Shown one piece after another: positions 1 to 64,000 of a stretch of DNA of 64,000 nucleotides. The notes under the pieces were generated by a model. That model made no database searches and was not told where the DNA came from. It saw only the letters and a program-made list of their open reading frames with translations. How positions within the stretch are numbered: position 1 is the first letter of the stretch; each line of letters begins with the position of its first letter. Where the stretch lies: the NCBI GenBank assembly GCA_037042915.1, contig CM073198.1, positions 806,001 through 870,000 of the forward strand, read 5' to 3'. This DNA is from Auricularia sp. M13 (lineage: Eukaryota > Basidiomycota > Agaricomycetes > Auriculariales > Auriculariaceae). Both the position numbers and the translations under genes were made by a program.

Positions 1-2
1 AC

Positions 3-971
3 GTGGAGCGCGGTACACACCCATCCGATGTGCTCCCAATCGACCTATTTGCTGACCACGCGCCAAATCTACGATATGTTCAACTCCTGAATGTAAACCT
101 GGACGCCGATGCCATACCTGGTGTCTTATCTTCCGTCGCTGTTCTCAAGTACTGCTTCGATAGCGAGCAGTCGTTCCCAACTGCAGTCTTCTCGCTCTGC
201 CGCGATCTGCAGACACTCATAATCTATGGGAAACATATCTCGCTGGTGCACAGGGAGGTTAACTTCTCTGTAGCAGATGTTCCTAAGCTGCGATTTGTCG
301 ACCTCTCGATCGACATTGGCGCTATGGAACTCCTGCACTGCCTTCCTAGTGCATCCATCGCCCAAATCAGCGTCCCATTAACGGACTACAATCTGGCGCA
401 TCTGGTTCTGGATCACCTGCGTGGGGATCTCGATACGCATCTGAATCATACCGCCAAGGGCCTCGAACTGCAGTTCCAATGCGTCGCGACAGGACTGCGA
501 CGGACATTTATCTGCTCGCGCGCCGCGATTGACGACGTGTACCTACCTCCAGTCTACGTCGACGACGGCATCCTCTCGCGCGTGCAGACGCTTCGCTCAA
601 CCAGCACCTGCGCAAAACTACTCCCCGCGTTTGGCGCACTGCCCCTGTGTGCGCGTGTCGCTTTGACGCTCGCGGACGGCGAGCCGCTCAAACCGCCGGA
701 ACGCCCGCTTGCGATGCCCAAGCTCCAGCACGTCGACATCTCGAGTTCGGATGCAGTGTGCATGAGCGCTGGCGACCTCGCGGCGTTCCTCGCCGCGGCA
801 TTCGCTCCAGTGTCCCGTGCGGTGCAGGTCTCTCTCAACGGCGTCAGCGTGGACGGCGATCTTGCCGCCGTGCCCAGCGACCGGTATACTGTCTCCGCTG
901 GAACCTCGACTCGAAACGTCCTGGATGTGACTTCTACGATCGACTCTATGACTCGCATACGAACATCGTAG
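3..971 (+). CDS. F-box/LRR-like protein, C-terminal part (runs off left edge)
   Basis: The frame is open from the window edge to a stop at 969-971 (about 322 residues), so the true start lies outside. The product shows leucine-spaced segments typical of the large agaricomycete F-box/LRR-like families, in which an N-terminal F-box would recruit SCF ubiquitin ligase. No F-box is visible in this part. The last half (roughly residues 155-322) is closely related by eye to a truncated minus-strand copy at 41215-41733, sharing stretches such as TGLRRTFICSR, DDVYLPPVYVDDGILSRVQTL and SSDAV. The family assignment is an inference; it could be a generic LRR-like hypothetical protein. Confidence 0.6.
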   Translation: MERGTHPSDVLPIDLFADHAPNLRYVQLLNVNLDADAIPGVLSSVAVLKYCFDSEQSFPTAVFSLCRDLQTLIIYGKHISLVHREVNFSVADVPKLRFVDLSIDIGAMELLHCLPSASIAQISVPLTDYNLAHLVLDHLRGDLDTHLNHTAKGLELQFQCVATGLRRTFICSRAAIDDVYLPPVYVDDGILSRVQTLRSTSTCAKLLPAFGALPLCARVALTLADGEPLKPPERPLAMPKLQHVDISSSDAVCMSAGDLAAFLAAAFAPVSRAVQVSLNGVSVDGDLAAVPSDRYTVSAGTSTRNVLDVTSTIDSMTRIRTS

Positions 972-1257
972 GTTGTAACGCCCTGTACTCTTGTCTGCTT
1001 CAGCCTCCCGGCACCCTCAGGTATTCATTATATAACTTCGACCGTTGATCTGATCGGGAAAGGGGATATATCTGCCGCGCCGCTGTTCATGAACGCCGCC
1101 GAGGTCTCGAACGCGTGCCGATGAGGGCGCCTCCGCCTGGCTCGAGGTTTTGTTTTGCCGCGTTTTGATCCATCTTTATTGTAGTCACACTCCTTCACTC
1201 GTGGAAAGTTCTCACGCAGCAGATCAGCACAGCACGCCCAGGAGCTCGCCGGCGGCG

Positions 1258-4121
1258 ATGGACGCGGCGTCACGCGACGCTGGAGCGCACGATTTCCCCT
1301 CGTCGTCATCCTCGCGGTTGCAAGCCCGCGCCGTACGACTCAGCAGACGGGGGTGCCGCAGCGCCCCCGTGTCCGTGGACCATCTGAGACTGCTACGCCG
1401 CCGGTGAGTCGGATTGGCGGTCCTCATGATCAGACTGCTCAAAAACGCATAGACTCTGCGAGACCTCGCGCCCAAGGTCATATTCCGCATGAAGACGTCG
1501 CTCTTCACGTCGGAAGAGCAACCGTACGCGTGTGTTAAGGTGAGCCCGCAGTTCCTTTCAGCGCAACTGCGCGGTCTGACTGGATTTGCGGCGTTGGCGC
1601 CAGCACACTCGCGCCTGATCATTTCAGCACGCTTTGATCCTGGGCGCCATGAGGGCGCTTATGCTGTCGTCTTGGCGGCGGGAAGCTACGCAGCGAGCTT
1701 GCTCGCCGCAAAGTCGCCCACAATTTTTGCCGAGGACCACGCTCCGTTCACCCTCCACGGGCCGTCCTGGCGTTGTTCACAGCATCCCGGGCGACCCACG
1801 CACGCAGCGCCAAGCACGCTGGCGGCATTGCGAGCAACGCCGCGCCCGCCGAAGACTCTGCGCGCATGAGTGAAATGGTGAGTAGCAAAGTTTTTCCCAT
1901 TTCATTCAAACCGTCGCTGACATGACTCGCAGATGCACTCACTCGCGCAAATCTTGCGCAGTCAACGACGCGGCGCAACGCGCTTCCGTCGTCCAGACGG
2001 TCCAGACGCTACCGACCACGCTGGCAGCTGTCTCTGCGCGCGCACCGCTGCGTGTGGCGGCACCCGCGCCGTGCGCTTGAGGCGCCAGCTCATCGCGATC
2101 GCCGTACCGCTGCAGCAGCGGCGGCCGTCCGCCGCGGTCGCCCTGTCTAACTCGGGCGCACACGGGCCCGAGTTTCAGCGTGAGCTGCACGTCGTCTCTC
2201 CCGGTGAGTGAACTTGTTTGATTTGCTTTTATTGACGTCTTCCTCGACTTGCAGGTGCGACATGCTGCTCATCGTCAACACTGCGCCCGCCGCAGTGTGC
2301 GTGTACTCCGCCGTCGACATGGACGCCCAGGCCGCGCTCGAGCTCACCGTCTCAGCGCAGTACAATGGCGGCAGGGACGCTCTCATCGCGTCCCGCACCA
2401 CCGCCGCGGTCGTGGTGATCCGCGTGCACCGTCGATGGCACTCTACCATCACTGGGGAGACAACTTCGCGCGCAGGACGGAGGAACGTCGTAGACGCTGT
2501 ACACGGTGAGAGGCGTGTCCTTTCATTGTTTTCCACGCCGCCGCTGACGATGAGCCCAGATTTCATCCGCGCGGGTCGTACTCTGTTCGCCGCCGTCACC
2601 GTCACCGGCGCCGCCGTCTTCCTCCCGGCCTCAGCACCTCCCGCCCCTCAACACATTGTGTCCCCGCCGCGGAGGTCCTCTCATGAATCACGACGCCGCC
2701 GGGCCATCGCGGTCAGAGTCCCGCGGCGGCGGCGGCGCTCCGTCCGTGTCGCGCAATTGCTAGCAGGAAATCAGCGCGCGACTTACAGCGCAGGATACAC
2801 GCGCCGGTACGTACAGATCGCGATTCTCATCTTATTTTCCGGGCGCTGACGCCGCCTCCGTATCCCAGATCCACGCAGCGCGCTGCACATCGCCGCCATC
2901 ATGCCCGGTCGTGCCGGCGCTCCGCGCGCCGCAGACCACGCCCATCTGCTCGCTGCGCGCACTACGTTAGCGTCGCACAACACGCGCACGACGCCGTACG
3001 CGGGCTACTCGTCGCTCGCTGTGGTGAGTGGCCTTGCCCTCAGCCCCGTTGCCGCCGTTGCTAACTCAGGTCCAGAAACCAGCGCCCGCCGAGCTCTTCC
3101 CCGCCGCCATCGTCCTCCCCGCCACCGCCTACCTCCTTCCACCCTGCTGCTACATACACCCTCCCCGCGGACGTCTCAGCAGGCGGAAACGACGTCGAGG
3201 ACGTCGCAGCTCGCCGTCGCGGGCAACTTCGCGGCGCTGCGGACTTGCGCCGCCAGCGGTCACCTATTCGTCGCGCTCGCCGACACCAGCTCACTGCGAC
3301 GGTGATGATCGAGTACACTGTGCTCGTCGCGCATCATCGCGCCCAATGGCCTCGTCGCAGCCGGCGGTGAGTACCAGCTTCCGTTCATCCCTGTTTTGGC
3401 TGCTGTCAGACCTCGCGCCCGCGCGCAACGTCTTCTCATCGCCACCACATTCCCTCCACCGCGACCATCCCCTCTCCGCCGCCTCGTCCTCGCCGACGAG
3501 TTCGACGCCGATCAGGGCTCGTCGCGCGCTTGCGGCTGTCAGCTCAACGCTGACAGCTCGCACGCTCACCGCCGCCAGGCTGCTGCGCGCTCACCGGCGC
3601 CTTCGTCGCAGACTGGTATCCTCAAAGCGTTGCACGGTGAGTAGCTCGCCGCCTATTTCATTTACTTCTCGCCGCTGACGTTCTGTAGTCTCCTTCGCCG
3701 ACTCTCACGTAGGAAGACAATCGTTCCTAGTTAGAGACGTTCTGCAGGATCGAGAGCGCGCGACTGCGCCCTCGTCGATGCGCGCATCTCAGTGTGCGCG
3801 CCAAGGGCAGTGGGCCAGCAGGAATTGGTGAGTAATGGAGTCTTCGTTGTTCGTGTTGCGGCTGAGCGAGAGGTAAGTATAAGCATCCGGGCGGAACGCA
3901 GTTCTCTTCCGCATTTCCAACCTGCCGGTCGGGCACAGCTCTAATTAGCTCAATAAGAACATGTTCCATCATTTACCGCTGTCTTTTGCTCTCTGGTCGC
4001 CGCCATTTCACGAACTAGGATTTGACACCATGGGTCCGGGAGTGGGCCGCGGCGCGCTATAATCAGGTGCTGCGGTTGCACTTGGATCAACCCGGATTCG
4101 CACGGTCTTCTGTCTCTGCAC
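1258..4121 (+). pseudogene. Multi-intron gene remnant with disrupted reading frame
   Basis: A regular series of GT..AG introns of 43-62 nt with branch-like CTGAC/CTAAC motifs is visible: 1878-1932, 2204-2254, 2506-2559, 2807-2868, 3024-3069, 3367-3409, 3637-3688 and 4122-4186. The exon-sized blocks of 140-300 nt between them read as Ala/Arg/Pro-rich protein. The natural-looking frames do not join across several junctions; for example the exon before 2204 ends in the wrong phase for the frame used after 2254, and 3070-3366 changes frame internally. I therefore call it a decayed or mis-assembled gene. No domain was recognised. It may be the 5' part of the DEK-C-like gene directly downstream. 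Confidence 0.35.
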
Positions 4122-4189
4122 GTGAGTACAGAGCCAGAAGTTCAATTCTAAAACCATTGACCGCATTATGTATTGCCTCGAAGCAGACA

Positions 4190-4893
4190 ATGGCGGCCGA
4201 AGACGACGCTCGTACGACCCTCCCGCACAATGAGCTGGAACCAGCAACAGTCGCTCAGAACCGTGAAGGTGTCCTTTTTCCGCGTATACCTCCCAGTTTT
4301 CTTGCTCACGCTCCAAGCAGAGGAAGAAGGGCCCGCGGACAGTGGCCTAGACGAGTCGCGTCCCACAACGCGTACGTATTTACTTTTTTTTTCTCGTTAT
4401 TACAGCGTTACAACCCACCTTTGCAGCTTTGAATTCTGCCACTGTTCGACAGCAAGTACGGACCGACTCTACGGTGTGTGGTTCTTCCAGCCAAGCGTCG
4501 GAACCTCTGCCCAAAGTCTACTCCTGCCGCACGGTTACCAGCGACGATCAACCCGAAAACAACACATCATCCACTGGAGCGTCTTCCCGCGCCATCCCTA
4601 TCTCCTCAGCCGACGATCTTCGGCCGTACGTCTCTCAGATTCTCGCGCGGCCAGACGTGGACCTCGAGCGCGTGAGCATGCGAGATGTCCGCCAGCGCCT
4701 CCTCGCACTGCGGCTGCCCGGCGTCACGCCCGAGTGGACTAGTGCGCACAAGGAGGAGATGTGTGCAGTGATTACAGTCAGTATCTCGTTTCGTAGTGAA
4801 TTATGATTTGACCTCATGGAATTGTGGCAGGCCGAGTTTGACATTGCCATTGCTGCGTGGAAGGCCGCTGGATGCCCGCAGAGACGCGCATGA
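4190..4893 (+). CDS. Small protein with DEK C-terminal-like domain
   Basis: ATG at 4190 and stop at 4891-4893, with phase-consistent introns 4269-4317, 4372-4426 and 4777-4830. The protein is about 183 residues: an acidic, Ser/Thr-rich N-terminal half, then a compact helical segment (LRPYVSQILARPDVDLE, then VSMRDVRQRLLALRL) that resembles the DEK C-terminal fold, a DNA/chromatin-binding winged-helix-like domain. The last exon adds about 20 residues ending in QRRA. A plausible coding block lies immediately upstream (about 4022-4121) but in the wrong phase for the intron at 4122-4186, so the true start may be further 5'. Domain assignment is by eye. Confidence 0.55.
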
Positions 4894-5431
4894 CCCGTGG
4901 CGCATGGCGATACCCTGACGTGAAGCGGTCTTGCAGAAGTTGAGACCAATAGATGTGTATGTCGTTCGAGGCGTGGCTATAAGCGATATCGACTTACGGC
5001 AGTACCAGTGCCTCTGAATCACAGATCAGCGCTCAACCTGTAAAGCCAAGACGTTTGCTGCGAGTAAACAGTGAACACTGTGCTATAACGGGTCTGATCT
5101 GACCGCCGCGTTATTACCCGGATCTCGATGCGATATTTATCTCAACAGTTTTCGCGGGGTTGCGCGAGCACTGCACTTACGGGACCCTTTCGAAGTATCA
5201 GCGAGTCAGCATCCACCTTCGGCAACTGATTTCACTTTCAATTCAATCCCGGCCAGTGTTACCATAGCTTGCTGATACTGTTTCTCAGGTCGAGGGCGTT
5301 TGACCGAGGGAAAAGCTCAGATTCTCCGATCAAGCACAGGTACGCGGGGCCGCGGGCTGATGTCCTACACAGAGGTTGCTGAAGTACTTAAGACGGTAGA
5401 TACACCATGACCTCGTGAAACCAACTGTGCA
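4894..5431. other. Intergenic, no gene seen
   Basis: About 540 bases between the DEK-C-like gene and the first NLR exon. No convincing coding frame or repeat was seen. It presumably holds the NLR promoter, but no TATA-type motif stands out. Confidence 0.4.
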
Positions 5432-5576
5432 ATGGTGCCTTCTACAACTTCCGCACTTGTAACATCAGCTGCAAATACTTCCGGAGAGAGCGCGGCCCAG
5501 ACTGTCGCCGGGCTTGCGGACCTGGTGCTCGAGTCGTCTAAGGTGCGTCCTCTAGCAGCGCATCCCAGCTATCCGC

Positions 5577-5584
5577 GTCAGCAC
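5577..5584. repeat. Left target-site duplication of giant element 1
   Basis: GTCAGCAC, identical to 29769-29776 on the other side of the element. Confidence 0.65.
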
Positions 5585-6020
5585 CAATGGTACCGGGGAC
5601 TTTCGCTTAAGCGATTGCCGCACTTTGTGCAACGCATCGGTTAAGCGATTCCCGCACTTTGGCACGTTTTTGAAAAGTAAGTAAATGTAATCCGAGTGTA
5701 GATAGAGACACGTTACTACAGTATAAATCGCTGGGCATCGCTGAGGACAGCGTTTTGGGCCGCTTGTGATCGCTGGGTTTCGGTTGACATCGCTTCGCAT
5801 CGCTGAGCTACGGAATCAGCACGGATAGAACATGAGGATATTCGGTCGAAATCGGTGGGCATCGGTGGAAAGCGGCGTGTAGGGAAAGCCGGTGCGTTCA
5901 CCATCGCTTGTGATCGCTGTACCACAAAATCGCTGAAAATCGGTGAAGATCGGTAGACATCGCTAGTAATCGCTAAATATCCCTGCTAACTACACCGACC
6001 GTCCGCTCGCATATTACATT
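5585..6020. repeat. Left terminal inverted repeat and ATCGCTG subterminal array
   Basis: The first ~100 bases are the inverted terminus shared with 29680-29768. From about 5725 to 5990 there is a dense irregular array of ATCGCTG/ATCGGTG-type heptamers separated by 3-15 bases. Such arrays commonly serve as transposase-binding sites in large DNA transposons; that role is an inference here. Confidence 0.7.
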
Positions 6021-6510
6021 AAAATATAAATAGCCTCCGATTTCAAGCCGAAACGCTATCTTTGTTTACGGAGTACACTGCATAGATAATATGAGCTTGT
6101 ACGCATGCTGAGGGCTGAGCATACACTCACGGTCAGAGTCGAACTCATTCCACCCTTCGGCTACCTTGAAGTGAGCACAGGCTGTAGCTCTCAGCCGCTT
6201 GACCTCCTCCAACATAGCGCCATAAAATGACGCCTTCTGGAAGGCATAGGCTGCAGCCCCTTGTGCAATTTGCCGGCTACGCAGCTCATCGGCGGGCTGA
6301 CGCTGCCACCGCGGAACATCGGGGCCGTAGTTTGCTGCCGCTGCTGCGGCAGTATGCTCCATCTCCTCCGCTTTCTCGCCCTGCTGGTTACCGATGGCCT
6401 GCCAAATAGAACGCATTCGAGAAAAGTGCCGTTCGCTGCGCCCAAATTCTGCGCCCACAATCGACATCTGTTCAGACCAGCGCCGATAATGGCCTTGCAA
6501 ACGAAAATAC

Positions 6511-6795
6511 TGACTAGCAGAGGTTCGTTGCGTGCGTTCATGAGGGAGAGGGGATGGCCTGCATAATGCACGACTTCTGAGAGGTTGGATGGCCGCCAAC
6601 TGACTGCTCTGGAGTGTGGAGAAGTGGATGCTGGACCAAATCTAAGGATTGCAGAGGATGAGAACAGCTTATATACACAATTGACAACAGGGGAATGATC
6701 TGAATGTAATCAAAAGCAGGTCTAGTAACATAGGAGAGATCTCCGAGGGTGCCTAGAATGCCACAGAACAGCCTGGACGAAGTCCAGGCCCGACA
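6511..6795 (-). repeat. LTR (3' in element orientation)
   Basis: 285 bp, identical to 7495-7779. Confidence 0.9.
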
Positions 6796-7494
6796 CCTCC
6801 CCGGGACTTCAGACTGCGACCGTCCCCGGTCGCATGGAGCGGTCAGGCGCCTCTCGAGGACTTAATATTCGTGGCCTGTGCCACGATGCGTACCAGTGAC
6901 GGCTGCCGAAGATAACAGTGTCTTGAAGGTTGTAGAATATGAGTGTTGAGCTTGACAATTGAGACTGGCATGACGATGGATGTCTGTGACGGAACCCGGC
7001 GATGGAAACTATGAGACTCGGTGTAGGTGCAGTCCCCGGGCGTCTCGGACCCGAGGAAAGTGGTGTCTATGCCGCTGGACTAACTGTGTCCACTACGGCA
7101 GTCAATACGGTCCACCCATTCCGCATGACTCTGCCGATAATTCAATTCGATACTGCCAATGCTGATACTGTAATTCTGATACTGATGTCGAGGTACTGAG
7201 CGCCTATTCGAGGCCGCTGTTTGATGAGAGGTTGGGGTGCCGGAAACCGAAGCCAGAAGTTGGAATCCACTGCGGGCCGTCTCGAAGAGTCCGCGCAGGT
7301 TCGTGTCCAAAAGCGGCCGAACCGAATGTCGAGAAGCGCTCGGCGCTGTCGACAGCGACGCCGCAGCGTGCGAGAAGGTTTAATGCGCACCGGGGCGCGG
7401 TAGAAATGCTGGGACCAAGGTTGCGGCCATCCAGACTTTGAGCGGGGCAAAGCCCCGAAGCGCAGATCCCCTCTCCCTGCGGTGGTCACCATTA

Positions 7495-7779
7495 TGACTA
7501 GCAGAGGTTCGTTGCGTGCGTTCATGAGGGAGAGGGGATGGCCTGCATAATGCACGACTTCTGAGAGGTTGGATGGCCGCCAACTGACTGCTCTGGAGTG
7601 TGGAGAAGTGGATGCTGGACCAAATCTAAGGATTGCAGAGGATGAGAACAGCTTATATACACAATTGACAACAGGGGAATGATCTGAATGTAATCAAAAG
7701 CAGGTCTAGTAACATAGGAGAGATCTCCGAGGGTGCCTAGAATGCCACAGAACAGCCTGGACGAAGTCCAGGCCCGACA
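7495..7779 (-). repeat. LTR (5' in element orientation)
   Basis: 285 bp, identical to 6511-6795. Confidence 0.9.
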
Positions 7780-10700
7780 ATACCGGACGCGGTTGTCTAT
7801 GCAGTATGTTAATTTTGCAAAGACAACTCTGTCCGTTGCACGCACCGTCATCTGTCAGAAGAGCAAGTTTGGTTTTCTCCTGCTTGGAAACAAGCCCAAC
7901 GTCCAGTTCCCCTCGCCAAAACCAAGCAACATCTCCCTTGGACTTGCCAACATTCAGTGGCTGAGGTTTGTCGACGGGTGCGTGAGCGCGCAGCATAGTA
8001 GCGTCCAGATCCTGATAGGTTGTGTCCTCCCGGCTCAGACCCAAGGCCCTGAGCGCGCTTAGATGCTCCGAATAGATATTGACAAAGACATTTTGCTTGG
8101 ACTTCATTTTTTTTAGGTATGCTCTCGCTCTCGTCTTACCACCCGTGCTGTCCACCTGATCTCGAGCTTCATCAGCATTGGAGCCGAAAAGTCGAATGCT
8201 GAATCGCAGGTTCGAGAGCGTGCCCTCAGCATGTGCCTTTCGAAGCTCTCGCTCCATGTGGACCAAGCGATCTGGCACGCCATTCTCCTTCCGCTCCTCC
8301 TCGCTGAACCAGGAGGGTAGCATCAACGGCACATCCTCAGCGTAACCGGTCTCCTCGAGACTCTCCTCGTCTTCGGAATCACCGGAGTCGATTTCACCCT
8401 CCGTAATAACCTCGGCAAGGTAAGGCATATGCCTGAGCTGCAGTCGGCGAAAGCTGGCTATGCGCTCGCTCAAGTTACGACGCTTTTGTCTCACGCTCTG
8501 CTGAGCTTCCTTGTCCTGCTTATTCTTTCGTGCGTTGGCGGCTTTCCCACGTAGTCGCACTCTGCGCACGTTGAGCTGTAAACAGTAAATTGTGAAAGGC
8601 ACGTACTGATCTTCTGCTAACTGCACGCCTTTAGCCATCATGCCCACAACACCGCTCTTACGGATCTGTCCAGGAAGACGCTCCTCCCGTTCAAGCCTTG
8701 CTATGACGTCCTTGTGATTAGGGCCTATCAGTGCGTAAGTGATTGGCTCTTCACAGATTAGCGTTTGAACTTCACGGTTGGCAGGGTCAACACAGTATCG
8801 CCCGCGAATAGTATCGTCCTTGACCACCGCTGTCTCCGTCGGATACTCTGCTTCCCAGGCAGCTATGCGCGCAGGATCAATGCAGCTCGAAAACTCCTCG
8901 AATTCTGCCTTGGACACGGCAATGTGTTTGTGTGCTTCTGCGGCCTGGGAGTAAAGATATTTTGCTTACAAATTTTCTAAGTCCTTGCCAACAGCAAATC
9001 GAGCCGCACTCACCAAGTCCAACCAGTTTGTTGAAATTCCAGAAATTATGAACGTCGTTGAGGATGTCATGACGATGACCGGCGTTCGCGTCCCGACATA
9101 TGGCCGCCGCGAGCTTTGTTTCTGCCCACGGCCGCTCAACCCCTTCTCCGCATGCTCTCCCAGCACCCGGTGTGTACAGAAGATGATACACATATTGACA
9201 CTTCTCACAATGACCCTGTATATGCATTTTGGGTATAACCCACACGAGCTCTTTCGCGATCTGCTGGACGTCCTGTCGGTCGGGAATTCGTCTCGCAAAC
9301 GCCGCATGATGTTGATGCACAAAGAGCAGGCTCTGTCACTCGACAGCGCGCGGGGTAAGTCGGTGTCAGGCTTCGGTCCTTGGGCGTATACCCAGCCGTG
9401 GTCAATCATATAATACCTGAAGACATTAGCATTTTTCAGCCTCGAATCTCTGTGCTCAGACATACTTTTCGCCCAGCTTCAAGTCTACCATTCCCATCGC
9501 CGGGAAGCAGCTGTGACGTATGCAGCACACAGCAGACAAACCCGAAACCTCTCGATTGCTGAGGTCCTGGATTTTATGCATCTTGTCGTATCCAGGACAC
9601 GATCCAGCCTCCTGAGAGTTTATTAGTACTGCTTAGGCATTTGATGAACAAATGGTCATGCCTGCGAAATATCGCTATTTTTGGACGTGTATGCTTCCCA
9701 ATCTGAGCGTCGAGGAAGGAAAGCGCATCCATCGAGCAAGGAAGTGTCCCCAGCGTCCCGAAGTTTGACCTTCAAATAAACCTTGAACGATGCGTCTGTA
9801 CCGTGCCACAGGATGAATTTGAACCTTGTGTCGCATGAATACATGAATCCTGGAGGCCTGATCTCTCACCTGTGCTTCTCGTCGTTGGCCAAGTCATGCC
9901 AGCCCGGCTGCAGATTGAACTCTGGCTCTGGACACGCAGGGCAAGCGACGATGACCGAGCCAGGCCAACGATTGGCGGGGAGATGCCCGTCAATTCCGAG
10001 AGCCTGACCGCTTCGAAGCTGCATTTTAAGTACGCGCCAAAAGTGTCCGGCTCGAAGAAATGCATGGTAGCCTTTCTCTCGGGGTATGAGCCAAAAAATA
10101 ATATCCTGAAGATGTAAACTCACTCTCTCCTTGCCGCGTTTATTTTTCTGACACACGGCCTGCCAGTAGTCCCAAGTTGATTTTTTGCTCTGGAGCGACT
10201 CCAAGTGCCAATGCATCATAAGCTCGAATGTATAGCCGACGGTCGGTCGACTGAACGTGCTGGGGAAGATGCGTGCCCGGATGAGCTGATGCACCAGACT
10301 GGGCAGCTCCTGTCGAGGGCCCCGACACCGGCAGAGGACGAAGTTCAAGGTGTGATGACCATTCAGGTGTACCACGGTCATGGAGTGAGTGTAACGATGC
10401 TCAGGCAAGATTTCAGGGCAGGCTTGAACTTCCATCAACGTTGTCGGGCACGCAGCGCCGTTGTGTCCAAGATGTACCTTGAATTCTGGGTGATCGCCTA
10501 GCGCGGCGGGCTCGAACGACGACCCGTTCCATTTCTCGATGGCGTGCAGCGGCAGACTCCCATGGCGCTCAAGGAAGCAGGTATGACAGTGGACGGAGGA
10601 TCCAAAACAGTCAAGGCATCGATAAAGACGACGTCCATGCTCTTCGCAGTCGCAGACTTTGCCAACATCCTCGTTCCACTCCAAGCTCATCATACCGTCC

Positions 10701-11373
10701 AGCAACTGTGCTCGCGCCCTTTCGAATTCTTTGTTGAATTCCGATGTAGTCTATACACTCAGTGTCAGTAAAAGTATCACGCAAGTCGAAAGCACAGCGT
10801 ACCTTGCCATGGGTTGTACCCACGCCCTGGCCCGCCCTGTGGTTTGCCGGTGAGGCGCCGAGCTAGGAGCTGGCTGCAAGGCTGTATCATCGCCCGCTGG
10901 TAACGGACCCTCCCTGGCACTGTACTCTATACTATGTACATACACTTCGGCAGCCTTGCGTTTCTTGGGACTCGTGACACTCGAAAGATGGCAAAGCGAT
11001 CTTAAAGTACGGGTAGGGGAGTGAACGGAAGTTACATCGACAGACGTAGAAGAGCTAGCAGTAGTTTGGACTGTATAGACAGTTTGGGTGAGCTCTGGCG
11101 CTCGGATACGGGGACGCTTGCTGCGAGGCGGCATCCTGTAAAAACACAGCGAGAGCCGAAGTCCTGGTCACGATGTAATACACCACCGAATGGCGGCGCA
11201 TATAATCTACACCCACGAATGCGGATGCAGCAAGCGTGCTGGCGGCAACAGAGCCTAGCAGGCCGCAGGTACGGCGAGTACGAAAGGGAAGTCCGGACTT
11301 TGAATTCTCTCGGAAACACACGGCCCATCGGCCGAGATTGTAAAAACCAGAACATTGTTTTATGTTTTCCAGC

Positions 11374-13601
11374 CTAGCTATCCTTGTAATCTACCCCTGT
11401 AGTGCATACTCTCTTGGGCCTTTGAGGTCCATTACCTGCGGTTGCAGGTGCTGTATTTTTGACGGTGCGAGCGATGTTCCTCGCCGGTGCCGGTTCACGT
11501 GGCCGAGCCGGTACCTTCTGCGCACGTGAGCGCATCGTACGATCGGAAGTTTGGGCATCTGCAGCTCTCATCCGTTTCAACGGTGCATCGCTGCCATCCT
11601 TGACCTTGCGCCTGGTGAAGACTTTAAAATCACTGGGTGTACTGCCAGAAAATACATACTTTTTTCCGTTTCCCACAGCGGTTGATTCGGCGGGTATGGG
11701 AGTGAGAGGCGATTCCGGGTCTACGGTGCGGAAAGGGCTGCCGCCGGGTGTGCTGGGGAACGCAGTTGGCGTCGGAAGCTGCAGCCGATCAACGATTATG
11801 TTAAACTTAGAACAACCCGACTTACCACTTGCGATCCGAACCTCGAGCGCACAGGCGTCTGGTGCTGCTCCACCGTCTGCTGCTCCCGGGGCGACGATAT
11901 GGGCGTCTGTTGCTCCGGCGGTTGCGGCGTCAGCTGCTCCGCGGGCTTGGGCGTCTGCTGCTCCGGCGGCTGCGGTGTCTGCTGAAGCAGCGGCACCATC
12001 TGCACATCCCGCGGTTTGGGCGTTAACTCCGGCGGCTCGGGCGTCTGCTGGGGCGGCGGCTCGGGCGTCTGCTGCTCCGGCGGCTCGGGCGTCTGCTGCT
12101 GCGGCGGCGGCTGAGGCATCTGCTGCTCCGGCGGCTCAGGCGTCTGCTCCGGCGGTGGCTCAGGCGTCTGCTGAAGCAGCGGCACCGTCTGCACATCTGG
12201 CGGTCTGGGCGGCAGCACCGGAGTCTGCGGGAGCAGCAGCGCCTGCTGGTCCGGCGGTTTGGGTGTCTGCTCAATTGAGCTTGAGCCTGTATATTCTCGG
12301 CGTGAGATGAGATGCCAAAGCAACCCGTACTGAACTTACCGCGAGTAGCGCGCACTGCTACTTTGGACAGTCGCTTGACTTCGGCTGCGTGAATACCTAC
12401 AAAGATGTCAGCGACCACTTCCACCTGCAAGAAAGACCATACCTGGTAAAACCCGCATGCAGTAATCTCTTAGAGCTTCATCGTGCCGGTTATGCTCTGT
12501 GCTCTTGAGCCACTCGCCAACCTTGCCTTTCCTGCCTATACCCTGTAGTCTGTTCCCATGTAAGACATAATAGAAAGTATTAAGAGTACAAACGTACGAC
12601 TTGATTACGACGTTGCCGGTTGTAGGATCGAGTTGCGCGAGCTGGAAAACGGCCATGTTCGTGGAGCGATAAGAGAGCTTTCCCATAAGATCTGCGATTT
12701 TTTGGATAAGCTCTTGCTCGATCCTAATAATCGAATTAGACAGGGAAATGCATTGACTCGATGCTTACACTTCCTCCTGCGCCTCCAAGTTGGCGGGCGA
12801 ACTTCGCTCGGAGGACAGTTCCTGTGCGGCCCCCGCATAGCGCATCTTCTCCTCCGTGTCCAACAGCGCCCATCGGTCAGAAAGAACTCGATTTCGCACC
12901 GGAATCCGCTCCTGGTTCCAATCCGCAGCGTCAAACTCTGCGGCGAGCCTCTCGGCAATTTCACGGTCCAAGTCGGCCTTGATCATCCGCGCATATAGCT
13001 CTCTTGCGCTATCCGCCCGACCTTTATCAGCCGTCGTTGGCGGCCGAGACTGACCCGCCTGAAGGGCACCCTCGGGTGTTGCTGCAGTGCTGGCCCCGTT
13101 AGCACGGACGACGAGGGTAAAGAATTTAGAAAATACTCACCGCGTGTTCTTGTTCGACGCATTGAGCGACTGTTCGTAAATCTTGATCCACACGCAGTCT
13201 GCGAGTGAGTTGTTACGAACGTCCTGCCGAAATGCCTTACGCAGCTGTCAGCTAGGAGCATAAAAGCAAGCAAACAGTTTTACCGTGCGAGCGTCTTGCG
13301 ACTTGCAGTCCGCGTCATAAAGCTCAGGAAATTTGTCCACAACGTGCAGCCCGTGCGCCTCCCAGATGGGAATGATGTGCTGGGAAGTGTATATGCGTAC
13401 TTCTGCTTTTGATGCACCTGAGCGCTTCAACTGGTATAACTTGTACAACTCAGGCTTGAGCTCTTTCATGCATGCTGGGGTGACAACGAGATTGGGATCG
13501 CCGACCGTCCAGATAGGCCGCTGTACGTGACGCTTGCCCCTGCGCTTTGGCTGAGTCGACGAGGGCGGATCATCGGGTCCACCACCACCTGGTGGCGACA
13601 T
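11374..13601 (-). CDS. Cargo gene A1: helical protein with P/Q-rich repeats and basic tail
   Basis: Minus-strand multi-exon gene; the chosen ATG (13601-13599) precedes SPPGGGGPDD, and an upstream exon around 13757 is possible. The N-terminal half is helical, with two segments that match gene A2 in giant element 2: QERIPVRNRVLSDRWALLDTEEK corresponds to A2's DRKQRNKNQLAFNKRAAK region, and ELIQKIADLMGKLSYRSTNM to its DKLVDDVAKLLKR region. Next come QTPEPPEQ-type repeats (about 11830-12270) and a basic C-terminus ending VDYKDS. The spacing of W/R/Y in the central helices recalls HMG-box-like proteins, but I cannot confirm that. Several junctions need a one-base adjustment (near 13141/13081 and 12428), so it may be damaged. 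It lies downstream of, and in the same direction as, B1. Confidence 0.55.
11830..12270. repeat. Low-complexity P/Q/T codon repeat in A1
   Basis: An irregular array of a short unit read on the minus strand as QTPEPPEQ or QTPQPPEQ, with CTGCTGAAGCAGCGGCACC occurring twice. It encodes a probably disordered region. Confidence 0.7.
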
Positions 13602-13944
13602 CTGAGCACTCCACAGAACACCACGCCGGGCGCATGCATTTATGATATCCTGTGAAACAATCGTCCCCGCATAATCCATTGACCGAGTCAACCGGCATTT
13701 AGCATTCAGCCGCACGGTCCATCGAGATGATAACGTACATACCTCACCGATTCCCACGGGCTTCGCAGTTGATTTGGCAGAGAAGCACGCAAATCCTGTT
13801 CCTATGATTGTGTAGTAAGCTACGTCGGCATTTGATTTCGCTTAGGACTCAGGCCCACTGTGCCGCTTAACATATTGATGTTTCAGGTTGCCTCAGAAGA
13901 ACTGCAATTGATGGATGCTACGGGGGAGAATATCTCTCTATCTT

Positions 13945-15235
13945 TTACGTTCGAACGACCAGCTTCATCTGCACATCTGTGACCTCCGTCACCTCACCCC
14001 CCTCGGCCTCATCATAGAGATCGTACTGTAGAGCCACGTCGGGACCGTCGTTGATGCAGTCGTCAGCGATATCTTCGATGCCAAGGATGGTGCGGGCTTC
14101 CTCGGAGAAGTCCTTGAGATAGAATCGGCAGTCGGCCACCCTGAGCCGACGGCGAGGTAGCTCCACAACACACCAATCCGCCTCGCCATCCGTGCCCTCG
14201 GCATCCACGTCCTGGATCTGTGAATAATCAGGCAACCATGAAGGGATAGGGGGAAAATGCACATACAAAGTTGCGAGACTGGAAGACGCACTGCACGTGA
14301 GCGAAGACGTTGCCGAGGGTGTCCCAATCTCGATTGTAGTCGAGCTCCTCCGGTCGAAGATCGTTGACATGGCGCCCGAGCTCCGCGACGTCGACGTACA
14401 CCACAAGCCGTAGCACCGCGGTGTGGGTGTTCAACTCCTCGTACATAGCATGCCCTTTGTAGAATGCGAGATCCCCAGCAAAAGGAGGGTCGTCCTCTTC
14501 GTAGGCGTCGTTGTAGTAGATACGGTCCAGGGTAATGTTGTCGAGGCGAAGGTCATGCATGGTGCGATCACTGGTGGCGAGCTCGTGGTAGTAGGTGAAC
14601 CTGCGATGGCTGGCACGCGTGCACATTGTGATGGAGTAGGTTTTGTGGCCAGCTGGGCGGACTGGGCTGCCCTGGAGGGAAGGATGAGCTGAACGTCGTC
14701 GACAGCAGGGACGGAGTACGCACCACCCAGACATGAGCGCAGGATACAAGTAGCTTGATGCGGTGCTCAACTTGCAAATCCCGCACGTCAAGTTCCTGGA
14801 GAGGTTTGGCGGGGCGCTCCGGGTACATGGCTTGGCCACGGGCAGTATGGGTGCGGAGGCGGCAGCGGACGCGAAAGATGGCACAGCACTCGCAGCACAA
14901 CATCAATGAGCAGTGAACGTCGCTGCGACGGCGGCAGATCAGGCAACAGTCTGGGTTGTCGAGGGCCAGTTGGACTTCGTTTGGGGTGCGGGCGTGTGCA
15001 AAGCTGAACGGAATGACGGTGCGAGCAGACGAGAGCTGGTAGATTATACCGTGCTCCTTGCACTACACGGCGACAGTGAGCATGTTGGGTCACACACGAG
15101 CGTCGCTGCACATACCGCGGCGACCTTCATCGGCGTTGTACCACGGTACACTCGGTACCAGCGTGCAGCATGGTCGCATTCCGTCACCGGGCAGAGGACG
15201 TCGGGCTCGTCGCTGATGATGGAAGGGAGCGGCAT
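13945..15235 (-). CDS. Cargo gene B1: cysteine-cluster protein (378 aa)
   Basis: Four exons, 15235-15116, 15062-14724, 14671-14267 and 14217-13945, all phase 0, separated by introns of 49-53 nt with normal sites; no frame break. The N-terminal part carries CPVTEC (residues about 15-20) and a dense cluster CCLICRRRSDVHC, CCECC, RVRC (about residues 75-105), probably a zinc-binding module. The rest is acidic and Tyr/Asp-rich, ending VVRT. A damaged relative is B2 (45047-45556), sharing the start MPxxS, the CPV motif and the Cys-cluster spacing. KDZ elements are known to carry several Cys-cluster modules; whether this is one of the named types I cannot tell. TTATATGG lies about 65 bases upstream of the ATG. 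Confidence 0.75.
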
Positions 15236-15608
15236 GTTGCACGTTCGCGGGCCAGCGGGGTGGGGAATGACTGTGTGGGTGCCAGAACGCAGACGCCATA
15301 TAAGTCAATGGGGGCTTGCGCGAGGTCACGCTGGGGCTGGGTCACGTCGAGAGGTCAAAACGCGCGCATCACGGCAGGTCCCGGTGGGATCATGAGCCTG
15401 ACCGAAGTCCGTTGAATACAGATATCGCTTAAGGACCAGGTTGCGTCGATCCCTTGAGATGGGAGATTTCTCTCACGTTTCAGTGGGTAATGTAATGAAC
15501 CTCGGGGTCCTAGCACAGCGTACAGGTCAATCGGGCGAGGTCTTGGGCTCATAATTATCAAACACTCACCAGCACACCGCGTGCGCTGCGAAGCCAAGTC
15601 TTCCCACC
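15236..15608. promoter_or_regulatory. Divergent promoter between B1 and C1
   Basis: 373 bases separate the two outward-facing ATGs. A TATA-like TTATATGG for B1 reads on the minus strand at about 15296-15303. No clear TATA was seen for C1. The equivalent region in giant element 2 is 45557-45781, again between divergent B and C genes. Confidence 0.45.
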
Positions 15609-16665
15609 ATGCCGCTGGTCACAGTACCTCGCCATGTCCCCAGAGGTATACCTCGAGCCGCTGTGTGCATAGAGCTTGCTTGTCGACAGCGCCATCCGAC
15701 CATCATGGCCACCGTCGACAGCTACCCAGAATACGCCGGGCATGCTATAGTAATTGTGAGCACTGTGCATGCCCGTAATACAAGCTCGCAGCTCACCTGA
15801 TATAGTGTCCTCGATACGGCACAATATGCGCGGCTTGGAACCTGCAGACATTCGGCTCTGTCGACCCGCGTCGCATGCGCCCCATCGTACAGGGCCCACT
15901 GCAGCGCATCGTCTGCGATGGCGCAGACTGCCGCCGTCGACGGCCGCACCCGAAGCCTGGCAATCATCGATGTCGTCTGCGACAGTGTATCCATTGCTGT
16001 CAGCTCGCCGTCTGCCCAGCGACGGGCCACGGTGTTCGCCGTCAGCCAGCATCTGACACACCAACCACCGAGCCAGTTGTGATCGAGATCGTGCTGTCGG
16101 TGGATGCAGAGCAAGGGTCAGCGGTATGCAACCTGTTGCAGACGCCCGCGCCGCCGGCTTACTTTTGTAGGCGCAGACGATGACAGTGCGATATCCCGTA
16201 CACCACGACTCGTTCAGCCTTCGCACGGTCGTCTGCGTCCACACCGTCGGCCTTCAGCTTCACAACGTTGTTCTTAATACTATGGAGGTCTTTGACGCGG
16301 GCGTGGACGACTGGCTCCCTGTCAGCATGGACGATATCATACACTTGCGCGGAGCCCGTACCGTCTTGCTGCGCGCTGTGCGCCGGCTGGCGTTCCCGCT
16401 CGTGTACACCGTGGACATGGCGGATGGTATGGATGCCTGCTGCAAGCGTCAGCCGCAGCAGACACTAAAACAGGCCTTCCTCGCTGCGTTTCCGCGCTGC
16501 GATTGGTCCCCTGCGCTGTATACGGCGGCAGCACGCACCTGGAAGTATGCACCGCCCGAGGTGAAGCAGGCGTTTGTTATAGCTGGGCGCTGCCCGGATG
16601 GACTTTGGATTCAGCTGGCGACTCAGGTCGATGCGCCCCTGCCTGATGTCATAGCCATTGATTAG
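15609..16665 (+). CDS. Cargo gene C1: partner of B1 (319 aa)
   Basis: Exons 15609-15755, 15806-16123 and 16171-16665, all phase 0 with 47-50-nt introns and no frame break. Exon 1 codes 49 residues, and exon 2 begins with Cys-Pro exactly as in C2 (48 residues, then Cys-Pro), so the intron position is conserved. Exon 2 has a cysteine cluster (CDGADCRRRR, then CRLRQCIHCCQLAVC) not present in C2. The shared C-terminal half includes a LLRAVRRLAFPLVYTVDM stretch (C2: LLQLRAISKAFPLTYARDM), then a helical region FLAAFPRCDW, WKYAPPEVKQAF and AGRCPDGLW. Function unknown. Confidence 0.75.
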
Positions 16666-16769
16666 ATACTATGACAGCATGTGATTGCTAGTAAAGTACC
16701 TTAGTGCGCCCCTATACTTGAAGGTATATAAACCCGCGCACGGCGGGCTACGCTAGCATTAGCCCTTGT

Positions 16770-17510
16770 CCTCCTGCACTTGAGCCCGGCCCCGAGCTTG
16801 TGCACTGCTGATTCATACGTCATTTCATCATGCCGCCGTCCTCGCACCCGCACGCGCACCGCTGCACTTGAGCCCGCTCCCGAGCTTGCGCACCATGCAC
16901 CCCCTTTCCCGTGCTCGCACACTGCCTACGCACTTGAGCCCGCACCCGAGCTCGTGCACCCCCGTCGCTGTAGCCCGCTCCCGAGTTCGCGGTACGCACT
17001 TGAGCCCGCGCCTGAGCTCGTGCACCCGAGTCGCTGTAGCCCGTTCCCGAGCTCGCGCACTTCCCACGCACGTGAGCCCGGGCCCGAGCTCGTGCACCCC
17101 GGTCGCTGTAGCCCGCTCCCGAGCTCGCGGTACGCACTCGAGCCCGCGCCCGAGCTCGTGCACCCGAGTCGCTGTAGCCCGTTCCGAGCTCGCGCACTTC
17201 CCACGCACTTGAGCCCGCACCCGAGCTCGTGCACCCCCGTCGCTGTAGCCCGCTCCCGAGCTCGCGCCACACACTTGAGCCCGCGCCCGAGCTCGTGCAC
17301 CCAAGTCGCTGTAGCCCGTTCCCGAGCTCGCGCTGCCCACGCACTTGAGCCCGCACCCGAACTCGTGCACCCCCGTCGCTGTAGCCCGCGCCCGAGCTCG
17401 CGCCACACACTTGAGCCCGCGCCCGTCGCTGTAGCCCGATTTCGAGCTCGCGCACATACCTTGTTGGGTTCGCGCATTGCCCTTGCACTTGAGCCCGCAC
17501 CCCAGCTTGT
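16770..17510. repeat. Minisatellite with dimeric 66+70-bp higher-order unit
   Basis: Monomers start CACTTGAGCCCGC and contain GAGCTCGTGCACCC and GTCGCTGTAGCCCG. Well-formed monomers begin at about 16931, 16996, 17070, 17136, 17206, 17272, 17342 and 17409. They alternate between type A (CCCCCGTCGCTG, then GCTCCCGAG) and type B (CCCGAGTCGCTG, then GTTCCCGAG). Diverged copies precede them from 16780. TATATAAAC at about 16725 and a run of AATAAAATAAAAT at 17541 bracket the array, so it could be transcribed. All six frames are unusually open, but as a consequence of the repeat. Confidence 0.85.
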
Positions 17511-17693
17511 GTACCGCATCATATAAATCTGCATATTCAAAATAAAATAAAATAAATTGAGTATAACAAGTTGGCTCGGATAATGAGAGGTTAATTGAGC
17601 AAGTACTTACTTACCATTAAGTAAAGTTTCACAAAATAATAGCGCTTGGACGATAATTGCAGTGTCTGTTTCTTCTAAAAGCTTTTACATGAA

Positions 17694-20148
17694 TCAATCG
17701 CGAGCATAGTATCGAACAAGCTGATCAATGGTCAGAAGGTTAGCCCAAGCTAGTTCACTCCAACTCTTGGCAGCGCGCATATATGCCCGCTTTTCCTCGT
17801 CCGTCTGCAGCTCGTTCAAACATCTCTCGCCCGCACAACGCCAACGGAACAATCCACCGGCGGTGTAGAAAGTCCACGATTGCCGGTACTCGTGTGACTT
17901 CAACGGTGCGTTGCCGTGAGTGATGAGCGCTGACATGACGAAGAGGATATCGCCGGGGCGAACTCGACGACGACGTTGGGCTCCTTCATGATGAAGTGAC
18001 CGAAGTCTTCGGGTTATATTTGCCCATTGCGATGATGGTGCAAATGCCCTGCTGCAAGTTCATAGCGTCGCGATGGAAGAGCGTCGTAACCTATACACCG
18101 TCAGTCAAGACGGACGTGCACAAAGAAAATATAACTCGCCTGTGGGCGAGATTGAAGGTCATCGCCGCAAAATAATAGTTGAATGGTTCTTCGTCTTCGT
18201 CATCGTCATCGTCGTCCATGCGGAACGCCGTTGAGGTTCAAGTCCTCGTTGAGCTGACGATACTCTGCCATCACTTCCGGGAACGCGTTGTTGGCAGATG
18301 CTAACGACAATCAGCACGCGTATTATGAACCGACATGCACGTACATTGCGCGTACTGGACGACCCGGCGCACTTTCTTATCCTTGAGGAAGGTGCCAATG
18401 AGTCGACGATTCCTTTCCTGCCGTGCGGTGCACTTGACGCCGCTACCGATGTCCGACGAAAACGAGTGGGCTGCTAAAGAACTCTCAGCCGCAATGAAGA
18501 CGAGGCTACAAACAGAACACACCTTCTGACCACCGCCAAAGGAAGTGCCGACCTGGATTTTCGAGAAGTTGCGCGTGTGTTCGTGCTGGGGGAGTTGTCC
18601 TCATGGCATATACTGAGCTCTTCCTGCAGACGCTTCAACTCCTGCGCACAATGACGCTGCGCATCCAGATAGCCGGGATCTGTGCATGCTGGCGCCTTGA
18701 CACAGTAGATGCGACCCTTGTTATCTGTCATGATCACGCCCCTGCAAATTTTAATCGTGAGCTCAACCAGCGCCAGTGCATGGTACGCGCACACCTTTCG
18801 TCTGCAACCACGTATAGAGCGCCCTGCTTCTCCACAAGATCGCGTACCATCGTCGAAACGTTGGGGTCTAACGTAGAGGGTGTGCGGGCAGACGAAGTGG
18901 AGCTTTGAACTTGTTCCTCGCGGAACTTCGACGGCGCGATGAACGAGCTCTTGCCAGTAACGTGAGACTTAACGTCAATGTTGGACTCGATGCGGACCGC
19001 CTCCTTGATCTGTTTCGCAGCATGGGCAGCGTTGGGTCCACCCGCGCACGTTGCTTCAATCGGTGACGCGCAGCGCGCTCGCGTTGCGCATCAGTCTTGA
19101 CCTTGGTTACCATGGATGTCCCAACTTGCTTCTTCAGACACGGATGGCTCGCCATGCTTCTTCGTAGACTCAGCGGACGATTTGACTTGCTTCTTGCTCT
19201 TCATCAGCCGCTGTACCTTGCGCGGACGATGTTCTTGGATAAGAGAAGTGTAAGAAAGCGACAACAAGCCATGCATGACAAACACACCCTCTTGCAGCTG
19301 GGAATCATCGGTTCGACGTGCGTCCAGCACTTGGGCTTTGCGTAGAGCACCTATCCCACATAGATGAGCTCAGAAATATAAACAACACCAAGAACTCACG
19401 TCGCTGATCGTGCCGCACAATCTGCGGCGGTGCCATGCGAATAACGCGCCCATCGCCAAGCTTAACATCGCGTCCTAGAGCTCGTCGGCATTATGCTCAA
19501 ATATATACCGGACAAACATACCACTACCGCGGATAACAGGAACTTGGTGTTGCAGAGGACGGTGGAGAGCCTTGGTGCGTGCTGACAGCTGGGGGACCAG
19601 GACGCACAGCTCCCGGAACGTGGGACTTGAGGTAGCTGTACGCGGGGAAGAGATCAACACATGGCGCGGTGTCAGATGAAATGCATACCGCGCGGAGCAC
19701 GCACGGTGGGCGCTGGCGCGCCGGACGTGTAACGATCGCCTACAAGACCAGAGTTAACGGTAGCGAGAGATGCAGCATATATGCTGACCTTTGCTCCCCG
19801 AGACGAGCGTCACACCAGCTGTGGGTGCGAAGTCAGCGCTGTTCAGCGGATGAAGAGACGGATGAAGAGATGGACTCACCCTTGCGCTTGAGGCGCACAG
19901 GCTCCTCGCGACCGTCTGAGCTCTCTGAGCCCGACGAGTCTGACGGCTCGTACTCAGAGCCAGAGTCCTCCTCGAACCCGTATTTTTAGGGGGCATGAGG
20001 TTGACGGCGAGGTTGAGGTTTGCGTGCGGGTGGACATCACGTGCGGTAAACCCGTCGAATTCGCTGATCTCAGCGGCGCTCGCTATAAGGTCGAAGTCTG
20101 AGCGGATGACTGGGCGTCGTTGACGAAGCGGCCACTGCGAAGTTCCAT
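17694..20148 (-). pseudogene. TET/JBP-like 2-oxoglutarate/Fe(II) dioxygenase, frame-disrupted
   Basis: Minus-strand multi-exon gene from ATG 20148 to stop 17694. The catalytic part reads: SFGGGQ (about 18540), YYFAAMTFNLAH, the HxD iron motif in LFHRDAMN (18075-18067), a PGDILFVMSALITHGN segment whose His (17918-17916) would be the distal iron ligand, then HEYRQSWTF whose Arg would bind 2-oxoglutarate. This order matches the fungal TET/JBP family, which oxidises 5-methylpyrimidines in DNA. The N-terminal part is acidic, Ser-rich and basic in turn. At least four one-base breaks are needed: near 18011-18013 in CCC, near 18220-18235, in the T run at 19983-19987, and near 20110-20115. It shares orientation with KDZ copy 1, as reported for TET/JBP genes on KDZ elements. 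A CATATAAG box lies about 45 bases upstream. Confidence 0.75.
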
Positions 20149-20187
20149 CGTAGGCGGGGAGCGAGGCGACCTTTCACGGTGAGCGCT

Positions 20188-20196
20188 CTTATATGG
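20188..20196 (-). promoter_or_regulatory. TATA-like box upstream of the TET/JBP-like gene
   Basis: The minus strand reads CATATAAG about 40-48 bases before the ATG at 20148. Confidence 0.4.
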
Positions 20197-20469
20197 CCCA
20201 TCCGAGCACCCCCTCGAGTGAGAGGGGTAATGCTGTCGGGCCGCGCGGGAGGAAATGGACCTGACGATGAGGTCAGTCAGACACCTGGGCGCTTCGACTG
20301 TACTCACCAGGGTTTCAGGTCTTGAGCCAGAGTTGGATGAATGCATGTGTGTTGTCGACGATGATGTACCGTGACTGATTTTGCCGTTCGGGGTCCTCGA
20401 CGGGCTCGTTCGGCCGACATCAAAGGAGACGATTGTGATTTTGACCGGAGAAAAGGTCAGACGGAACGC

Positions 20470-22728
20470 ATGGAGATTGGCGCTTGCCGAACTGCGCAGA
20501 CGATCGCCAAGGTAGCGTGTGAAACATTTGCGGCTCGCAGACAGGAGCAGCTACAGCAGGCGCAACAAATATATATGCCGATGGCGAATTGCGGACTTCA
20601 TCGTCAGACCCGCAGATCGAACGCGCACCCATGGAGTCCAAAGCCTCTCATCGTCGCGGCGCCACAACAGCACGCGCAGCGCTCTGCTAAGCCTATTGCT
20701 CTCACGGTGATTTGTCTCTGCTATAGCTGTTCAGCAAGCTGACTAGCTCGTGCAGGTCGCACACGTACGTGCGGCATTACACACTGGCAGCCAGGTATGC
20801 TCTTGTCGACTTCACGAACCGCAGTTGATGGACAGTTTTCCAGGCAGGCAAAGGGCACGGTGTGGCTGCAAATCGCAAGGTACGCGCATCAATATACTGG
20901 CGTCGCCGCGGCGAAGTCGTACTGACAATATTTTATAGAATAAGGCCAAGACGCCACCCGCGGACGTGATCATGATCTCGTCCGACTCTGAGGATGAAGT
21001 TCCCACACAGGCGCATTCAACGTCGGCCACCTCGCGTCGCATCCGCAAGCCGAGCACCGTCATCGAGATCTCCGATACCGAGGACGAAAAGACAAACGAT
21101 GGGACGAGTCCTCGCGACTTCGGGTTCGACTTGGTCAACGGCATCCTGGTTGAAAAAGACGACGTTAGTGCACAGGTCTCCAGCGCATGACGATTGTACT
21201 CACAGCACTACAGGACGACGTCGTGGCGGTCTCGGTGAGCGAGGGTTCCGCGGTTCACATGCGTGCTCGTCTCGAGAAAATGGCTGGCGACGACGACGCT
21301 GCTGTAGCCGCTGAGGCTAATGGGGAGAGCGAGGAGGTTAGGCAACGCAAAGTGGCACGGCCTTGACACTTACGTTCTGTTCGCAGGAGTTTGATCCCCA
21401 GCTTCTCGCGCTGGAAACAATGGTGAGTACAGCGTTATAGTTGGTATGTTTTACTTACGGCTTGCGGCGCAGGAGGTTGACACGCAGCAACACGCGCCGG
21501 AGCTAGCGGCACTGCGGCAGGAGTTAGAGAAAGTGAAAGCCGATCTGGCGGCCAAGGTACGTACACAAAGACATATCGAGACCAGGCGCAATGCTAACTA
21601 CTTGCAGCGCGAGGTCAAGGAGAACAGCCTAACGTGCTTCTGCGCGCGGCGGGTGCACAGATATTACAGGTGAGTTTTATGTTCGTACTGCGCGCAAAGT
21701 GAACTTACCAGAGATGTAGCTTGCGATGCGGACACGGCCCTTTCCATCTGAGCTGTCTGCAGGAAGCTCATTCGCAGCACGGTCGCTTCCTCTACAGGGC
21801 GCCTCAGTGCCCGACCTGCCGCGGTACAATACGACAGCCGCCCGTCGAGAATTGGAACTTGCGAGAGGCGTGCGAGCACGGTAACACGGACCCCAATCCG
21901 GATGACGGCTTTGACTCAACCTGGCTGGATCGCGTCGTATGGGGTGGTGCAGCGCCGCGTAGAGTTTTCAACAATGCCCCAGAGCTCGACGAGCTGCCAC
22001 TCCCACTCGGATTCGTACCGGCCGCGGCAGCACCGGACGATCCAGCTGACCCTGACTATCAGCCCAGCGACGAAGACAACGGGTCGAACGACGGCGATGT
22101 TGACATGCTTGAGGACGACGACGACAACAACAACCGCTCAGAGGACGGTTGGATGGAAGCACTGCCAGTGACGCTCGACTATTTCAACCATTTTCCGCGG
22201 GACCTCCACCTCGATCCGCCCGTCCCCGCGGCGACGGTTGACCTATTGACTGGCTGCGCCGATGAGCTCACGTTGTGGAGGTACGAATATCGGGACATAC
22301 TCGACGATCTATCAGGCGACCAGGCCGGTGTGATTGCCCGGCTGGTCGATGCCATCCGCAACGCTCGACTCGAGCGTCTGGCAGAACATCTGCCCCGATT
22401 GGCCTACGGCATTGCGCTCGATTATGGTATCGTGCCCGCCGAGCAGGACGCCGCCATTCCTGAGCTTGACCGTGCCACGCTTGACCTATTGACGGGCGAT
22501 CAGCGTGAGCTCGAGCTGACGGTGATGCGCAACGCGTTTGCGCTGGACGGCGACGAACCGTTGATGGAGGACAAGGTGGACCAGATTTTGCCCTTCGTCC
22601 ACCACCGCATTCAGAAACTCCAGCCGTACCTGCCGCTGTTGAATTTGGACGGCATGCGCGAACTCCCGCCGTATATCCGCGCGCGCGCACGGCGCGCTCC
22701 ATATGATCACTGCGTAGTGCGCTATTAG
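20470..22728 (+). CDS. RING protein with two N-terminal SUMO-interacting motifs
   Basis: Exons ...20706, 20756-20794, 20844-20879, 20939-21163, 21214-21336, 21387-21422, 21473-21556, 21608-21669 and 21720-22728; every phase agrees and introns are 49-59 nt. The start is uncertain (ATGs at 20470, 20575 and 20581), giving about 580-616 residues. Exon 4 has VIMISSDSEDE and VIEISDTEDE, classic hydrophobic-acidic SUMO-interacting motifs. A short coiled coil (ELAALRQELEKVKADL) follows, then a RING-like finger: CFC in exon 8, RCGHGPFHLSC and CPTC in exon 9. The rest is acidic (DDDDNNN) and then helical. SIM plus RING is the layout of SUMO-targeted ubiquitin ligases; that role is an inference. No frame damage. 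Confidence 0.75.
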
Positions 22729-22860
22729 CTATCGGAATATTTTCAGTATAATTTCATTACCTTGTTGCCTGCCACCGAGCTCAAGCGCACACGAGAGGTC
22801 CGCCCGTAAGACGAAGTCCTTGTGCGAGCGGGATGTGGCCGGCCATTCATGAGTTACCGA

Positions 22861-23040
22861 GTTCGCCGGCCAGTTGCCGGGCGCTTCGGACTTGGGCGCT
22901 TCGGACTTGCGGGCGCTTCGGACTTGGGCATTCCAGACTCGGGCGGGCGCTTCGGACTTGAGCTTTGTCAGAACCTCGGGCGCGGGCGCTTTGGAGTTGG
23001 GCTGGCGCGAGAACTTTGGTGTTGGGCAGTCGGGACTTGA
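22861..23040. repeat. Short tandem array of a 16-18-bp unit
   Basis: About five copies of GGGCGCTTCGGACTTG, some separated by GC or by diverged spacers, just downstream of the RING gene. Confidence 0.7.
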
Positions 23041-24690
23041 CCAACCTGTGCTCGACTGGATTGTGCTCAGCGGGTTTGCCGGACAATTTAGTTGCCGGCA
23101 CCAGCACGGACCTTCGGCCGAGCGAGAAGAGCTCTAGAGTAATAATGCGGATATGATACAAACAAACACGACACAAAAACACGGGGCGAGAGGATATGAG
23201 AGGTGTGGGTTAAACTACAAAGAACGAGTACATCGACGAGTCGGGACCTGCAGCTGCGGGCGTGAGGATCTGCCGTATGACATAAGATGCATACCTTAAT
23301 GAGAACTTCAAGCGGCCTAGGCTACATGAGCGTGAGCACAGGTATGGGCAGGGAGATAGTACAGGTGACCTTAGAATGTGAGACGATGGCCGGCGCCGAC
23401 CTGCTGTGCATGAGGGCAATGCCGGACACCGAACGGTCACATGGATGCATACCTACTCTTCGGAGACGATGGCAGCAGGCCTGAGATGTCACTGCGTGAG
23501 AGCGGGCCGAAAAGCTACAAAATATGTACGGTTAACATACCTGGTACAGGCCTTGGCGCTGGTGAGATGAGACGTCGAAGGACTTGAGCGCGCCATGGTC
23601 AAATATACTGAACGTTACATACCTCGTGAATAGCCTCGACAATGACCCCTGAGACTCTGCGAGGCCTGGACAGCGGCTGTAAATTAATGGCATGGTCAGA
23701 CGCGACTACGACGGCGAGATCACCAATGTGGCACCTACCTGGTCTCGACTCGCGAACCGTGCTACATCGCGGCCCCATAACGAAGCTGCACCATGGCCCA
23801 TGGGCGCTGAGGACGGCTGCCGAATGGCAGCCGCCCTCGACAAGGCGATCGTGGCCGATGGCCTGCGTGGCCAGCTGATAGGGGCTGGCGCCCGTGCGGA
23901 AGGATCGACCGCTCCCGAATGGGAGCAGCCCCAACGACGGCGCGGCCAGCGCCAGCGGCGCAGAGTGTGTCGATGGCGCCGGACTCGAATGAGCCCGGCG
24001 CCGGTGGGTGGCGGGGTGGCGGCGGGACTTGGCGGGACGAGAGCAAGATTGGCCAAGTCCGATTCGGACTCCGGCCGAAACTCATCCTCCTCGCGCCAAG
24101 TCCCGCCCCAGCACCCAGCACCCAGCGCCCGACACCCACCGCCCGCCGCGCCCGCGCCGCGAAGACCAGCTCCAGGATCCGTTGGCGCGTGCATTCGTGC
24201 GCGTCGACATCGTCTGCGCACCTCCATTCGGGGTGTGCAATCACTCCACCACCAGCGCAGGCGTGCGCGTCGTGCTCGACCCCAGGCTGCAAGGCCGTGT
24301 CCACGTCCCGCCCACTCGCTGCTACTCTCATTCGAGAGTGGTGGCACATTTCTTCGCCAGATCCTACGGTAGGTCTGCTAGCTGGTGCTGGTGCTGGTGC
24401 CGCTTCTCATTGACGACCACAGCGGCAAGAGCGTGCAAACCTCGCAGGGTCAGCGACTCCCCGGCTCTGAAATTATTGTGCTCTTCACTTGGAGCATTAA
24501 AGGTGTGTTGTCTTATTTTCGTTTGCCGGGGTTGGCTCGAGTTCTCGCTCGCGCGAGTGTGTGTGGTGTGAGACTGTTTCCACGGCGGGCTGGGCGAGGC
24601 CAAGACCAACGCTGCACGCGCGTCAGAAGGCAGCCCTAGTTGAGCATGTGGCAATGACGGCGGGCGGGACGCCTGGCGACCATCAGCACG
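23041..24690. other. No convincing gene; GC-rich spacer with one hairpin
   Basis: Open frames here are typical of GC-rich sequence and lack good splice structure. An inverted repeat GGCGGGACTTGGCGGG / CGCCAAGTCCCGCC (about 24027-24112) could form a hairpin. Confidence 0.4.
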
Positions 24691-25560
24691 CGGGCAAGGG
24701 TGGTGCGGCCGCTGGGGGACGTGCGGCAGATGCTTACGGGCGCACGCGTCGAGCTTGGCATAGCCACGCACTCTCAGCGCGCGAACGAGCGGCTGACGGC
24801 CGCTGCGGGCGCGGGAGCGCAAGCTGGTCCCCAGTGAGCCCAAGACAGTCACTGCGCGCGCGATGAGCGCCGATGGTCTTGTCACGCGAGGCGGATCTGA
24901 GACCGTGCGCACGACGAGCTGCAGATCGTCACCGCGCGCACAGCAAGCATGGACCGCCGCATACGTGCGGCAGATGTATACGGGCGGGCACGTCGAGCCC
25001 GGGATGGTCACGGCGGGCAGGGAGAGGCGAAGACTCTCCGTGCGCGAACCAGCGGCTGACGGCCGCCGCGGGCGGGCGAGCACAAGCTGGCCTTCCCCAG
25101 CGAGCCCATGACAGTCACCGCGCGCGCTATGAGCGCCGAAGGTCATGCCGCGCGAGGCGGATCCGAGACTGTGCGCGCGACGAACGGCAGACAGTCACTG
25201 CGCGCACAAGAAGCTTGGACCGCCGCAAACGTGCGGCAGGTGTTTACGGGAGGGTGCATCGAGCCCGGGATGGTCGCGGCCAACGGGAGAGCTGAAGACG
25301 GTCTCCGCGCACGAACGAATGGCTGACGGCCGCCGCGGGCGTGGGGACGTGCCGCAGACCATGGCCGCGCACACGTAGAGCAGCAGGCCGGCAGCGGGCG
25401 CACGGCGAGCATGCTGCGGCCGCCACGGCCGTGTAGCAGATGTTTACGGCACGGTCCGTTGAGCCCGTGGCTGTCACAGTGGGCCGGGAGAGCTGGAGAC
25501 CGCAGCGCGCACGCAGCGAGCGGCAGACGGGCACCCCTGGCGCGGCGAGTCTGAGACACT
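24690..25560. repeat. Decayed tandem repeat of 210-265 bp
   Basis: Four diverged units recognisable by CGTGCGGCAGATGTTTACGGG-like cores at about 24721, 24967, 25232 and 25436, each followed by GTCGAGCCCGGGATGGTCAC-like sequence. Long open frames over this region follow from the repeats. Confidence 0.7.
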
Positions 25561-25972
25561 GCGGCCACGCAGGGACCCAAAGCATCATACCGGGGGAGAG
25601 CAGGAGATCGTGACCGGGCGTGCGTAACAGTTGGGCGAAGTATCACGTCGCGTGGGGCGAGTGCCTCCCGCTCGCCGCGCGCGACATGCATGCCCCTTCT
25701 CACCATGGGCAGCAGGTGGGCCCAAGGCATGCATGGCAGACCCGTGGAGGATGATCATCTGCGAAAGCGAATATCTAACCATATGCAGCTCCCAGCTGCC
25801 TGATTGCCCTGACATCTCAAGCTCAAGCATTGCACACACGATGGCCGCAGTGTGTACTGTCCTAGCTGTCTGCTGCTGGGCCCATCTGACGCATAGTGCA
25901 GAACCCATTCGAACCCGACATTTACGACTTGCTGGCGATCGCCCGGGGTCAATCGCGCCGCGCGACGTCGAC

Positions 25973-28900
25973 ATGGGTGACCATGGCGGCGATACAAGCA
26001 TCCAGCATCACGAGGGCAATATCGCGACCGCCGCTGCCGCTGCTGCCACCGCCAGCACCCAAGCCGAAGAAATCGAGATTGGACTCGACGATATCCATGT
26101 GGGTGGAGATGCCGACGACGTGAACATGCAGGTGGGTTGCATCCATAAGTGCAGCCGATGGGCGCGCTGCTCACATTCTCTCAGGATGACGGGCACGGTG
26201 GATCGCACTCTGCAGACGCGCCTGTGCCTGCTGCCGAGGAGCAGGTATGCATACCGCTCAACTGTTAGGATGAGACTGATTTGTCGGGAATAGGATGCTC
26301 CCGGATACCATTCGCGCCGCGGCGACTCGAAGGAGGCCGTGGCCACGCTTTCTGCGTCATGGCGCCCGCGGCTCGAGAACGATCCATGGCCCTGCAAGCC
26401 GCAAGCTGTCGCGTTCGACTCTGAGGCCAAGCGGTATATCTACTGCGTTCTCCCGGGGCGAGCCCATCCCGGACCTGCCCATCAACGAGTACCCGCGCCT
26501 GCGCACAGACTTCCGGCTGGGCGTACACGATCCGATGCAGTACCCTCAGTACTGGCAGCCTGCGGCACCGCACATGGCGTGGATTCCTCTGGTCAAGCCG
26601 CACCGTGACCTGTACGGAGAAAACATCACGGGCTATGTCATGCAGCCCGAAGACTGGCTGCCGGTGCAGGACGGCGCTAGTTACGGGCGCCTGGGGCGGC
26701 CATTGCTGGCGCGTTTGCAAGACTCGTTCTACGAGATATACGTGCTCGTGCTGCCTCTTCTGCGGACGGCAAGGACGCGCATCTTGCTCCCCACCACCAC
26801 CATCAACGACTGCATCCGCTTGCTGTCAGACTTCCAAAGTCTGACAGCAACGTTCCGCGAGACCGCTGTGTCCGTCACCCGCATACAACGCGGCATCGCC
26901 GAACTCCGGGCTTTCAGATTGTTCAGGCTCGATGTAAAATATCATGTTGGCGATGAACGCTTTGTATCGGATCGCATGTACGACTGTGTTGGCGTCTTCA
27001 GCACGGACAGCGCGATGGTGACGCTCCTTCACCGTCTCGGGATACCCGTTTGGTTCGTCTCAAAATCCATGCCGCCCAATATGAGGAAAGACCAGCTGTC
27101 ACGCGTGTTTGAGCACTTCCGCCGAGTTGAGATGACGCCGCGGGACGCTCTAGACACTGAGGGACGGGATTGGAGTGGGGTAGTGTATCGGCCACCCACC
27201 CCGCCGTATTACCCCGACGACGACGAGCATGTGGGTACACCACGACCCCAGGACGATGAGCCAGTCGATGAAGCGCCTGCGCGCGGACGTGAGCCCGCAA
27301 CACGCTCAGTCTCCCGTGATCGATCCCGGTCTCCGAGGCCTGGACGGGCACGTCCTCGAGCACGATCGCCGCCACGCACAACAAGAACGGAACCAGCGTC
27401 AAGGGTGCCTCAATATTTGCTGAGGGAAGAGCCTCGTTACCCTGGTACGTTTGTGGGTTGTTTTTGGTGCCCTTGCTCACGTGTTTGCTTTAGCTGGTAG
27501 CAAGTCGCGTCGGCCCGCAGACGCACCCCCGGCTTGGATCGCACGGACCTGGGAAACCGACCCAGGGCACCAGGCCAATGACCACCCTGCTCTTCCAGAG
27601 TGGGTGCCGCGACCGCCAAAATGGCTTGCGCACGTTGCTGCTTCAGTGGACCGCTCTCGAATGCGCGAATATCGGCTATGCGCACCCGACGTTCTGCACC
27701 CAGTTCCGCAGGCGCGATTCGGAGAGCCTTTACAGTATACCATGCCACCCTTCCACCACTTTGTTGCGCAGAAGGAGAGCCGCATGGTCTTTGTCTTCAG
27801 GTCCTGGGTTGCGTTGCGCAACTTCTGGCTGCGGCGCATCATGCGCGACGGCTTCATTGGTTTATCGGCTAAAATATGGCGGAAGGTTCTTGACGACAAG
27901 TACCATACAACCCCGGAGCATGAGTCGTGGGTCAAGGAGAACTGCACGGGCCTGGGCATCAAGGCCAGCGACGTGAACAAAGCCGCCTCGCTCACCAGCA
28001 GGACACATATTCTGCTGCACAACGCCACCACCACGTCGACTCTTGCCGCGAATGCGGATATGAGCTTGGTTCTGCCGCCTGTCGCCGCCGCTGAAGCTCG
28101 CCCCAGCATGGCTTATACACGTCTGCCCTCTGAGGGCGAGGATCTTATCGTCAAGAGCGCGCGAGCGTTTGCCGAGCCGTACCAATGGAAGCAGAAGGTC
28201 AAATCTGCTTCAGTATTCTTCGAGCGCACCACTGGGCACATGTATGCAGCGGATACTGCGGACCGCGAGCTCCTGCTGACCGGGAATGGGATGAGTTCTG
28301 GGATTACGAAAGCTGCCGCTTGCTGCTGTTCCGCAAATCGTCCCGCGTACCAGAGGAGGAGGCTGTGGGCGAGGACAACGAGATTCTGCTCGACGAGAAT
28401 AACTTGGCCTGGCACCAGTCAGTGGCAGATGCTGATGGCCTGGCCTCCGGCTCTCGGGCGATGTGGATGGCCCCGTGCCCCTTCGTCAGGTGCGTCTTAT
28501 CTTTCTGTGGCTGAATGTTGCTAATCAATGCATGTAGGAAACAGCTGTGTTCGCTGGGCGCTCAGCTGCGGTTACGCCGAACCCCCCAACGCAGGGTGCA
28601 GATGCTGGGGAAGGCAATAAGCCGCCGCCCGATCCAGTTTACGGCTACGAGGCCGAGCAGCCGAATGGACGCGCAACGAAGACCCTCTTCATCGGTCAAC
28701 ATCCTCTGGCCGAAGAGGATCTCGCTCGGGCCGACGTGCGCGCCTTCTTGGTGTGGGAGGTGCAGGAAACCTCGTTTCGATTTCAGCTGCGGGACCTCGA
28801 CACCTACATTCTCAAGTCGCTCAAGATCTGGAACGACGCCGTGCGGCAGGACCGCGAAGCTCTCTGGCTCAATTGCTGGGGCGGGCAAGACGGATTTGTA

Positions 28901-29173
28901 CCTCTAGGATTACGGCAGCCGCCTCACACTGACCCAAACCCCGAGAACCGCAAGGTCTCAATATATAGCCTGTGGAAGATTGTGCGCGCGTGGCCGAGGT
29001 GCCGCGAGGTTACCAACCTCCGGCGCTACACTGCAACAGAGGGTTTGTCAATGGAGAAGTTGCTCGATATTGAGCGCGAGGTCTGGAGCTTCTACGCGCA
29101 GAGCTTCCAGGATTACTTTGGGATTCTGCCCACTATGCCCACCGTGATGCCCGCCAATCCGTTTGTCTCGTGA
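25973..29173 (+). CDS. Large cargo gene of giant element 1, unrecognised basidiomycete family
   Basis: ATG at about 25973 (MGDHGGDTS) with introns near 26129-26181, 26243-26293, 27443-27492 and 28489-28537; stop at 29171-29173. The product is about 900 residues: an acidic Ala-rich N-terminus, a Trp/Tyr/Pro-rich core (YPQYWQPAAPHMAW, YVMQPEDWLPVQDG, LGIPVWFVSKSMPP), an RS-rich linker (SVSRDRSRSPRPGRARPRAR), then a second globular part (HHFVAQKESRMVFVFRSW, WLNCWGGQDGF, YFGILPTMP). One-base breaks are needed at GGGG 26455-26458 and near 28271-28280. The family resembles hypothetical proteins I associate with agaricomycete element-rich regions; no function is known to me. It is the last cargo gene before the right terminus. 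Confidence 0.55.
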
Positions 29174-29282
29174 TGTAATGTAGATACTTTGTCAAATCCC
29201 CTCTCGTAGACTCTGCTTTGGTGAAACGACTGTATATGACGCACTGCTGCAACAACGCTAACATGTTCCATGATTTTTCAGC

Positions 29283-29768
29283 CATTCATAATTGCTTGAC
29301 GCTGGGGTAAGCGGCGGTAGGTCCGTGGTCGCTCGCATAGCTATGCTCAGCGATGCGCAGCGATTCTCAGCGGTGCGGGGGGCTGATTGACGGTATCAGT
29401 ATTTGCACATTGTCCAGCGATGCACTGCGCTTCTCAGCGATGCTCCATGTTAATTCAGCGATTCCAAGCTGTGTGGGTGCTGCCCGACTATGTTCATATT
29501 TAAGCGGCCCCCAGCGATGCTCAGCGATTGTCAGCGAGGCTCACTGCCAGGCTCACTGCCATGCGAGCGCTGACCGTCCGTGCTCATATTTCAGCGAGCT
29601 CAAGCGATTACCAGCGATTCCAAGCGATTTAAATATTATTATTAGATAGCTAGTACCATTACACTACAGACGTTTGAACACTGAAAACGTGCCAAAGTGC
29701 GGGAATCGCTGAACCGATGCATTGCACAAAGTGCGGGTATCGCTTAAGCGAAAAGTCCCGACACAGCT
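29283..29768. repeat. Right terminal inverted repeat and CAGCGAT subterminal array
   Basis: A mirror image of the left end: CAGCGAT-type heptamers from about 29340 to 29640 (the reverse complement of ATCGCTG), then the conserved terminus up to 29768. The array is similar in character but not in detailed order to the left one. Confidence 0.7.
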
Positions 29769-29776
29769 GTCAGCAC
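29769..29776. repeat. Right target-site duplication of giant element 1
   Basis: GTCAGCAC, identical to 5577-5584. It lies in NLR intron 1, 15 nt before the exon that starts at 29792. Confidence 0.65.
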
Positions 29777-29929
29777 TTACACGCCAGTCAGAATGGCCGC
29801 GCAAATGCCAGTGATGTTCTGGCGCTTTCGCGACGCGTGGCCAACACGGCGGCCGCCGTCGCAGATGAGCTCGCGCACGTAGAAACGCCTATGGAAGCTA
29901 TTGCTCCCTTTATACAGTTCGTATGGTGC

Positions 29930-30559
29930 TAGGGATGTAAACCGTCCCGTCGACGGGCGACGGCCGTCTCGAGACGGGCGGAGACGGGTACGGCCCGTCC
30001 CACAGACGGCCGTCTCACACGCAGTACGACGCATAGACGGGACGAGACGGGCTCGTCGACGGCCGTCCGACGGGTTCGCACGGGGACGGGTCAGCAAATC
30101 TCGCTGAGGCGGGCTAGCGCGTGTGCAAGGCCTCATGTGTGAGAAATGAGGGCCTTGGACCTGTTCCGGAGAGTCATATGTAAGTAAGAGGTTCTGTGCG
30201 ACAGGAAACTGTCACTCACGGAGCATGATTGGACTGTAACAGGTCCCGACCTACGTCCGTGCGCATCGACGACGACGACTGCTCCTTGCCTTCCGGCGCC
30301 TGCTAGTCTATTGGTACCGTCCACGCGGTCTTGAGTCTATGCGAACTCACAACACTTCGTCGGTGGAGTGTATGGACACCGAACAACCCGTCAACCCGTC
30401 TGCCGGCCGTCGAAGCCGTCAGCGAGACGGGCTGGACGGGTTGCGCCCGTCCCGTTACCCGTATCCGTCCTGGATGTCCAATGGCTTGGACGGGACGGGC
30501 TGGAACCCGTCCCGTCCGTCCCGTCTACACGGTTTGGACGGGTACGGCTTACATCCCTA
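29930..30559. mobile_element. 630-bp hAT-like MITE in NLR intron 2
   Basis: Terminal inverted repeats TAGGGATGTAAACCGTCCCG (left) and, reverse-complemented, TAGGGATGTAAGCCGTACCC (right). Exact 8-bp target duplication TATGGTGC at 29922-29929 and 30560-30567. The interior is dense in GACGGG/CCCGTC. The 8-bp duplication and the TAGGGATGTAAA-type end point to hAT. It lies inside NLR intron 29917-30616, which would be 62 nt without it. Confidence 0.9.
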
Positions 30560-31139
30560 TATGGTGCTCATGCTCAACTTGGGAACGCGATATGCTGATG
30601 CTGGTTTACTGTCTAGATGTCTCCGCGACATAATGCACGAACTGCAAGAGCTACCAAAGCACAGCTATCTCTCCCGGATATTTTATCAGAATCGTGAGCG
30701 CGAGAGGCTGTTGGCATTATCAGATAGGTTCGACAATGCTTTGGCTCTGCTCATGGTAAGCAAACGCATACCACAGGGATAAGTTATAGAGCCGTACCTA
30801 ATGTGTTTCATACCAAGGTTCAAATGCGGATCCACACATGCACAGAGCTCTCCGCGCAGCTCGAGAATCTGAACACACGACCGGCGCTTCTCGCGTTCGA
30901 TATTCCAGAGCCCACGACTACCCTTCGCATCCCCCCAAAGCCGGCGTTTCACTTTGGTCGCTCCTCTGAGCTACAGGCCGCTGTAGAAGCGGTGTGTGGC
31001 GTACCTCCGGGCCGTGTGGCTATTCTCGGCGGGCCCGGCATGGGGAAGACTACACTCGCAGTGGCCGCTCTGCACGCGTCTGCGGTCGTCCTTCAATTCG
31101 GAAGCAGGCGGTATTTCTGTCCATGCGACGCCGTCGAGG

Positions 31140-31659
31140 AGGCCCCCGGCAAAGTCCGATAAGGGTCCCATCTAAACGGGACCCGTATCGCCGCAAAAAG
31201 CGACCACTCCATACATCTAAACGGGGCCCGCGGTGGCCGTCAGGTGGACCCACGCTCCATCTAAACGGGACCCGTGACCGCGCTGACAGCCAGTCCCAGC
31301 ACCACGCTTTTTGATGACCGATGCGGCCGCGTCGCGCCAAAAATTCGGCGCATCGTGTTAAGCGAGGTTCGTAGACCATTCTGCACCACGAATACTCAAG
31401 GTGCGTACCACGATTACCGTTCTGGGCACCTTCTGACGTGATTCTTTGCTGTGCCCGTCGCCCAGAGAATTGATATACATATTGACTATCTGAGAGTGCG
31501 CCGGCGGCAGATCTCGGAGGAAGTTTACTTCCGCGGGTACTCGGAGATAGCCGAACCTCCATGTAAACGGGCCCCGCCAGGACGGATTTTTGAGGTTCTA
31601 AACGAGCCCCGCGGCCGAATTTTGCGGATGGGACCTCTAAAGACCTATGCCAGGGGCCT
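31140..31659. mobile_element. 520-bp TIR element in the NB-ARC exon
   Basis: Ends AGGCCCCCGGCAAAG and, reverse-complemented, AGGCCCCTGGCATAG, with GGTCCCATC further in on both sides. Exact 8-bp duplication CGTCGAGG at 31132-31139 and 31660-31667. Subterminal copies of CATCTAAACGGGACCCG (three near the left end, two diverged near the right). No coding potential, so non-autonomous. The single-copy join keeps the NLR frame. Confidence 0.85.
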
Positions 31660-31744
31660 CGTCGAGGGCACGCGCACCTGCCCGTCCGTCGTCGCCGACG
31701 CGTTTGGCGTGGCAGCTCCCGACGCGCGGGTTCTGATGCTCAAG

Positions 31745-31925
31745 CCCAGCAGAAAGTCGGTCGAGCTCAGACGAGTGCACACGAGCCGACGGAAGCATCT
31801 CGTGATGGCTCGTGTTTCCTTTGCTGAGCTATGCGATCTGCACTCTTTCATGAGATCGCACGAGTCCGGCCGAGATTTTCCATTTGCACACGAGCCTTTG
31901 CGAGCTACCAGCATCACCCGATCAA
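31745..31925. repeat. Left subterminal CACACGAGCC-type repeats
   Basis: At least four copies in both orientations of a CGAGTSCRCACGAGCC-like motif within 180 bases, plus GTCGAGCTCAGACGAGT, which recurs (as GTCGAGCTCGGACGAGT) at the other end near 38525-38545. Probably transposase-binding sites. Confidence 0.65.
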
Positions 31926-31949
31926 TCTGCCGCCAGGTTGCGCTTTTTT

Positions 31950-32630
31950 CATTTCCTTCCATAGAACGAGCCCAGCAGAGCTTGAAAGAGGGTGGAAATA
32001 ATGTGATTATTGCCTATTAAATTGAATCTAATAATATAAACGGCATTTGCGAGTATAGAAAGCATTCCTCCGTCGCACGGCAATGAAACAAACCCTCCAA
32101 ATTCGGGCACCCACTCATGTTGCTCCGGATTTGGCAGCGGCGGCGCGGTCAACATATGGCTATGGAAAGGTCAGGTGGATAAAACGAGTGGCAGATTGGC
32201 AGACCTTTATACGTGCATGGTCCTCGATGATCGTGTTCCAGAAGTCCACAAAGCCGCCTTGCGATGCCCGCGCTGCGCTGGCATTGCAGCTGGCTATGTA
32301 GTCGGCCTTGACCAAGCCCCTGCATGGCACCTGTCAGTACGATGCACTGGTTTTATGCAGATGAAGAGCATGCGCACTCAACGGAAGGCTTTGCGGCCGT
32401 TGACGGCACACACTTTGCATTAGGGTTAGCAGGCGGGTTCTTGGGCTTCAGGTTGTATGGGTTTTTTGTGGGGACAGCTGCAGCATTGAATGCAGCAGCA
32501 ACTACAATCTGAAGTTAGTGACTGTGGGGTGCGACATAGCTCGCGACATACCGCTCTCGGCAGTTGGGTCTGGCTGCATCGGGTTGAAATTTCCTAAGGA
32601 TCTGCGTATACGGGTCAGCAAGAAAAGGAT
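31950..32630. other. Element interior without a supported gene
   Basis: Non-coding or unresolved sequence between the left subterminal repeats and the PQ-rich gene. A short minus-strand frame around 31949-32155 could be a leftover 3' exon, but no support was found. Confidence 0.35.
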
Positions 32631-32645
32631 AGCGTACGCACATAC

Positions 32646-34821
32646 TCACATTCCGGTGGACAGGAGTGGCCGCGATGGCTGGATTGGCAGTTGCGATGCC
32701 AGCCGTGTCGAACGCACAGGCTGCACGGGCGGCTGCGCTGGCAGCTGTGACGACGGCTGTGACAGCGGCTGTACGGGCGGCTGCATGGGCGACGGCGGCT
32801 GCGCTGGCTGTTGCACGGGCCATTGTTCGGGCGGCTGAACGGGCGGCTGCGACGGCGGTTGTGTTGGCTGCTGCGACGGCGGCTGCGCTGGCTGCTGCCC
32901 GGGCTGCTGCATGGGCGACGGCAGCTGCGCTGGCTGCTGCGACGGCGGCTGCGCAGGCGGCTGAACGGGCGGCTGCGACGGCGGCTGCACGGGCGGCTGC
33001 GACGGCGGCTGCGTTGGCTGCTGCGTTTGCTGCTGCGACGGCGGTCGCGTTTGCTGCTGCGACGGCGGTCGCGTTGGCTGCTGCGACGGCGGCTGCGCTG
33101 TCTGCTGCTGCATGGGCGATGGCGGCCGCGCTGGCTGCTTCCCGGACTGCTGCATGGGCGACGGCAGCTGCGCAGGCGGCTGAACGGGCAGCTGCGACGG
33201 CGGCTGTGTTGGCTGCTGCTGCATGGGCGATGTCGGCCGCGCTGGCTGCTGCCCGGACTGCTGCATGGGCGACGGCAGCTGCGCTGGCTGCTGCAGCTGC
33301 GCAGGAAGCTGAACGGGCGGCTGCGACGGCGGCTGCGTTTGCTGCTGCGACGGCGGTTGCGTTGGCTGCTGCTGCATGGGCGATGGCGGCCGCGCTGACT
33401 GCTGCACAGGCAACAACGCGGGCGGTTGCGCTGGTGGCTGCGTAGGCGGCTGTGTTGACGGCTGCGACATTGGCTGCATGGTCGACGGTGACCGCGGCTG
33501 TGCTGGCGCCTGCTGCATGGGCGATGGCGGCTGCGCTTCCAGGTCGATGTCCCAGTCGAAGGATGGCCCAGTCGTTGGCTCGCCCGAAGAGCCCTGTGCC
33601 CCGCTCATGGTGCTGCTGTTCGATGTACGGCGCTTCTGCGATGCACGGGCAATGGAACTAATTTAGCGATTAGCAAAGGTGAAGGCGACACTGGAGAAAG
33701 TACTCAACGTACCCGGACGCCTTTCGCTTTTTTGACTTGATCTTTTCCGTTGGGCCCTCGTCTTCTGCAGATTCGGAGTACCACGAGCTGTAGTCAATGT
33801 AGGCAATGCGATGGACCTTGTAGTTATTTGCGCAGAGCCTTAGCTCGGGGAAACGGTCGCACATGAGTCGCTCGTAGAGGCCCCACACAAACACATCACC
33901 AGAGCCCCAGCCTGCGCGTGGGGCAATTCTAAGGCGCAGGAAGACGCGCCATATCGCTTTGGCCCAGCTGCGCATGTCAGTAATGCGCTCGTCGGCGACC
34001 CGCTTGCCCAAGTCGTCCACAATGAACCACATCGAAACGTTGGCTTGTCCAGCGCCGGATCTCCTGTTTCCAGAAATGCTCTTCTTGTCCTTGACTTCCT
34101 GGTCATACGACTCCTTGGTCCAGAAGAGCTCGACATCGTCGAGGAAGGCGGCACGATCGAGAGGTTCGAGAACTGGAGGCAAAGCGGTGATCGCCGCCAT
34201 GAGAGCTTCGTCCATGTTGGTGAATGCAGGGGTGCCGTTCGTGCCTCTAGGGTTATAAAATAGTGTCCTAGAACAGCGTCAATAAGTGGCTGAAACTTTC
34301 TTGGTACAAACTCACTTCATCGCAGTGAGCTCAGCGGAAACCTGCTTCAACTGTGTGATAACCTGCTGCTGCGCCATGTTCATCTGCATCAGCTGCACGG
34401 CGATACCACTGTTCGGAACAAACACATCGCTGTCAGCGACGCTGCCATCCTCGTCTAAAGTCAATTTAGCTTTCCAAACAGTTGGTGTGCAACATACAAA
34501 ATTCGTGGATAGCTCTTGTGGATAGCCTGGGATTCCTCGGTATGGATGCTGGACTGGCTCTTGGGAGTGCCTAGGAAGACTTGACTGGCTCGATGCGGGT
34601 GTGGCAGGGCCAGCAGAGCCAAAGAGTTGTTGGGGAGAAGCTGCCCGACTGGGGGTTTGGCTGCTACTCCCGGAAATAATGCGCTGGAGATGCGGCATGT
34701 AGTTGACTCTGCTGGAGTTGCTGAAGGACATGTCGGTGCTGCGACGGTGCTGCGACGGTGAAAACTTTTCGTCGGAGTTACTTGCAGTCTCATCCGCAAG
34801 TTCCATATGTGCACAAGTCAT
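32646..34821 (-). CDS. Second gene of the Tnp2 element: helical protein with P/Q-rich C-terminus
   Basis: Minus strand, probable start at 34821 (MTCAHMELADE). Exon 1 runs to about 34312, with Ser/Gln-rich sequence and a coiled-coil-like end (NMAQQQVITQLKQVSAELTAMK). After an intron ending at about 34233 comes a globular exon (DEALMAAITALPPVLEPLD, WFIVDDLGKRV, HRIAYIDYSSWY) with a basic patch KSKKRKASG. After an intron at about 33661-33716 comes a long low-complexity tail of PPSPMQQ/QPPSQQQTQ units (33608-32646), possibly with a further small 3' exon. Accessory proteins with DNA-binding roles are usual in CACTA-type elements; this assignment is an inference. Confidence 0.6.
32690..33530. repeat. 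CTG/CGG-rich codon repeat (P/Q/S)
   Basis: An irregular array of units such as GGCTGCGACGGCGGCTGCG encoding P/Q/S runs on the minus strand. It leaves the opposite strand open as poly-Ala, which is not taken as coding. Confidence 0.75.
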
Positions 34822-34875
34822 GCACAGAATCTCTGAGAAACTCCCACTGAGAATCACAAAGTCATTGGGAACTAG

Positions 34876-37800
34876 TTACACAGTGATATCGCCAAGGAAA
34901 CTAGAAGTATACTGCTGGGAATGACCTCCGCCACCAGAAGACTCATCGTCGTTGTCGAGCGGTTCCCCAAGGGCCATGATATCGAGGCCAGGCCTCTCAA
35001 CGACAAAGTAGCTGCCTGAAAACCTGCGCTCCATTTCTGGTCCGGCGAGCTTGAGAAAATGCATCGGGTGTGGGATCATAGCCACGACTGCATTGATGTT
35101 GGCAACATCTACCACCCGCACTGCAGTCTCCTCGAGGGGCCGACACGAGTAAACTGTGCCAGAAGACTCATCGTAGAGCTGCTTGTCTGCTCTGCTGTAT
35201 GGTAGCAGCATGCAGAGCGTGCGAATGGCGTCTCCAACCGGGAAGCGGAAATAATAGCGGACTTCGGCAAAGGTCATTGCCCCGTCAAGCTCAACCTAAA
35301 TGGAATTCAGAACGGCATTCTAAGAAAGTAGAGACATGTTTACCTTGACATTCCGTGTGACGCGTAAATTCTGGAGAGACTTTCCATCCTCCTTGAACTT
35401 CGAGCGTGCAATCTGGCCGTTGGGGAGCTGCAGTCGCGCCCATTTCACAATGGCCGGTTCCCACGTGGTACCTTCGAGATCGCCGGGTTCATTGGCCAAG
35501 ATGTACTGATAGAGAGCTCGAGACTCGCTGCCTGGAATTGCGCGGCGAGCACTGTCCATTTTAGCAAGCAGGATGAAGCCATTACCAGCGTCAAGTGCAC
35601 TACTGGGAAGCCCGTCGGTGAGACAGTCACCGTCTTCATCGTCGAGATCAAGATCTGGAATCATCGCAAGCAGAGAGTTTACGGTGCAACGTAGCAATCC
35701 TCGTTCAGAAAGGTTGGCGTATGGCGCAGAATGTGAGCGCAGCTCTTCTGTGAGGTTGCCGATTGTCCGCTCCATTGGGAATTGCGAGGAGCAGATCCCA
35801 GGTCCAAGACGCAGCGCCTCCGGTGCCATGTGAGAAAGAACATGAACACTTTGTCGAACAAAGTGGATACGGTCTGCCCTGCCTTGCACATACATGCGCT
35901 CGAACTCGAGGATGAACTCGACGAGAAGCTGGTGCATCGTCTCAATATCCTGCAGTGTGAGACGTCGCAGGTAGAGCATCCGAACACCCTTGACCAGCTT
36001 GCAGTACGATTTCCAGTAGTCATCAGGGAGAACCTTGTAAAGTAGCCCAGGTCCGAGACCGAATAGCCAGATAAGAAACTCCCACTGCTTGTACCCACTG
36101 TTGATTTTCTCCGCGGGATTTCGTGGAGCTCTATCGTACGAGCTAGGCAGAAATAGGATGCAAAACGCAACGTCTCTGCCGTGCTGCTCCCAGACCTCGC
36201 CGACAAGCACACGCCAGCGCCACAGGTCGGGAGAATCCGAAGCCGCGTGGTCAATCGTTCCGCGCCAGAGGCCAACGAGGAGGTCGCCTAGATTGAGCAC
36301 AAGGTGCATAATATCACCTGCACACATCCTGGGAACACCGAGAATCGCGGAACCCAGACCGGAAAGGATACTGGGCTTGCAAATCCCAGTTTCCGCTCGC
36401 TTTCGGCGATAGTCAGTAATGCCCGTCGCACCGCAAACTTTGGCAAGATTGGCTGGGTAGTCGGACGAGTAAACCACAGGGAGCTGCTCCGGATTATAGC
36501 TCGGGTGATTGCAGCCTGCAACGTCGTAGTCGGCTGGCTTTAGCATAACGGGGTAGTGGTGCCCGCCCTGGCCGGGCTTATGACGCCCGAGCATGGAGCA
36601 TAGAAAGCGACAGCCGAGACGGCCACTGTGGCCCACAAGCCCATTCCATTGCGTCATCGCAGGACCATCTGCAGTCGCCAGGAGAATATAGAGGCGGCGT
36701 AAGACCATACGGTTGGTGTGTGCCTGCCAGATCGGCAGTCCCCCGCCCGGCAGCTTGTTGATCGCGGCGAGGTGATGAAGGCCAGGGAAAATGAACGACT
36801 CGAAAAGCTTGGGCTTATTGGGTCCAGGTATGAATCCGCCTGGAATCACCCAGCGCTTTTTGTAGCGCAAGTCTGGGGAAACAGAAAGGAAGATCCAGAC
36901 GTAGATCCAACAGTCTGAATGCTTATCGCGGTAGATCTGGCAGCCGTCGTACGAGACCATGAGGAGAATGTCTGAGTCCGTAATATCGCCGTTAGCATAC
37001 GCGTTAAGCACATCGTGACCACAGAGCACGTCGTCGTAGACTGGAATGGAGCCACTCTCCCTGACCTGGTGGCACAAATCTGAGAGCTTTTGAGCGCCGT
37101 ACTCGAATCTGCGAGAAGCGTTGGGATCGCGATGCATAGACTGAATTACGGGCGCGAGGGGCAGGGTGTAATAGTGTTGTCGAGGCTTCGTGGTGCCTGC
37201 GTGATAGCGAGGCTGTTTGCAGGTGCGACAGCTCGTCTCCTTCGAAAGAGGTCCGGTATACGCCTGGCAGCTGTTCGGACACATGTCGTGTACTATAGGA
37301 GCGACGCCCGTCGTGTCGCGCATCCAGCGCTTGACTCGATCAAGCGAATACAGCTTCTTCGGCTCGGACTGCCCCTGAGAAAGGGCTTTTTCGCATGCAC
37401 GCATGGACGCGTTATAGCTCGCCTCAGAAGCGTTCATATGGGACAGGTATAGGCGCAGGCAGAGCAACAGGTCACGATCTCGCGCTTCGTCGAGAGAGAC
37501 TTGCGTTGCCTCGGGATCGCGAAGACGCGCAACTGCCTCCTGAGTGAGATCGCCATTGTGGATATCCGCCGCGTGTAGAGCGTGTATGTATTGCTGACAG
37601 AGTGCTACATCCTCGATCTTCGAGAGATGATCGAATGCGACCAGAGGATCAAAGTCAGAAGAGCTGGGCGCGGGGGAAATGGTAGGATCAGGCTCGGTGT
37701 GCTCAATAGACAGGCTGTTGATGCTCCCTGGATCTGGGACATCGTCGTCGTCGTCGATATCATGCACGGATGGAGGTGCAACAGGCGGAGAACCCGCCTC

Positions 37801-38265
37801 TGAGGCGTAGGAGACGCCATAGAGCGCAGTCTCGTTGTCTGCGAAAGCCTCGGTCGGCGATCGCATATCCTCCGCCGAAATCGCAGGTGATCCAGGTGCA
37901 CAATGCTGATTCCATGGCAGCTCAGTACATAGTCATATAGCAGCATACAGATTGCATACCTGATCTGCTGTAGGGACCGCAGTTTGGGGAGCCAGTGCCC
38001 GCTCCGAATGACCAGAAAGCACAGACGATCGACGTATCGCTGGACGATCACTCGCAGAGGCTGTTTCAGAACGAGGCCGCTTGGTGTTCGTAGCTGCAGG
38101 CATTACATTGCCGGCTTGGGCGCGAGCTTTATCTTCAGCGCGATATGGGGCATGCTGGAATAATGTGCGACGAGAGACCCGTTTCTTCTTCAGGCCAGCC
38201 TTAGCGCAGTAGGCAGTACAATCGCAGAATAATTCGACTTCTCCCAGCCCAGCGCGCGGTGGCAT
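34876..38265 (-). CDS. Tnp2-type (CACTA-like) transposase, intact, 1095 aa
   Basis: Exons 38265-37960, 37905-35344 and 35295-34876, all phase 0, introns 54 and 48 nt. The N-terminus has CDCTAYC and RRTLFQHAPYR, then an acidic linker. The core shows the family hallmarks in order: CPNSCQAYTGP, TCRTCKQPRY, DILLMVSYDGCQIYRDK, SDCWIYVWIFLSVSP, VIPGGFIPGPNKPK, ATADGPAMTQWNGLVGHSGR and GRHKPG, with the acidic residues expected of a DDE-type core. The C-terminal exon (VELDGAMTFAEVRYYF...) matches the basic-acidic tail region common in these proteins. It would cut and paste its own element. No damage seen, so it may be active. Confidence 0.9.
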
Positions 38266-38605
38266 GACGGTGAAGCGAGCAAAAGCACAGACAGCGCTAT
38301 CGATCTGTTTGCACGGATAACACGGACCGCTCCGCGATAAAGCGCCCGTGACTTGCCCAAAAGAGCGCGCGCGCGCGAAGCCGTGCTGCCGCATGCTGCG
38401 CAGGCTCACTCGCATCCCCATCAAATGCATCAAACTGTGCAACGGTATCATCTTAGGAGTAGAATACAAGAGCTCGAAAGAGTTGGTTTGTGTTAGTTGA
38501 TGGGAACTCGCCGACACTGCTTCAGACTCGTCCGAGCTCGACTGATTGCACGTTTGGCTCGTGCGGACTCGTTTCGCCAATCCCGACTTTTCACTGGGGC
38601 TCAAG

Positions 38606-40816
38606 ATTCGGGAAGCCGTCGGGTCCGCGCCCAGCCTTCTCGTTCTCGACAACTTCGAATCTGCGTGGGAGACGCCGGAGTGCCGTGCGGACGCAGAACA
38701 GACCTTGCAGTTTCTTGACGAGATTCCGAACCTCGCGGTGATCCTCACAATGCGCGGAAACGAGAGGCCGCGGGGGATGCGCTGGACGCGTCCGTTCCTG
38801 TCCCCGCTCGAGCGCCTCAGCGACAATGATGCCAGGCAAACATTCCACTCACTGGCAGACGTCTCCGATGGAAACTCAGAGGCTGCTCTGAACTCGCTTC
38901 TGTCTTACTTGGACGGCGTTCCGCTTGCCATTACGCTGATGGCCAATCTCGCCCAGTACGAATCAATCGGGACCCTCCTCAGCAGATGGAACGCTTTGGA
39001 GACAGCGATGCTCATCCGCGGCGACGGTCACCATAGACTCAGCAGCATTGATGCCTCGATCGGCCTCTCACTGCGGTCTCGCAGGATGAAAACCGTTTCG
39101 TCGGCTACGACGTTGCTCAGCATGCTATCCCTCTTGCCACACGGGGTCGTACATACCGATATCCCGCTCTGGAACCTCGAACACTCTACGCAGGCCGTTT
39201 CCGCGCTTCTAGAGAACGCTCTTGCCAGACGCACCGCGGAAAGTCGCATCCACGTCCTCGCGCCAATACGCAGCTACATGCTTACGCATTATCCTCTATC
39301 CGAGGCCGAGGTTGCGCCCTTTTACTTGCATTACTTTACGTTCACCGAGCTGGCTGTACCCAGCGTCGGCGATACTGCATTCATTCCCGATGCGTTTTCT
39401 GCTCTGACACCCGAGCTGGACAACCTTGATTTCGTCATCCGGCACGCTCTCAGATACAGCGTACCAATGCGGGCTCCGGCTGTCAGAGCTGTGGCGTGCT
39501 TGTGCAGGTTCTACGGAGACAGCGGCATTGGCCCCGGACCGGACCTCTTCCCGCTTGCACTGACTGCTGCTGCTGGCAGTCCCGAGCTTGACGAGACCCG
39601 CGCCGACCTCATCTTTCAGGCAGCAATCAACATCCGTCGCATTCGAGATACAAGCGATCTGATGGCGGAGGCTTGCGCGATATACGAACATGCTGGCAAG
39701 GCGGACGAAGTCTTCGACTTCAGGCTAGCATCTATTGGGCATCTGTCCGTGAAGAACGCTATCGACGAAGCGCGGCACATCATTGCACAGAGGCGTGACG
39801 ACCCTCGTAAAGTAGAGCGCTGCCGCGTAGCCCTTGCAGACGGACTGCGACGCGAGGGCAACATCAACGAAGCCATCGCACACTACGAACAGGCTCTGTC
39901 TAATCTCCACGGCCTCAGTGGCAGCAAACGGTTGACGGGAGTGTGTCTGTTCAGGCTTGCAGAGTGTTACGATGAACTTTGCAAGCCATCCATGGCGCTC
40001 AACTTCTACGACGGGGCCTTGTCAACCTGGCAGGAGCTGCAATACTTTAACGGCGTAATGAACGTGCACCAGAAGCTCGCGACGCATCTGCTCAATCGCG
40101 GTCGGCCACTCGAGTCCATCCAACACGCATCGCAGGCCCTCGCGATGTACACGGCGGCGAATGATACCTATTCCGCGCTTCTCGAGATACTGGCAGTTGC
40201 GCAAGCACTCGTCGGCAATGCAGCCGCCGCTGACAGCGCCCTGGACCGCCTGGAATGGCTCAGATGCGGACATCAGCATGCATGCATGCGGTGCAATACC
40301 CTGCATTGTCGCGGCGTGGTGGCGCTCTGCCGCGGTGCCCTGGATGAAGCACGGGCCATGCTGACCGCTGCACGCATACTGTCGCGCAGTCCGGACAAAC
40401 TCGAATCCCCCGAATATATGCTCAGCATGGAAGCCGTAGTCATGGTTTCGCTTGCCGAAGTGCAGCATGCGGACCAGGCAGGGTGCGACGACGTTCTCGC
40501 CCTTGCGTGCACAGCGACTATTATATTCAGGAAGCAAGGCGACGTGGCGAATACTGTTACTGGATTAGTTCTGCTGGCCGATGGCATCGACGACGAGTGC
40601 GCTGAGAGCCTCCTCTCGGCCATATTGCCCCCACTACACCGATTAGATCATCGCCACGGCTTGGCGCAATGCGTAGTGCGCGCGGCGACAATAGCTCAGA
40701 GGCGTGGAGAGGCGAAGCTGGCCGCAAAACGTGCGCGGCATGCACTGAAGCTCTATGGGGACATCAAAGCAGACCCTCGCATTCAGCTTGCCAACGAAAT
40801 CGTCTTCAATGCCTGA
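38606..40816 (+). CDS. 3' part of the NLR: end of NB-ARC plus TPR region
   Basis: An uninterrupted 2211-nt frame from the right target duplication of the Tnp2 element to a stop at 40814-40816 (736 residues). It starts just before Walker B (LLVLDNFESAWE) and contains ARC-like helices with DGVPLAITLMA, followed by many 34-residue-like helical repeats, for example EAIAHYEQALSN, RLAECYDELCKPSMALNFYDGAL, and ASQALAMYTAANDTYSALLE, typical of TPRs. The frame is also open for 60 nt inside the transposon, so a truncated chimeric product is conceivable, but it would lack the P-loop. Confidence 0.8.
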   Translation: MREAVGSAPSLLVLDNFESAWETPECRADAEQTLQFLDEIPNLAVILTMRGNERPRGMRWTRPFLSPLERLSDNDARQTFHSLADVSDGNSEAALNSLLSYLDGVPLAITLMANLAQYESIGTLLSRWNALETAMLIRGDGHHRLSSIDASIGLSLRSRRMKTVSSATTLLSMLSLLPHGVVHTDIPLWNLEHSTQAVSALLENALARRTAESRIHVLAPIRSYMLTHYPLSEAEVAPFYLHYFTFTELAVPSVGDTAFIPDAFSALTPELDNLDFVIRHALRYSVPMRAPAVRAVACLCRFYGDSGIGPGPDLFPLALTAAAGSPELDETRADLIFQAAINIRRIRDTSDLMAEACAIYEHAGKADEVFDFRLASIGHLSVKNAIDEARHIIAQRRDDPRKVERCRVALADGLRREGNINEAIAHYEQALSNLHGLSGSKRLTGVCLFRLAECYDELCKPSMALNFYDGALSTWQELQYFNGVMNVHQKLATHLLNRGRPLESIQHASQALAMYTAANDTYSALLEILAVAQALVGNAAAADSALDRLEWLRCGHQHACMRCNTLHCRGVVALCRGALDEARAMLTAARILSRSPDKLESPEYMLSMEAVVMVSLAEVQHADQAGCDDVLALACTATIIFRKQGDVANTVTGLVLLADGIDDECAESLLSAILPPLHRLDHRHGLAQCVVRAATIAQRRGEAKLAAKRARHALKLYGDIKADPRIQLANEIVFNA

Positions 40817-41214
40817 CGCAATCAAAATCTTAGACCATGGGAGGCTGCCTGTAGATAGGCAACAGATAAAACGACTCTGAACAAAATTGGTCATGTGCAA
40901 CATTAACAGCAGCGCGTAGCAGAAGGCAGGCCCTCATGTTATATTCCTCGACGCCATGCGACATCGCCTCCCAGTCTGGCGTCTTGTCTTGCGACTAGAA
41001 TTCATCCGCAGTGATATGCGGTGACACCAGTACGATTAATTTCTTGGAGGCGACACAGCATTAGTAGGACTCCAATTCCCAGTCTCGTCCTTTGCATCCT
41101 CCTTTGGAAGACACAGCTTGAAGAATGGCCTAAGATATATATATCCAATGATTTGAAGACGTCCACAACAATATCCCAGGCTGAGACGGAACAGTACTGG
41201 TACATTATTACAAT
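40817..41214. other. Intergenic, no gene seen
   Basis: About 400 bases between the NLR stop and the stop of the F-box-like fragment; no coding signal or repeat noticed. Confidence 0.4.
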
Positions 41215-41726
41215 CTACGAGTCTGCGTGTGAGTCTGAGAGATCCTGGACAATCAGAGTAGAGGGTTCGGGGAATATAGTGAACTTGTCGCTGGGAACGG
41301 CGATGAAATCACCATCCATGCTGACGCCGTTCAGCGTGATCCGCACCACGCGTGATACTGGAGCGAACGCGGTGTTGAGGAACGTGGCGAGGTCCTCAGC
41401 GCTTATGTGCACTGCATCCGAGCTCGAGATGTCAATATCCTGCAGCTTGGGCATCGCGAGCGGGCGAGGCGGCGGTTTGAGCAGCTCGCCGTCCGCGAGC
41501 GTCAACTCAACGCGCGTACACGAGGGCAGCGCGCCGAATGCGGGGAGTAGTTTGGCGCAGGTGCTCGTGGAGCAAAGCGTCTGCACGCGCGAGAGGATGC
41601 CGTCATCGACATAGACTGGAGGTAGGTACACGTCGTCGATCTGGGCGCGCGAGCAGATGAAGGTGCGCCGTAGCCCCGTCTCGACCGATTGGTAGAGCAA
41701 TTCGAGGTCCTTGGCACAGGTGTAAC
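41215..41726 (-). pseudogene. Truncated F-box/LRR-like fragment
   Basis: About 170 codons closely related by eye to the C-terminal half of the protein at 3-971, in inverted orientation. Homology stops at about 41720, where the inverted terminus of giant element 2 begins, so the N-terminal half is missing here and was not found on the far side of that element. The frame is otherwise open to its stop at 41215. Confidence 0.7.
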
Positions 41727-41805
41727 GGGACATTTCGATTAACAGTATCTGTTAATTTTGAACCATTTTCGGCTTAATCATTTCGGTTTATTTGGTACAT
41801 GGAGA
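41727..41805. repeat. Left inverted terminus of giant element 2
   Basis: Aligns with the reverse complement of 58570-58646 with few differences. Confidence 0.7.
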
Positions 41806-41879
41806 CACTCCAGAATCTGAATCAATAGACTTGCTCGATTATTCTACGCAAATAATTACAATCTCATCAGGGACCATAC

Positions 41880-42310
41880 TACGCAGGACGTTAATCGAAC
41901 GTCCGTTAATTGACGGTCCTTTAATCGAAGATCCGTAAATCGCCGTGTCGTTCATGTTGGAGGCCGCGTCGTCACCCGACTCAGTGCCCGCGCGAGGGGT
42001 GGGTTGCTGCTGCCCGCACGGCGAGATCGCCCCGGACCAGTCACGCATGTCGTGGGCCAGCCGCCGTTTTCGGGTGCCGAAAGGGGACGCCCTAGCTCCA
42101 GCTAAGAGAGCGAGAACTCGGTGTCATCACCCGCCTACGCCGCAGAGGCGGCCCAGTTTGCATGCATGAACCGTTAATCGAGCGACCGTTAATCGAGCGA
42201 CCGTTAATCGAGCAACCGTTAATCGAGCAACCGTTAATCGACGGAGGTCAGGTGATCCTGAGGCGGTCCAGCCCGCACGCATGAACCGTTAATCGACGCA
42301 CCGTTAATTG
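41880..42310. repeat. Subterminal GTTAATCGA array
   Basis: About five tandem copies of a 15-bp unit ACCGTTAATCGAGCG or ACCGTTAATCGAGCA (42171-42240), with further scattered GTTAATCGA motifs at 41890-41940 and 42284-42312. Confidence 0.75.
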
Positions 42311-42568
42311 ACGTAGGTGATCCTGTTCAGTGTGACTGCAGCGCAGCGATAAATCCAACCAGCATGAATATCTGCGCTGTGAGACACGTGCCCCAGGCCT
42401 ACTGGCATGCAGGGGCAATAAATTGATCTTGTGCTTAATCTGTCCTGCACTGTCAAGAATAAATATTTGCGTGTATTCTCTACCAGTAAAAGACAAAACT
42501 GCATTGCAATCAGCCTCCATAGACAACTAGCACCTGAACTTTTGAACTCACATGTACATCTGCATCAT

Positions 42569-44755
42569 CTAAGCCGTCTTGCCCGTTCCCGTGCTCGAGC
42601 GACGCCTCTTGGCCGCTTCGCGAGGGTCCTCTGGCATCTCCTTGACAACGGGAACTCGGGCACGCCCACTCCGTCTGGGTTCCACGGGCGTGGTAGTCGG
42701 CGGGTCGGCGGTCTTTCGGGCGCGCTTTGCTGGCGGAGCTGTTGCAGGTGCGGCATCCCTGACCAATGTCAGTGCTTCGTCGCAAAGATAGTGATGAGTC
42801 TCACCCATCAGCTTTGCGCTTTTTCGCGTTCTTCTTGGTCGCGCCGGCGTCCACAGTCTCATCATCCGCCGACTGCATTTCAGTGCTAGCGGCCACCTTG
42901 CGCTTGTTTCCCCCGCCCTTCGACCCGGTCTTAGCTTTCTTGACCGGCTTGGGTTTCGCAGAGGCTTTGCGTGACGGCGCGATTGAGTCTCCTTCGTCGA
43001 CCACGTCGTCGACCACGCCTTCCCGATCAGGAACAACGTCACGTGCATCTGTCGGAGACGCTGCACGTGACGTCTGCGTTGAGCCAGCCGCGTCGTCAGC
43101 CCTTTCGCTGTCCACCTGGAACCCTGGAGCATCTGGGCCGGGGCTTGGCGCCTTGTCGTCGTCGCCCTCATGATCGTCCTCCGGTGCGGAACGTTGCTGG
43201 TGTTCGGCACCCTGCGACGGACGCGCAGGAGATTCGCCCTCACGGCGTGGACCGTCGCCAATGGTCTCATCGTCCTCCGTGGATCGGCGCTCTTCGTCTC
43301 CCTGCGGCGGACGCGCACGTAATCCTCCCTCAGGGCGTGGACTCTCCGCTGAAGGTTCTTGCGGCGGCTGCGGATCCTCGTCACGAGTAGGTGGGTCGTC
43401 GGAGCGCACGTCGTCCAGATTGAACTCCTCGCCTAGGATCTCCCGCGAAGTCTTCTTGCGCAGCCGCCTGCCCCTCGGCTTGGGAGTAGCGCTCCTGCTC
43501 CCGGAGTCGCCGTCGCGCTTCGCATCCGCGTCGTCTGCATCATCATCGTCCTCGGGTCGTACTTCGTTGTCTTGTTCGTCATGCACGTCTTTCTTCTTGC
43601 CCTTCGTCTCGCGCTCATGACACGCTATATCTTGTTAGAACGATAGCTGGACGTGCAAAAAAAACGCATACCCTGCAGGTATTCACGAGCATGAGCTTTG
43701 AACGCATCCATCGCGTCGAGGTATTCGTCAGTGTGCCTCCACATCGGCAGTTCTCCTCGAAGATTGTAGCGCGCATTACTGAGACTGCGAGAGCGCGTCA
43801 GGTCTTTCATCTACCTGTCCGTAATAAATCATTACTCACCCAGTATAGTCGACGGTGGTGTCGTCGATGCGGAACGCAATTTCGACCGAGATCATCGCGA
43901 CGCCCACTTGGCCGCCCCGGACGCGCTTCAGTAGTTTGGCGACATCGTCAACGAGCTTATCCCGGCGCCTATAACGTATCAGAGCACGGTCCCTGCGTCT
44001 GAGAGGCACACGCGGACGCACCGTTCGAGCCCTTCCGGAGATTTCCTAAGCAATGCCATTTCCTCCTTCGCAGCTGCTGCCTGAGCGATGAAGACTTCCT
44101 TCTCGTCAGCGCTGAGGTCGTCGTATAGTTGCTTCGCGGCCCGCTTGTTAAACGCTAGCTGGTTCTTGTTTCGCTGCTTGCGGTCCTGCGGGTTGTCGAG
44201 CTCGTCGTCCATCAGCTTGTTTCCGAGAGTGAAAACTTGATCCTTGTTCGCCTCGAGAAACAGATCCACTGCGGTCTTGGCCCTCTCTGGGGCGGTATTG
44301 GCGCGCGCAGGAACACCCGGGCCATCATCGGCACGAGTCTCTCCGTCTTGTTCTAAGCGATACATGTAGAACTCGCCAGCGTGCCAACCGCGTTCGTAGG
44401 TGTTTCTGAAGAATGAGTCCACCTTCTACAGAGACGTCAGCTCGTAGAAAAAATCGAAATCAACTGCTCGTACAGCATAGAGTTGACTAGGCTTCAAGTC
44501 AACATCGAAATGTTTTTTGTGGACTTGGTCCATAGGGTTTGCGAGTTTGCTGTCCTTAAACTCCTGCATCTTCTTCGCCTTGAACCTCTTCGCCTCCTCC
44601 CCCAGTCCCTCGTTCTTCATTTTCCCGTATTCGAGGATGGCCGGATAGAAAAAATCCTTGATCGCTTGCGACATCTTGCCCTTCGGGCCCGGCTTTCCCT
44701 TCTCCTTCTCCTTCGTCGTATTCGAGCGCGGTGGTGGAGACGAGGCTTCAGACAT
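42569..44755 (-). CDS. Cargo gene A2: helical N-terminus, acidic middle, basic tail
   Basis: Six exons on the minus strand: 44755-44474, 44425 to about 44023, then about 43971-43846, 43811-43676, 43626-42801 and 42755-42569; the first introns are 48-52 nt with normal sites and agreeing phase. The protein is roughly 640 residues. Residues 25-95 are Lys-rich helical (KMSQAIKDFFYPAILEYGK). The next 200 residues match A1 in order (KQLYDDLSADEKEVFIAQAAAAKEE; RDKLVDDVAKLLKRVRGG). The middle is acidic (RPEDDDDADDADAK) and the end basic (KRARK, RRSGRARVP, AAKRRRSS). TATAAA on the minus strand at 44834-44829 lies about 75 bases upstream. A chromatin or DNA-binding role is likely from composition only. 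Confidence 0.65.
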
Positions 44756-45046
44756 AGCGAATAAATTTGGCCGGAGCAGCGTTAAGGAAGTGGGGGACAA
44801 GCGAGTGCGCAACCGACGCCGGCGCGCTTTATATCAGTTGGCCCACCACGCCTGGAGCCACATGTGAGTCATAATGGTCCACCACGCATCGAAGCAGTTA
44901 CCGCGCGCGCATCTTTGTCGCACACCACGAATGGTGGGGCTCCCTCGCTTCATTGCGGCCCACGCCCCAACGTGGTTTCGAAAACCGTCCCGGCATTCGC
45001 GCGTCACCAGCTGCGAGAGGCCATGAACCACGATCGCATTATCAAT

Positions 45047-45556
45047 TCATTTCCGCATTACAACGTAGCAGGCTCTCCGCAGCCACAAGTTCCCCTTCCT
45101 TTCCCGCGTTATGCTTGCGCGCACTTCGCAACGCAGGTGCTTGCCGTCGCACTGCACCACGCGGCAGCATCTGAGACATAGATGGAATGGACAAAGACTG
45201 TTGCGGCGACGCGCTCTGCAGCGCAGACACGGCTTCCTTCCAGGCGTATGGCTCTTCCCCTCCGAAGACTCCCGTTCAGCTCGCCGCTGCGCTGCTGTCA
45301 ATGCAAACGGCAGGATTCGCATGCGCGGGGACATCTTGTTCCCTGTCTGAATGCGACGAGGCCGTGGTCAGAGCACTGCGTCTGCTCTTTAGTAATGATA
45401 TACAGGTACCCCGCGCGCTCACCTTGGCGACCTGTCCGTCAGTTAGCAACGGGTCTGTCCCGTTGTAGAAACTCCAGTCGCAGGACTCGCGCACGAATCC
45501 ACTGGGCATGTGATCGCCGGATGAATGGGCGCGACGAGGCGACTCTGCTTGGGCAT
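45047..45556 (-). pseudogene. Cargo gene B2: damaged cysteine-cluster protein
   Basis: Starts MPKQSRLVAP at 45556 and carries CPVDSC near residue 18 as in B1 (CPVTEC). It then needs a frame change to reach WSFYNGTDPLLTDGQ, an intron near 45382-45420, and another frame change before ILPFALTAAQ. The Cys cluster PCLRCRARRRNSLC, LCLRCC, VQC matches that of B1 in spacing. At least two one-base breaks make it a likely pseudogene, or point to sequence errors. It is divergent from C2 and upstream of A2 in the same direction, as B1 is to C1 and A1. Confidence 0.6.
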
Positions 45557-45781
45557 GCTGTCGTGGGGCAGAGGAGAAAGCTCACATCTGAGATTTATCC
45601 CGTGAGGATCCCACTGCGCGAAACGCATCAAATTTGACACGGGGTGGCTCACCACGCTGTTAAATAAATCCGTGGTGCGCCGCGCAATATCCGGAGCCAC
45701 ATCGCCGGACAATAAAGGGCGTCCCCTCTCCGGCTTCGTCTTTCTCCGCTTCATCTCACTCTGCCAAGGCTGTCGTTCTCC
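45557..45781. promoter_or_regulatory. Divergent promoter between B2 and C2
   Basis: 225 bases between outward-facing ATGs; the position is equivalent to 15236-15608 in element 1. No strong TATA was seen. Confidence 0.4.
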
Positions 45782-47031
45782 ATGGACAACGTACCTCGTG
45801 GCGCTCACGACGTCCCTCTCACGACGCCTCAAGACGCATTCTGCAACGTGTGCGACACTTCTCACGTTGCTCGCATCGCGCCCGATACTGCGCCTACTGC
45901 TGTCAAAAATCGCGTCGCTGTCCATGTCAGTGAATGCCTCATCTTTTCACTCGTCGACTCACCGTCGTCCAGTGCCCCACGCTTGGATACGTGGCTCGGT
46001 TCGAGCTCAAGTCTCACCGGCTCGAAGTCTTCCCTCAGTTCGTCGACGAAGTTCATCTCTCTCAGCCTCTCATTCGTACCCCCGCGCGAGAGGTTCGACC
46101 CTATCCGCGATATCGTCCGTACCACCGCCAGGGTGGGTATCCCCAGCCCGACATTCACATCGTCGCCGCTGGCCCAGCACGTGCGCAGCCCGACGCACCA
46201 CGTCAGTTACCCCCCGCAACGCGCGAAATCACCATCTCACTTGTCAAGACCAATCATGTGAGTTTCACGGCGCTCGGGAAATGCGTGTCTAATCATGCTC
46301 AGCACGTTACTCGCACGGTGAACCACGCTGTCTCACTCACCACATTTCGCTTGTCATCGCTTCCCCACCACGTTCTTCGGCAACTCGACTACGACGAAGC
46401 TGTGCCTTCAACTTTGGAGGTTCTCCTGGGAAACCAATGGCGCAAGTTACAACCTCACGTTGAAACCGATATCTCCGAGGTCCGCGGACAGAAACTTCTC
46501 CAGCTTCGGGCCATTTCCAAGGCGTTCCCCCTCACCTACGCGAGGGACATGGCCTTAGGGTTACGCACATTTTCCGTCACCTGCTTACACAACCCGGAGG
46601 CATCCCCTGCCGCGGTGTTCGACGTCGCGTTCGGAGGAACTCCGTGGCAAGACGAGCCATTCTTCAAAGCTCTTCAGCACTGGGAAAGTCTGGATCGCGA
46701 TATGCAGGACTATTTTTGCGCTGTGGAACGTGACGCTGGGTCCACTTGGGCTAGGGTTGTCGGCGCCGCCGACCATGCTCGGTTTACGGCTGCTGCGGCG
46801 AAGCACGCGAGCACGTCGACCTCGGCGCGCGAGAAACGCAAGCGTTTCGACAGCTCCGAGCCCGAGATTATCCCTAATCCGCCCCCTCACGTTCCCAAAG
46901 TGAAGCGCGAGCGACAAGACGAATTGCCGCCTCGTAAGAAGAAGCGCATCTCTGCCACGCGTTTCGTTCCGGTTGACGGTGACGATTCTGATGTACTTAT
47001 TGAGGATGTAATCGATGTCGACAGTCTGTAG
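45782..47031 (+). CDS. Cargo gene C2: partner of B2 (385 aa)
   Basis: Exons 45782-45925, 45973-46257 and 46303-47031, all phase 0; the second intron is 45 nt, so an unspliced form also stays open. Related to C1: same intron after 48-49 codons followed by Cys-Pro, and a matching LLQLRAISKAFPLTYARDM segment. The C-terminus is basic (REKRKRF, PRKKKR) and ends with VLIEDVIDVDSL, which resembles a SUMO-interacting motif. Function unknown; no damage. Confidence 0.75.
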
Positions 47032-47208
47032 ATGTATTTAGATCGTCTCTAATCACAATCCTCTTACTGCATGACGATCTCGAGCTCCTGACGGCGGATA
47101 ACACAGCTTTGTGAGCGTGGTGCACCATTCTATATACCACGCGCGTGGTGCCAACTTTCTGGTACATATACGACCAGATCTTCGCGGCGATTGTTCAACG
47201 TCTCCTCC

Positions 47209-47590
47209 ATGGCACGTACCCAAGCACCTCCCAGGCCTCCGAAGCGACACAACACGGCCCGCATGCGTACTGGCGGAATCCCGCCCGGCATTCGCGGTGT
47301 TGTCCACACTATCAATGCCCGGCGAGCGAAATCTGCGCGAACCCTCGGCCGAACCAAGCCTCTCACGCGCACTGAACATCGCCAATTCCAAGCGGACTGC
47401 GCTGCCGTCCAAGGTCATGGCTACGTCTACGTGAGTTCAGTACCTGTCTCGGGTTGATAGGATGTTTACCTTGGTACAGGATGAACAGACCGACCGTTTC
47501 GTGCTGTCATCAAACCAGACAGTGCCTTCATCCCAGCCGTCGGTGTCGACAACCGCGGATTCTGCGGATTCTGACCTTGCCGCTACTTGA
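47209..47590 (+). CDS. Small basic protein with H3-tail-like start (110 aa)
   Basis: Exons 47209-47430 and 47480-47590 (intron 49 nt, phase 0). The first 75 residues are very basic and Pro-rich (MARTQAPPRPPKRHN, TARMRTGGIPPG, RTLGRTKPLTR); the rest is acidic and Ser-rich, ending SDLAAT. The order MART, TAR, RTGG, P echoes the histone H3 tail, but there is no histone fold. It is co-oriented with C2, about 180 bases downstream. Confidence 0.55.
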
Positions 47591-48167
47591 AGATGATTCA
47601 CCAACTTTTGTCGTTGCTTTTGTTCCAGTCATGTCTGCATTTGACTTTCTGTCGCATGTCATTTCTGTTATGCATTGCAATCAATATGTATCTCATGTCT
47701 AACCGCTCGTCGACGCACGAAAAAAATTAATGCCATGCTTTCCCGCACTATGACTGTAGTTTGAAGCTCGACGGCCGGTTGCGCCTCGTTCACATTCTCA
47801 AGAATTCTGCTTAATTCTGTGGGCTATCTCCTGGAGGACCGTCGTAGCATACTATTGAATCAGCCTACAGACCAGAACCGCATAGTAGGCCCTTTCTCCC
47901 CCTTGCAAGTGTTTCAATACCTGCGGCCTTGCACGGTCTGCGCTTTCAAGGTGTCGCCCTGGACGTAGTTATCAAACATAGCACTGTGTGTACCAGTCGC
48001 GCGTACCGTAAGTCCAAGAAGCTGCATCGCAACTGTTGGCTTCTCCGGCGTTGTGGCCACAAGTCCAAGTTGCTTCGTGTCCATGAGCACGATATCGTGT
48101 GCACAGGTAGCGCCCACCTAACAACATTGCTTGAGGAAACGCAAGCGCGACACCCTGCACCGGCAGT

Positions 48168-48700
48168 ATGTCAACTCGAGGCGACAAACATGCAGAGCAG
48201 ACCGGTGCTGGACTCTTCCTGCTCACGCTGCCCACAGCGAGCGAGCCACGTCAGCAGACCTGGAGCTCTTCGCCGCTTGCGTTTGTAGCTGACGCAAGCG
48301 CCACGCGGCGGCGTAGGCGCTCACAGTCAGCTACTAGTACGGCGACTTGGTCGCGTCATTTGCCCGCCTGTCGGTGCCCAATGCCCAGTGCAAATGTCCT
48401 TATAATTTCTCCTCCATCCAATATGGAAGCCGCTAACGATGCCTGCGGTCTCTGTCTGGGTGCTCCAATGAAGGGTGTGCAGTGTGCAGGCAGCAGGTCG
48501 AGCAGCTCGTGCGCAGGAGTAAGCCATTTGAGTCCGTTGGCTCCGACTTGCCGCTCGCACCAGACTCTCACCTACTCCACGCGCTACATCCTTTGCACAC
48601 TAGACCTGAACTTTTTCTCCTGCTACCAAGTAGCCTTACTTCACCTCCATTTCCGGCCGATACCATGCCCAGGCATGCTAGGCCCGTGAAATAGCGAGCC
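48168..48700 (+). other. Cys-rich coding-like remnant, unresolved
   Basis: Fragments with CGLCLGAP and MCRQQVEQLVRR in different frames look like pieces of a RING-type or other zinc finger, but no splice model joins them. Treated as a possible gene remnant. Confidence 0.2.
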
Positions 48701-49790
48701 GCTCACTGATGTGTGGACGGCGCACGCGATCTGGTGCTGTTCTGTACAGCTCCTTTCCTGCGCAAAAAGGCCTGAGATCTCGAAAACTCTCCCTACATAT
48801 GCTACCAAGTAGCCTTTGTCGAAATGCCGAAGTGCAAACGCATTATCGGGCAAGTGCAAAAGCGTCGTCGCCGAAGTGCAAACGCGTTGTGCACGGCTTA
48901 TCGACCCGCGCTCCCTACTCCCTGTATATAGGCAAGCATTGCATGCTCTATAAGGCTATCATGGCGCAATGAAGCGCTCCCGCTGTACGAAACCATGTCT
49001 TTATCTGTAGCTAGAACTAGCAGAAAGTAAGCCTTTCATCGTCTTGCAAGCTCAGGTCGCGATACGATAACACCTTATGAGCGATGTTGTCGCCCTCGTA
49101 TCCTAGCAAGGCAATCACAGCATTATGCGCAGTGATGCAGGTATCGTGTGCAGGATCAGTCTTTCCGCGATGACCTCGAGATCACTCGCCGTATCGCACA
49201 GTACCTAGCACCTGGCACAATTACGAGGTACTTAATAACCGTATATGCGACAATCTCATGTCTGAAGTTTTTCAGTACCGTGCTTCGCTGGAAGCCTCTA
49301 GGTTTCCCAATGGTCCTCGACGCATGTGAAGGGATAGTCGTGGGGCAAAAGCTCATGGTGTGTTAGTCTTCTTCTTCGAGCCTCAGTTTCAGCTTAAGCA
49401 AGACAGCAGAATGATCACTGATTGCGTACTGCTCAAACTGCGGGGCATAATGCGGTGGAGAAATTTAGCACTGATTTGGTACCATTCACAGCTACGGCAC
49501 TGAATTCGTGATGTCCCAATGTTCGCATGTTGGGAGTTAAGAGGGCAATATCGAGGGGTCTCAGCAGTCTCAGCACACCTCCGGTCCCAGAACCTCGTTA
49601 CATTGAACCACTTTGAGATCTTTGAACTACAAAGTCTGCGAAGATGGAGATTCACGCTGACCCAGCGCGAGATTTCTAGCTCGAGTCTTCATCCTGAATA
49701 GCGAGGATTCCCCACATTAAGAAGCCCTCTTCAGTCTGTCTCCATGTAGCCAGTATCTCCCCCCCTTCTTTCCTGCCTCACTTTCTCAAA
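48701..49790. other. No gene seen
   Basis: About 1.1 kb without a convincing coding frame or repeat; probably cargo spacer and promoter of the next gene. Confidence 0.4.
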
Positions 49791-49942
49791 TATTGACCAA
49801 AAATTTCAGCAACACGCTCAGCGCTTCGGAGACTATTGATGAAGCGCCCGCCAGCAAGCGCCCGGCGCGGTTCCAGCCGCCGGTGCGTCGGACTTCTCGC
49901 GCGCGCTCTCTTGTCCGCTGCTGCTCACGACTTACATCGACC

Positions 49943-52101
49943 ATGGAGAACGAACACGAGAAACAGGAAGCAGCACATCACCCAATGGAGGAACTGGAGG
50001 AAGGCGAGCTGGAGGATGGGGAGATGGAGGAAAATGCGACCAAGTCGCCGTTACCGCGCACGGCGCCACCGGTGCCCAGCGCCTGTGGTGATCAGTCACT
50101 TCAGGCCGCGCGCCGTGGTGGGCTAGTGACCGAATCTGCCAACGTGCATGTTTCGGACGCCCGCGCCGCTGCACGCTCGCCGCGTGTACTAGCGCGCGAC
50201 GCAACCACACCAGCTGGTCGAGCAGACCAATTACCCACCCGCGCGCCTCCAACTGAACCGCGTGCCCTGCGAGGAGCTCCCCCCACCGCGCCGCGCGCAC
50301 TACGAGAGTCCAGCGCCGGCCATGTTGCCAACGTACCAAGTACGCCTCACGCACCGTGCTACGCCGCGCCGCCTACAGGCCCACGCCAGGCTAATCCAGC
50401 GTGGCATGGCTATTCTTCCGGGCAGCGTCGCCCCGCGAGTCCACACCACGATGCGCCGGCGGCGAAGCGCAAACGCCCACCACTGGAGTTCATCAACACT
50501 GTACCCGACGACCAAGGCGTCAAAATCCTGCGCCTGGAAACCCTCGTGCGCGAGAAAGAGAAGCAGATAGACGACCTCCAGTGGGCGCTGGCCGAGGCGC
50601 AGGCTCAGTTTCATATTTACAAGACGCGTGGACCGGATCATGTACGTCTCTCGTGCTCTATGGGTTATCAGCACTGACAGACTATGGGCAGTTCGACGTC
50701 AATCTGAATGAACACATGAAGAGGAAGTACTGGAAGCGCAACAATCCCGACCGCGCCAAGGACAACTGGCGTCTTGACCAGTTGTCAGACATCAGCGACG
50801 AGGAGTCCCCGTGTTCGTCAACACGCGCGGCCTCGCAGCCTTCCGCCGCCAACCGCGGGCCTATCCCAAACGACAAGGGGAACTGCGAGTCTTCTACGGG
50901 GGACATCTACACCGTCTATGACGCGCTCGATGAAGGCATGGACTCGTGCGCATTTGACGACGATACGGACGCCGACGGCGATGCGCCTGCGAATATGGAC
51001 ATGGTCGCTGGCGCGCGCGCTTTACGGAGCAGAATTAACGCTCGCGCCGACTCAGAGCGGGCATATGAGCCTTCAGCAGCTGCCCAGCAACTTTCGAGGC
51101 AGGAACTGTTGGAGAAAACTGCGGTCGTGCAATACGGACTTCGGTTCAGCTATACGCTGTCGCTCTGGCAGGAAAATGGCCGCTGGCTACCCGCGCCCCT
51201 CGGGCGGTTTGGACAGCCGTACTGGAAGGGGTCAGCCTGGGAAGACTTCGACCCAAGGCGTATATTCATGAAAGACGGCGCTGGGCGGGTAGCGCCCAAT
51301 TCGAAACGATTCCTCCAGCTCGCGCAGGACGCTGCCCGCATCGCATTTGTCTACCGCAGCGCCACGCAGCGACAGGTGGTCTCACTGGCGCTTCAGATCA
51401 AGCTCGGCCTAGTCAACGCGCACGAGCCCGACATGGTTAGCCTCTGCCGGTCGAATCCAAATCGCGTACCGATAGCAATTCGTCGACATTACAGGCGCAA
51501 CGCGCTGAAGGACATATTTTATACGGAGTACGACGCGGCGGACATCAGCAACCATATCATTCTATCATTGTCCGGCCCGCAGAAGACGCAGGATGGGTTG
51601 ACGGGCGAGACTATCACGAAACAGCGCGCCTGGCTGCAACTGGTCGAGATATTTATCCTCGACTGGCTTCCTCTGTTCGCCAATAGACTCGCCGACCCAG
51701 AAACACTGTTACAGGACATTGCACCGTGGCCAGTCGAGACGAACCTGGTTCAACGTCGCGACAACGACGATCAGCTGTACACAAAAATGTGGACGCATCT
51801 CACCCGCAACGGAGTGCCGCGTCGCTGCCTCTTACCAGGCGGCGACTTCTACGATTACATCAGGCGAGGTCGCGTCATGGAACTGGAGCGGAGGAGGTTG
51901 TCGACTGCCTTTGATGAGGTCTGGGGCGAGGGCGCGGCGACTCAGGAAGACAAAAGGGTTTGGGTTGGCGATAGACTGCCGTATGAACGAGTCCCTGAAG
52001 GATTTCCTGTTCTGCGCGTGAAAATGGGCGTGGAGAAGCAAAAGCAGTTGGCGACGAAATACAGAGAGCGCCGCAATTACCAGGGCTTCATACCCGTGTA
52101 G
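49943..52101 (+). CDS. Cargo gene of giant element 2: coiled-coil protein, 702 aa
   Basis: Two exons, 49943-50641 and 50692-52101, joined phase 0 by a 50-nt intron; no damage. The N-terminus is acidic (EELEEGELEDGEMEEN), then Pro/Ala/Arg-rich disordered sequence, a basic AKRKRPP patch, and a coiled coil (LRLETLVREKEKQIDDLQWAL) ending exon 1. Exon 2 has an acidic segment and a long globular helical domain (YGLRFSYTLSLWQENG, AFVYRSATQRQVVSLALQIK, VEIFILDWLPLF, GGDFYDYIRRGRVMELERRR). Not recognised; same strand as KDZ copy 2 just downstream. Confidence 0.75.
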
Positions 52102-52489
52102 ACTTCTGTACTTTACGCACATATGGTCGCATTTTCTTGTATTGCTAAATCCATCAAGAAGTTCATGACTTAAATTTCACAGTAAGTTGTACTGAACATG
52201 GAGCTTAAGATATAATATTTGGTCTGCATTGAGCGGAGACTACAAAGATCTTGGCGGCAGCTCCACCACGACTGAGACCGCGCACCACGTCTAGCTGCAC
52301 CACGCGACGGGCGACTGGCATGGCGGAACACGCTGGCGGAACAAGCCGCGGACTCGGCGCGCTCTCTCGCACTCCCCACCACCAGTACCGTCCGGCACGG
52401 CGAGAGGATAGAGATGAGGCAGACTACGCACATCGTCAGGGATGTTGTAACCTCAAGAGATGAAGGCACCGCGCGCAAACGGGGCGGGA

Positions 52490-55400
52490 GACCGAAACAA
52501 CGACTTCGCCGGCCAAGTCGCCGAGCAAGAAGCCGAGGCAGCGGACGGGAGGAGTGCGCATTTATCGTGACCAAGTCACCGTACCGTTCAAGCCAGCACC
52601 GAAGGCGAAGCCTCCCAAGGCGAAGCCGCCAGAGCCGGCCAAAGAACGACCGCGAGGGCCAGAGACTGGCCATGGCAAGGTATGGAATGGATAGCGCATG
52701 CGGAGCACGTCTCTCATCTATATTTACAGAAATCGCACGAGTCCAACGCGGAATATGAGATGCACCGCGTAGCTCTGATGGAGGCGATGTACGCACTTGA
52801 GTTCGACAACATGGTCGAAAGTGCGTGCAGCTGCGGCCGAGCTCCCAATGCCACTTGTCCCGCAGAAGAAGGTCTTCGCGTCTGGCGCTGCGTCGAATGC
52901 ATGGATCAAAGTCCTTGCTGCAAGGTCTGTCTCAAGGACCGCCACAAGCAATTTCCCTTCCACAAGGTTCAGAAGTGGAACGGTAAATTTTTCGACCGCG
53001 CTGCACTGAGGGACGTCGGTCTTGAGATTAATCTCGGACACGACGGAAATACTTGCCCGTCGCCGTCAAGGAAACGTGTGGTGGGGATGACCATCGGCGA
53101 CGTGACGGGTATCCACACCCTCAACGTCAACCTCTGCGGTTGTACGGGCATCGGCGAGGAGGAAGTTGGATTAGTCGAGCAATTGGTACACGCTCGCCTC
53201 TTCCCCGCGACATTTTCAAACCCGGAAACTGCGTACACGTTTCGCCTCATGGAACATTGGCACCTCGATATTCTTCAAGGAAAAAAGCCAGTGTACGACT
53301 ACTGGCTGAGCTTACAACGCCGGACGGGGCACGCGGCCACAGACTTGGTATGTTCATTCATTGCCGGCGTTCAGCACTCTGAAGTTGATTCGCAGAGCGG
53401 GTATCAGAACTTTTTGCGCTCAGGGCAGTATTGGCGAGACCTGACGTCGCGGAGGCACAGCGGCCAGGGACAAGGGATCGACGAATTCCTTCCTGATAAT
53501 CGCTACGCGGGCTCAGTTGCTATCGTATGCCCTACGTGCCCGGAACCGGGTTTCAACCTTCCCGACGACTGGAAGGAGAAGATACACGATCCAGCCGAAA
53601 GGTGAGCGAGCATCGTCCAAGTTCCATTGCGATGGATGAACGTATTGTGCAGGTGGAAGTTCATGAAGGTTCTCACCCTGGACGCGTCGTACAAAGCCTT
53701 TCTAAAGGACAAGCGAATGGATCTGGAGGACCGCTCTCTGAACGCCGGCAATGCGTACTTCACCGAGTACGAGGAGTTCCTGAAATATGAGGAAGACCAT
53801 GTCGCCGAGAAGGAGGTACGCGTGAGACAGAACGTCAGCTTCTCACTAACTGTCGCAATAGGAAAACGATGGACCGTGCCCCGGCGTCGACAGTATGCAT
53901 CGATCGGCAGGCGGGCGCAGCACAATTTTCTCAGGGGTAGCCGCAGTAGTGTGCAGACACGAAATGTTCTTCCCTCGCAGCATGATAAACTTGCGGACCG
54001 GCGAAAAGTACGTATTCCGATTAATTACTTGCGGACTAGATTGACGATGCCGCAGATTTGCCCTTCTGGATAAAGTGCTCATAAACGCATTGGGCCCTCG
54101 TCCCGAACCCTCACTTCCCTACTTTTTTTCTTCGGATCGTGGCTGCCAATTATCTATCAAAATCATCGATAGGTGGGCGAAAGAGTTCCCTGAGGACGCG
54201 TCGCAGGTGCACCGGAAGATCCTGGAGGATGTCGTATGGGCCATCCCGAAGCTTCACATTCACGGGCATAAGGAAGATTGCCAGTACCTCATGCATTTCG
54301 CGTATCTACCTGGCGGTGGCCGAACATGCGGCGAAGGCGTAGAACGTGTCTGGCCGGAGACTAACGCCACCGGCTTGATCAGCAAGGACGCCAACATTGG
54401 GCACCGCGAAGATATCTTGAACGATACCCACGGCGATTGGAATTTGAAGAAGCTTCTAGGAATGGGTGCGGGCGTTGTTCCTTCATGAACGCTGATCAGT
54501 GAACTGACTGCTTGCGACAGCGGCATCACTGCGCGACAAGGCAAAGACAGCTAGCAATCACATAAAGACTACGAAAGAGGCATTGGACCACTTCGCGTAG
54601 ACGCTGGACCCGGAGAAGATCAAGTCGTGGCATGAGCAGTATCCGAGCGAGCTTGGGGCACGTGACGCGACGGGGCACGTGACGAGCCGGTACCGCGCCG
54701 ACATGCAGAAAGGTTTGCTGCAAGCCTGGGTATGTTGTAAGAGACTGATCAATTACTAGTCCCGGGGAGGGAAGAGATACTGAGGATGGCGGAGAAAGAG
54801 GAATCGAAGCGAAACGGACGATGGGCCAAAGGCAAGGGGCCGATAAATCTGTTGCGGCGTCTCATCGACATAGAAGCAGAACAGTAAGCTCGTCGTCAGT
54901 TTATAACGCAAACTGAGACTTATCCCATCCGGTATGGTTAGACAAAAATTGAAGCAGCGCGTCAAACAGGCAGGAGCAACCGATACATGCGCCAAGCTCG
55001 CCATTGAGAAGCGCGCGTAAGTCTACGCGTGCAGATCAAATTGGTCCGCCCCTGGCAAAGGTTACATATGCAGGGAATCTCGGATCTACTCGTGGCGGAA
55101 GAAGAGTCCTCCGAGAACGTCGACGGAGAAGATCGGCCGGAGCAGGACACGCTACATTTACCGTCGGATTTCTCAAATGACGATCGAGCCACGTACGGGC
55201 TTGAGAAGCTGGCCGCGAAGGAGATGAAGATACGACGCTACCACGCCGAGGGAGAACTCCAGCAGATGAAGAACGCGATCCGAATCTATAACATGGACGT
55301 GCAGAAGAAAAAGCAGAACGTCTCCGGAGTCGCAGGTGGTACCCGGGCTCAGGAAAGGCTGAAAAAGGACACGAAGCGGCGAGACAAGCACATGAAACGC

Positions 55401-56172
55401 TACAATGAACATTTCGACGCGATGATCAAGCTTGGATACGACACGAAGGACCGTACATACCGAAAGGCGGAAGAGCCGGAGGTCGAAGCTGCTACTGCTA
55501 CCGATCCCACGAAGCCGCGCAAAACAGGATCTGGAAAGACTCCAGATCAATGGTTCTGGCGCGAGGGAAAAGACGTTGCGAATGTCAGGACGGCCAGTGA
55601 GAAGGAGCTGGCGGAAATGAACGACGAAGGTATGTCAATTGAACGATTGAGAACCACGCGTTGATGAATTCACAGAACTACGCGTACGCTACTTTAGACT
55701 GTGGGCCAACTGGAAGCGGTGGGATGAAGAGTGGATCATTCTCGGCGCCGAGTTCGATCGCACGATCAGACACTTTGCGAGGATGGCGGAGGTATGGAGT
55801 TCCGTGGCAGGCGCTGCAGTCGACTCTATTCAGGCCGCGATTGGGGCCGTCGAGGCGCGCTACGCTGAATTGGAGGATAGAGGTATAGTGAGGTCGGTCG
55901 AGAACCATCCGAAGGAGACGGAGCGAAGTGTGCGAGAAGCACGCGGCAAGAGAGCTTATGCATTCAAAAGGCAGCGTTCTATTCGTCATTGAAAGTCGAG
56001 GCCGAGCATTCGCGAAAAATAGCGGGAGCGTATCGGAAGGGCGTGGGTGGGACGGTTGGAAACATCTCGGTCAGTAATTTCTGTTCTGCTATTCGTTCAA
56101 GTCGCTGATGGATCTGAAGGTTCAGAAAAGGATGCATTGGAGCCAGTGTCCAAGAAAGCGCGCAAGGTGTAA
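52490..56172 (+). pseudogene. KDZ-family transposase, copy 2 (CxC2 type), disrupted
   Basis: Exons ...52679, 52730-53347, 53396-53601, 53653-53815, 53862-54007, 54056-54465, 54521-54729 and then less certain ones to the stop at 56170-56172; the 5' limit is unclear. CxC2 cluster WRCVEC, CCKVCLKDRH, then FHKVQKWNG in exon 2. Presumed catalytic acids: LTLDASY (53.67 kb), SSDRGC and CGEGVER (54.1-54.35 kb). Exon lengths 206, 163 and 146 equal those of copy 1. Defects: an in-frame TAG at 54598-54600, a phase problem around 54729-54762, a shift near 55017, and a one-base deletion near 55962-55968. The C-terminus ends with a basic KKARK. Transcribed outward, towards the right terminus. Confidence 0.8.
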
Positions 56173-56726
56173 AAATCGTATTGTTCAATTGCATAACAAC
56201 AGTATTTCGTGTCTCCGAGTGTTCATGATGAGCGACAGTCGGAGTTAGCGGCAAGATCTCCGAAGACTGACAGGCATGTTTCAGCACACATAGTCATACT
56301 TAACTTGCGTAGTACGACAGCAGGCGATCGAAAATACTGACTGTCCTTATGATTGGAGCGACGCGTAGCCGGTATGACTTCATTTTTACGAGATCAGGCT
56401 AATATCACGTGAGCACAGTTCACGACGGCAAAAAGCGACTTCAGACAAAAACACCGATATATACATTTTGTGGAGATATTGAGAGGCTTCAAGGGTCAGG
56501 AGAACATCAAGAAATGTCAGGCAACGTTATGTCACGATTGAGTCTCGGCATATCAGGCTGCTTCCATCCTACCCAACTCGCGGTAAGCGTAAGCAAGAAT
56601 GTCGATAACAGCGAGCAGGAGACCATATGCGACGCCGTCATTGCGCGCCCCTCCAGTTGGGGGCTCTACGGTGGGCGTGAGCTGACGCGAGATCGAGGGC
56701 TCGCGGTGCGACATGGGAGAGCGAAG

Positions 56727-56802
56727 GAGAGGTTCGGTCTGTTTGGGTCGCTGTCAACGCTGACGTCGACCAAACAGACCGAACCTTTCCTTCGCTCACC
56801 GA
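56727..56802. repeat. Inverted repeat with 27-28-nt arms
   Basis: GAGCGAAGGAGAGGTTCGGT with continuation CTGTTTGG pairs with CCAAACAG, ACCGAACCTTTCCTTCGCTC around a loop of about 20 bases; one mismatch in the arms. Confidence 0.85.
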
Positions 56803-56859
56803 CGCCGCGCGACGTAGCTCTACACAAATTCAGATGCCTACTAGTTGCATGCCAGAGCC

Positions 56860-57134
56860 CGACTTCAACCTGCACACGCTCCAGCGCGAGAGACACGCGT
56901 CGCAAAACCGCTTGGCTTCGCGCGCCGTCGACGATGCCCGGCCAACTCTTTACATCGAGCGTTGCGACGGACGCGCCGCCGCGGGTCGCGTGGATGTTGC
57001 AGCTCAACGCGACTTACACGCCCACGAACGTAGATGGAAATACCGGCAAGACGCTGCAGCCGGGCGATGGAGTGTATTGCAAAGGTACGGCGCCGCTGCT
57101 CAATGGCACGGTGTACCCTCCGAAGCCAATATGA
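56860..57134 (+). other. Possible small gene or remnant
   Basis: A coding-like stretch (MPGQLFTSSV, WMLQLNATYTPTNVDG, YCKGTAPLLNGTVYPP) ends at a stop at 57132-57134. No splice model or family was recognised. Confidence 0.25.
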
Positions 57135-57465
57135 CATCGGCGCTCACAGGCGTTCGCTATGTTCGTGTGAAACTTTTCGTCACGGAGTTATGGTATTGAC
57201 CGCGGTGTCATCGGAGCACCTAATGTCTCCCCTGCGATTAGACAGAAGGAAGTGCGCAGCCAGACTCAATCCTTGCATTCGTGCAATACTGGATTATAAA
57301 TGACCGCAACTTGCGGGGGAAGCATTCTACTGCGACGCACAAACCTGTACGAGCTGCCCGCCGTCCTCCGGCCCCGGGCAGACTATGTCGCGGGAATGCA
57401 TTATGAGCCTCGGGAATACACGGTCTTTCGTGGTGGTAAAATGTTCTGAGGAAGCTGCGTCAACC

Positions 57466-57690
57466 TCAATGACACGTACAGCGGTCTTCGAAGGACGAAC
57501 CAGGCATCTTGATGACCGGGCCGTTCAGTTCCCCGAAGCAGTTCTTGAAGAGACTGACCTGGGTGTTAAAGATGTCGAAGCCGGGACTCTGGTCGAAGAT
57601 GAACTTGAAGGAGCTGTCGGAGATGGCAGCACTGTCGATGCCGTGGTCTAGCGTGACGGGGCCGCTCGGGCTGCCTCCCGCAGCGGCCAT
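57466..57690 (-). other. Possible minus-strand gene fragment
   Basis: Natural-looking protein on the minus strand (DHGIDSAAISDSSFKF, PGFDIFNTQVSLFKNC, PVIKMPGSSFEDRC) starting at 57690. No family was recognised; probably part of a spliced gene continuing to about 57300. Confidence 0.3.
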
Positions 57691-57699
57691 CTAGAGCGC

Positions 57700-58569
57700 T
57701 AGCGTCGTCGATGCCTCGATGTCGAGATAGCTGTTCTCAGCGGTGCACACTCCATTTTAAATCCCACCTCAGAACCGGACGTGGTGGTGAGGCAACTGCC
57801 TGCGCGACGGACTGCTCTTGACTTGGTGCACGTGGGGATACGAGGGAGACCGTCGGGAAGGTGCACTTCACACCGGTTCTCACCAGTTAGCAGATCAAGA
57901 TGCGCAGATCGTCAGACGAAGAACACAAATAGTCTAACGATGCCTGGATGCCGAGATCGGCGTTGAGTTGAGTTGCCCAGTTGATGAAGAATTGAGGTAC
58001 GACTCCGAGGGTGATGATGCTGTGTAATGGCTTAACCACAAGGTCTGTAAACAGGCGTAGAACTCCCTGGGAGTCTACCTACCTAGAAATCCTGAAATGA
58101 GGATATCTTGACTGAGCAGCTGAACAGAGCCTGTGCTAAATGTGCTCGTGACGCTTGACTGATGCTCACGTACCACGCGCGGAGTCTCTCGGTGACTGTC
58201 GTCGCCACCGAGAGCGACGGCGACCGGGCCGACACGCAGACCGTGACGTTCACTGCCAGCGCAAGGCGCGTTTGGTACCATAGGCATGAGACATGTCGAA
58301 AAGCCGTGCTGCGCGCGTCGAGGCCGCCTGCGGTTCCCGGACATCGTACATGTGTCAGTTCGGCGTTCTCGACATGGGAGGTATCGTTCAGTCATCGCTC
58401 CGGTCCCCAGTCAGTACATGGGTCCCCAGTCAGTACATGAGATTCAATTGATTAACCGCCCAATTAATCGGGACTCAATTGATTACTCTTGACAGAGACA
58501 GTGTTACAGGAGAAGCGCATAGGAGGGCCTTCTGAAAAATTGATTGCACAATTGTCAGGTCTTAAGCAG
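57700..58569. other. No gene resolved
   Basis: No supported gene. A 19-bp direct repeat GGTCCCCAGTCAGTACATG occurs twice in tandem at about 58399-58440. Confidence 0.4.
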
Positions 58570-58646
58570 CACTTGGTACCAAATAGCCCGACTTTATTAA
58601 CCGGAAATGGTTCAAAATTAACAGATTCTGTTAATGGAAATGCCCC
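58570..58646. repeat. Right inverted terminus of giant element 2
   Basis: Reverse complement aligns with 41727-41805. Immediately inside, 58440-58490 contains TTAATCGGG and CAATTGATTA motifs. Confidence 0.7.
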
Positions 58647-58754
58647 GTAAATGGTGTTGGCCCGACTTGAGAGACTCCATTACGAGTTTGAGGTTCGCCT
58701 CGCAAGCTACGAGACGCTTGGACAGGGCCTCGTTGGTGAGCTGCTGCACCTCGC

Positions 58755-59610
58755 TGTTGCGGTCATCACGGCCGTCGCAAGCTCTGTCCGCTTGCCCGCG
58801 GATTTTACGCCGCTTCGCCGAGCGTTCGGATGCTGTTGCATACAGTCGGCGCACTGTTTACCCTCGAACGGAGACTCGGCCAGGGTTATACGCCTCGGGC
58901 TGCTCAACTCGGGATATGATCGACGCGCCGCTCTCTACCTGCCTAGGGGGTGAGACGACCTCGGCGCATACCCCAATTCGGCTCGGTGGAGGCTTCTTAT
59001 CCTCGGACCAGGGTTCGGCAGCTCTCCCCTCGCTGTATGCGTCGGGTATGGGTGTTGTGGTGCTCGGGATGGACTCTAGGACACCCTTCTGACCTCGGGC
59101 GAACTCGGTGGGCCACCCTGAACGACCTCGGAGGGTCTGGAACGCCTCTATTGGACTCCTCGTTGGTGCGACACCCCTCGGAGGGATAGTAGGCCGGTTG
59201 TCATCACCTGGTACAAGCTCGGCTACATCCTCGGACCCTCGGCCCGTGGCCTCAGCAGCTCGGCGCTCTCCCCGTGCACTCGGGAGGTGCCCTCCTTCCC
59301 GGTTCGTGCCCTTGGTGGGTGTGTATGTGGATAGCATACCTCGGCACCTTCGTCCTGTCTCGGACCAGGTTCGATTGGAGGTGTGGTAGGGTGTTGGCAC
59401 CCTGGGAGATGATGGTGGATGGACCCTTTAGCTCCGGGATCACCCTGGACCGGATCATCGGACCTTGGGGAAGGGTATATAGGTTGTAGGGTGTAGATGC
59501 GTGTACCCCAGGTTTGGTCTGGTCAATTGTACCGCTTGTCCGTTCTTCCTCGTCCTTCTCTCCTCTCTTGGGCGTCGGTCTCGGCGAGTGACGAGCGCTC
59601 TGCCGTGACA
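58755..59610. repeat. Left LTR
   Basis: 856 bp, nearly identical to 62224-63079; contains GGGTATATAGG. Confidence 0.9.
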
Positions 59611-60608
59611 TAAGACCAAACCTTCACTCCCTTTCGACCGACGCCCATTCCTCCTCTTCCTCCCCCACACGGCCGCGACGTCCTCCCGACTACTATCGCC
59701 CGTGTGTCACGCCGACAACCTCACCAGGCCGGCCTCGCCGTCAGCTAGCCGCTGTGCACCGGCCGAGGTCCATTGGCACCCGCATCCTTCTCCCTCGGAG
59801 TCGCCACCCACACCGAGAAGCGAGGCGTACGCTGCCAAGGCCCTATCTCCACCCCATCGGCCGCAGCGTATGACCAAGCCCTTGGCACAGCCTCTCCACA
59901 CGGTCGCGCGGGATACCCCGATCCCGCCCTCGGCGACCCCTGGTGCAGCACCTCCTTCGCACCCTCTACCTCGGCGAGTAAACCGAGACACTCGCCTATG
60001 CCCAAAATCCCACCCCGGTTGTCTGGACTTGCGCGCTCGAGCCACAGCTGTTGTACCTTCCCCTCTCGCACGCCATCGGCAGATGGGGCCTCGGCCGTGA
60101 TCCGGATGGACTGGATGCACGCGCCGCAACGCCCGAGATATGTATACCCTCACCCCGAGGACGTCACGACCCACCGGCCACTAGCTGGACGAGCTGTATG
60201 ATGCCTCACGACCCTCCGAGCTCACGCCGAAGCTCCAGCAACCAGTAACTTCACTCGCTGCGCGAATCCCAGCCGCCGACGGCGGATCCCACACGTTCCT
60301 TATTTCCCTTATCACTTACGGGTCGGTGCGCAGGCGCAGTCGGACCAACAGGACACAGCACAGGACTGGAATCCAACCTTTCCCGGACCTTGGAGTCGGC
60401 CGCAGGATGCCTGGGTCGGAAGGTGCCACACCAGGATGGATACGCCGACGACTGGAGCCAAAATCCCGGACCCGCAGAAAGAAGTCCAATTGGTCTTTGC
60501 GCTGGTTCGGACTCCCACTTCGGTCCCAGGTTCAAGAAAGCTATTTATATTCTGTACATGCGCCCATTGCGACAAGAAAGACTAAGTACAGGATGCCGAA
60601 CCGAATCC

Positions 60609-62054
60609 TCAGTCCATGTCCATCGCTTCCTCCACCTCCTCTACCTCGTCCTCGTCCTCCTCCTCCTCCTCCGGACCCGACTCAGGTGGTGCCGACGCGC
60701 GCGAGGAGCTCGCACCTGGTGTAACTGACGAGCGGGACGACCGCGTCGCCGTACCCGCCGCAAAACGAGTGCCGCGGCGCATGGCCGAGCGCAAAGGCAC
60801 GGACACATGCGACGACGCGGGCGGAGCGGCTCCCCCGGCAACCAATGACCACGCCACCGCGAACTGCGCCATGAAGTTGGGATGCAGCGGGGGCGCGGCC
60901 GCCGTGACGCCCGCACTCGGTGCCTCAATAGGCAGCGCAGGCAGACTCTCCTTCGCGGTCCGAGACCGCGAAGCACGAGACGACGACGACGCGGGCGCCT
61001 GGGGTACGACGGACGCGGGCGCGGGAGCGAGATGGCGCGCGCGTGTGCCCGACGACGGCGCCTTGGAACCCTTCCCTGTCTTGGTCCCGAACCCGAGCGG
61101 CGTGCGCACGTCCTTCCACGAGCACTTTACCTTCCGGCGCGAGCACTCGAGGCACGCTGCCAGCCCCTGCGCCGGAAGGCAGTCGTCGCCGCGGTCCACA
61201 CATCGGCTGCACGGCTGCCTGATGTCAGTGATCACAGCCCAAGCCGGATGGTAATAGGTACTCACCGAGGTTGGGACCCCATGGCGATCTATCGCGCCGT
61301 CCGCAAACGCCCGATCCCACGCGTGCCGACGGTCGCGCAGAGCAGGGCGTTCCTCCACGCCAGGCGGGGGCGTCCGTGGCCGACGCGGGTGGTGCAGCAG
61401 AGACCCCGACGACGGTGGCGCAGAAACGGGCGGCACCCGCGCAGCAGATGACGAGCGCGGCGGACGAGCAGGTGGCGCCGAGCGAGCAGGCGGGGCAGGC
61501 GCCGACGACTGAGACGACGACGACGGGGGCGCAAGACGGCGCGGCAACGGAGCAACGACAGGCGGCGGCGCGGACTCCTCGCACTCGGCGTATAGCGGGT
61601 GCCCGGGCGGGACTCTCAACGTCGAGCAGCGGGTCCTGGATGCCGCATCGGACGGCAGAGGTGGCAAGCGAAGCGCCAGCGGACGGACGCACTCGGACGG
61701 CGCAGCGGGCACGGACAGAAACGGCGACAGAAGGGCGTCCGCAGGTTACGAGCAGGCAGCCAGACCGAGTTCAAGAGCACGGGCCGACGGCAGCAACGAG
61801 AAAAGCAAGCGGCGCTCGACGCCGAACTCCAACTGCCGGTTGCGGGCCAGGTCGCGGTGCGCAGCGGGGATGCCAGCGTCGCCGAGCGCGGCGGCGATGC
61901 GGTCCATGGCGTCGGTCAGGACAACGATACGGGCCTCCATGCCCACGGCCCGAGCGCGCGAGAGCATAAAATCGGGCAGCACGGGCACCCAGGCGGGTGC
62001 TCCGCCACTGCGCTGGTCGTCGCGGGCGTCGTCTGCGCGGTCTGCAGAGGGCAT
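60609..62054 (-). CDS. Internal ORFs of the LTR element: Zn-cluster protein
   Basis: The main frame is 61712-60609 (367 residues, no intron). A Pro/Ser/Ala-rich N-terminus is followed by YYHPAWAVITDIRQPC and a cysteine cluster CSRC...DC...C...CLEC...KC (about residues 165-200) resembling fungal Zn2Cys6 fingers, then a basic Ser/Ala-rich region, a short hydrophobic helix (MAQFAVAWSLVAGG) and an acidic tail ending AMDMD. Upstream, another frame (62054 to about 61746, MPSADRADD..., with a helix EARIVVLTDAMDRIAAAL) may be the true N-terminal part, needing a shift or splice. A structural (Gag-like) or captured gene; undecided. Confidence 0.5.
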
Positions 62055-62223
62055 GGTGAGGGTAAGAGGACAAGAAGCAAATTGACAGGCCGAAGCTTTA
62101 TGTCCAACCGCGAATTGAATTGCCATTCAGTCCGCGGCGCCCTCGGCCCGTTGTTTCGTCCTCCCCGCCCTTCGCCTCTCTCCCTCGGATGCTCCCTCGG
62201 CTCGCGGCTTGAAGGGGGGGTTA

Positions 62224-63079
62224 TGTTGCGGTCATCACGGCCGTCGCAAGCTCTGTCCGCTTGCCCGCGGATTTTACGCCGCTTCGCCCAGCGTTCGGAT
62301 GCTGTTGCATACAGTCGGCGCACTGTTTACCCTCGAACGGAGACTCGGCCAGGGTTATACGCCTCGGGCTGCTCAACTCGGGATATGATCGACGCGCCGC
62401 TCTCTACCTGCCTAGGGGGTGAGACGACCTCGGCGCATACCCCAATTCGGCTCGGTGGAGGCTTCTTATCCTCGGACCAGGGTTCGGCAGCTCTCCCCTC
62501 GCTGTATGCGTCGGGTATGGGTGTTGTGGTGCTCGGGATGGACTCTAGGACACCCTTCTGACCTCGGGCGAACTCGGTGGGCCACCCTGAACGACCTCGG
62601 AGGGTCTGGAACGCCTCTATTGGACTCCTCGTTGGTGCGACACCCCTCGGAGGGATAGTAGGCCGGTTGTCATCACCTGGTACAAGCTCGGCTACATCCT
62701 CGGACCCTCGGCCCGTGGCCTCAGCAGCTCGGCGCTCTCCCCGTGCACTCGGGAGGTGCCCTCCTTCCCGGTTCGTGCCCTTGGTGGGTGTGTATGTGGA
62801 TAGCATACCTCGGCACCTTCGTCCTGTCTCGGACCAGGTTCGATTGGAGGTGTGGTAGGGTGTTGGCACCCTGGGAGATGATGGTGGATGGACCCTTTAG
62901 CTCCGGGATCACCCTGGACCGGATCATCGGACCTTGGGGAAGGGTATATAGGTTGTAGGGTGTAGATGCGTGTACCCCAGGTTTGGTCTGGTCAATTGTA
63001 CCGCTTGTCCGTTCTTCCTCGTCCTTCTCTCCTCTCTTGGGCGTCGGTCTCGGCGAGTGACGAGCGCTCTGCCGTGACA
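62224..63079. repeat. Right LTR
   Basis: 856 bp, nearly identical to 58755-59610. Confidence 0.9.
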
Positions 63080-63520
63080 CTCGCGCTCCATGGCGACCTT
63101 CTTGGCAGGCTTCTTCAGCGAGGGAGAGACGGAGGGCGTCGCGTCTTCGGCCTCATCGCCGGGCGTAGCGTCGCCGGTGGCCTTCTTCGAACGGGTGCCC
63201 TTGGTCTTGGCAGCCTGGGCCGGGATGGTGATGGTCGGCAGCGACTGCGTGCGAGTCGCGGCAGCACGGCGGGGAGTCGTGCGAGTGGTCGCGGCTCCCA
63301 GGTCATCGTCGTGGTCCTGAGTCGTGGCAGGGCCAGTAGGCGCATGGTCAACCGCCGTAGGGGCAGAGCGGGTCGGCAAAGCGTCTGTCCGGAGCCGGTT
63401 TGTCAAGCCTCGTGCGCTATGAGTAAAGACGGGTGCAGTACCGTCATAATTGGCTCCGCTGCCATCGTGGATGGGAGCGAGGACAGTTGGTTGCTCCGAT
63501 GTGTTAGTGGTATCGGGCAT

Positions 63521-64000
63521 TTTAGAGAGTATGTGGGGAGCGGAGGGGTCGGTGGTTGGTCGACGGTATTAATGAGGCGAGAGTCGGGAAAAAAAGAGAT
63601 GAGTCATCAAACCGCAGATTATATACGCCAGCCGGAACAGGTGATTTACTTCCGCAGGTTTGTAGAAACTGTAAAACTGAGGTTGCTGTATAGTTCGGGT
63701 GCGGCCGAATCCACAAAGAGAATGCTTCCGAAAGTCCAGGTCTGGACCTTAGAAAATTTTGAGCCAGAGAGCGGTTCTAGCAGTGATAATATTATTTGGG
63801 AGTTGGCAGTGAGCAGTAAAATGGACTAAAAAATATGGTGGCAGAGGATATGGAGGATATTGGTAGGGGACAGGGGGCGAGGTGATGGAAGGCACAGGAG
63901 CACCCGGCGAGCGCAGGGAAATGTAGGCTCCTCGTGATGCCGCCCAGGGTTGTTTAAGCAGCGGTTTGTCTGTCAGTCTGTAGCGGGCCCTGCAAGTGAG
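63521..64000. other. Promoter side of the split gene; no gene seen beyond
   Basis: TATATAA on the minus strand at about 63625-63619 fits as the promoter for the gene starting at 63520. The remaining bases to the edge show no supported gene. Confidence 0.35.

Follow-up and report, generated by a model that had tools for sequence, protein, structure and literature searches.

A three-gene block shared by two Kyakuja-like KDZ transposons of Auricularia sp. M13

Two KDZ transposons lying in the 64,000-nucleotide stretch of DNA analysed here (the window) each carry the same three genes, A, B and C. The question raised by this locus is whether these genes are passengers, as implied by an earlier note on this DNA that called them cargo, or accessory genes of the transposons themselves.

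Two KDZ elements and their genes

The features of the two elements are as follows.

5578..5584: left target-site duplication of element 1, 7 bp, TCAGCAC
5585..29769: element 1, a complete KDZ (Kyakuja-like) transposon of 24,185 bp, delimited by its flanks and by where the similarity of other copies stops; starts with CAATGG, ends with CAGCTG, with imperfect terminal inverted repeats of ~60 bp
6066..11134, minus strand: transposase gene of element 1, spliced, with approximate ends and with CxC2 and KDZ domains
11374 (approximate)..13601, minus strand: A1, a six-exon core of 344 aa that includes an HMG-like stretch, followed by one exon (splice uncertain) in a tail rich in repeats
13945..15235, minus strand: B1, 378 aa, four exons, cysteine clusters within the first 110 residues
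15609..16665, plus strand: C1, 317 aa, three exons, cysteine cluster at residues 84-122, conserved C-terminal domain
17697..19090, minus strand: gene D, a fourth conserved gene of element 1, exon structure tentative
29770..29776: right target-site duplication of element 1, 7 bp, TCAGCAC
41717..58656: element 2, a KDZ transposon of 16,940 bp; starts with CAGGTG, ends with ATGGTG
42569..44755, minus strand: A2, end approximate, part of it homologous to the HMG-like stretch of A1
45047..45509 (approximate), minus strand: B2, short, corresponding to B1 in the cysteine-rich N-terminal part only, frame broken in the window copy
45782..47031, plus strand: C2, intron 45926-45972, candidate second intron 46258-46302
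52571..55664, plus strand: transposase gene (KDZ) of element 2, spliced, with approximate ends

Both transposases match PF18803 (E=4.1e-18 in element 1, E=1.1e-28 in element 2) and part of the PF18758 domain (E=4.1e-23 and E=2.5e-22, respectively), with the CxC cluster N-terminal to the KDZ domain in both. The window copy of the element 1 transposase is broken by an insert at ~6511-7774 that is missing in nine other aligned copies. The block of element 1 is present in eight near-identical copies in the same genome, which suggests recent movement of the family. Of four element-1-type copies checked, three (the window copy among them) are flanked by exact 7-bp duplications, and the fourth by duplications that match at 6 of 7 positions. 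Element 2, which has imperfect terminal inverted repeats of ~48 bp, is present as two copies (in the window and one other), whose swapped flanks point to a target duplication of 7 bp as well.

In element 1, A1 and B1 lie in tandem on the minus strand and C1 is divergent from B1 on the plus strand; A2, B2 and C2 have the same order and strands. Coordinates and strands thus confirm the arrangement described in the earlier note. They also bear out its observation that element 2 has the block turned round with respect to the transposase, since A, B and KDZ are all on the minus strand in element 1, whereas in element 2 A and B are on the minus strand and KDZ on the plus strand. The order KDZ-A-B-C is common to five diverged element-1 lineages. 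Gene D adjoins C in three lineages (DIV69, L024 and L031) and finds no counterpart in element 2 (cut-off E<=1e-6). A six-frame Pfam search of the remainder of element 1 (17.6-29.8 kb) gave no match at E<=0.1.

Relationship between the two blocks

The likeness of the two blocks might reflect chance or convergence among low-complexity, basic or cysteine-rich proteins, and A1 and A2 do contain many charged residues. Using hhalign, we compared profiles of five element-1 lineages with the element-2 proteins, with 60 shuffles per pair as control. Scores were 37.9 for the A pair (best shuffle 23.6), 69.0 for the C pair (21.5) and 27.0 for the B pair, represented by one open B2 frame (20.7), and none of the 60 shuffles reached the score of its pair. 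Similarity between A1 and A2 was confined to 105 columns, comprising the HMG-like stretch and what comes after it.

Spliced DNA alignment to element 2 with three lineages as queries gave scores of 57, 68 and 76 for A, 58, 65 and 100 for B, and 98, 117 and 126 for C. Control runs, all made with the element-1 query, gave at best 48 for A (12 shuffles), 47 for B (20) and 50 for C (12), and 51, 48 and 55, respectively, with reversed proteins; across the three genes, 0/44 DNA shuffles attained the true scores. Two results lean towards chance: with the element-1 query the margin of A is small (57 against 51 for the reversed protein), and the single B2 frame scored 25.8 against the C profile, near its score against the B profile. 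An hmmsearch with the B profile retrieved no element-2 frame at E<=1. The second copy of element 2 shows a length difference at the site of the B2 frame change.

The first intron of C lies after 47 codons in C1 (49 with another donor) and after 48 in C2, and is followed by Cys-Pro in both. The earlier note had read this as a shared intron position; its codon counts and Cys-Pro are correct, but the N-terminal stretches show no significant similarity (their score was reached by 6/60 shuffles), so that this likeness, too, is compatible with chance. Better evidence of a structure common to C1 and C2 may come from the second intron. The second split of C1 precedes AQTMTV, and in C2 an in-frame 45-bp GTGAGT...CAG lies directly before HVTRTV. 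Gap-free extension of the hhalign alignment sets HVTRTV opposite AQTMTV, but a two-sequence alignment of C1 and C2 puts gaps at this site, so the correspondence falls short of proof. A suspected cysteine cluster of C2 in another frame of exon 1 was dropped, as its motif is not significant (12/60 shuffles).

A search from C2 recovered the C gene of 12 element-1-type loci (E=3.1e-7 to 0.055); for C, the chance explanation is refuted. Given also the shuffle controls and the agreement of gene order and orientation between the blocks, we find chance likeness of the whole block barely credible. On these comparisons, we regard A1 and A2, B1 and B2, and C1 and C2 as homologous, the B pair being the weakest. 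Unrelated pairs were an outcome that the earlier note had said would refute its proposal; neither the profile nor the spliced alignments gave it.

Inheritance with the transposase and selection

Loci of all three genes cluster near KDZ elements: 16 of the 18 C loci, 12/13 for B and 14/15 for A have a CxC2 match no more than 10 kb away, a condition satisfied by at most 1.6% of the genome. These counts rest on exon matches merged by hand, with element 2 not included for B, and they leave out a weak C-like match at C9:2.85 Mb (E=0.042) and a 162-bp A2-like DNA match at C7:1.28 Mb. Away from CxC2 are two C loci, one B locus and one A locus, the last two being partial matches. The proposal that A-B-C is a unit common to two KDZ elements is borne out, and extends to co-occurrence with KDZ elsewhere in the genome. 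The genome has 42 CxC2 matches, six of them (including one beside L024) under the curated cut-off; 26/42, and 10 of the 25 strongest loci, have no C locus within 10 kb. C is thus either dispensable for KDZ elements or, in these, too diverged to be detected. In lineages L029 and L030, C lies beside KDZ, but the 10-kb stretches gave no match to A or B.

Across eight lineages, identities of KDZ and C are correlated (rho 0.75, 0/2016 sampled permutations). Values of dN/dS for A, B and C range from 0.12 to 0.39 in the 21/30 lineage pairs with computable dS. Together with the ends and target duplications that surround the block, these findings show that C is inherited with the transposase, that the block sits inside complete elements and that all three genes are under purifying selection, kept at the protein level.

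Starship elements of other fungi carry captured genes useful to their host, and the size of elements 1 and 2 (24 and 17 kb) would suit such a function. That A-B-C is cargo of this kind is nevertheless very unlikely, since C co-diverges with the transposase, and the block occurs on KDZ elements in several lineages with few copies away from CxC2. Co-divergence, position inside complete elements and purifying selection speak against the term used in the earlier note and suggest that these are core accessory genes.

Possible roles and known systems

In selected frames of both blocks, A, B and C gave nothing in Pfam scans. HMG_box_2 (PF09011) matched the A protein of L024 at E=0.0019 and 19.3 bits, under the curated cut-off of 22.4, and A1 at a sub-threshold E=0.12; Pfam gave no HMG-box match on A2 or on A of L031. 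In Pfam, RNase_P_Rpp14 (E=0.022) outscored the HMG box on A1, and in a PDB profile search the HMG box 1wz6 (E=0.63) ranked behind a designed protein, 2jvf (E=0.17). No CxC family of Pfam matched the two B or the three C proteins scanned, and ncbifam and PDB profile searches with B gave no match. Both B and C contain cysteines that are invariant across four aligned lineages. Several matches were taken as chance: RNase_P_Rpp14 on A1, DUF6384 on A of L031 (0.027), Maelstrom on B of L024 (weak, E=1.1), FAD_binding_2 on C of L030 (0.16) and, among PDB profiles for C, two designed proteins (E=0.0099 and E=0.058) as well as a putative polyketide cyclase (E=0.57).

We consider it fairly probable that A-B-C is a conserved accessory block of Kyakuja-like KDZ transposons that helps transposition, rather than captured host cargo. 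A would be an HMG-box-like DNA-bending protein, and B and C zinc-cluster proteins binding DNA or each other. Together they might assist the transposase in finding and pairing element ends or in selecting targets, roles for which some other large DNA transposons use accessory proteins. Much more tentatively, B and C may be two undescribed zinc-cluster families that, joined by the HMG-like protein, make up a multi-protein machinery obligatory for the transposition of Kyakuja-type elements (or a complex against their silencing), encoded by an invertible block older than the split of the element 1 and element 2 transposase lineages.

Alternatively, the three proteins could bind the element and counter host silencing by chromatin or methylation, a role also proposed for VANC, a protein of plant Vandal elements. 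The cysteine clusters and the HMG-like stretch suit chromatin binding as much as transposition. PMC12730594 describes TET/JBP genes on fungal transposons, Kyakuja included, that are thought to aid escape from methylation-based silencing. The 19 Tet_JBP matches listed for the genome all fall outside elements 1 and 2 and more than 30 kb from any locus of A, B or C, so this role could be taken by the block. Against this, no enzymatic or chromatin-reader domain was found in A, B or C at the Pfam cut-off. We rate an anti-silencing module as the less likely reading, though the chief alternative; that role and one in transposition fit the present results alike. As a block lacking TET/JBP, A-B-C is a defined candidate set for what such elements need, whether for movement or for escape from silencing, and the apparent recent movement of the family opens its role to experiment.

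A divergent HMG protein is reportedly carried by KDZ elements (Iyer et al. in 2014 are said to have described it), and A, likewise HMG-like and beside a KDZ transposase, is probably this accessory protein, matched by description only. The earlier note's view of the block as undescribed may hold for B and C, which have no match near the curated Pfam cut-off, and probably does not hold for A.

B and C resemble the CxC5/CxC6 proteins linked to KDZ elements in being cysteine-cluster proteins of mushroom mobile DNA, but differ from them in having no Pfam CxC match; in Pleurotus, CxC2 genes are adjacent to KDZ and CxC5/CxC6 genes are not (PMC7641404). The literature passages found, from a body of sources with few subscription papers, contain no description of the A-B-C block; this holds for passages of PMC8290104, PMC12477816, PMC12810828, PMC7641404 and PMC12062965, and for sections and passages of PMC12730594.

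The closest known system is Kyakuja, of the KDZ superfamily in Agaricomycetes, as portrayed in PMC12730594. Unlike Kyakuja elements that carry TET/JBP, elements 1 and 2 have no TET/JBP match, and whereas two Laccaria Kyakuja families are without terminal inverted repeats, ours have imperfect ones of ~48-60 bp. Because of these inverted ends we call them Kyakuja-like, an assignment made by termini and domains. They share with Kyakuja the 7-bp target duplications, the 5'-CA..TG-3' termini, the KDZ catalytic domain, the CxC2 cluster and the presence of extra genes on the element.

Extent and copies of the two KDZ elements

Features of the window and, as contig and position, loci elsewhere in the genome (contig C1 is not gene C1)
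5585-29769: element 1, 24,185 bp, first bases CAATGG, last CAGCTG
11374..13601, minus strand: gene A1
13945..15235, minus strand: gene B1
15609..16665, plus strand: gene C1
41717-58656: element 2, 16,940 bp, with CxC2 and KDZ domains
C2:131 kb: DIV85, diverged relative of element 1
C1:80 kb: DIV69, diverged relative of element 1
C1:4.69 Mb: L024, diverged relative of element 1
C2:2.30 Mb: L031, diverged relative of element 1

The A-B-C block lies inside complete elements. Element 1, whose transposase has both the cysteine cluster CxC2 and the catalytic KDZ domain, is flanked on either side by TCAGCAC and ends in an imperfect inverted repeat of ∼60 bp. Its block (11374-16665) occurs eight times in the 52.1-Mb genome (14 contigs), including the window copy, at 97-100% identity, and the similarity of the seven others extends past both block edges as far as retrieved. 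In the three further copies whose termini were examined on both sides, the 7-bp duplication is exact (C1:6.15 Mb and DIV69) or mismatched at one of seven bases (DIV85). The window copy carries a 1.26-kb insert (6511-7774) in its transposase gene, with a possible AATAC duplication; the nine other aligned copies lack it. Next to C1, at 16820-17520, are imperfect tandem repeats, apparent from the numerous overlapping matches that the copies give with one another. A fourth conserved gene adjoining C on element 1, gene D (17697-19090), has 74-76% identity in L031 and L024 for its best exon, no match in element 2, and no Pfam family. Compared with element 1 (5585-21584), DIV85 (L020+L021) has a mosaic appearance. 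Identity is 96-98% over most of the length of KDZ and 77-89% in the A-B stretch, with dS values of 0.456, 0.599, and 0.104 for A, B, and C, a pattern suggestive of exchange by recombination or conversion among lineages of the element.

Element 2 has a single further copy (about C6:570-587 kb), on the same contig and in opposite orientation. Their flanks are exchanged, i.e. CTTGGCA/TTGGCCC in the window (41710-41716 and 58657-58663) and TTGGCCC/CTTGGCA at the other copy. Recombination between the copies inverting the intervening ∼260 kb would produce this pattern, and so would an equivalent misassembly. Between the two elements, an 870-aa open frame (35323-37932) with a weak DUF4218 match under the cut-off (E=0.0019) is perhaps another DNA transposase.

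Gene models and homology between the two blocks

B1 consists of four exons (378 aa), C1 of three (317 aa), and A1 of a 344-aa core from six exons followed by a repeat-rich tail with uncertain splicing. Using a purpose-written protein-to-DNA spliced alignment, we recovered all three genes in DIV85, DIV69, L024, and L031, with introns mostly at corresponding positions; frame breaks were bridged in all three genes of DIV69 and, in L031, in A. Of the eight element-1 copies, six match the last exon of C as one piece and two match it as two pieces.

The earlier note had proposed that the A, B, and C pairs are related across elements, and profile comparison bears this out, with B the weakest. Five-lineage profiles scored 37.9 (A), 27.0 (B), and 69.0 (C) against element-2 proteins, whereas none of 60 shuffles attained the real score (means 14.7, 13.3, and 14.7; maxima 23.6, 20.7, and 21.5, respectively). 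Cross-comparisons among A, B, and C were lower (10.8-22.0), except for B2 against the C profile (25.8), and part of the B signal is therefore shared cysteine content. In DNA-level spliced alignments with element-1 queries, A scored 57, against 48 for the best of 12 dinucleotide shuffles and 51 for the reversed protein; B scored 100, against 47 (20 shuffles) and 48, and C 126, against 50 (12 shuffles) and 55. Queries from other lineages gave higher scores for A (68 and 76) and lower ones for B (58 and 65) and C (98 and 117). An hmmsearch of element-2 open frames detected A at E=1.2e-4 and C at E=4.2e-11, and did not detect B at E<=1. Taken together, these scores make homology, as judged from sequence, certain for C1/C2, very likely for A1/A2, and likely for B1/B2, in the last case on the basis of the cysteine-rich N-terminal part. 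The inverted orientation of the block relative to KDZ in element 2, which had also been pointed out, is indeed seen and fits a movable unit.

Association with the transposase and putative role of the block

The zone lying no more than 10 kb from any of the 42 CxC2 matches covers at most 1.63% of the genome and holds 16 of 18 loci for C, 12 of 13 for B, and 14 of 15 for A. These loci are non-independent, with eight coming from a single near-identical family and two being the element-2 copies. The exceptions are two C loci, at C4:2.97 Mb and C5:0.62 Mb (20.7 and 31.3 kb from CxC2), and two partial matches, one to B (C1:1.21 Mb) and one A2-like (C1:5.85 Mb). Of the 25 strongest CxC2 loci, just 15 have C within 10 kb. 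At L029 (C9:60 kb) and L030 (C6:3.70 Mb), C adjoins KDZ and is oriented away from it, and A and B are not matched within the 10-kb stretches. C is inherited together with KDZ: across eight lineages, their identities correlate with a rho of 0.75, reached by none of 2016 sampled permutations, a correlation that covers C of the three genes and includes only 152 KDZ residues for L024.

All three genes are under selection. Nei-Gojobori dN/dS was 0.12-0.19 for A, 0.15-0.39 for B, and 0.12-0.27 for C (4, 9, and 8 of 10 lineage pairs computable, respectively), the other pairs being synonymously saturated and several computed dS values, above 1, being rough. The element-1/DIV85 pair (dS 0.10-0.60) gave 0.12, 0.15, and 0.16.

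According to Iyer et al. 2014, KDZ elements reportedly often encode extra proteins, including one with a divergent HMG domain. A of L024 matches HMG_box_2 below the curated cut-off (E=0.0019, 19.3 bits against 22.4) and A1 does so at E=0.12; neither A2 nor A of L031 matches it. The top Pfam match of A1 is RNase_P_Rpp14, likewise under the cut-off (E=0.022), and a PDB profile search with A returned the designed protein 2jvf (E=0.17) before the BBX HMG box 1wz6 (E=0.63). B has invariant cysteines within its first 110 residues, and C combines a cluster of cysteines with a conserved C-terminal domain; on these grounds both are predicted to bind zinc.

A would bend DNA, B and C would be DNA- or chromatin-binding proteins, and the three together would aid transposase assembly on the inverted ends, or target choice. 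An anti-silencing set would account equally well for the position within elements, the co-inheritance of C with KDZ, and the selection. That role is also left vacant, since none of the 19 listed genome matches to Tet_JBP lies in either element or within 30 kb of any A, B, or C locus. C, however, co-diverges with the transposase, and we therefore favor help in transposition and consider anti-silencing less likely.

Relation to known KDZ elements

Neither B nor C has a Pfam model or anything near a Pfam cut-off, and the papers, as far as their passages covered, contained no description of an A-B-C block. Accessory genes of KDZ elements are known in kind. Both elements display four of the KDZ/Kyakuja features tested (KDZ domain, CxC2, 7-bp duplication, and CA..TG ends), the duplication of element 2 being deduced from the exchanged flanks of its two copies. 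Two Laccaria Kyakuja families are described in PMC12730594 as having no inverted repeats, whereas elements 1 and 2 have them, and we therefore name these elements Kyakuja-like.
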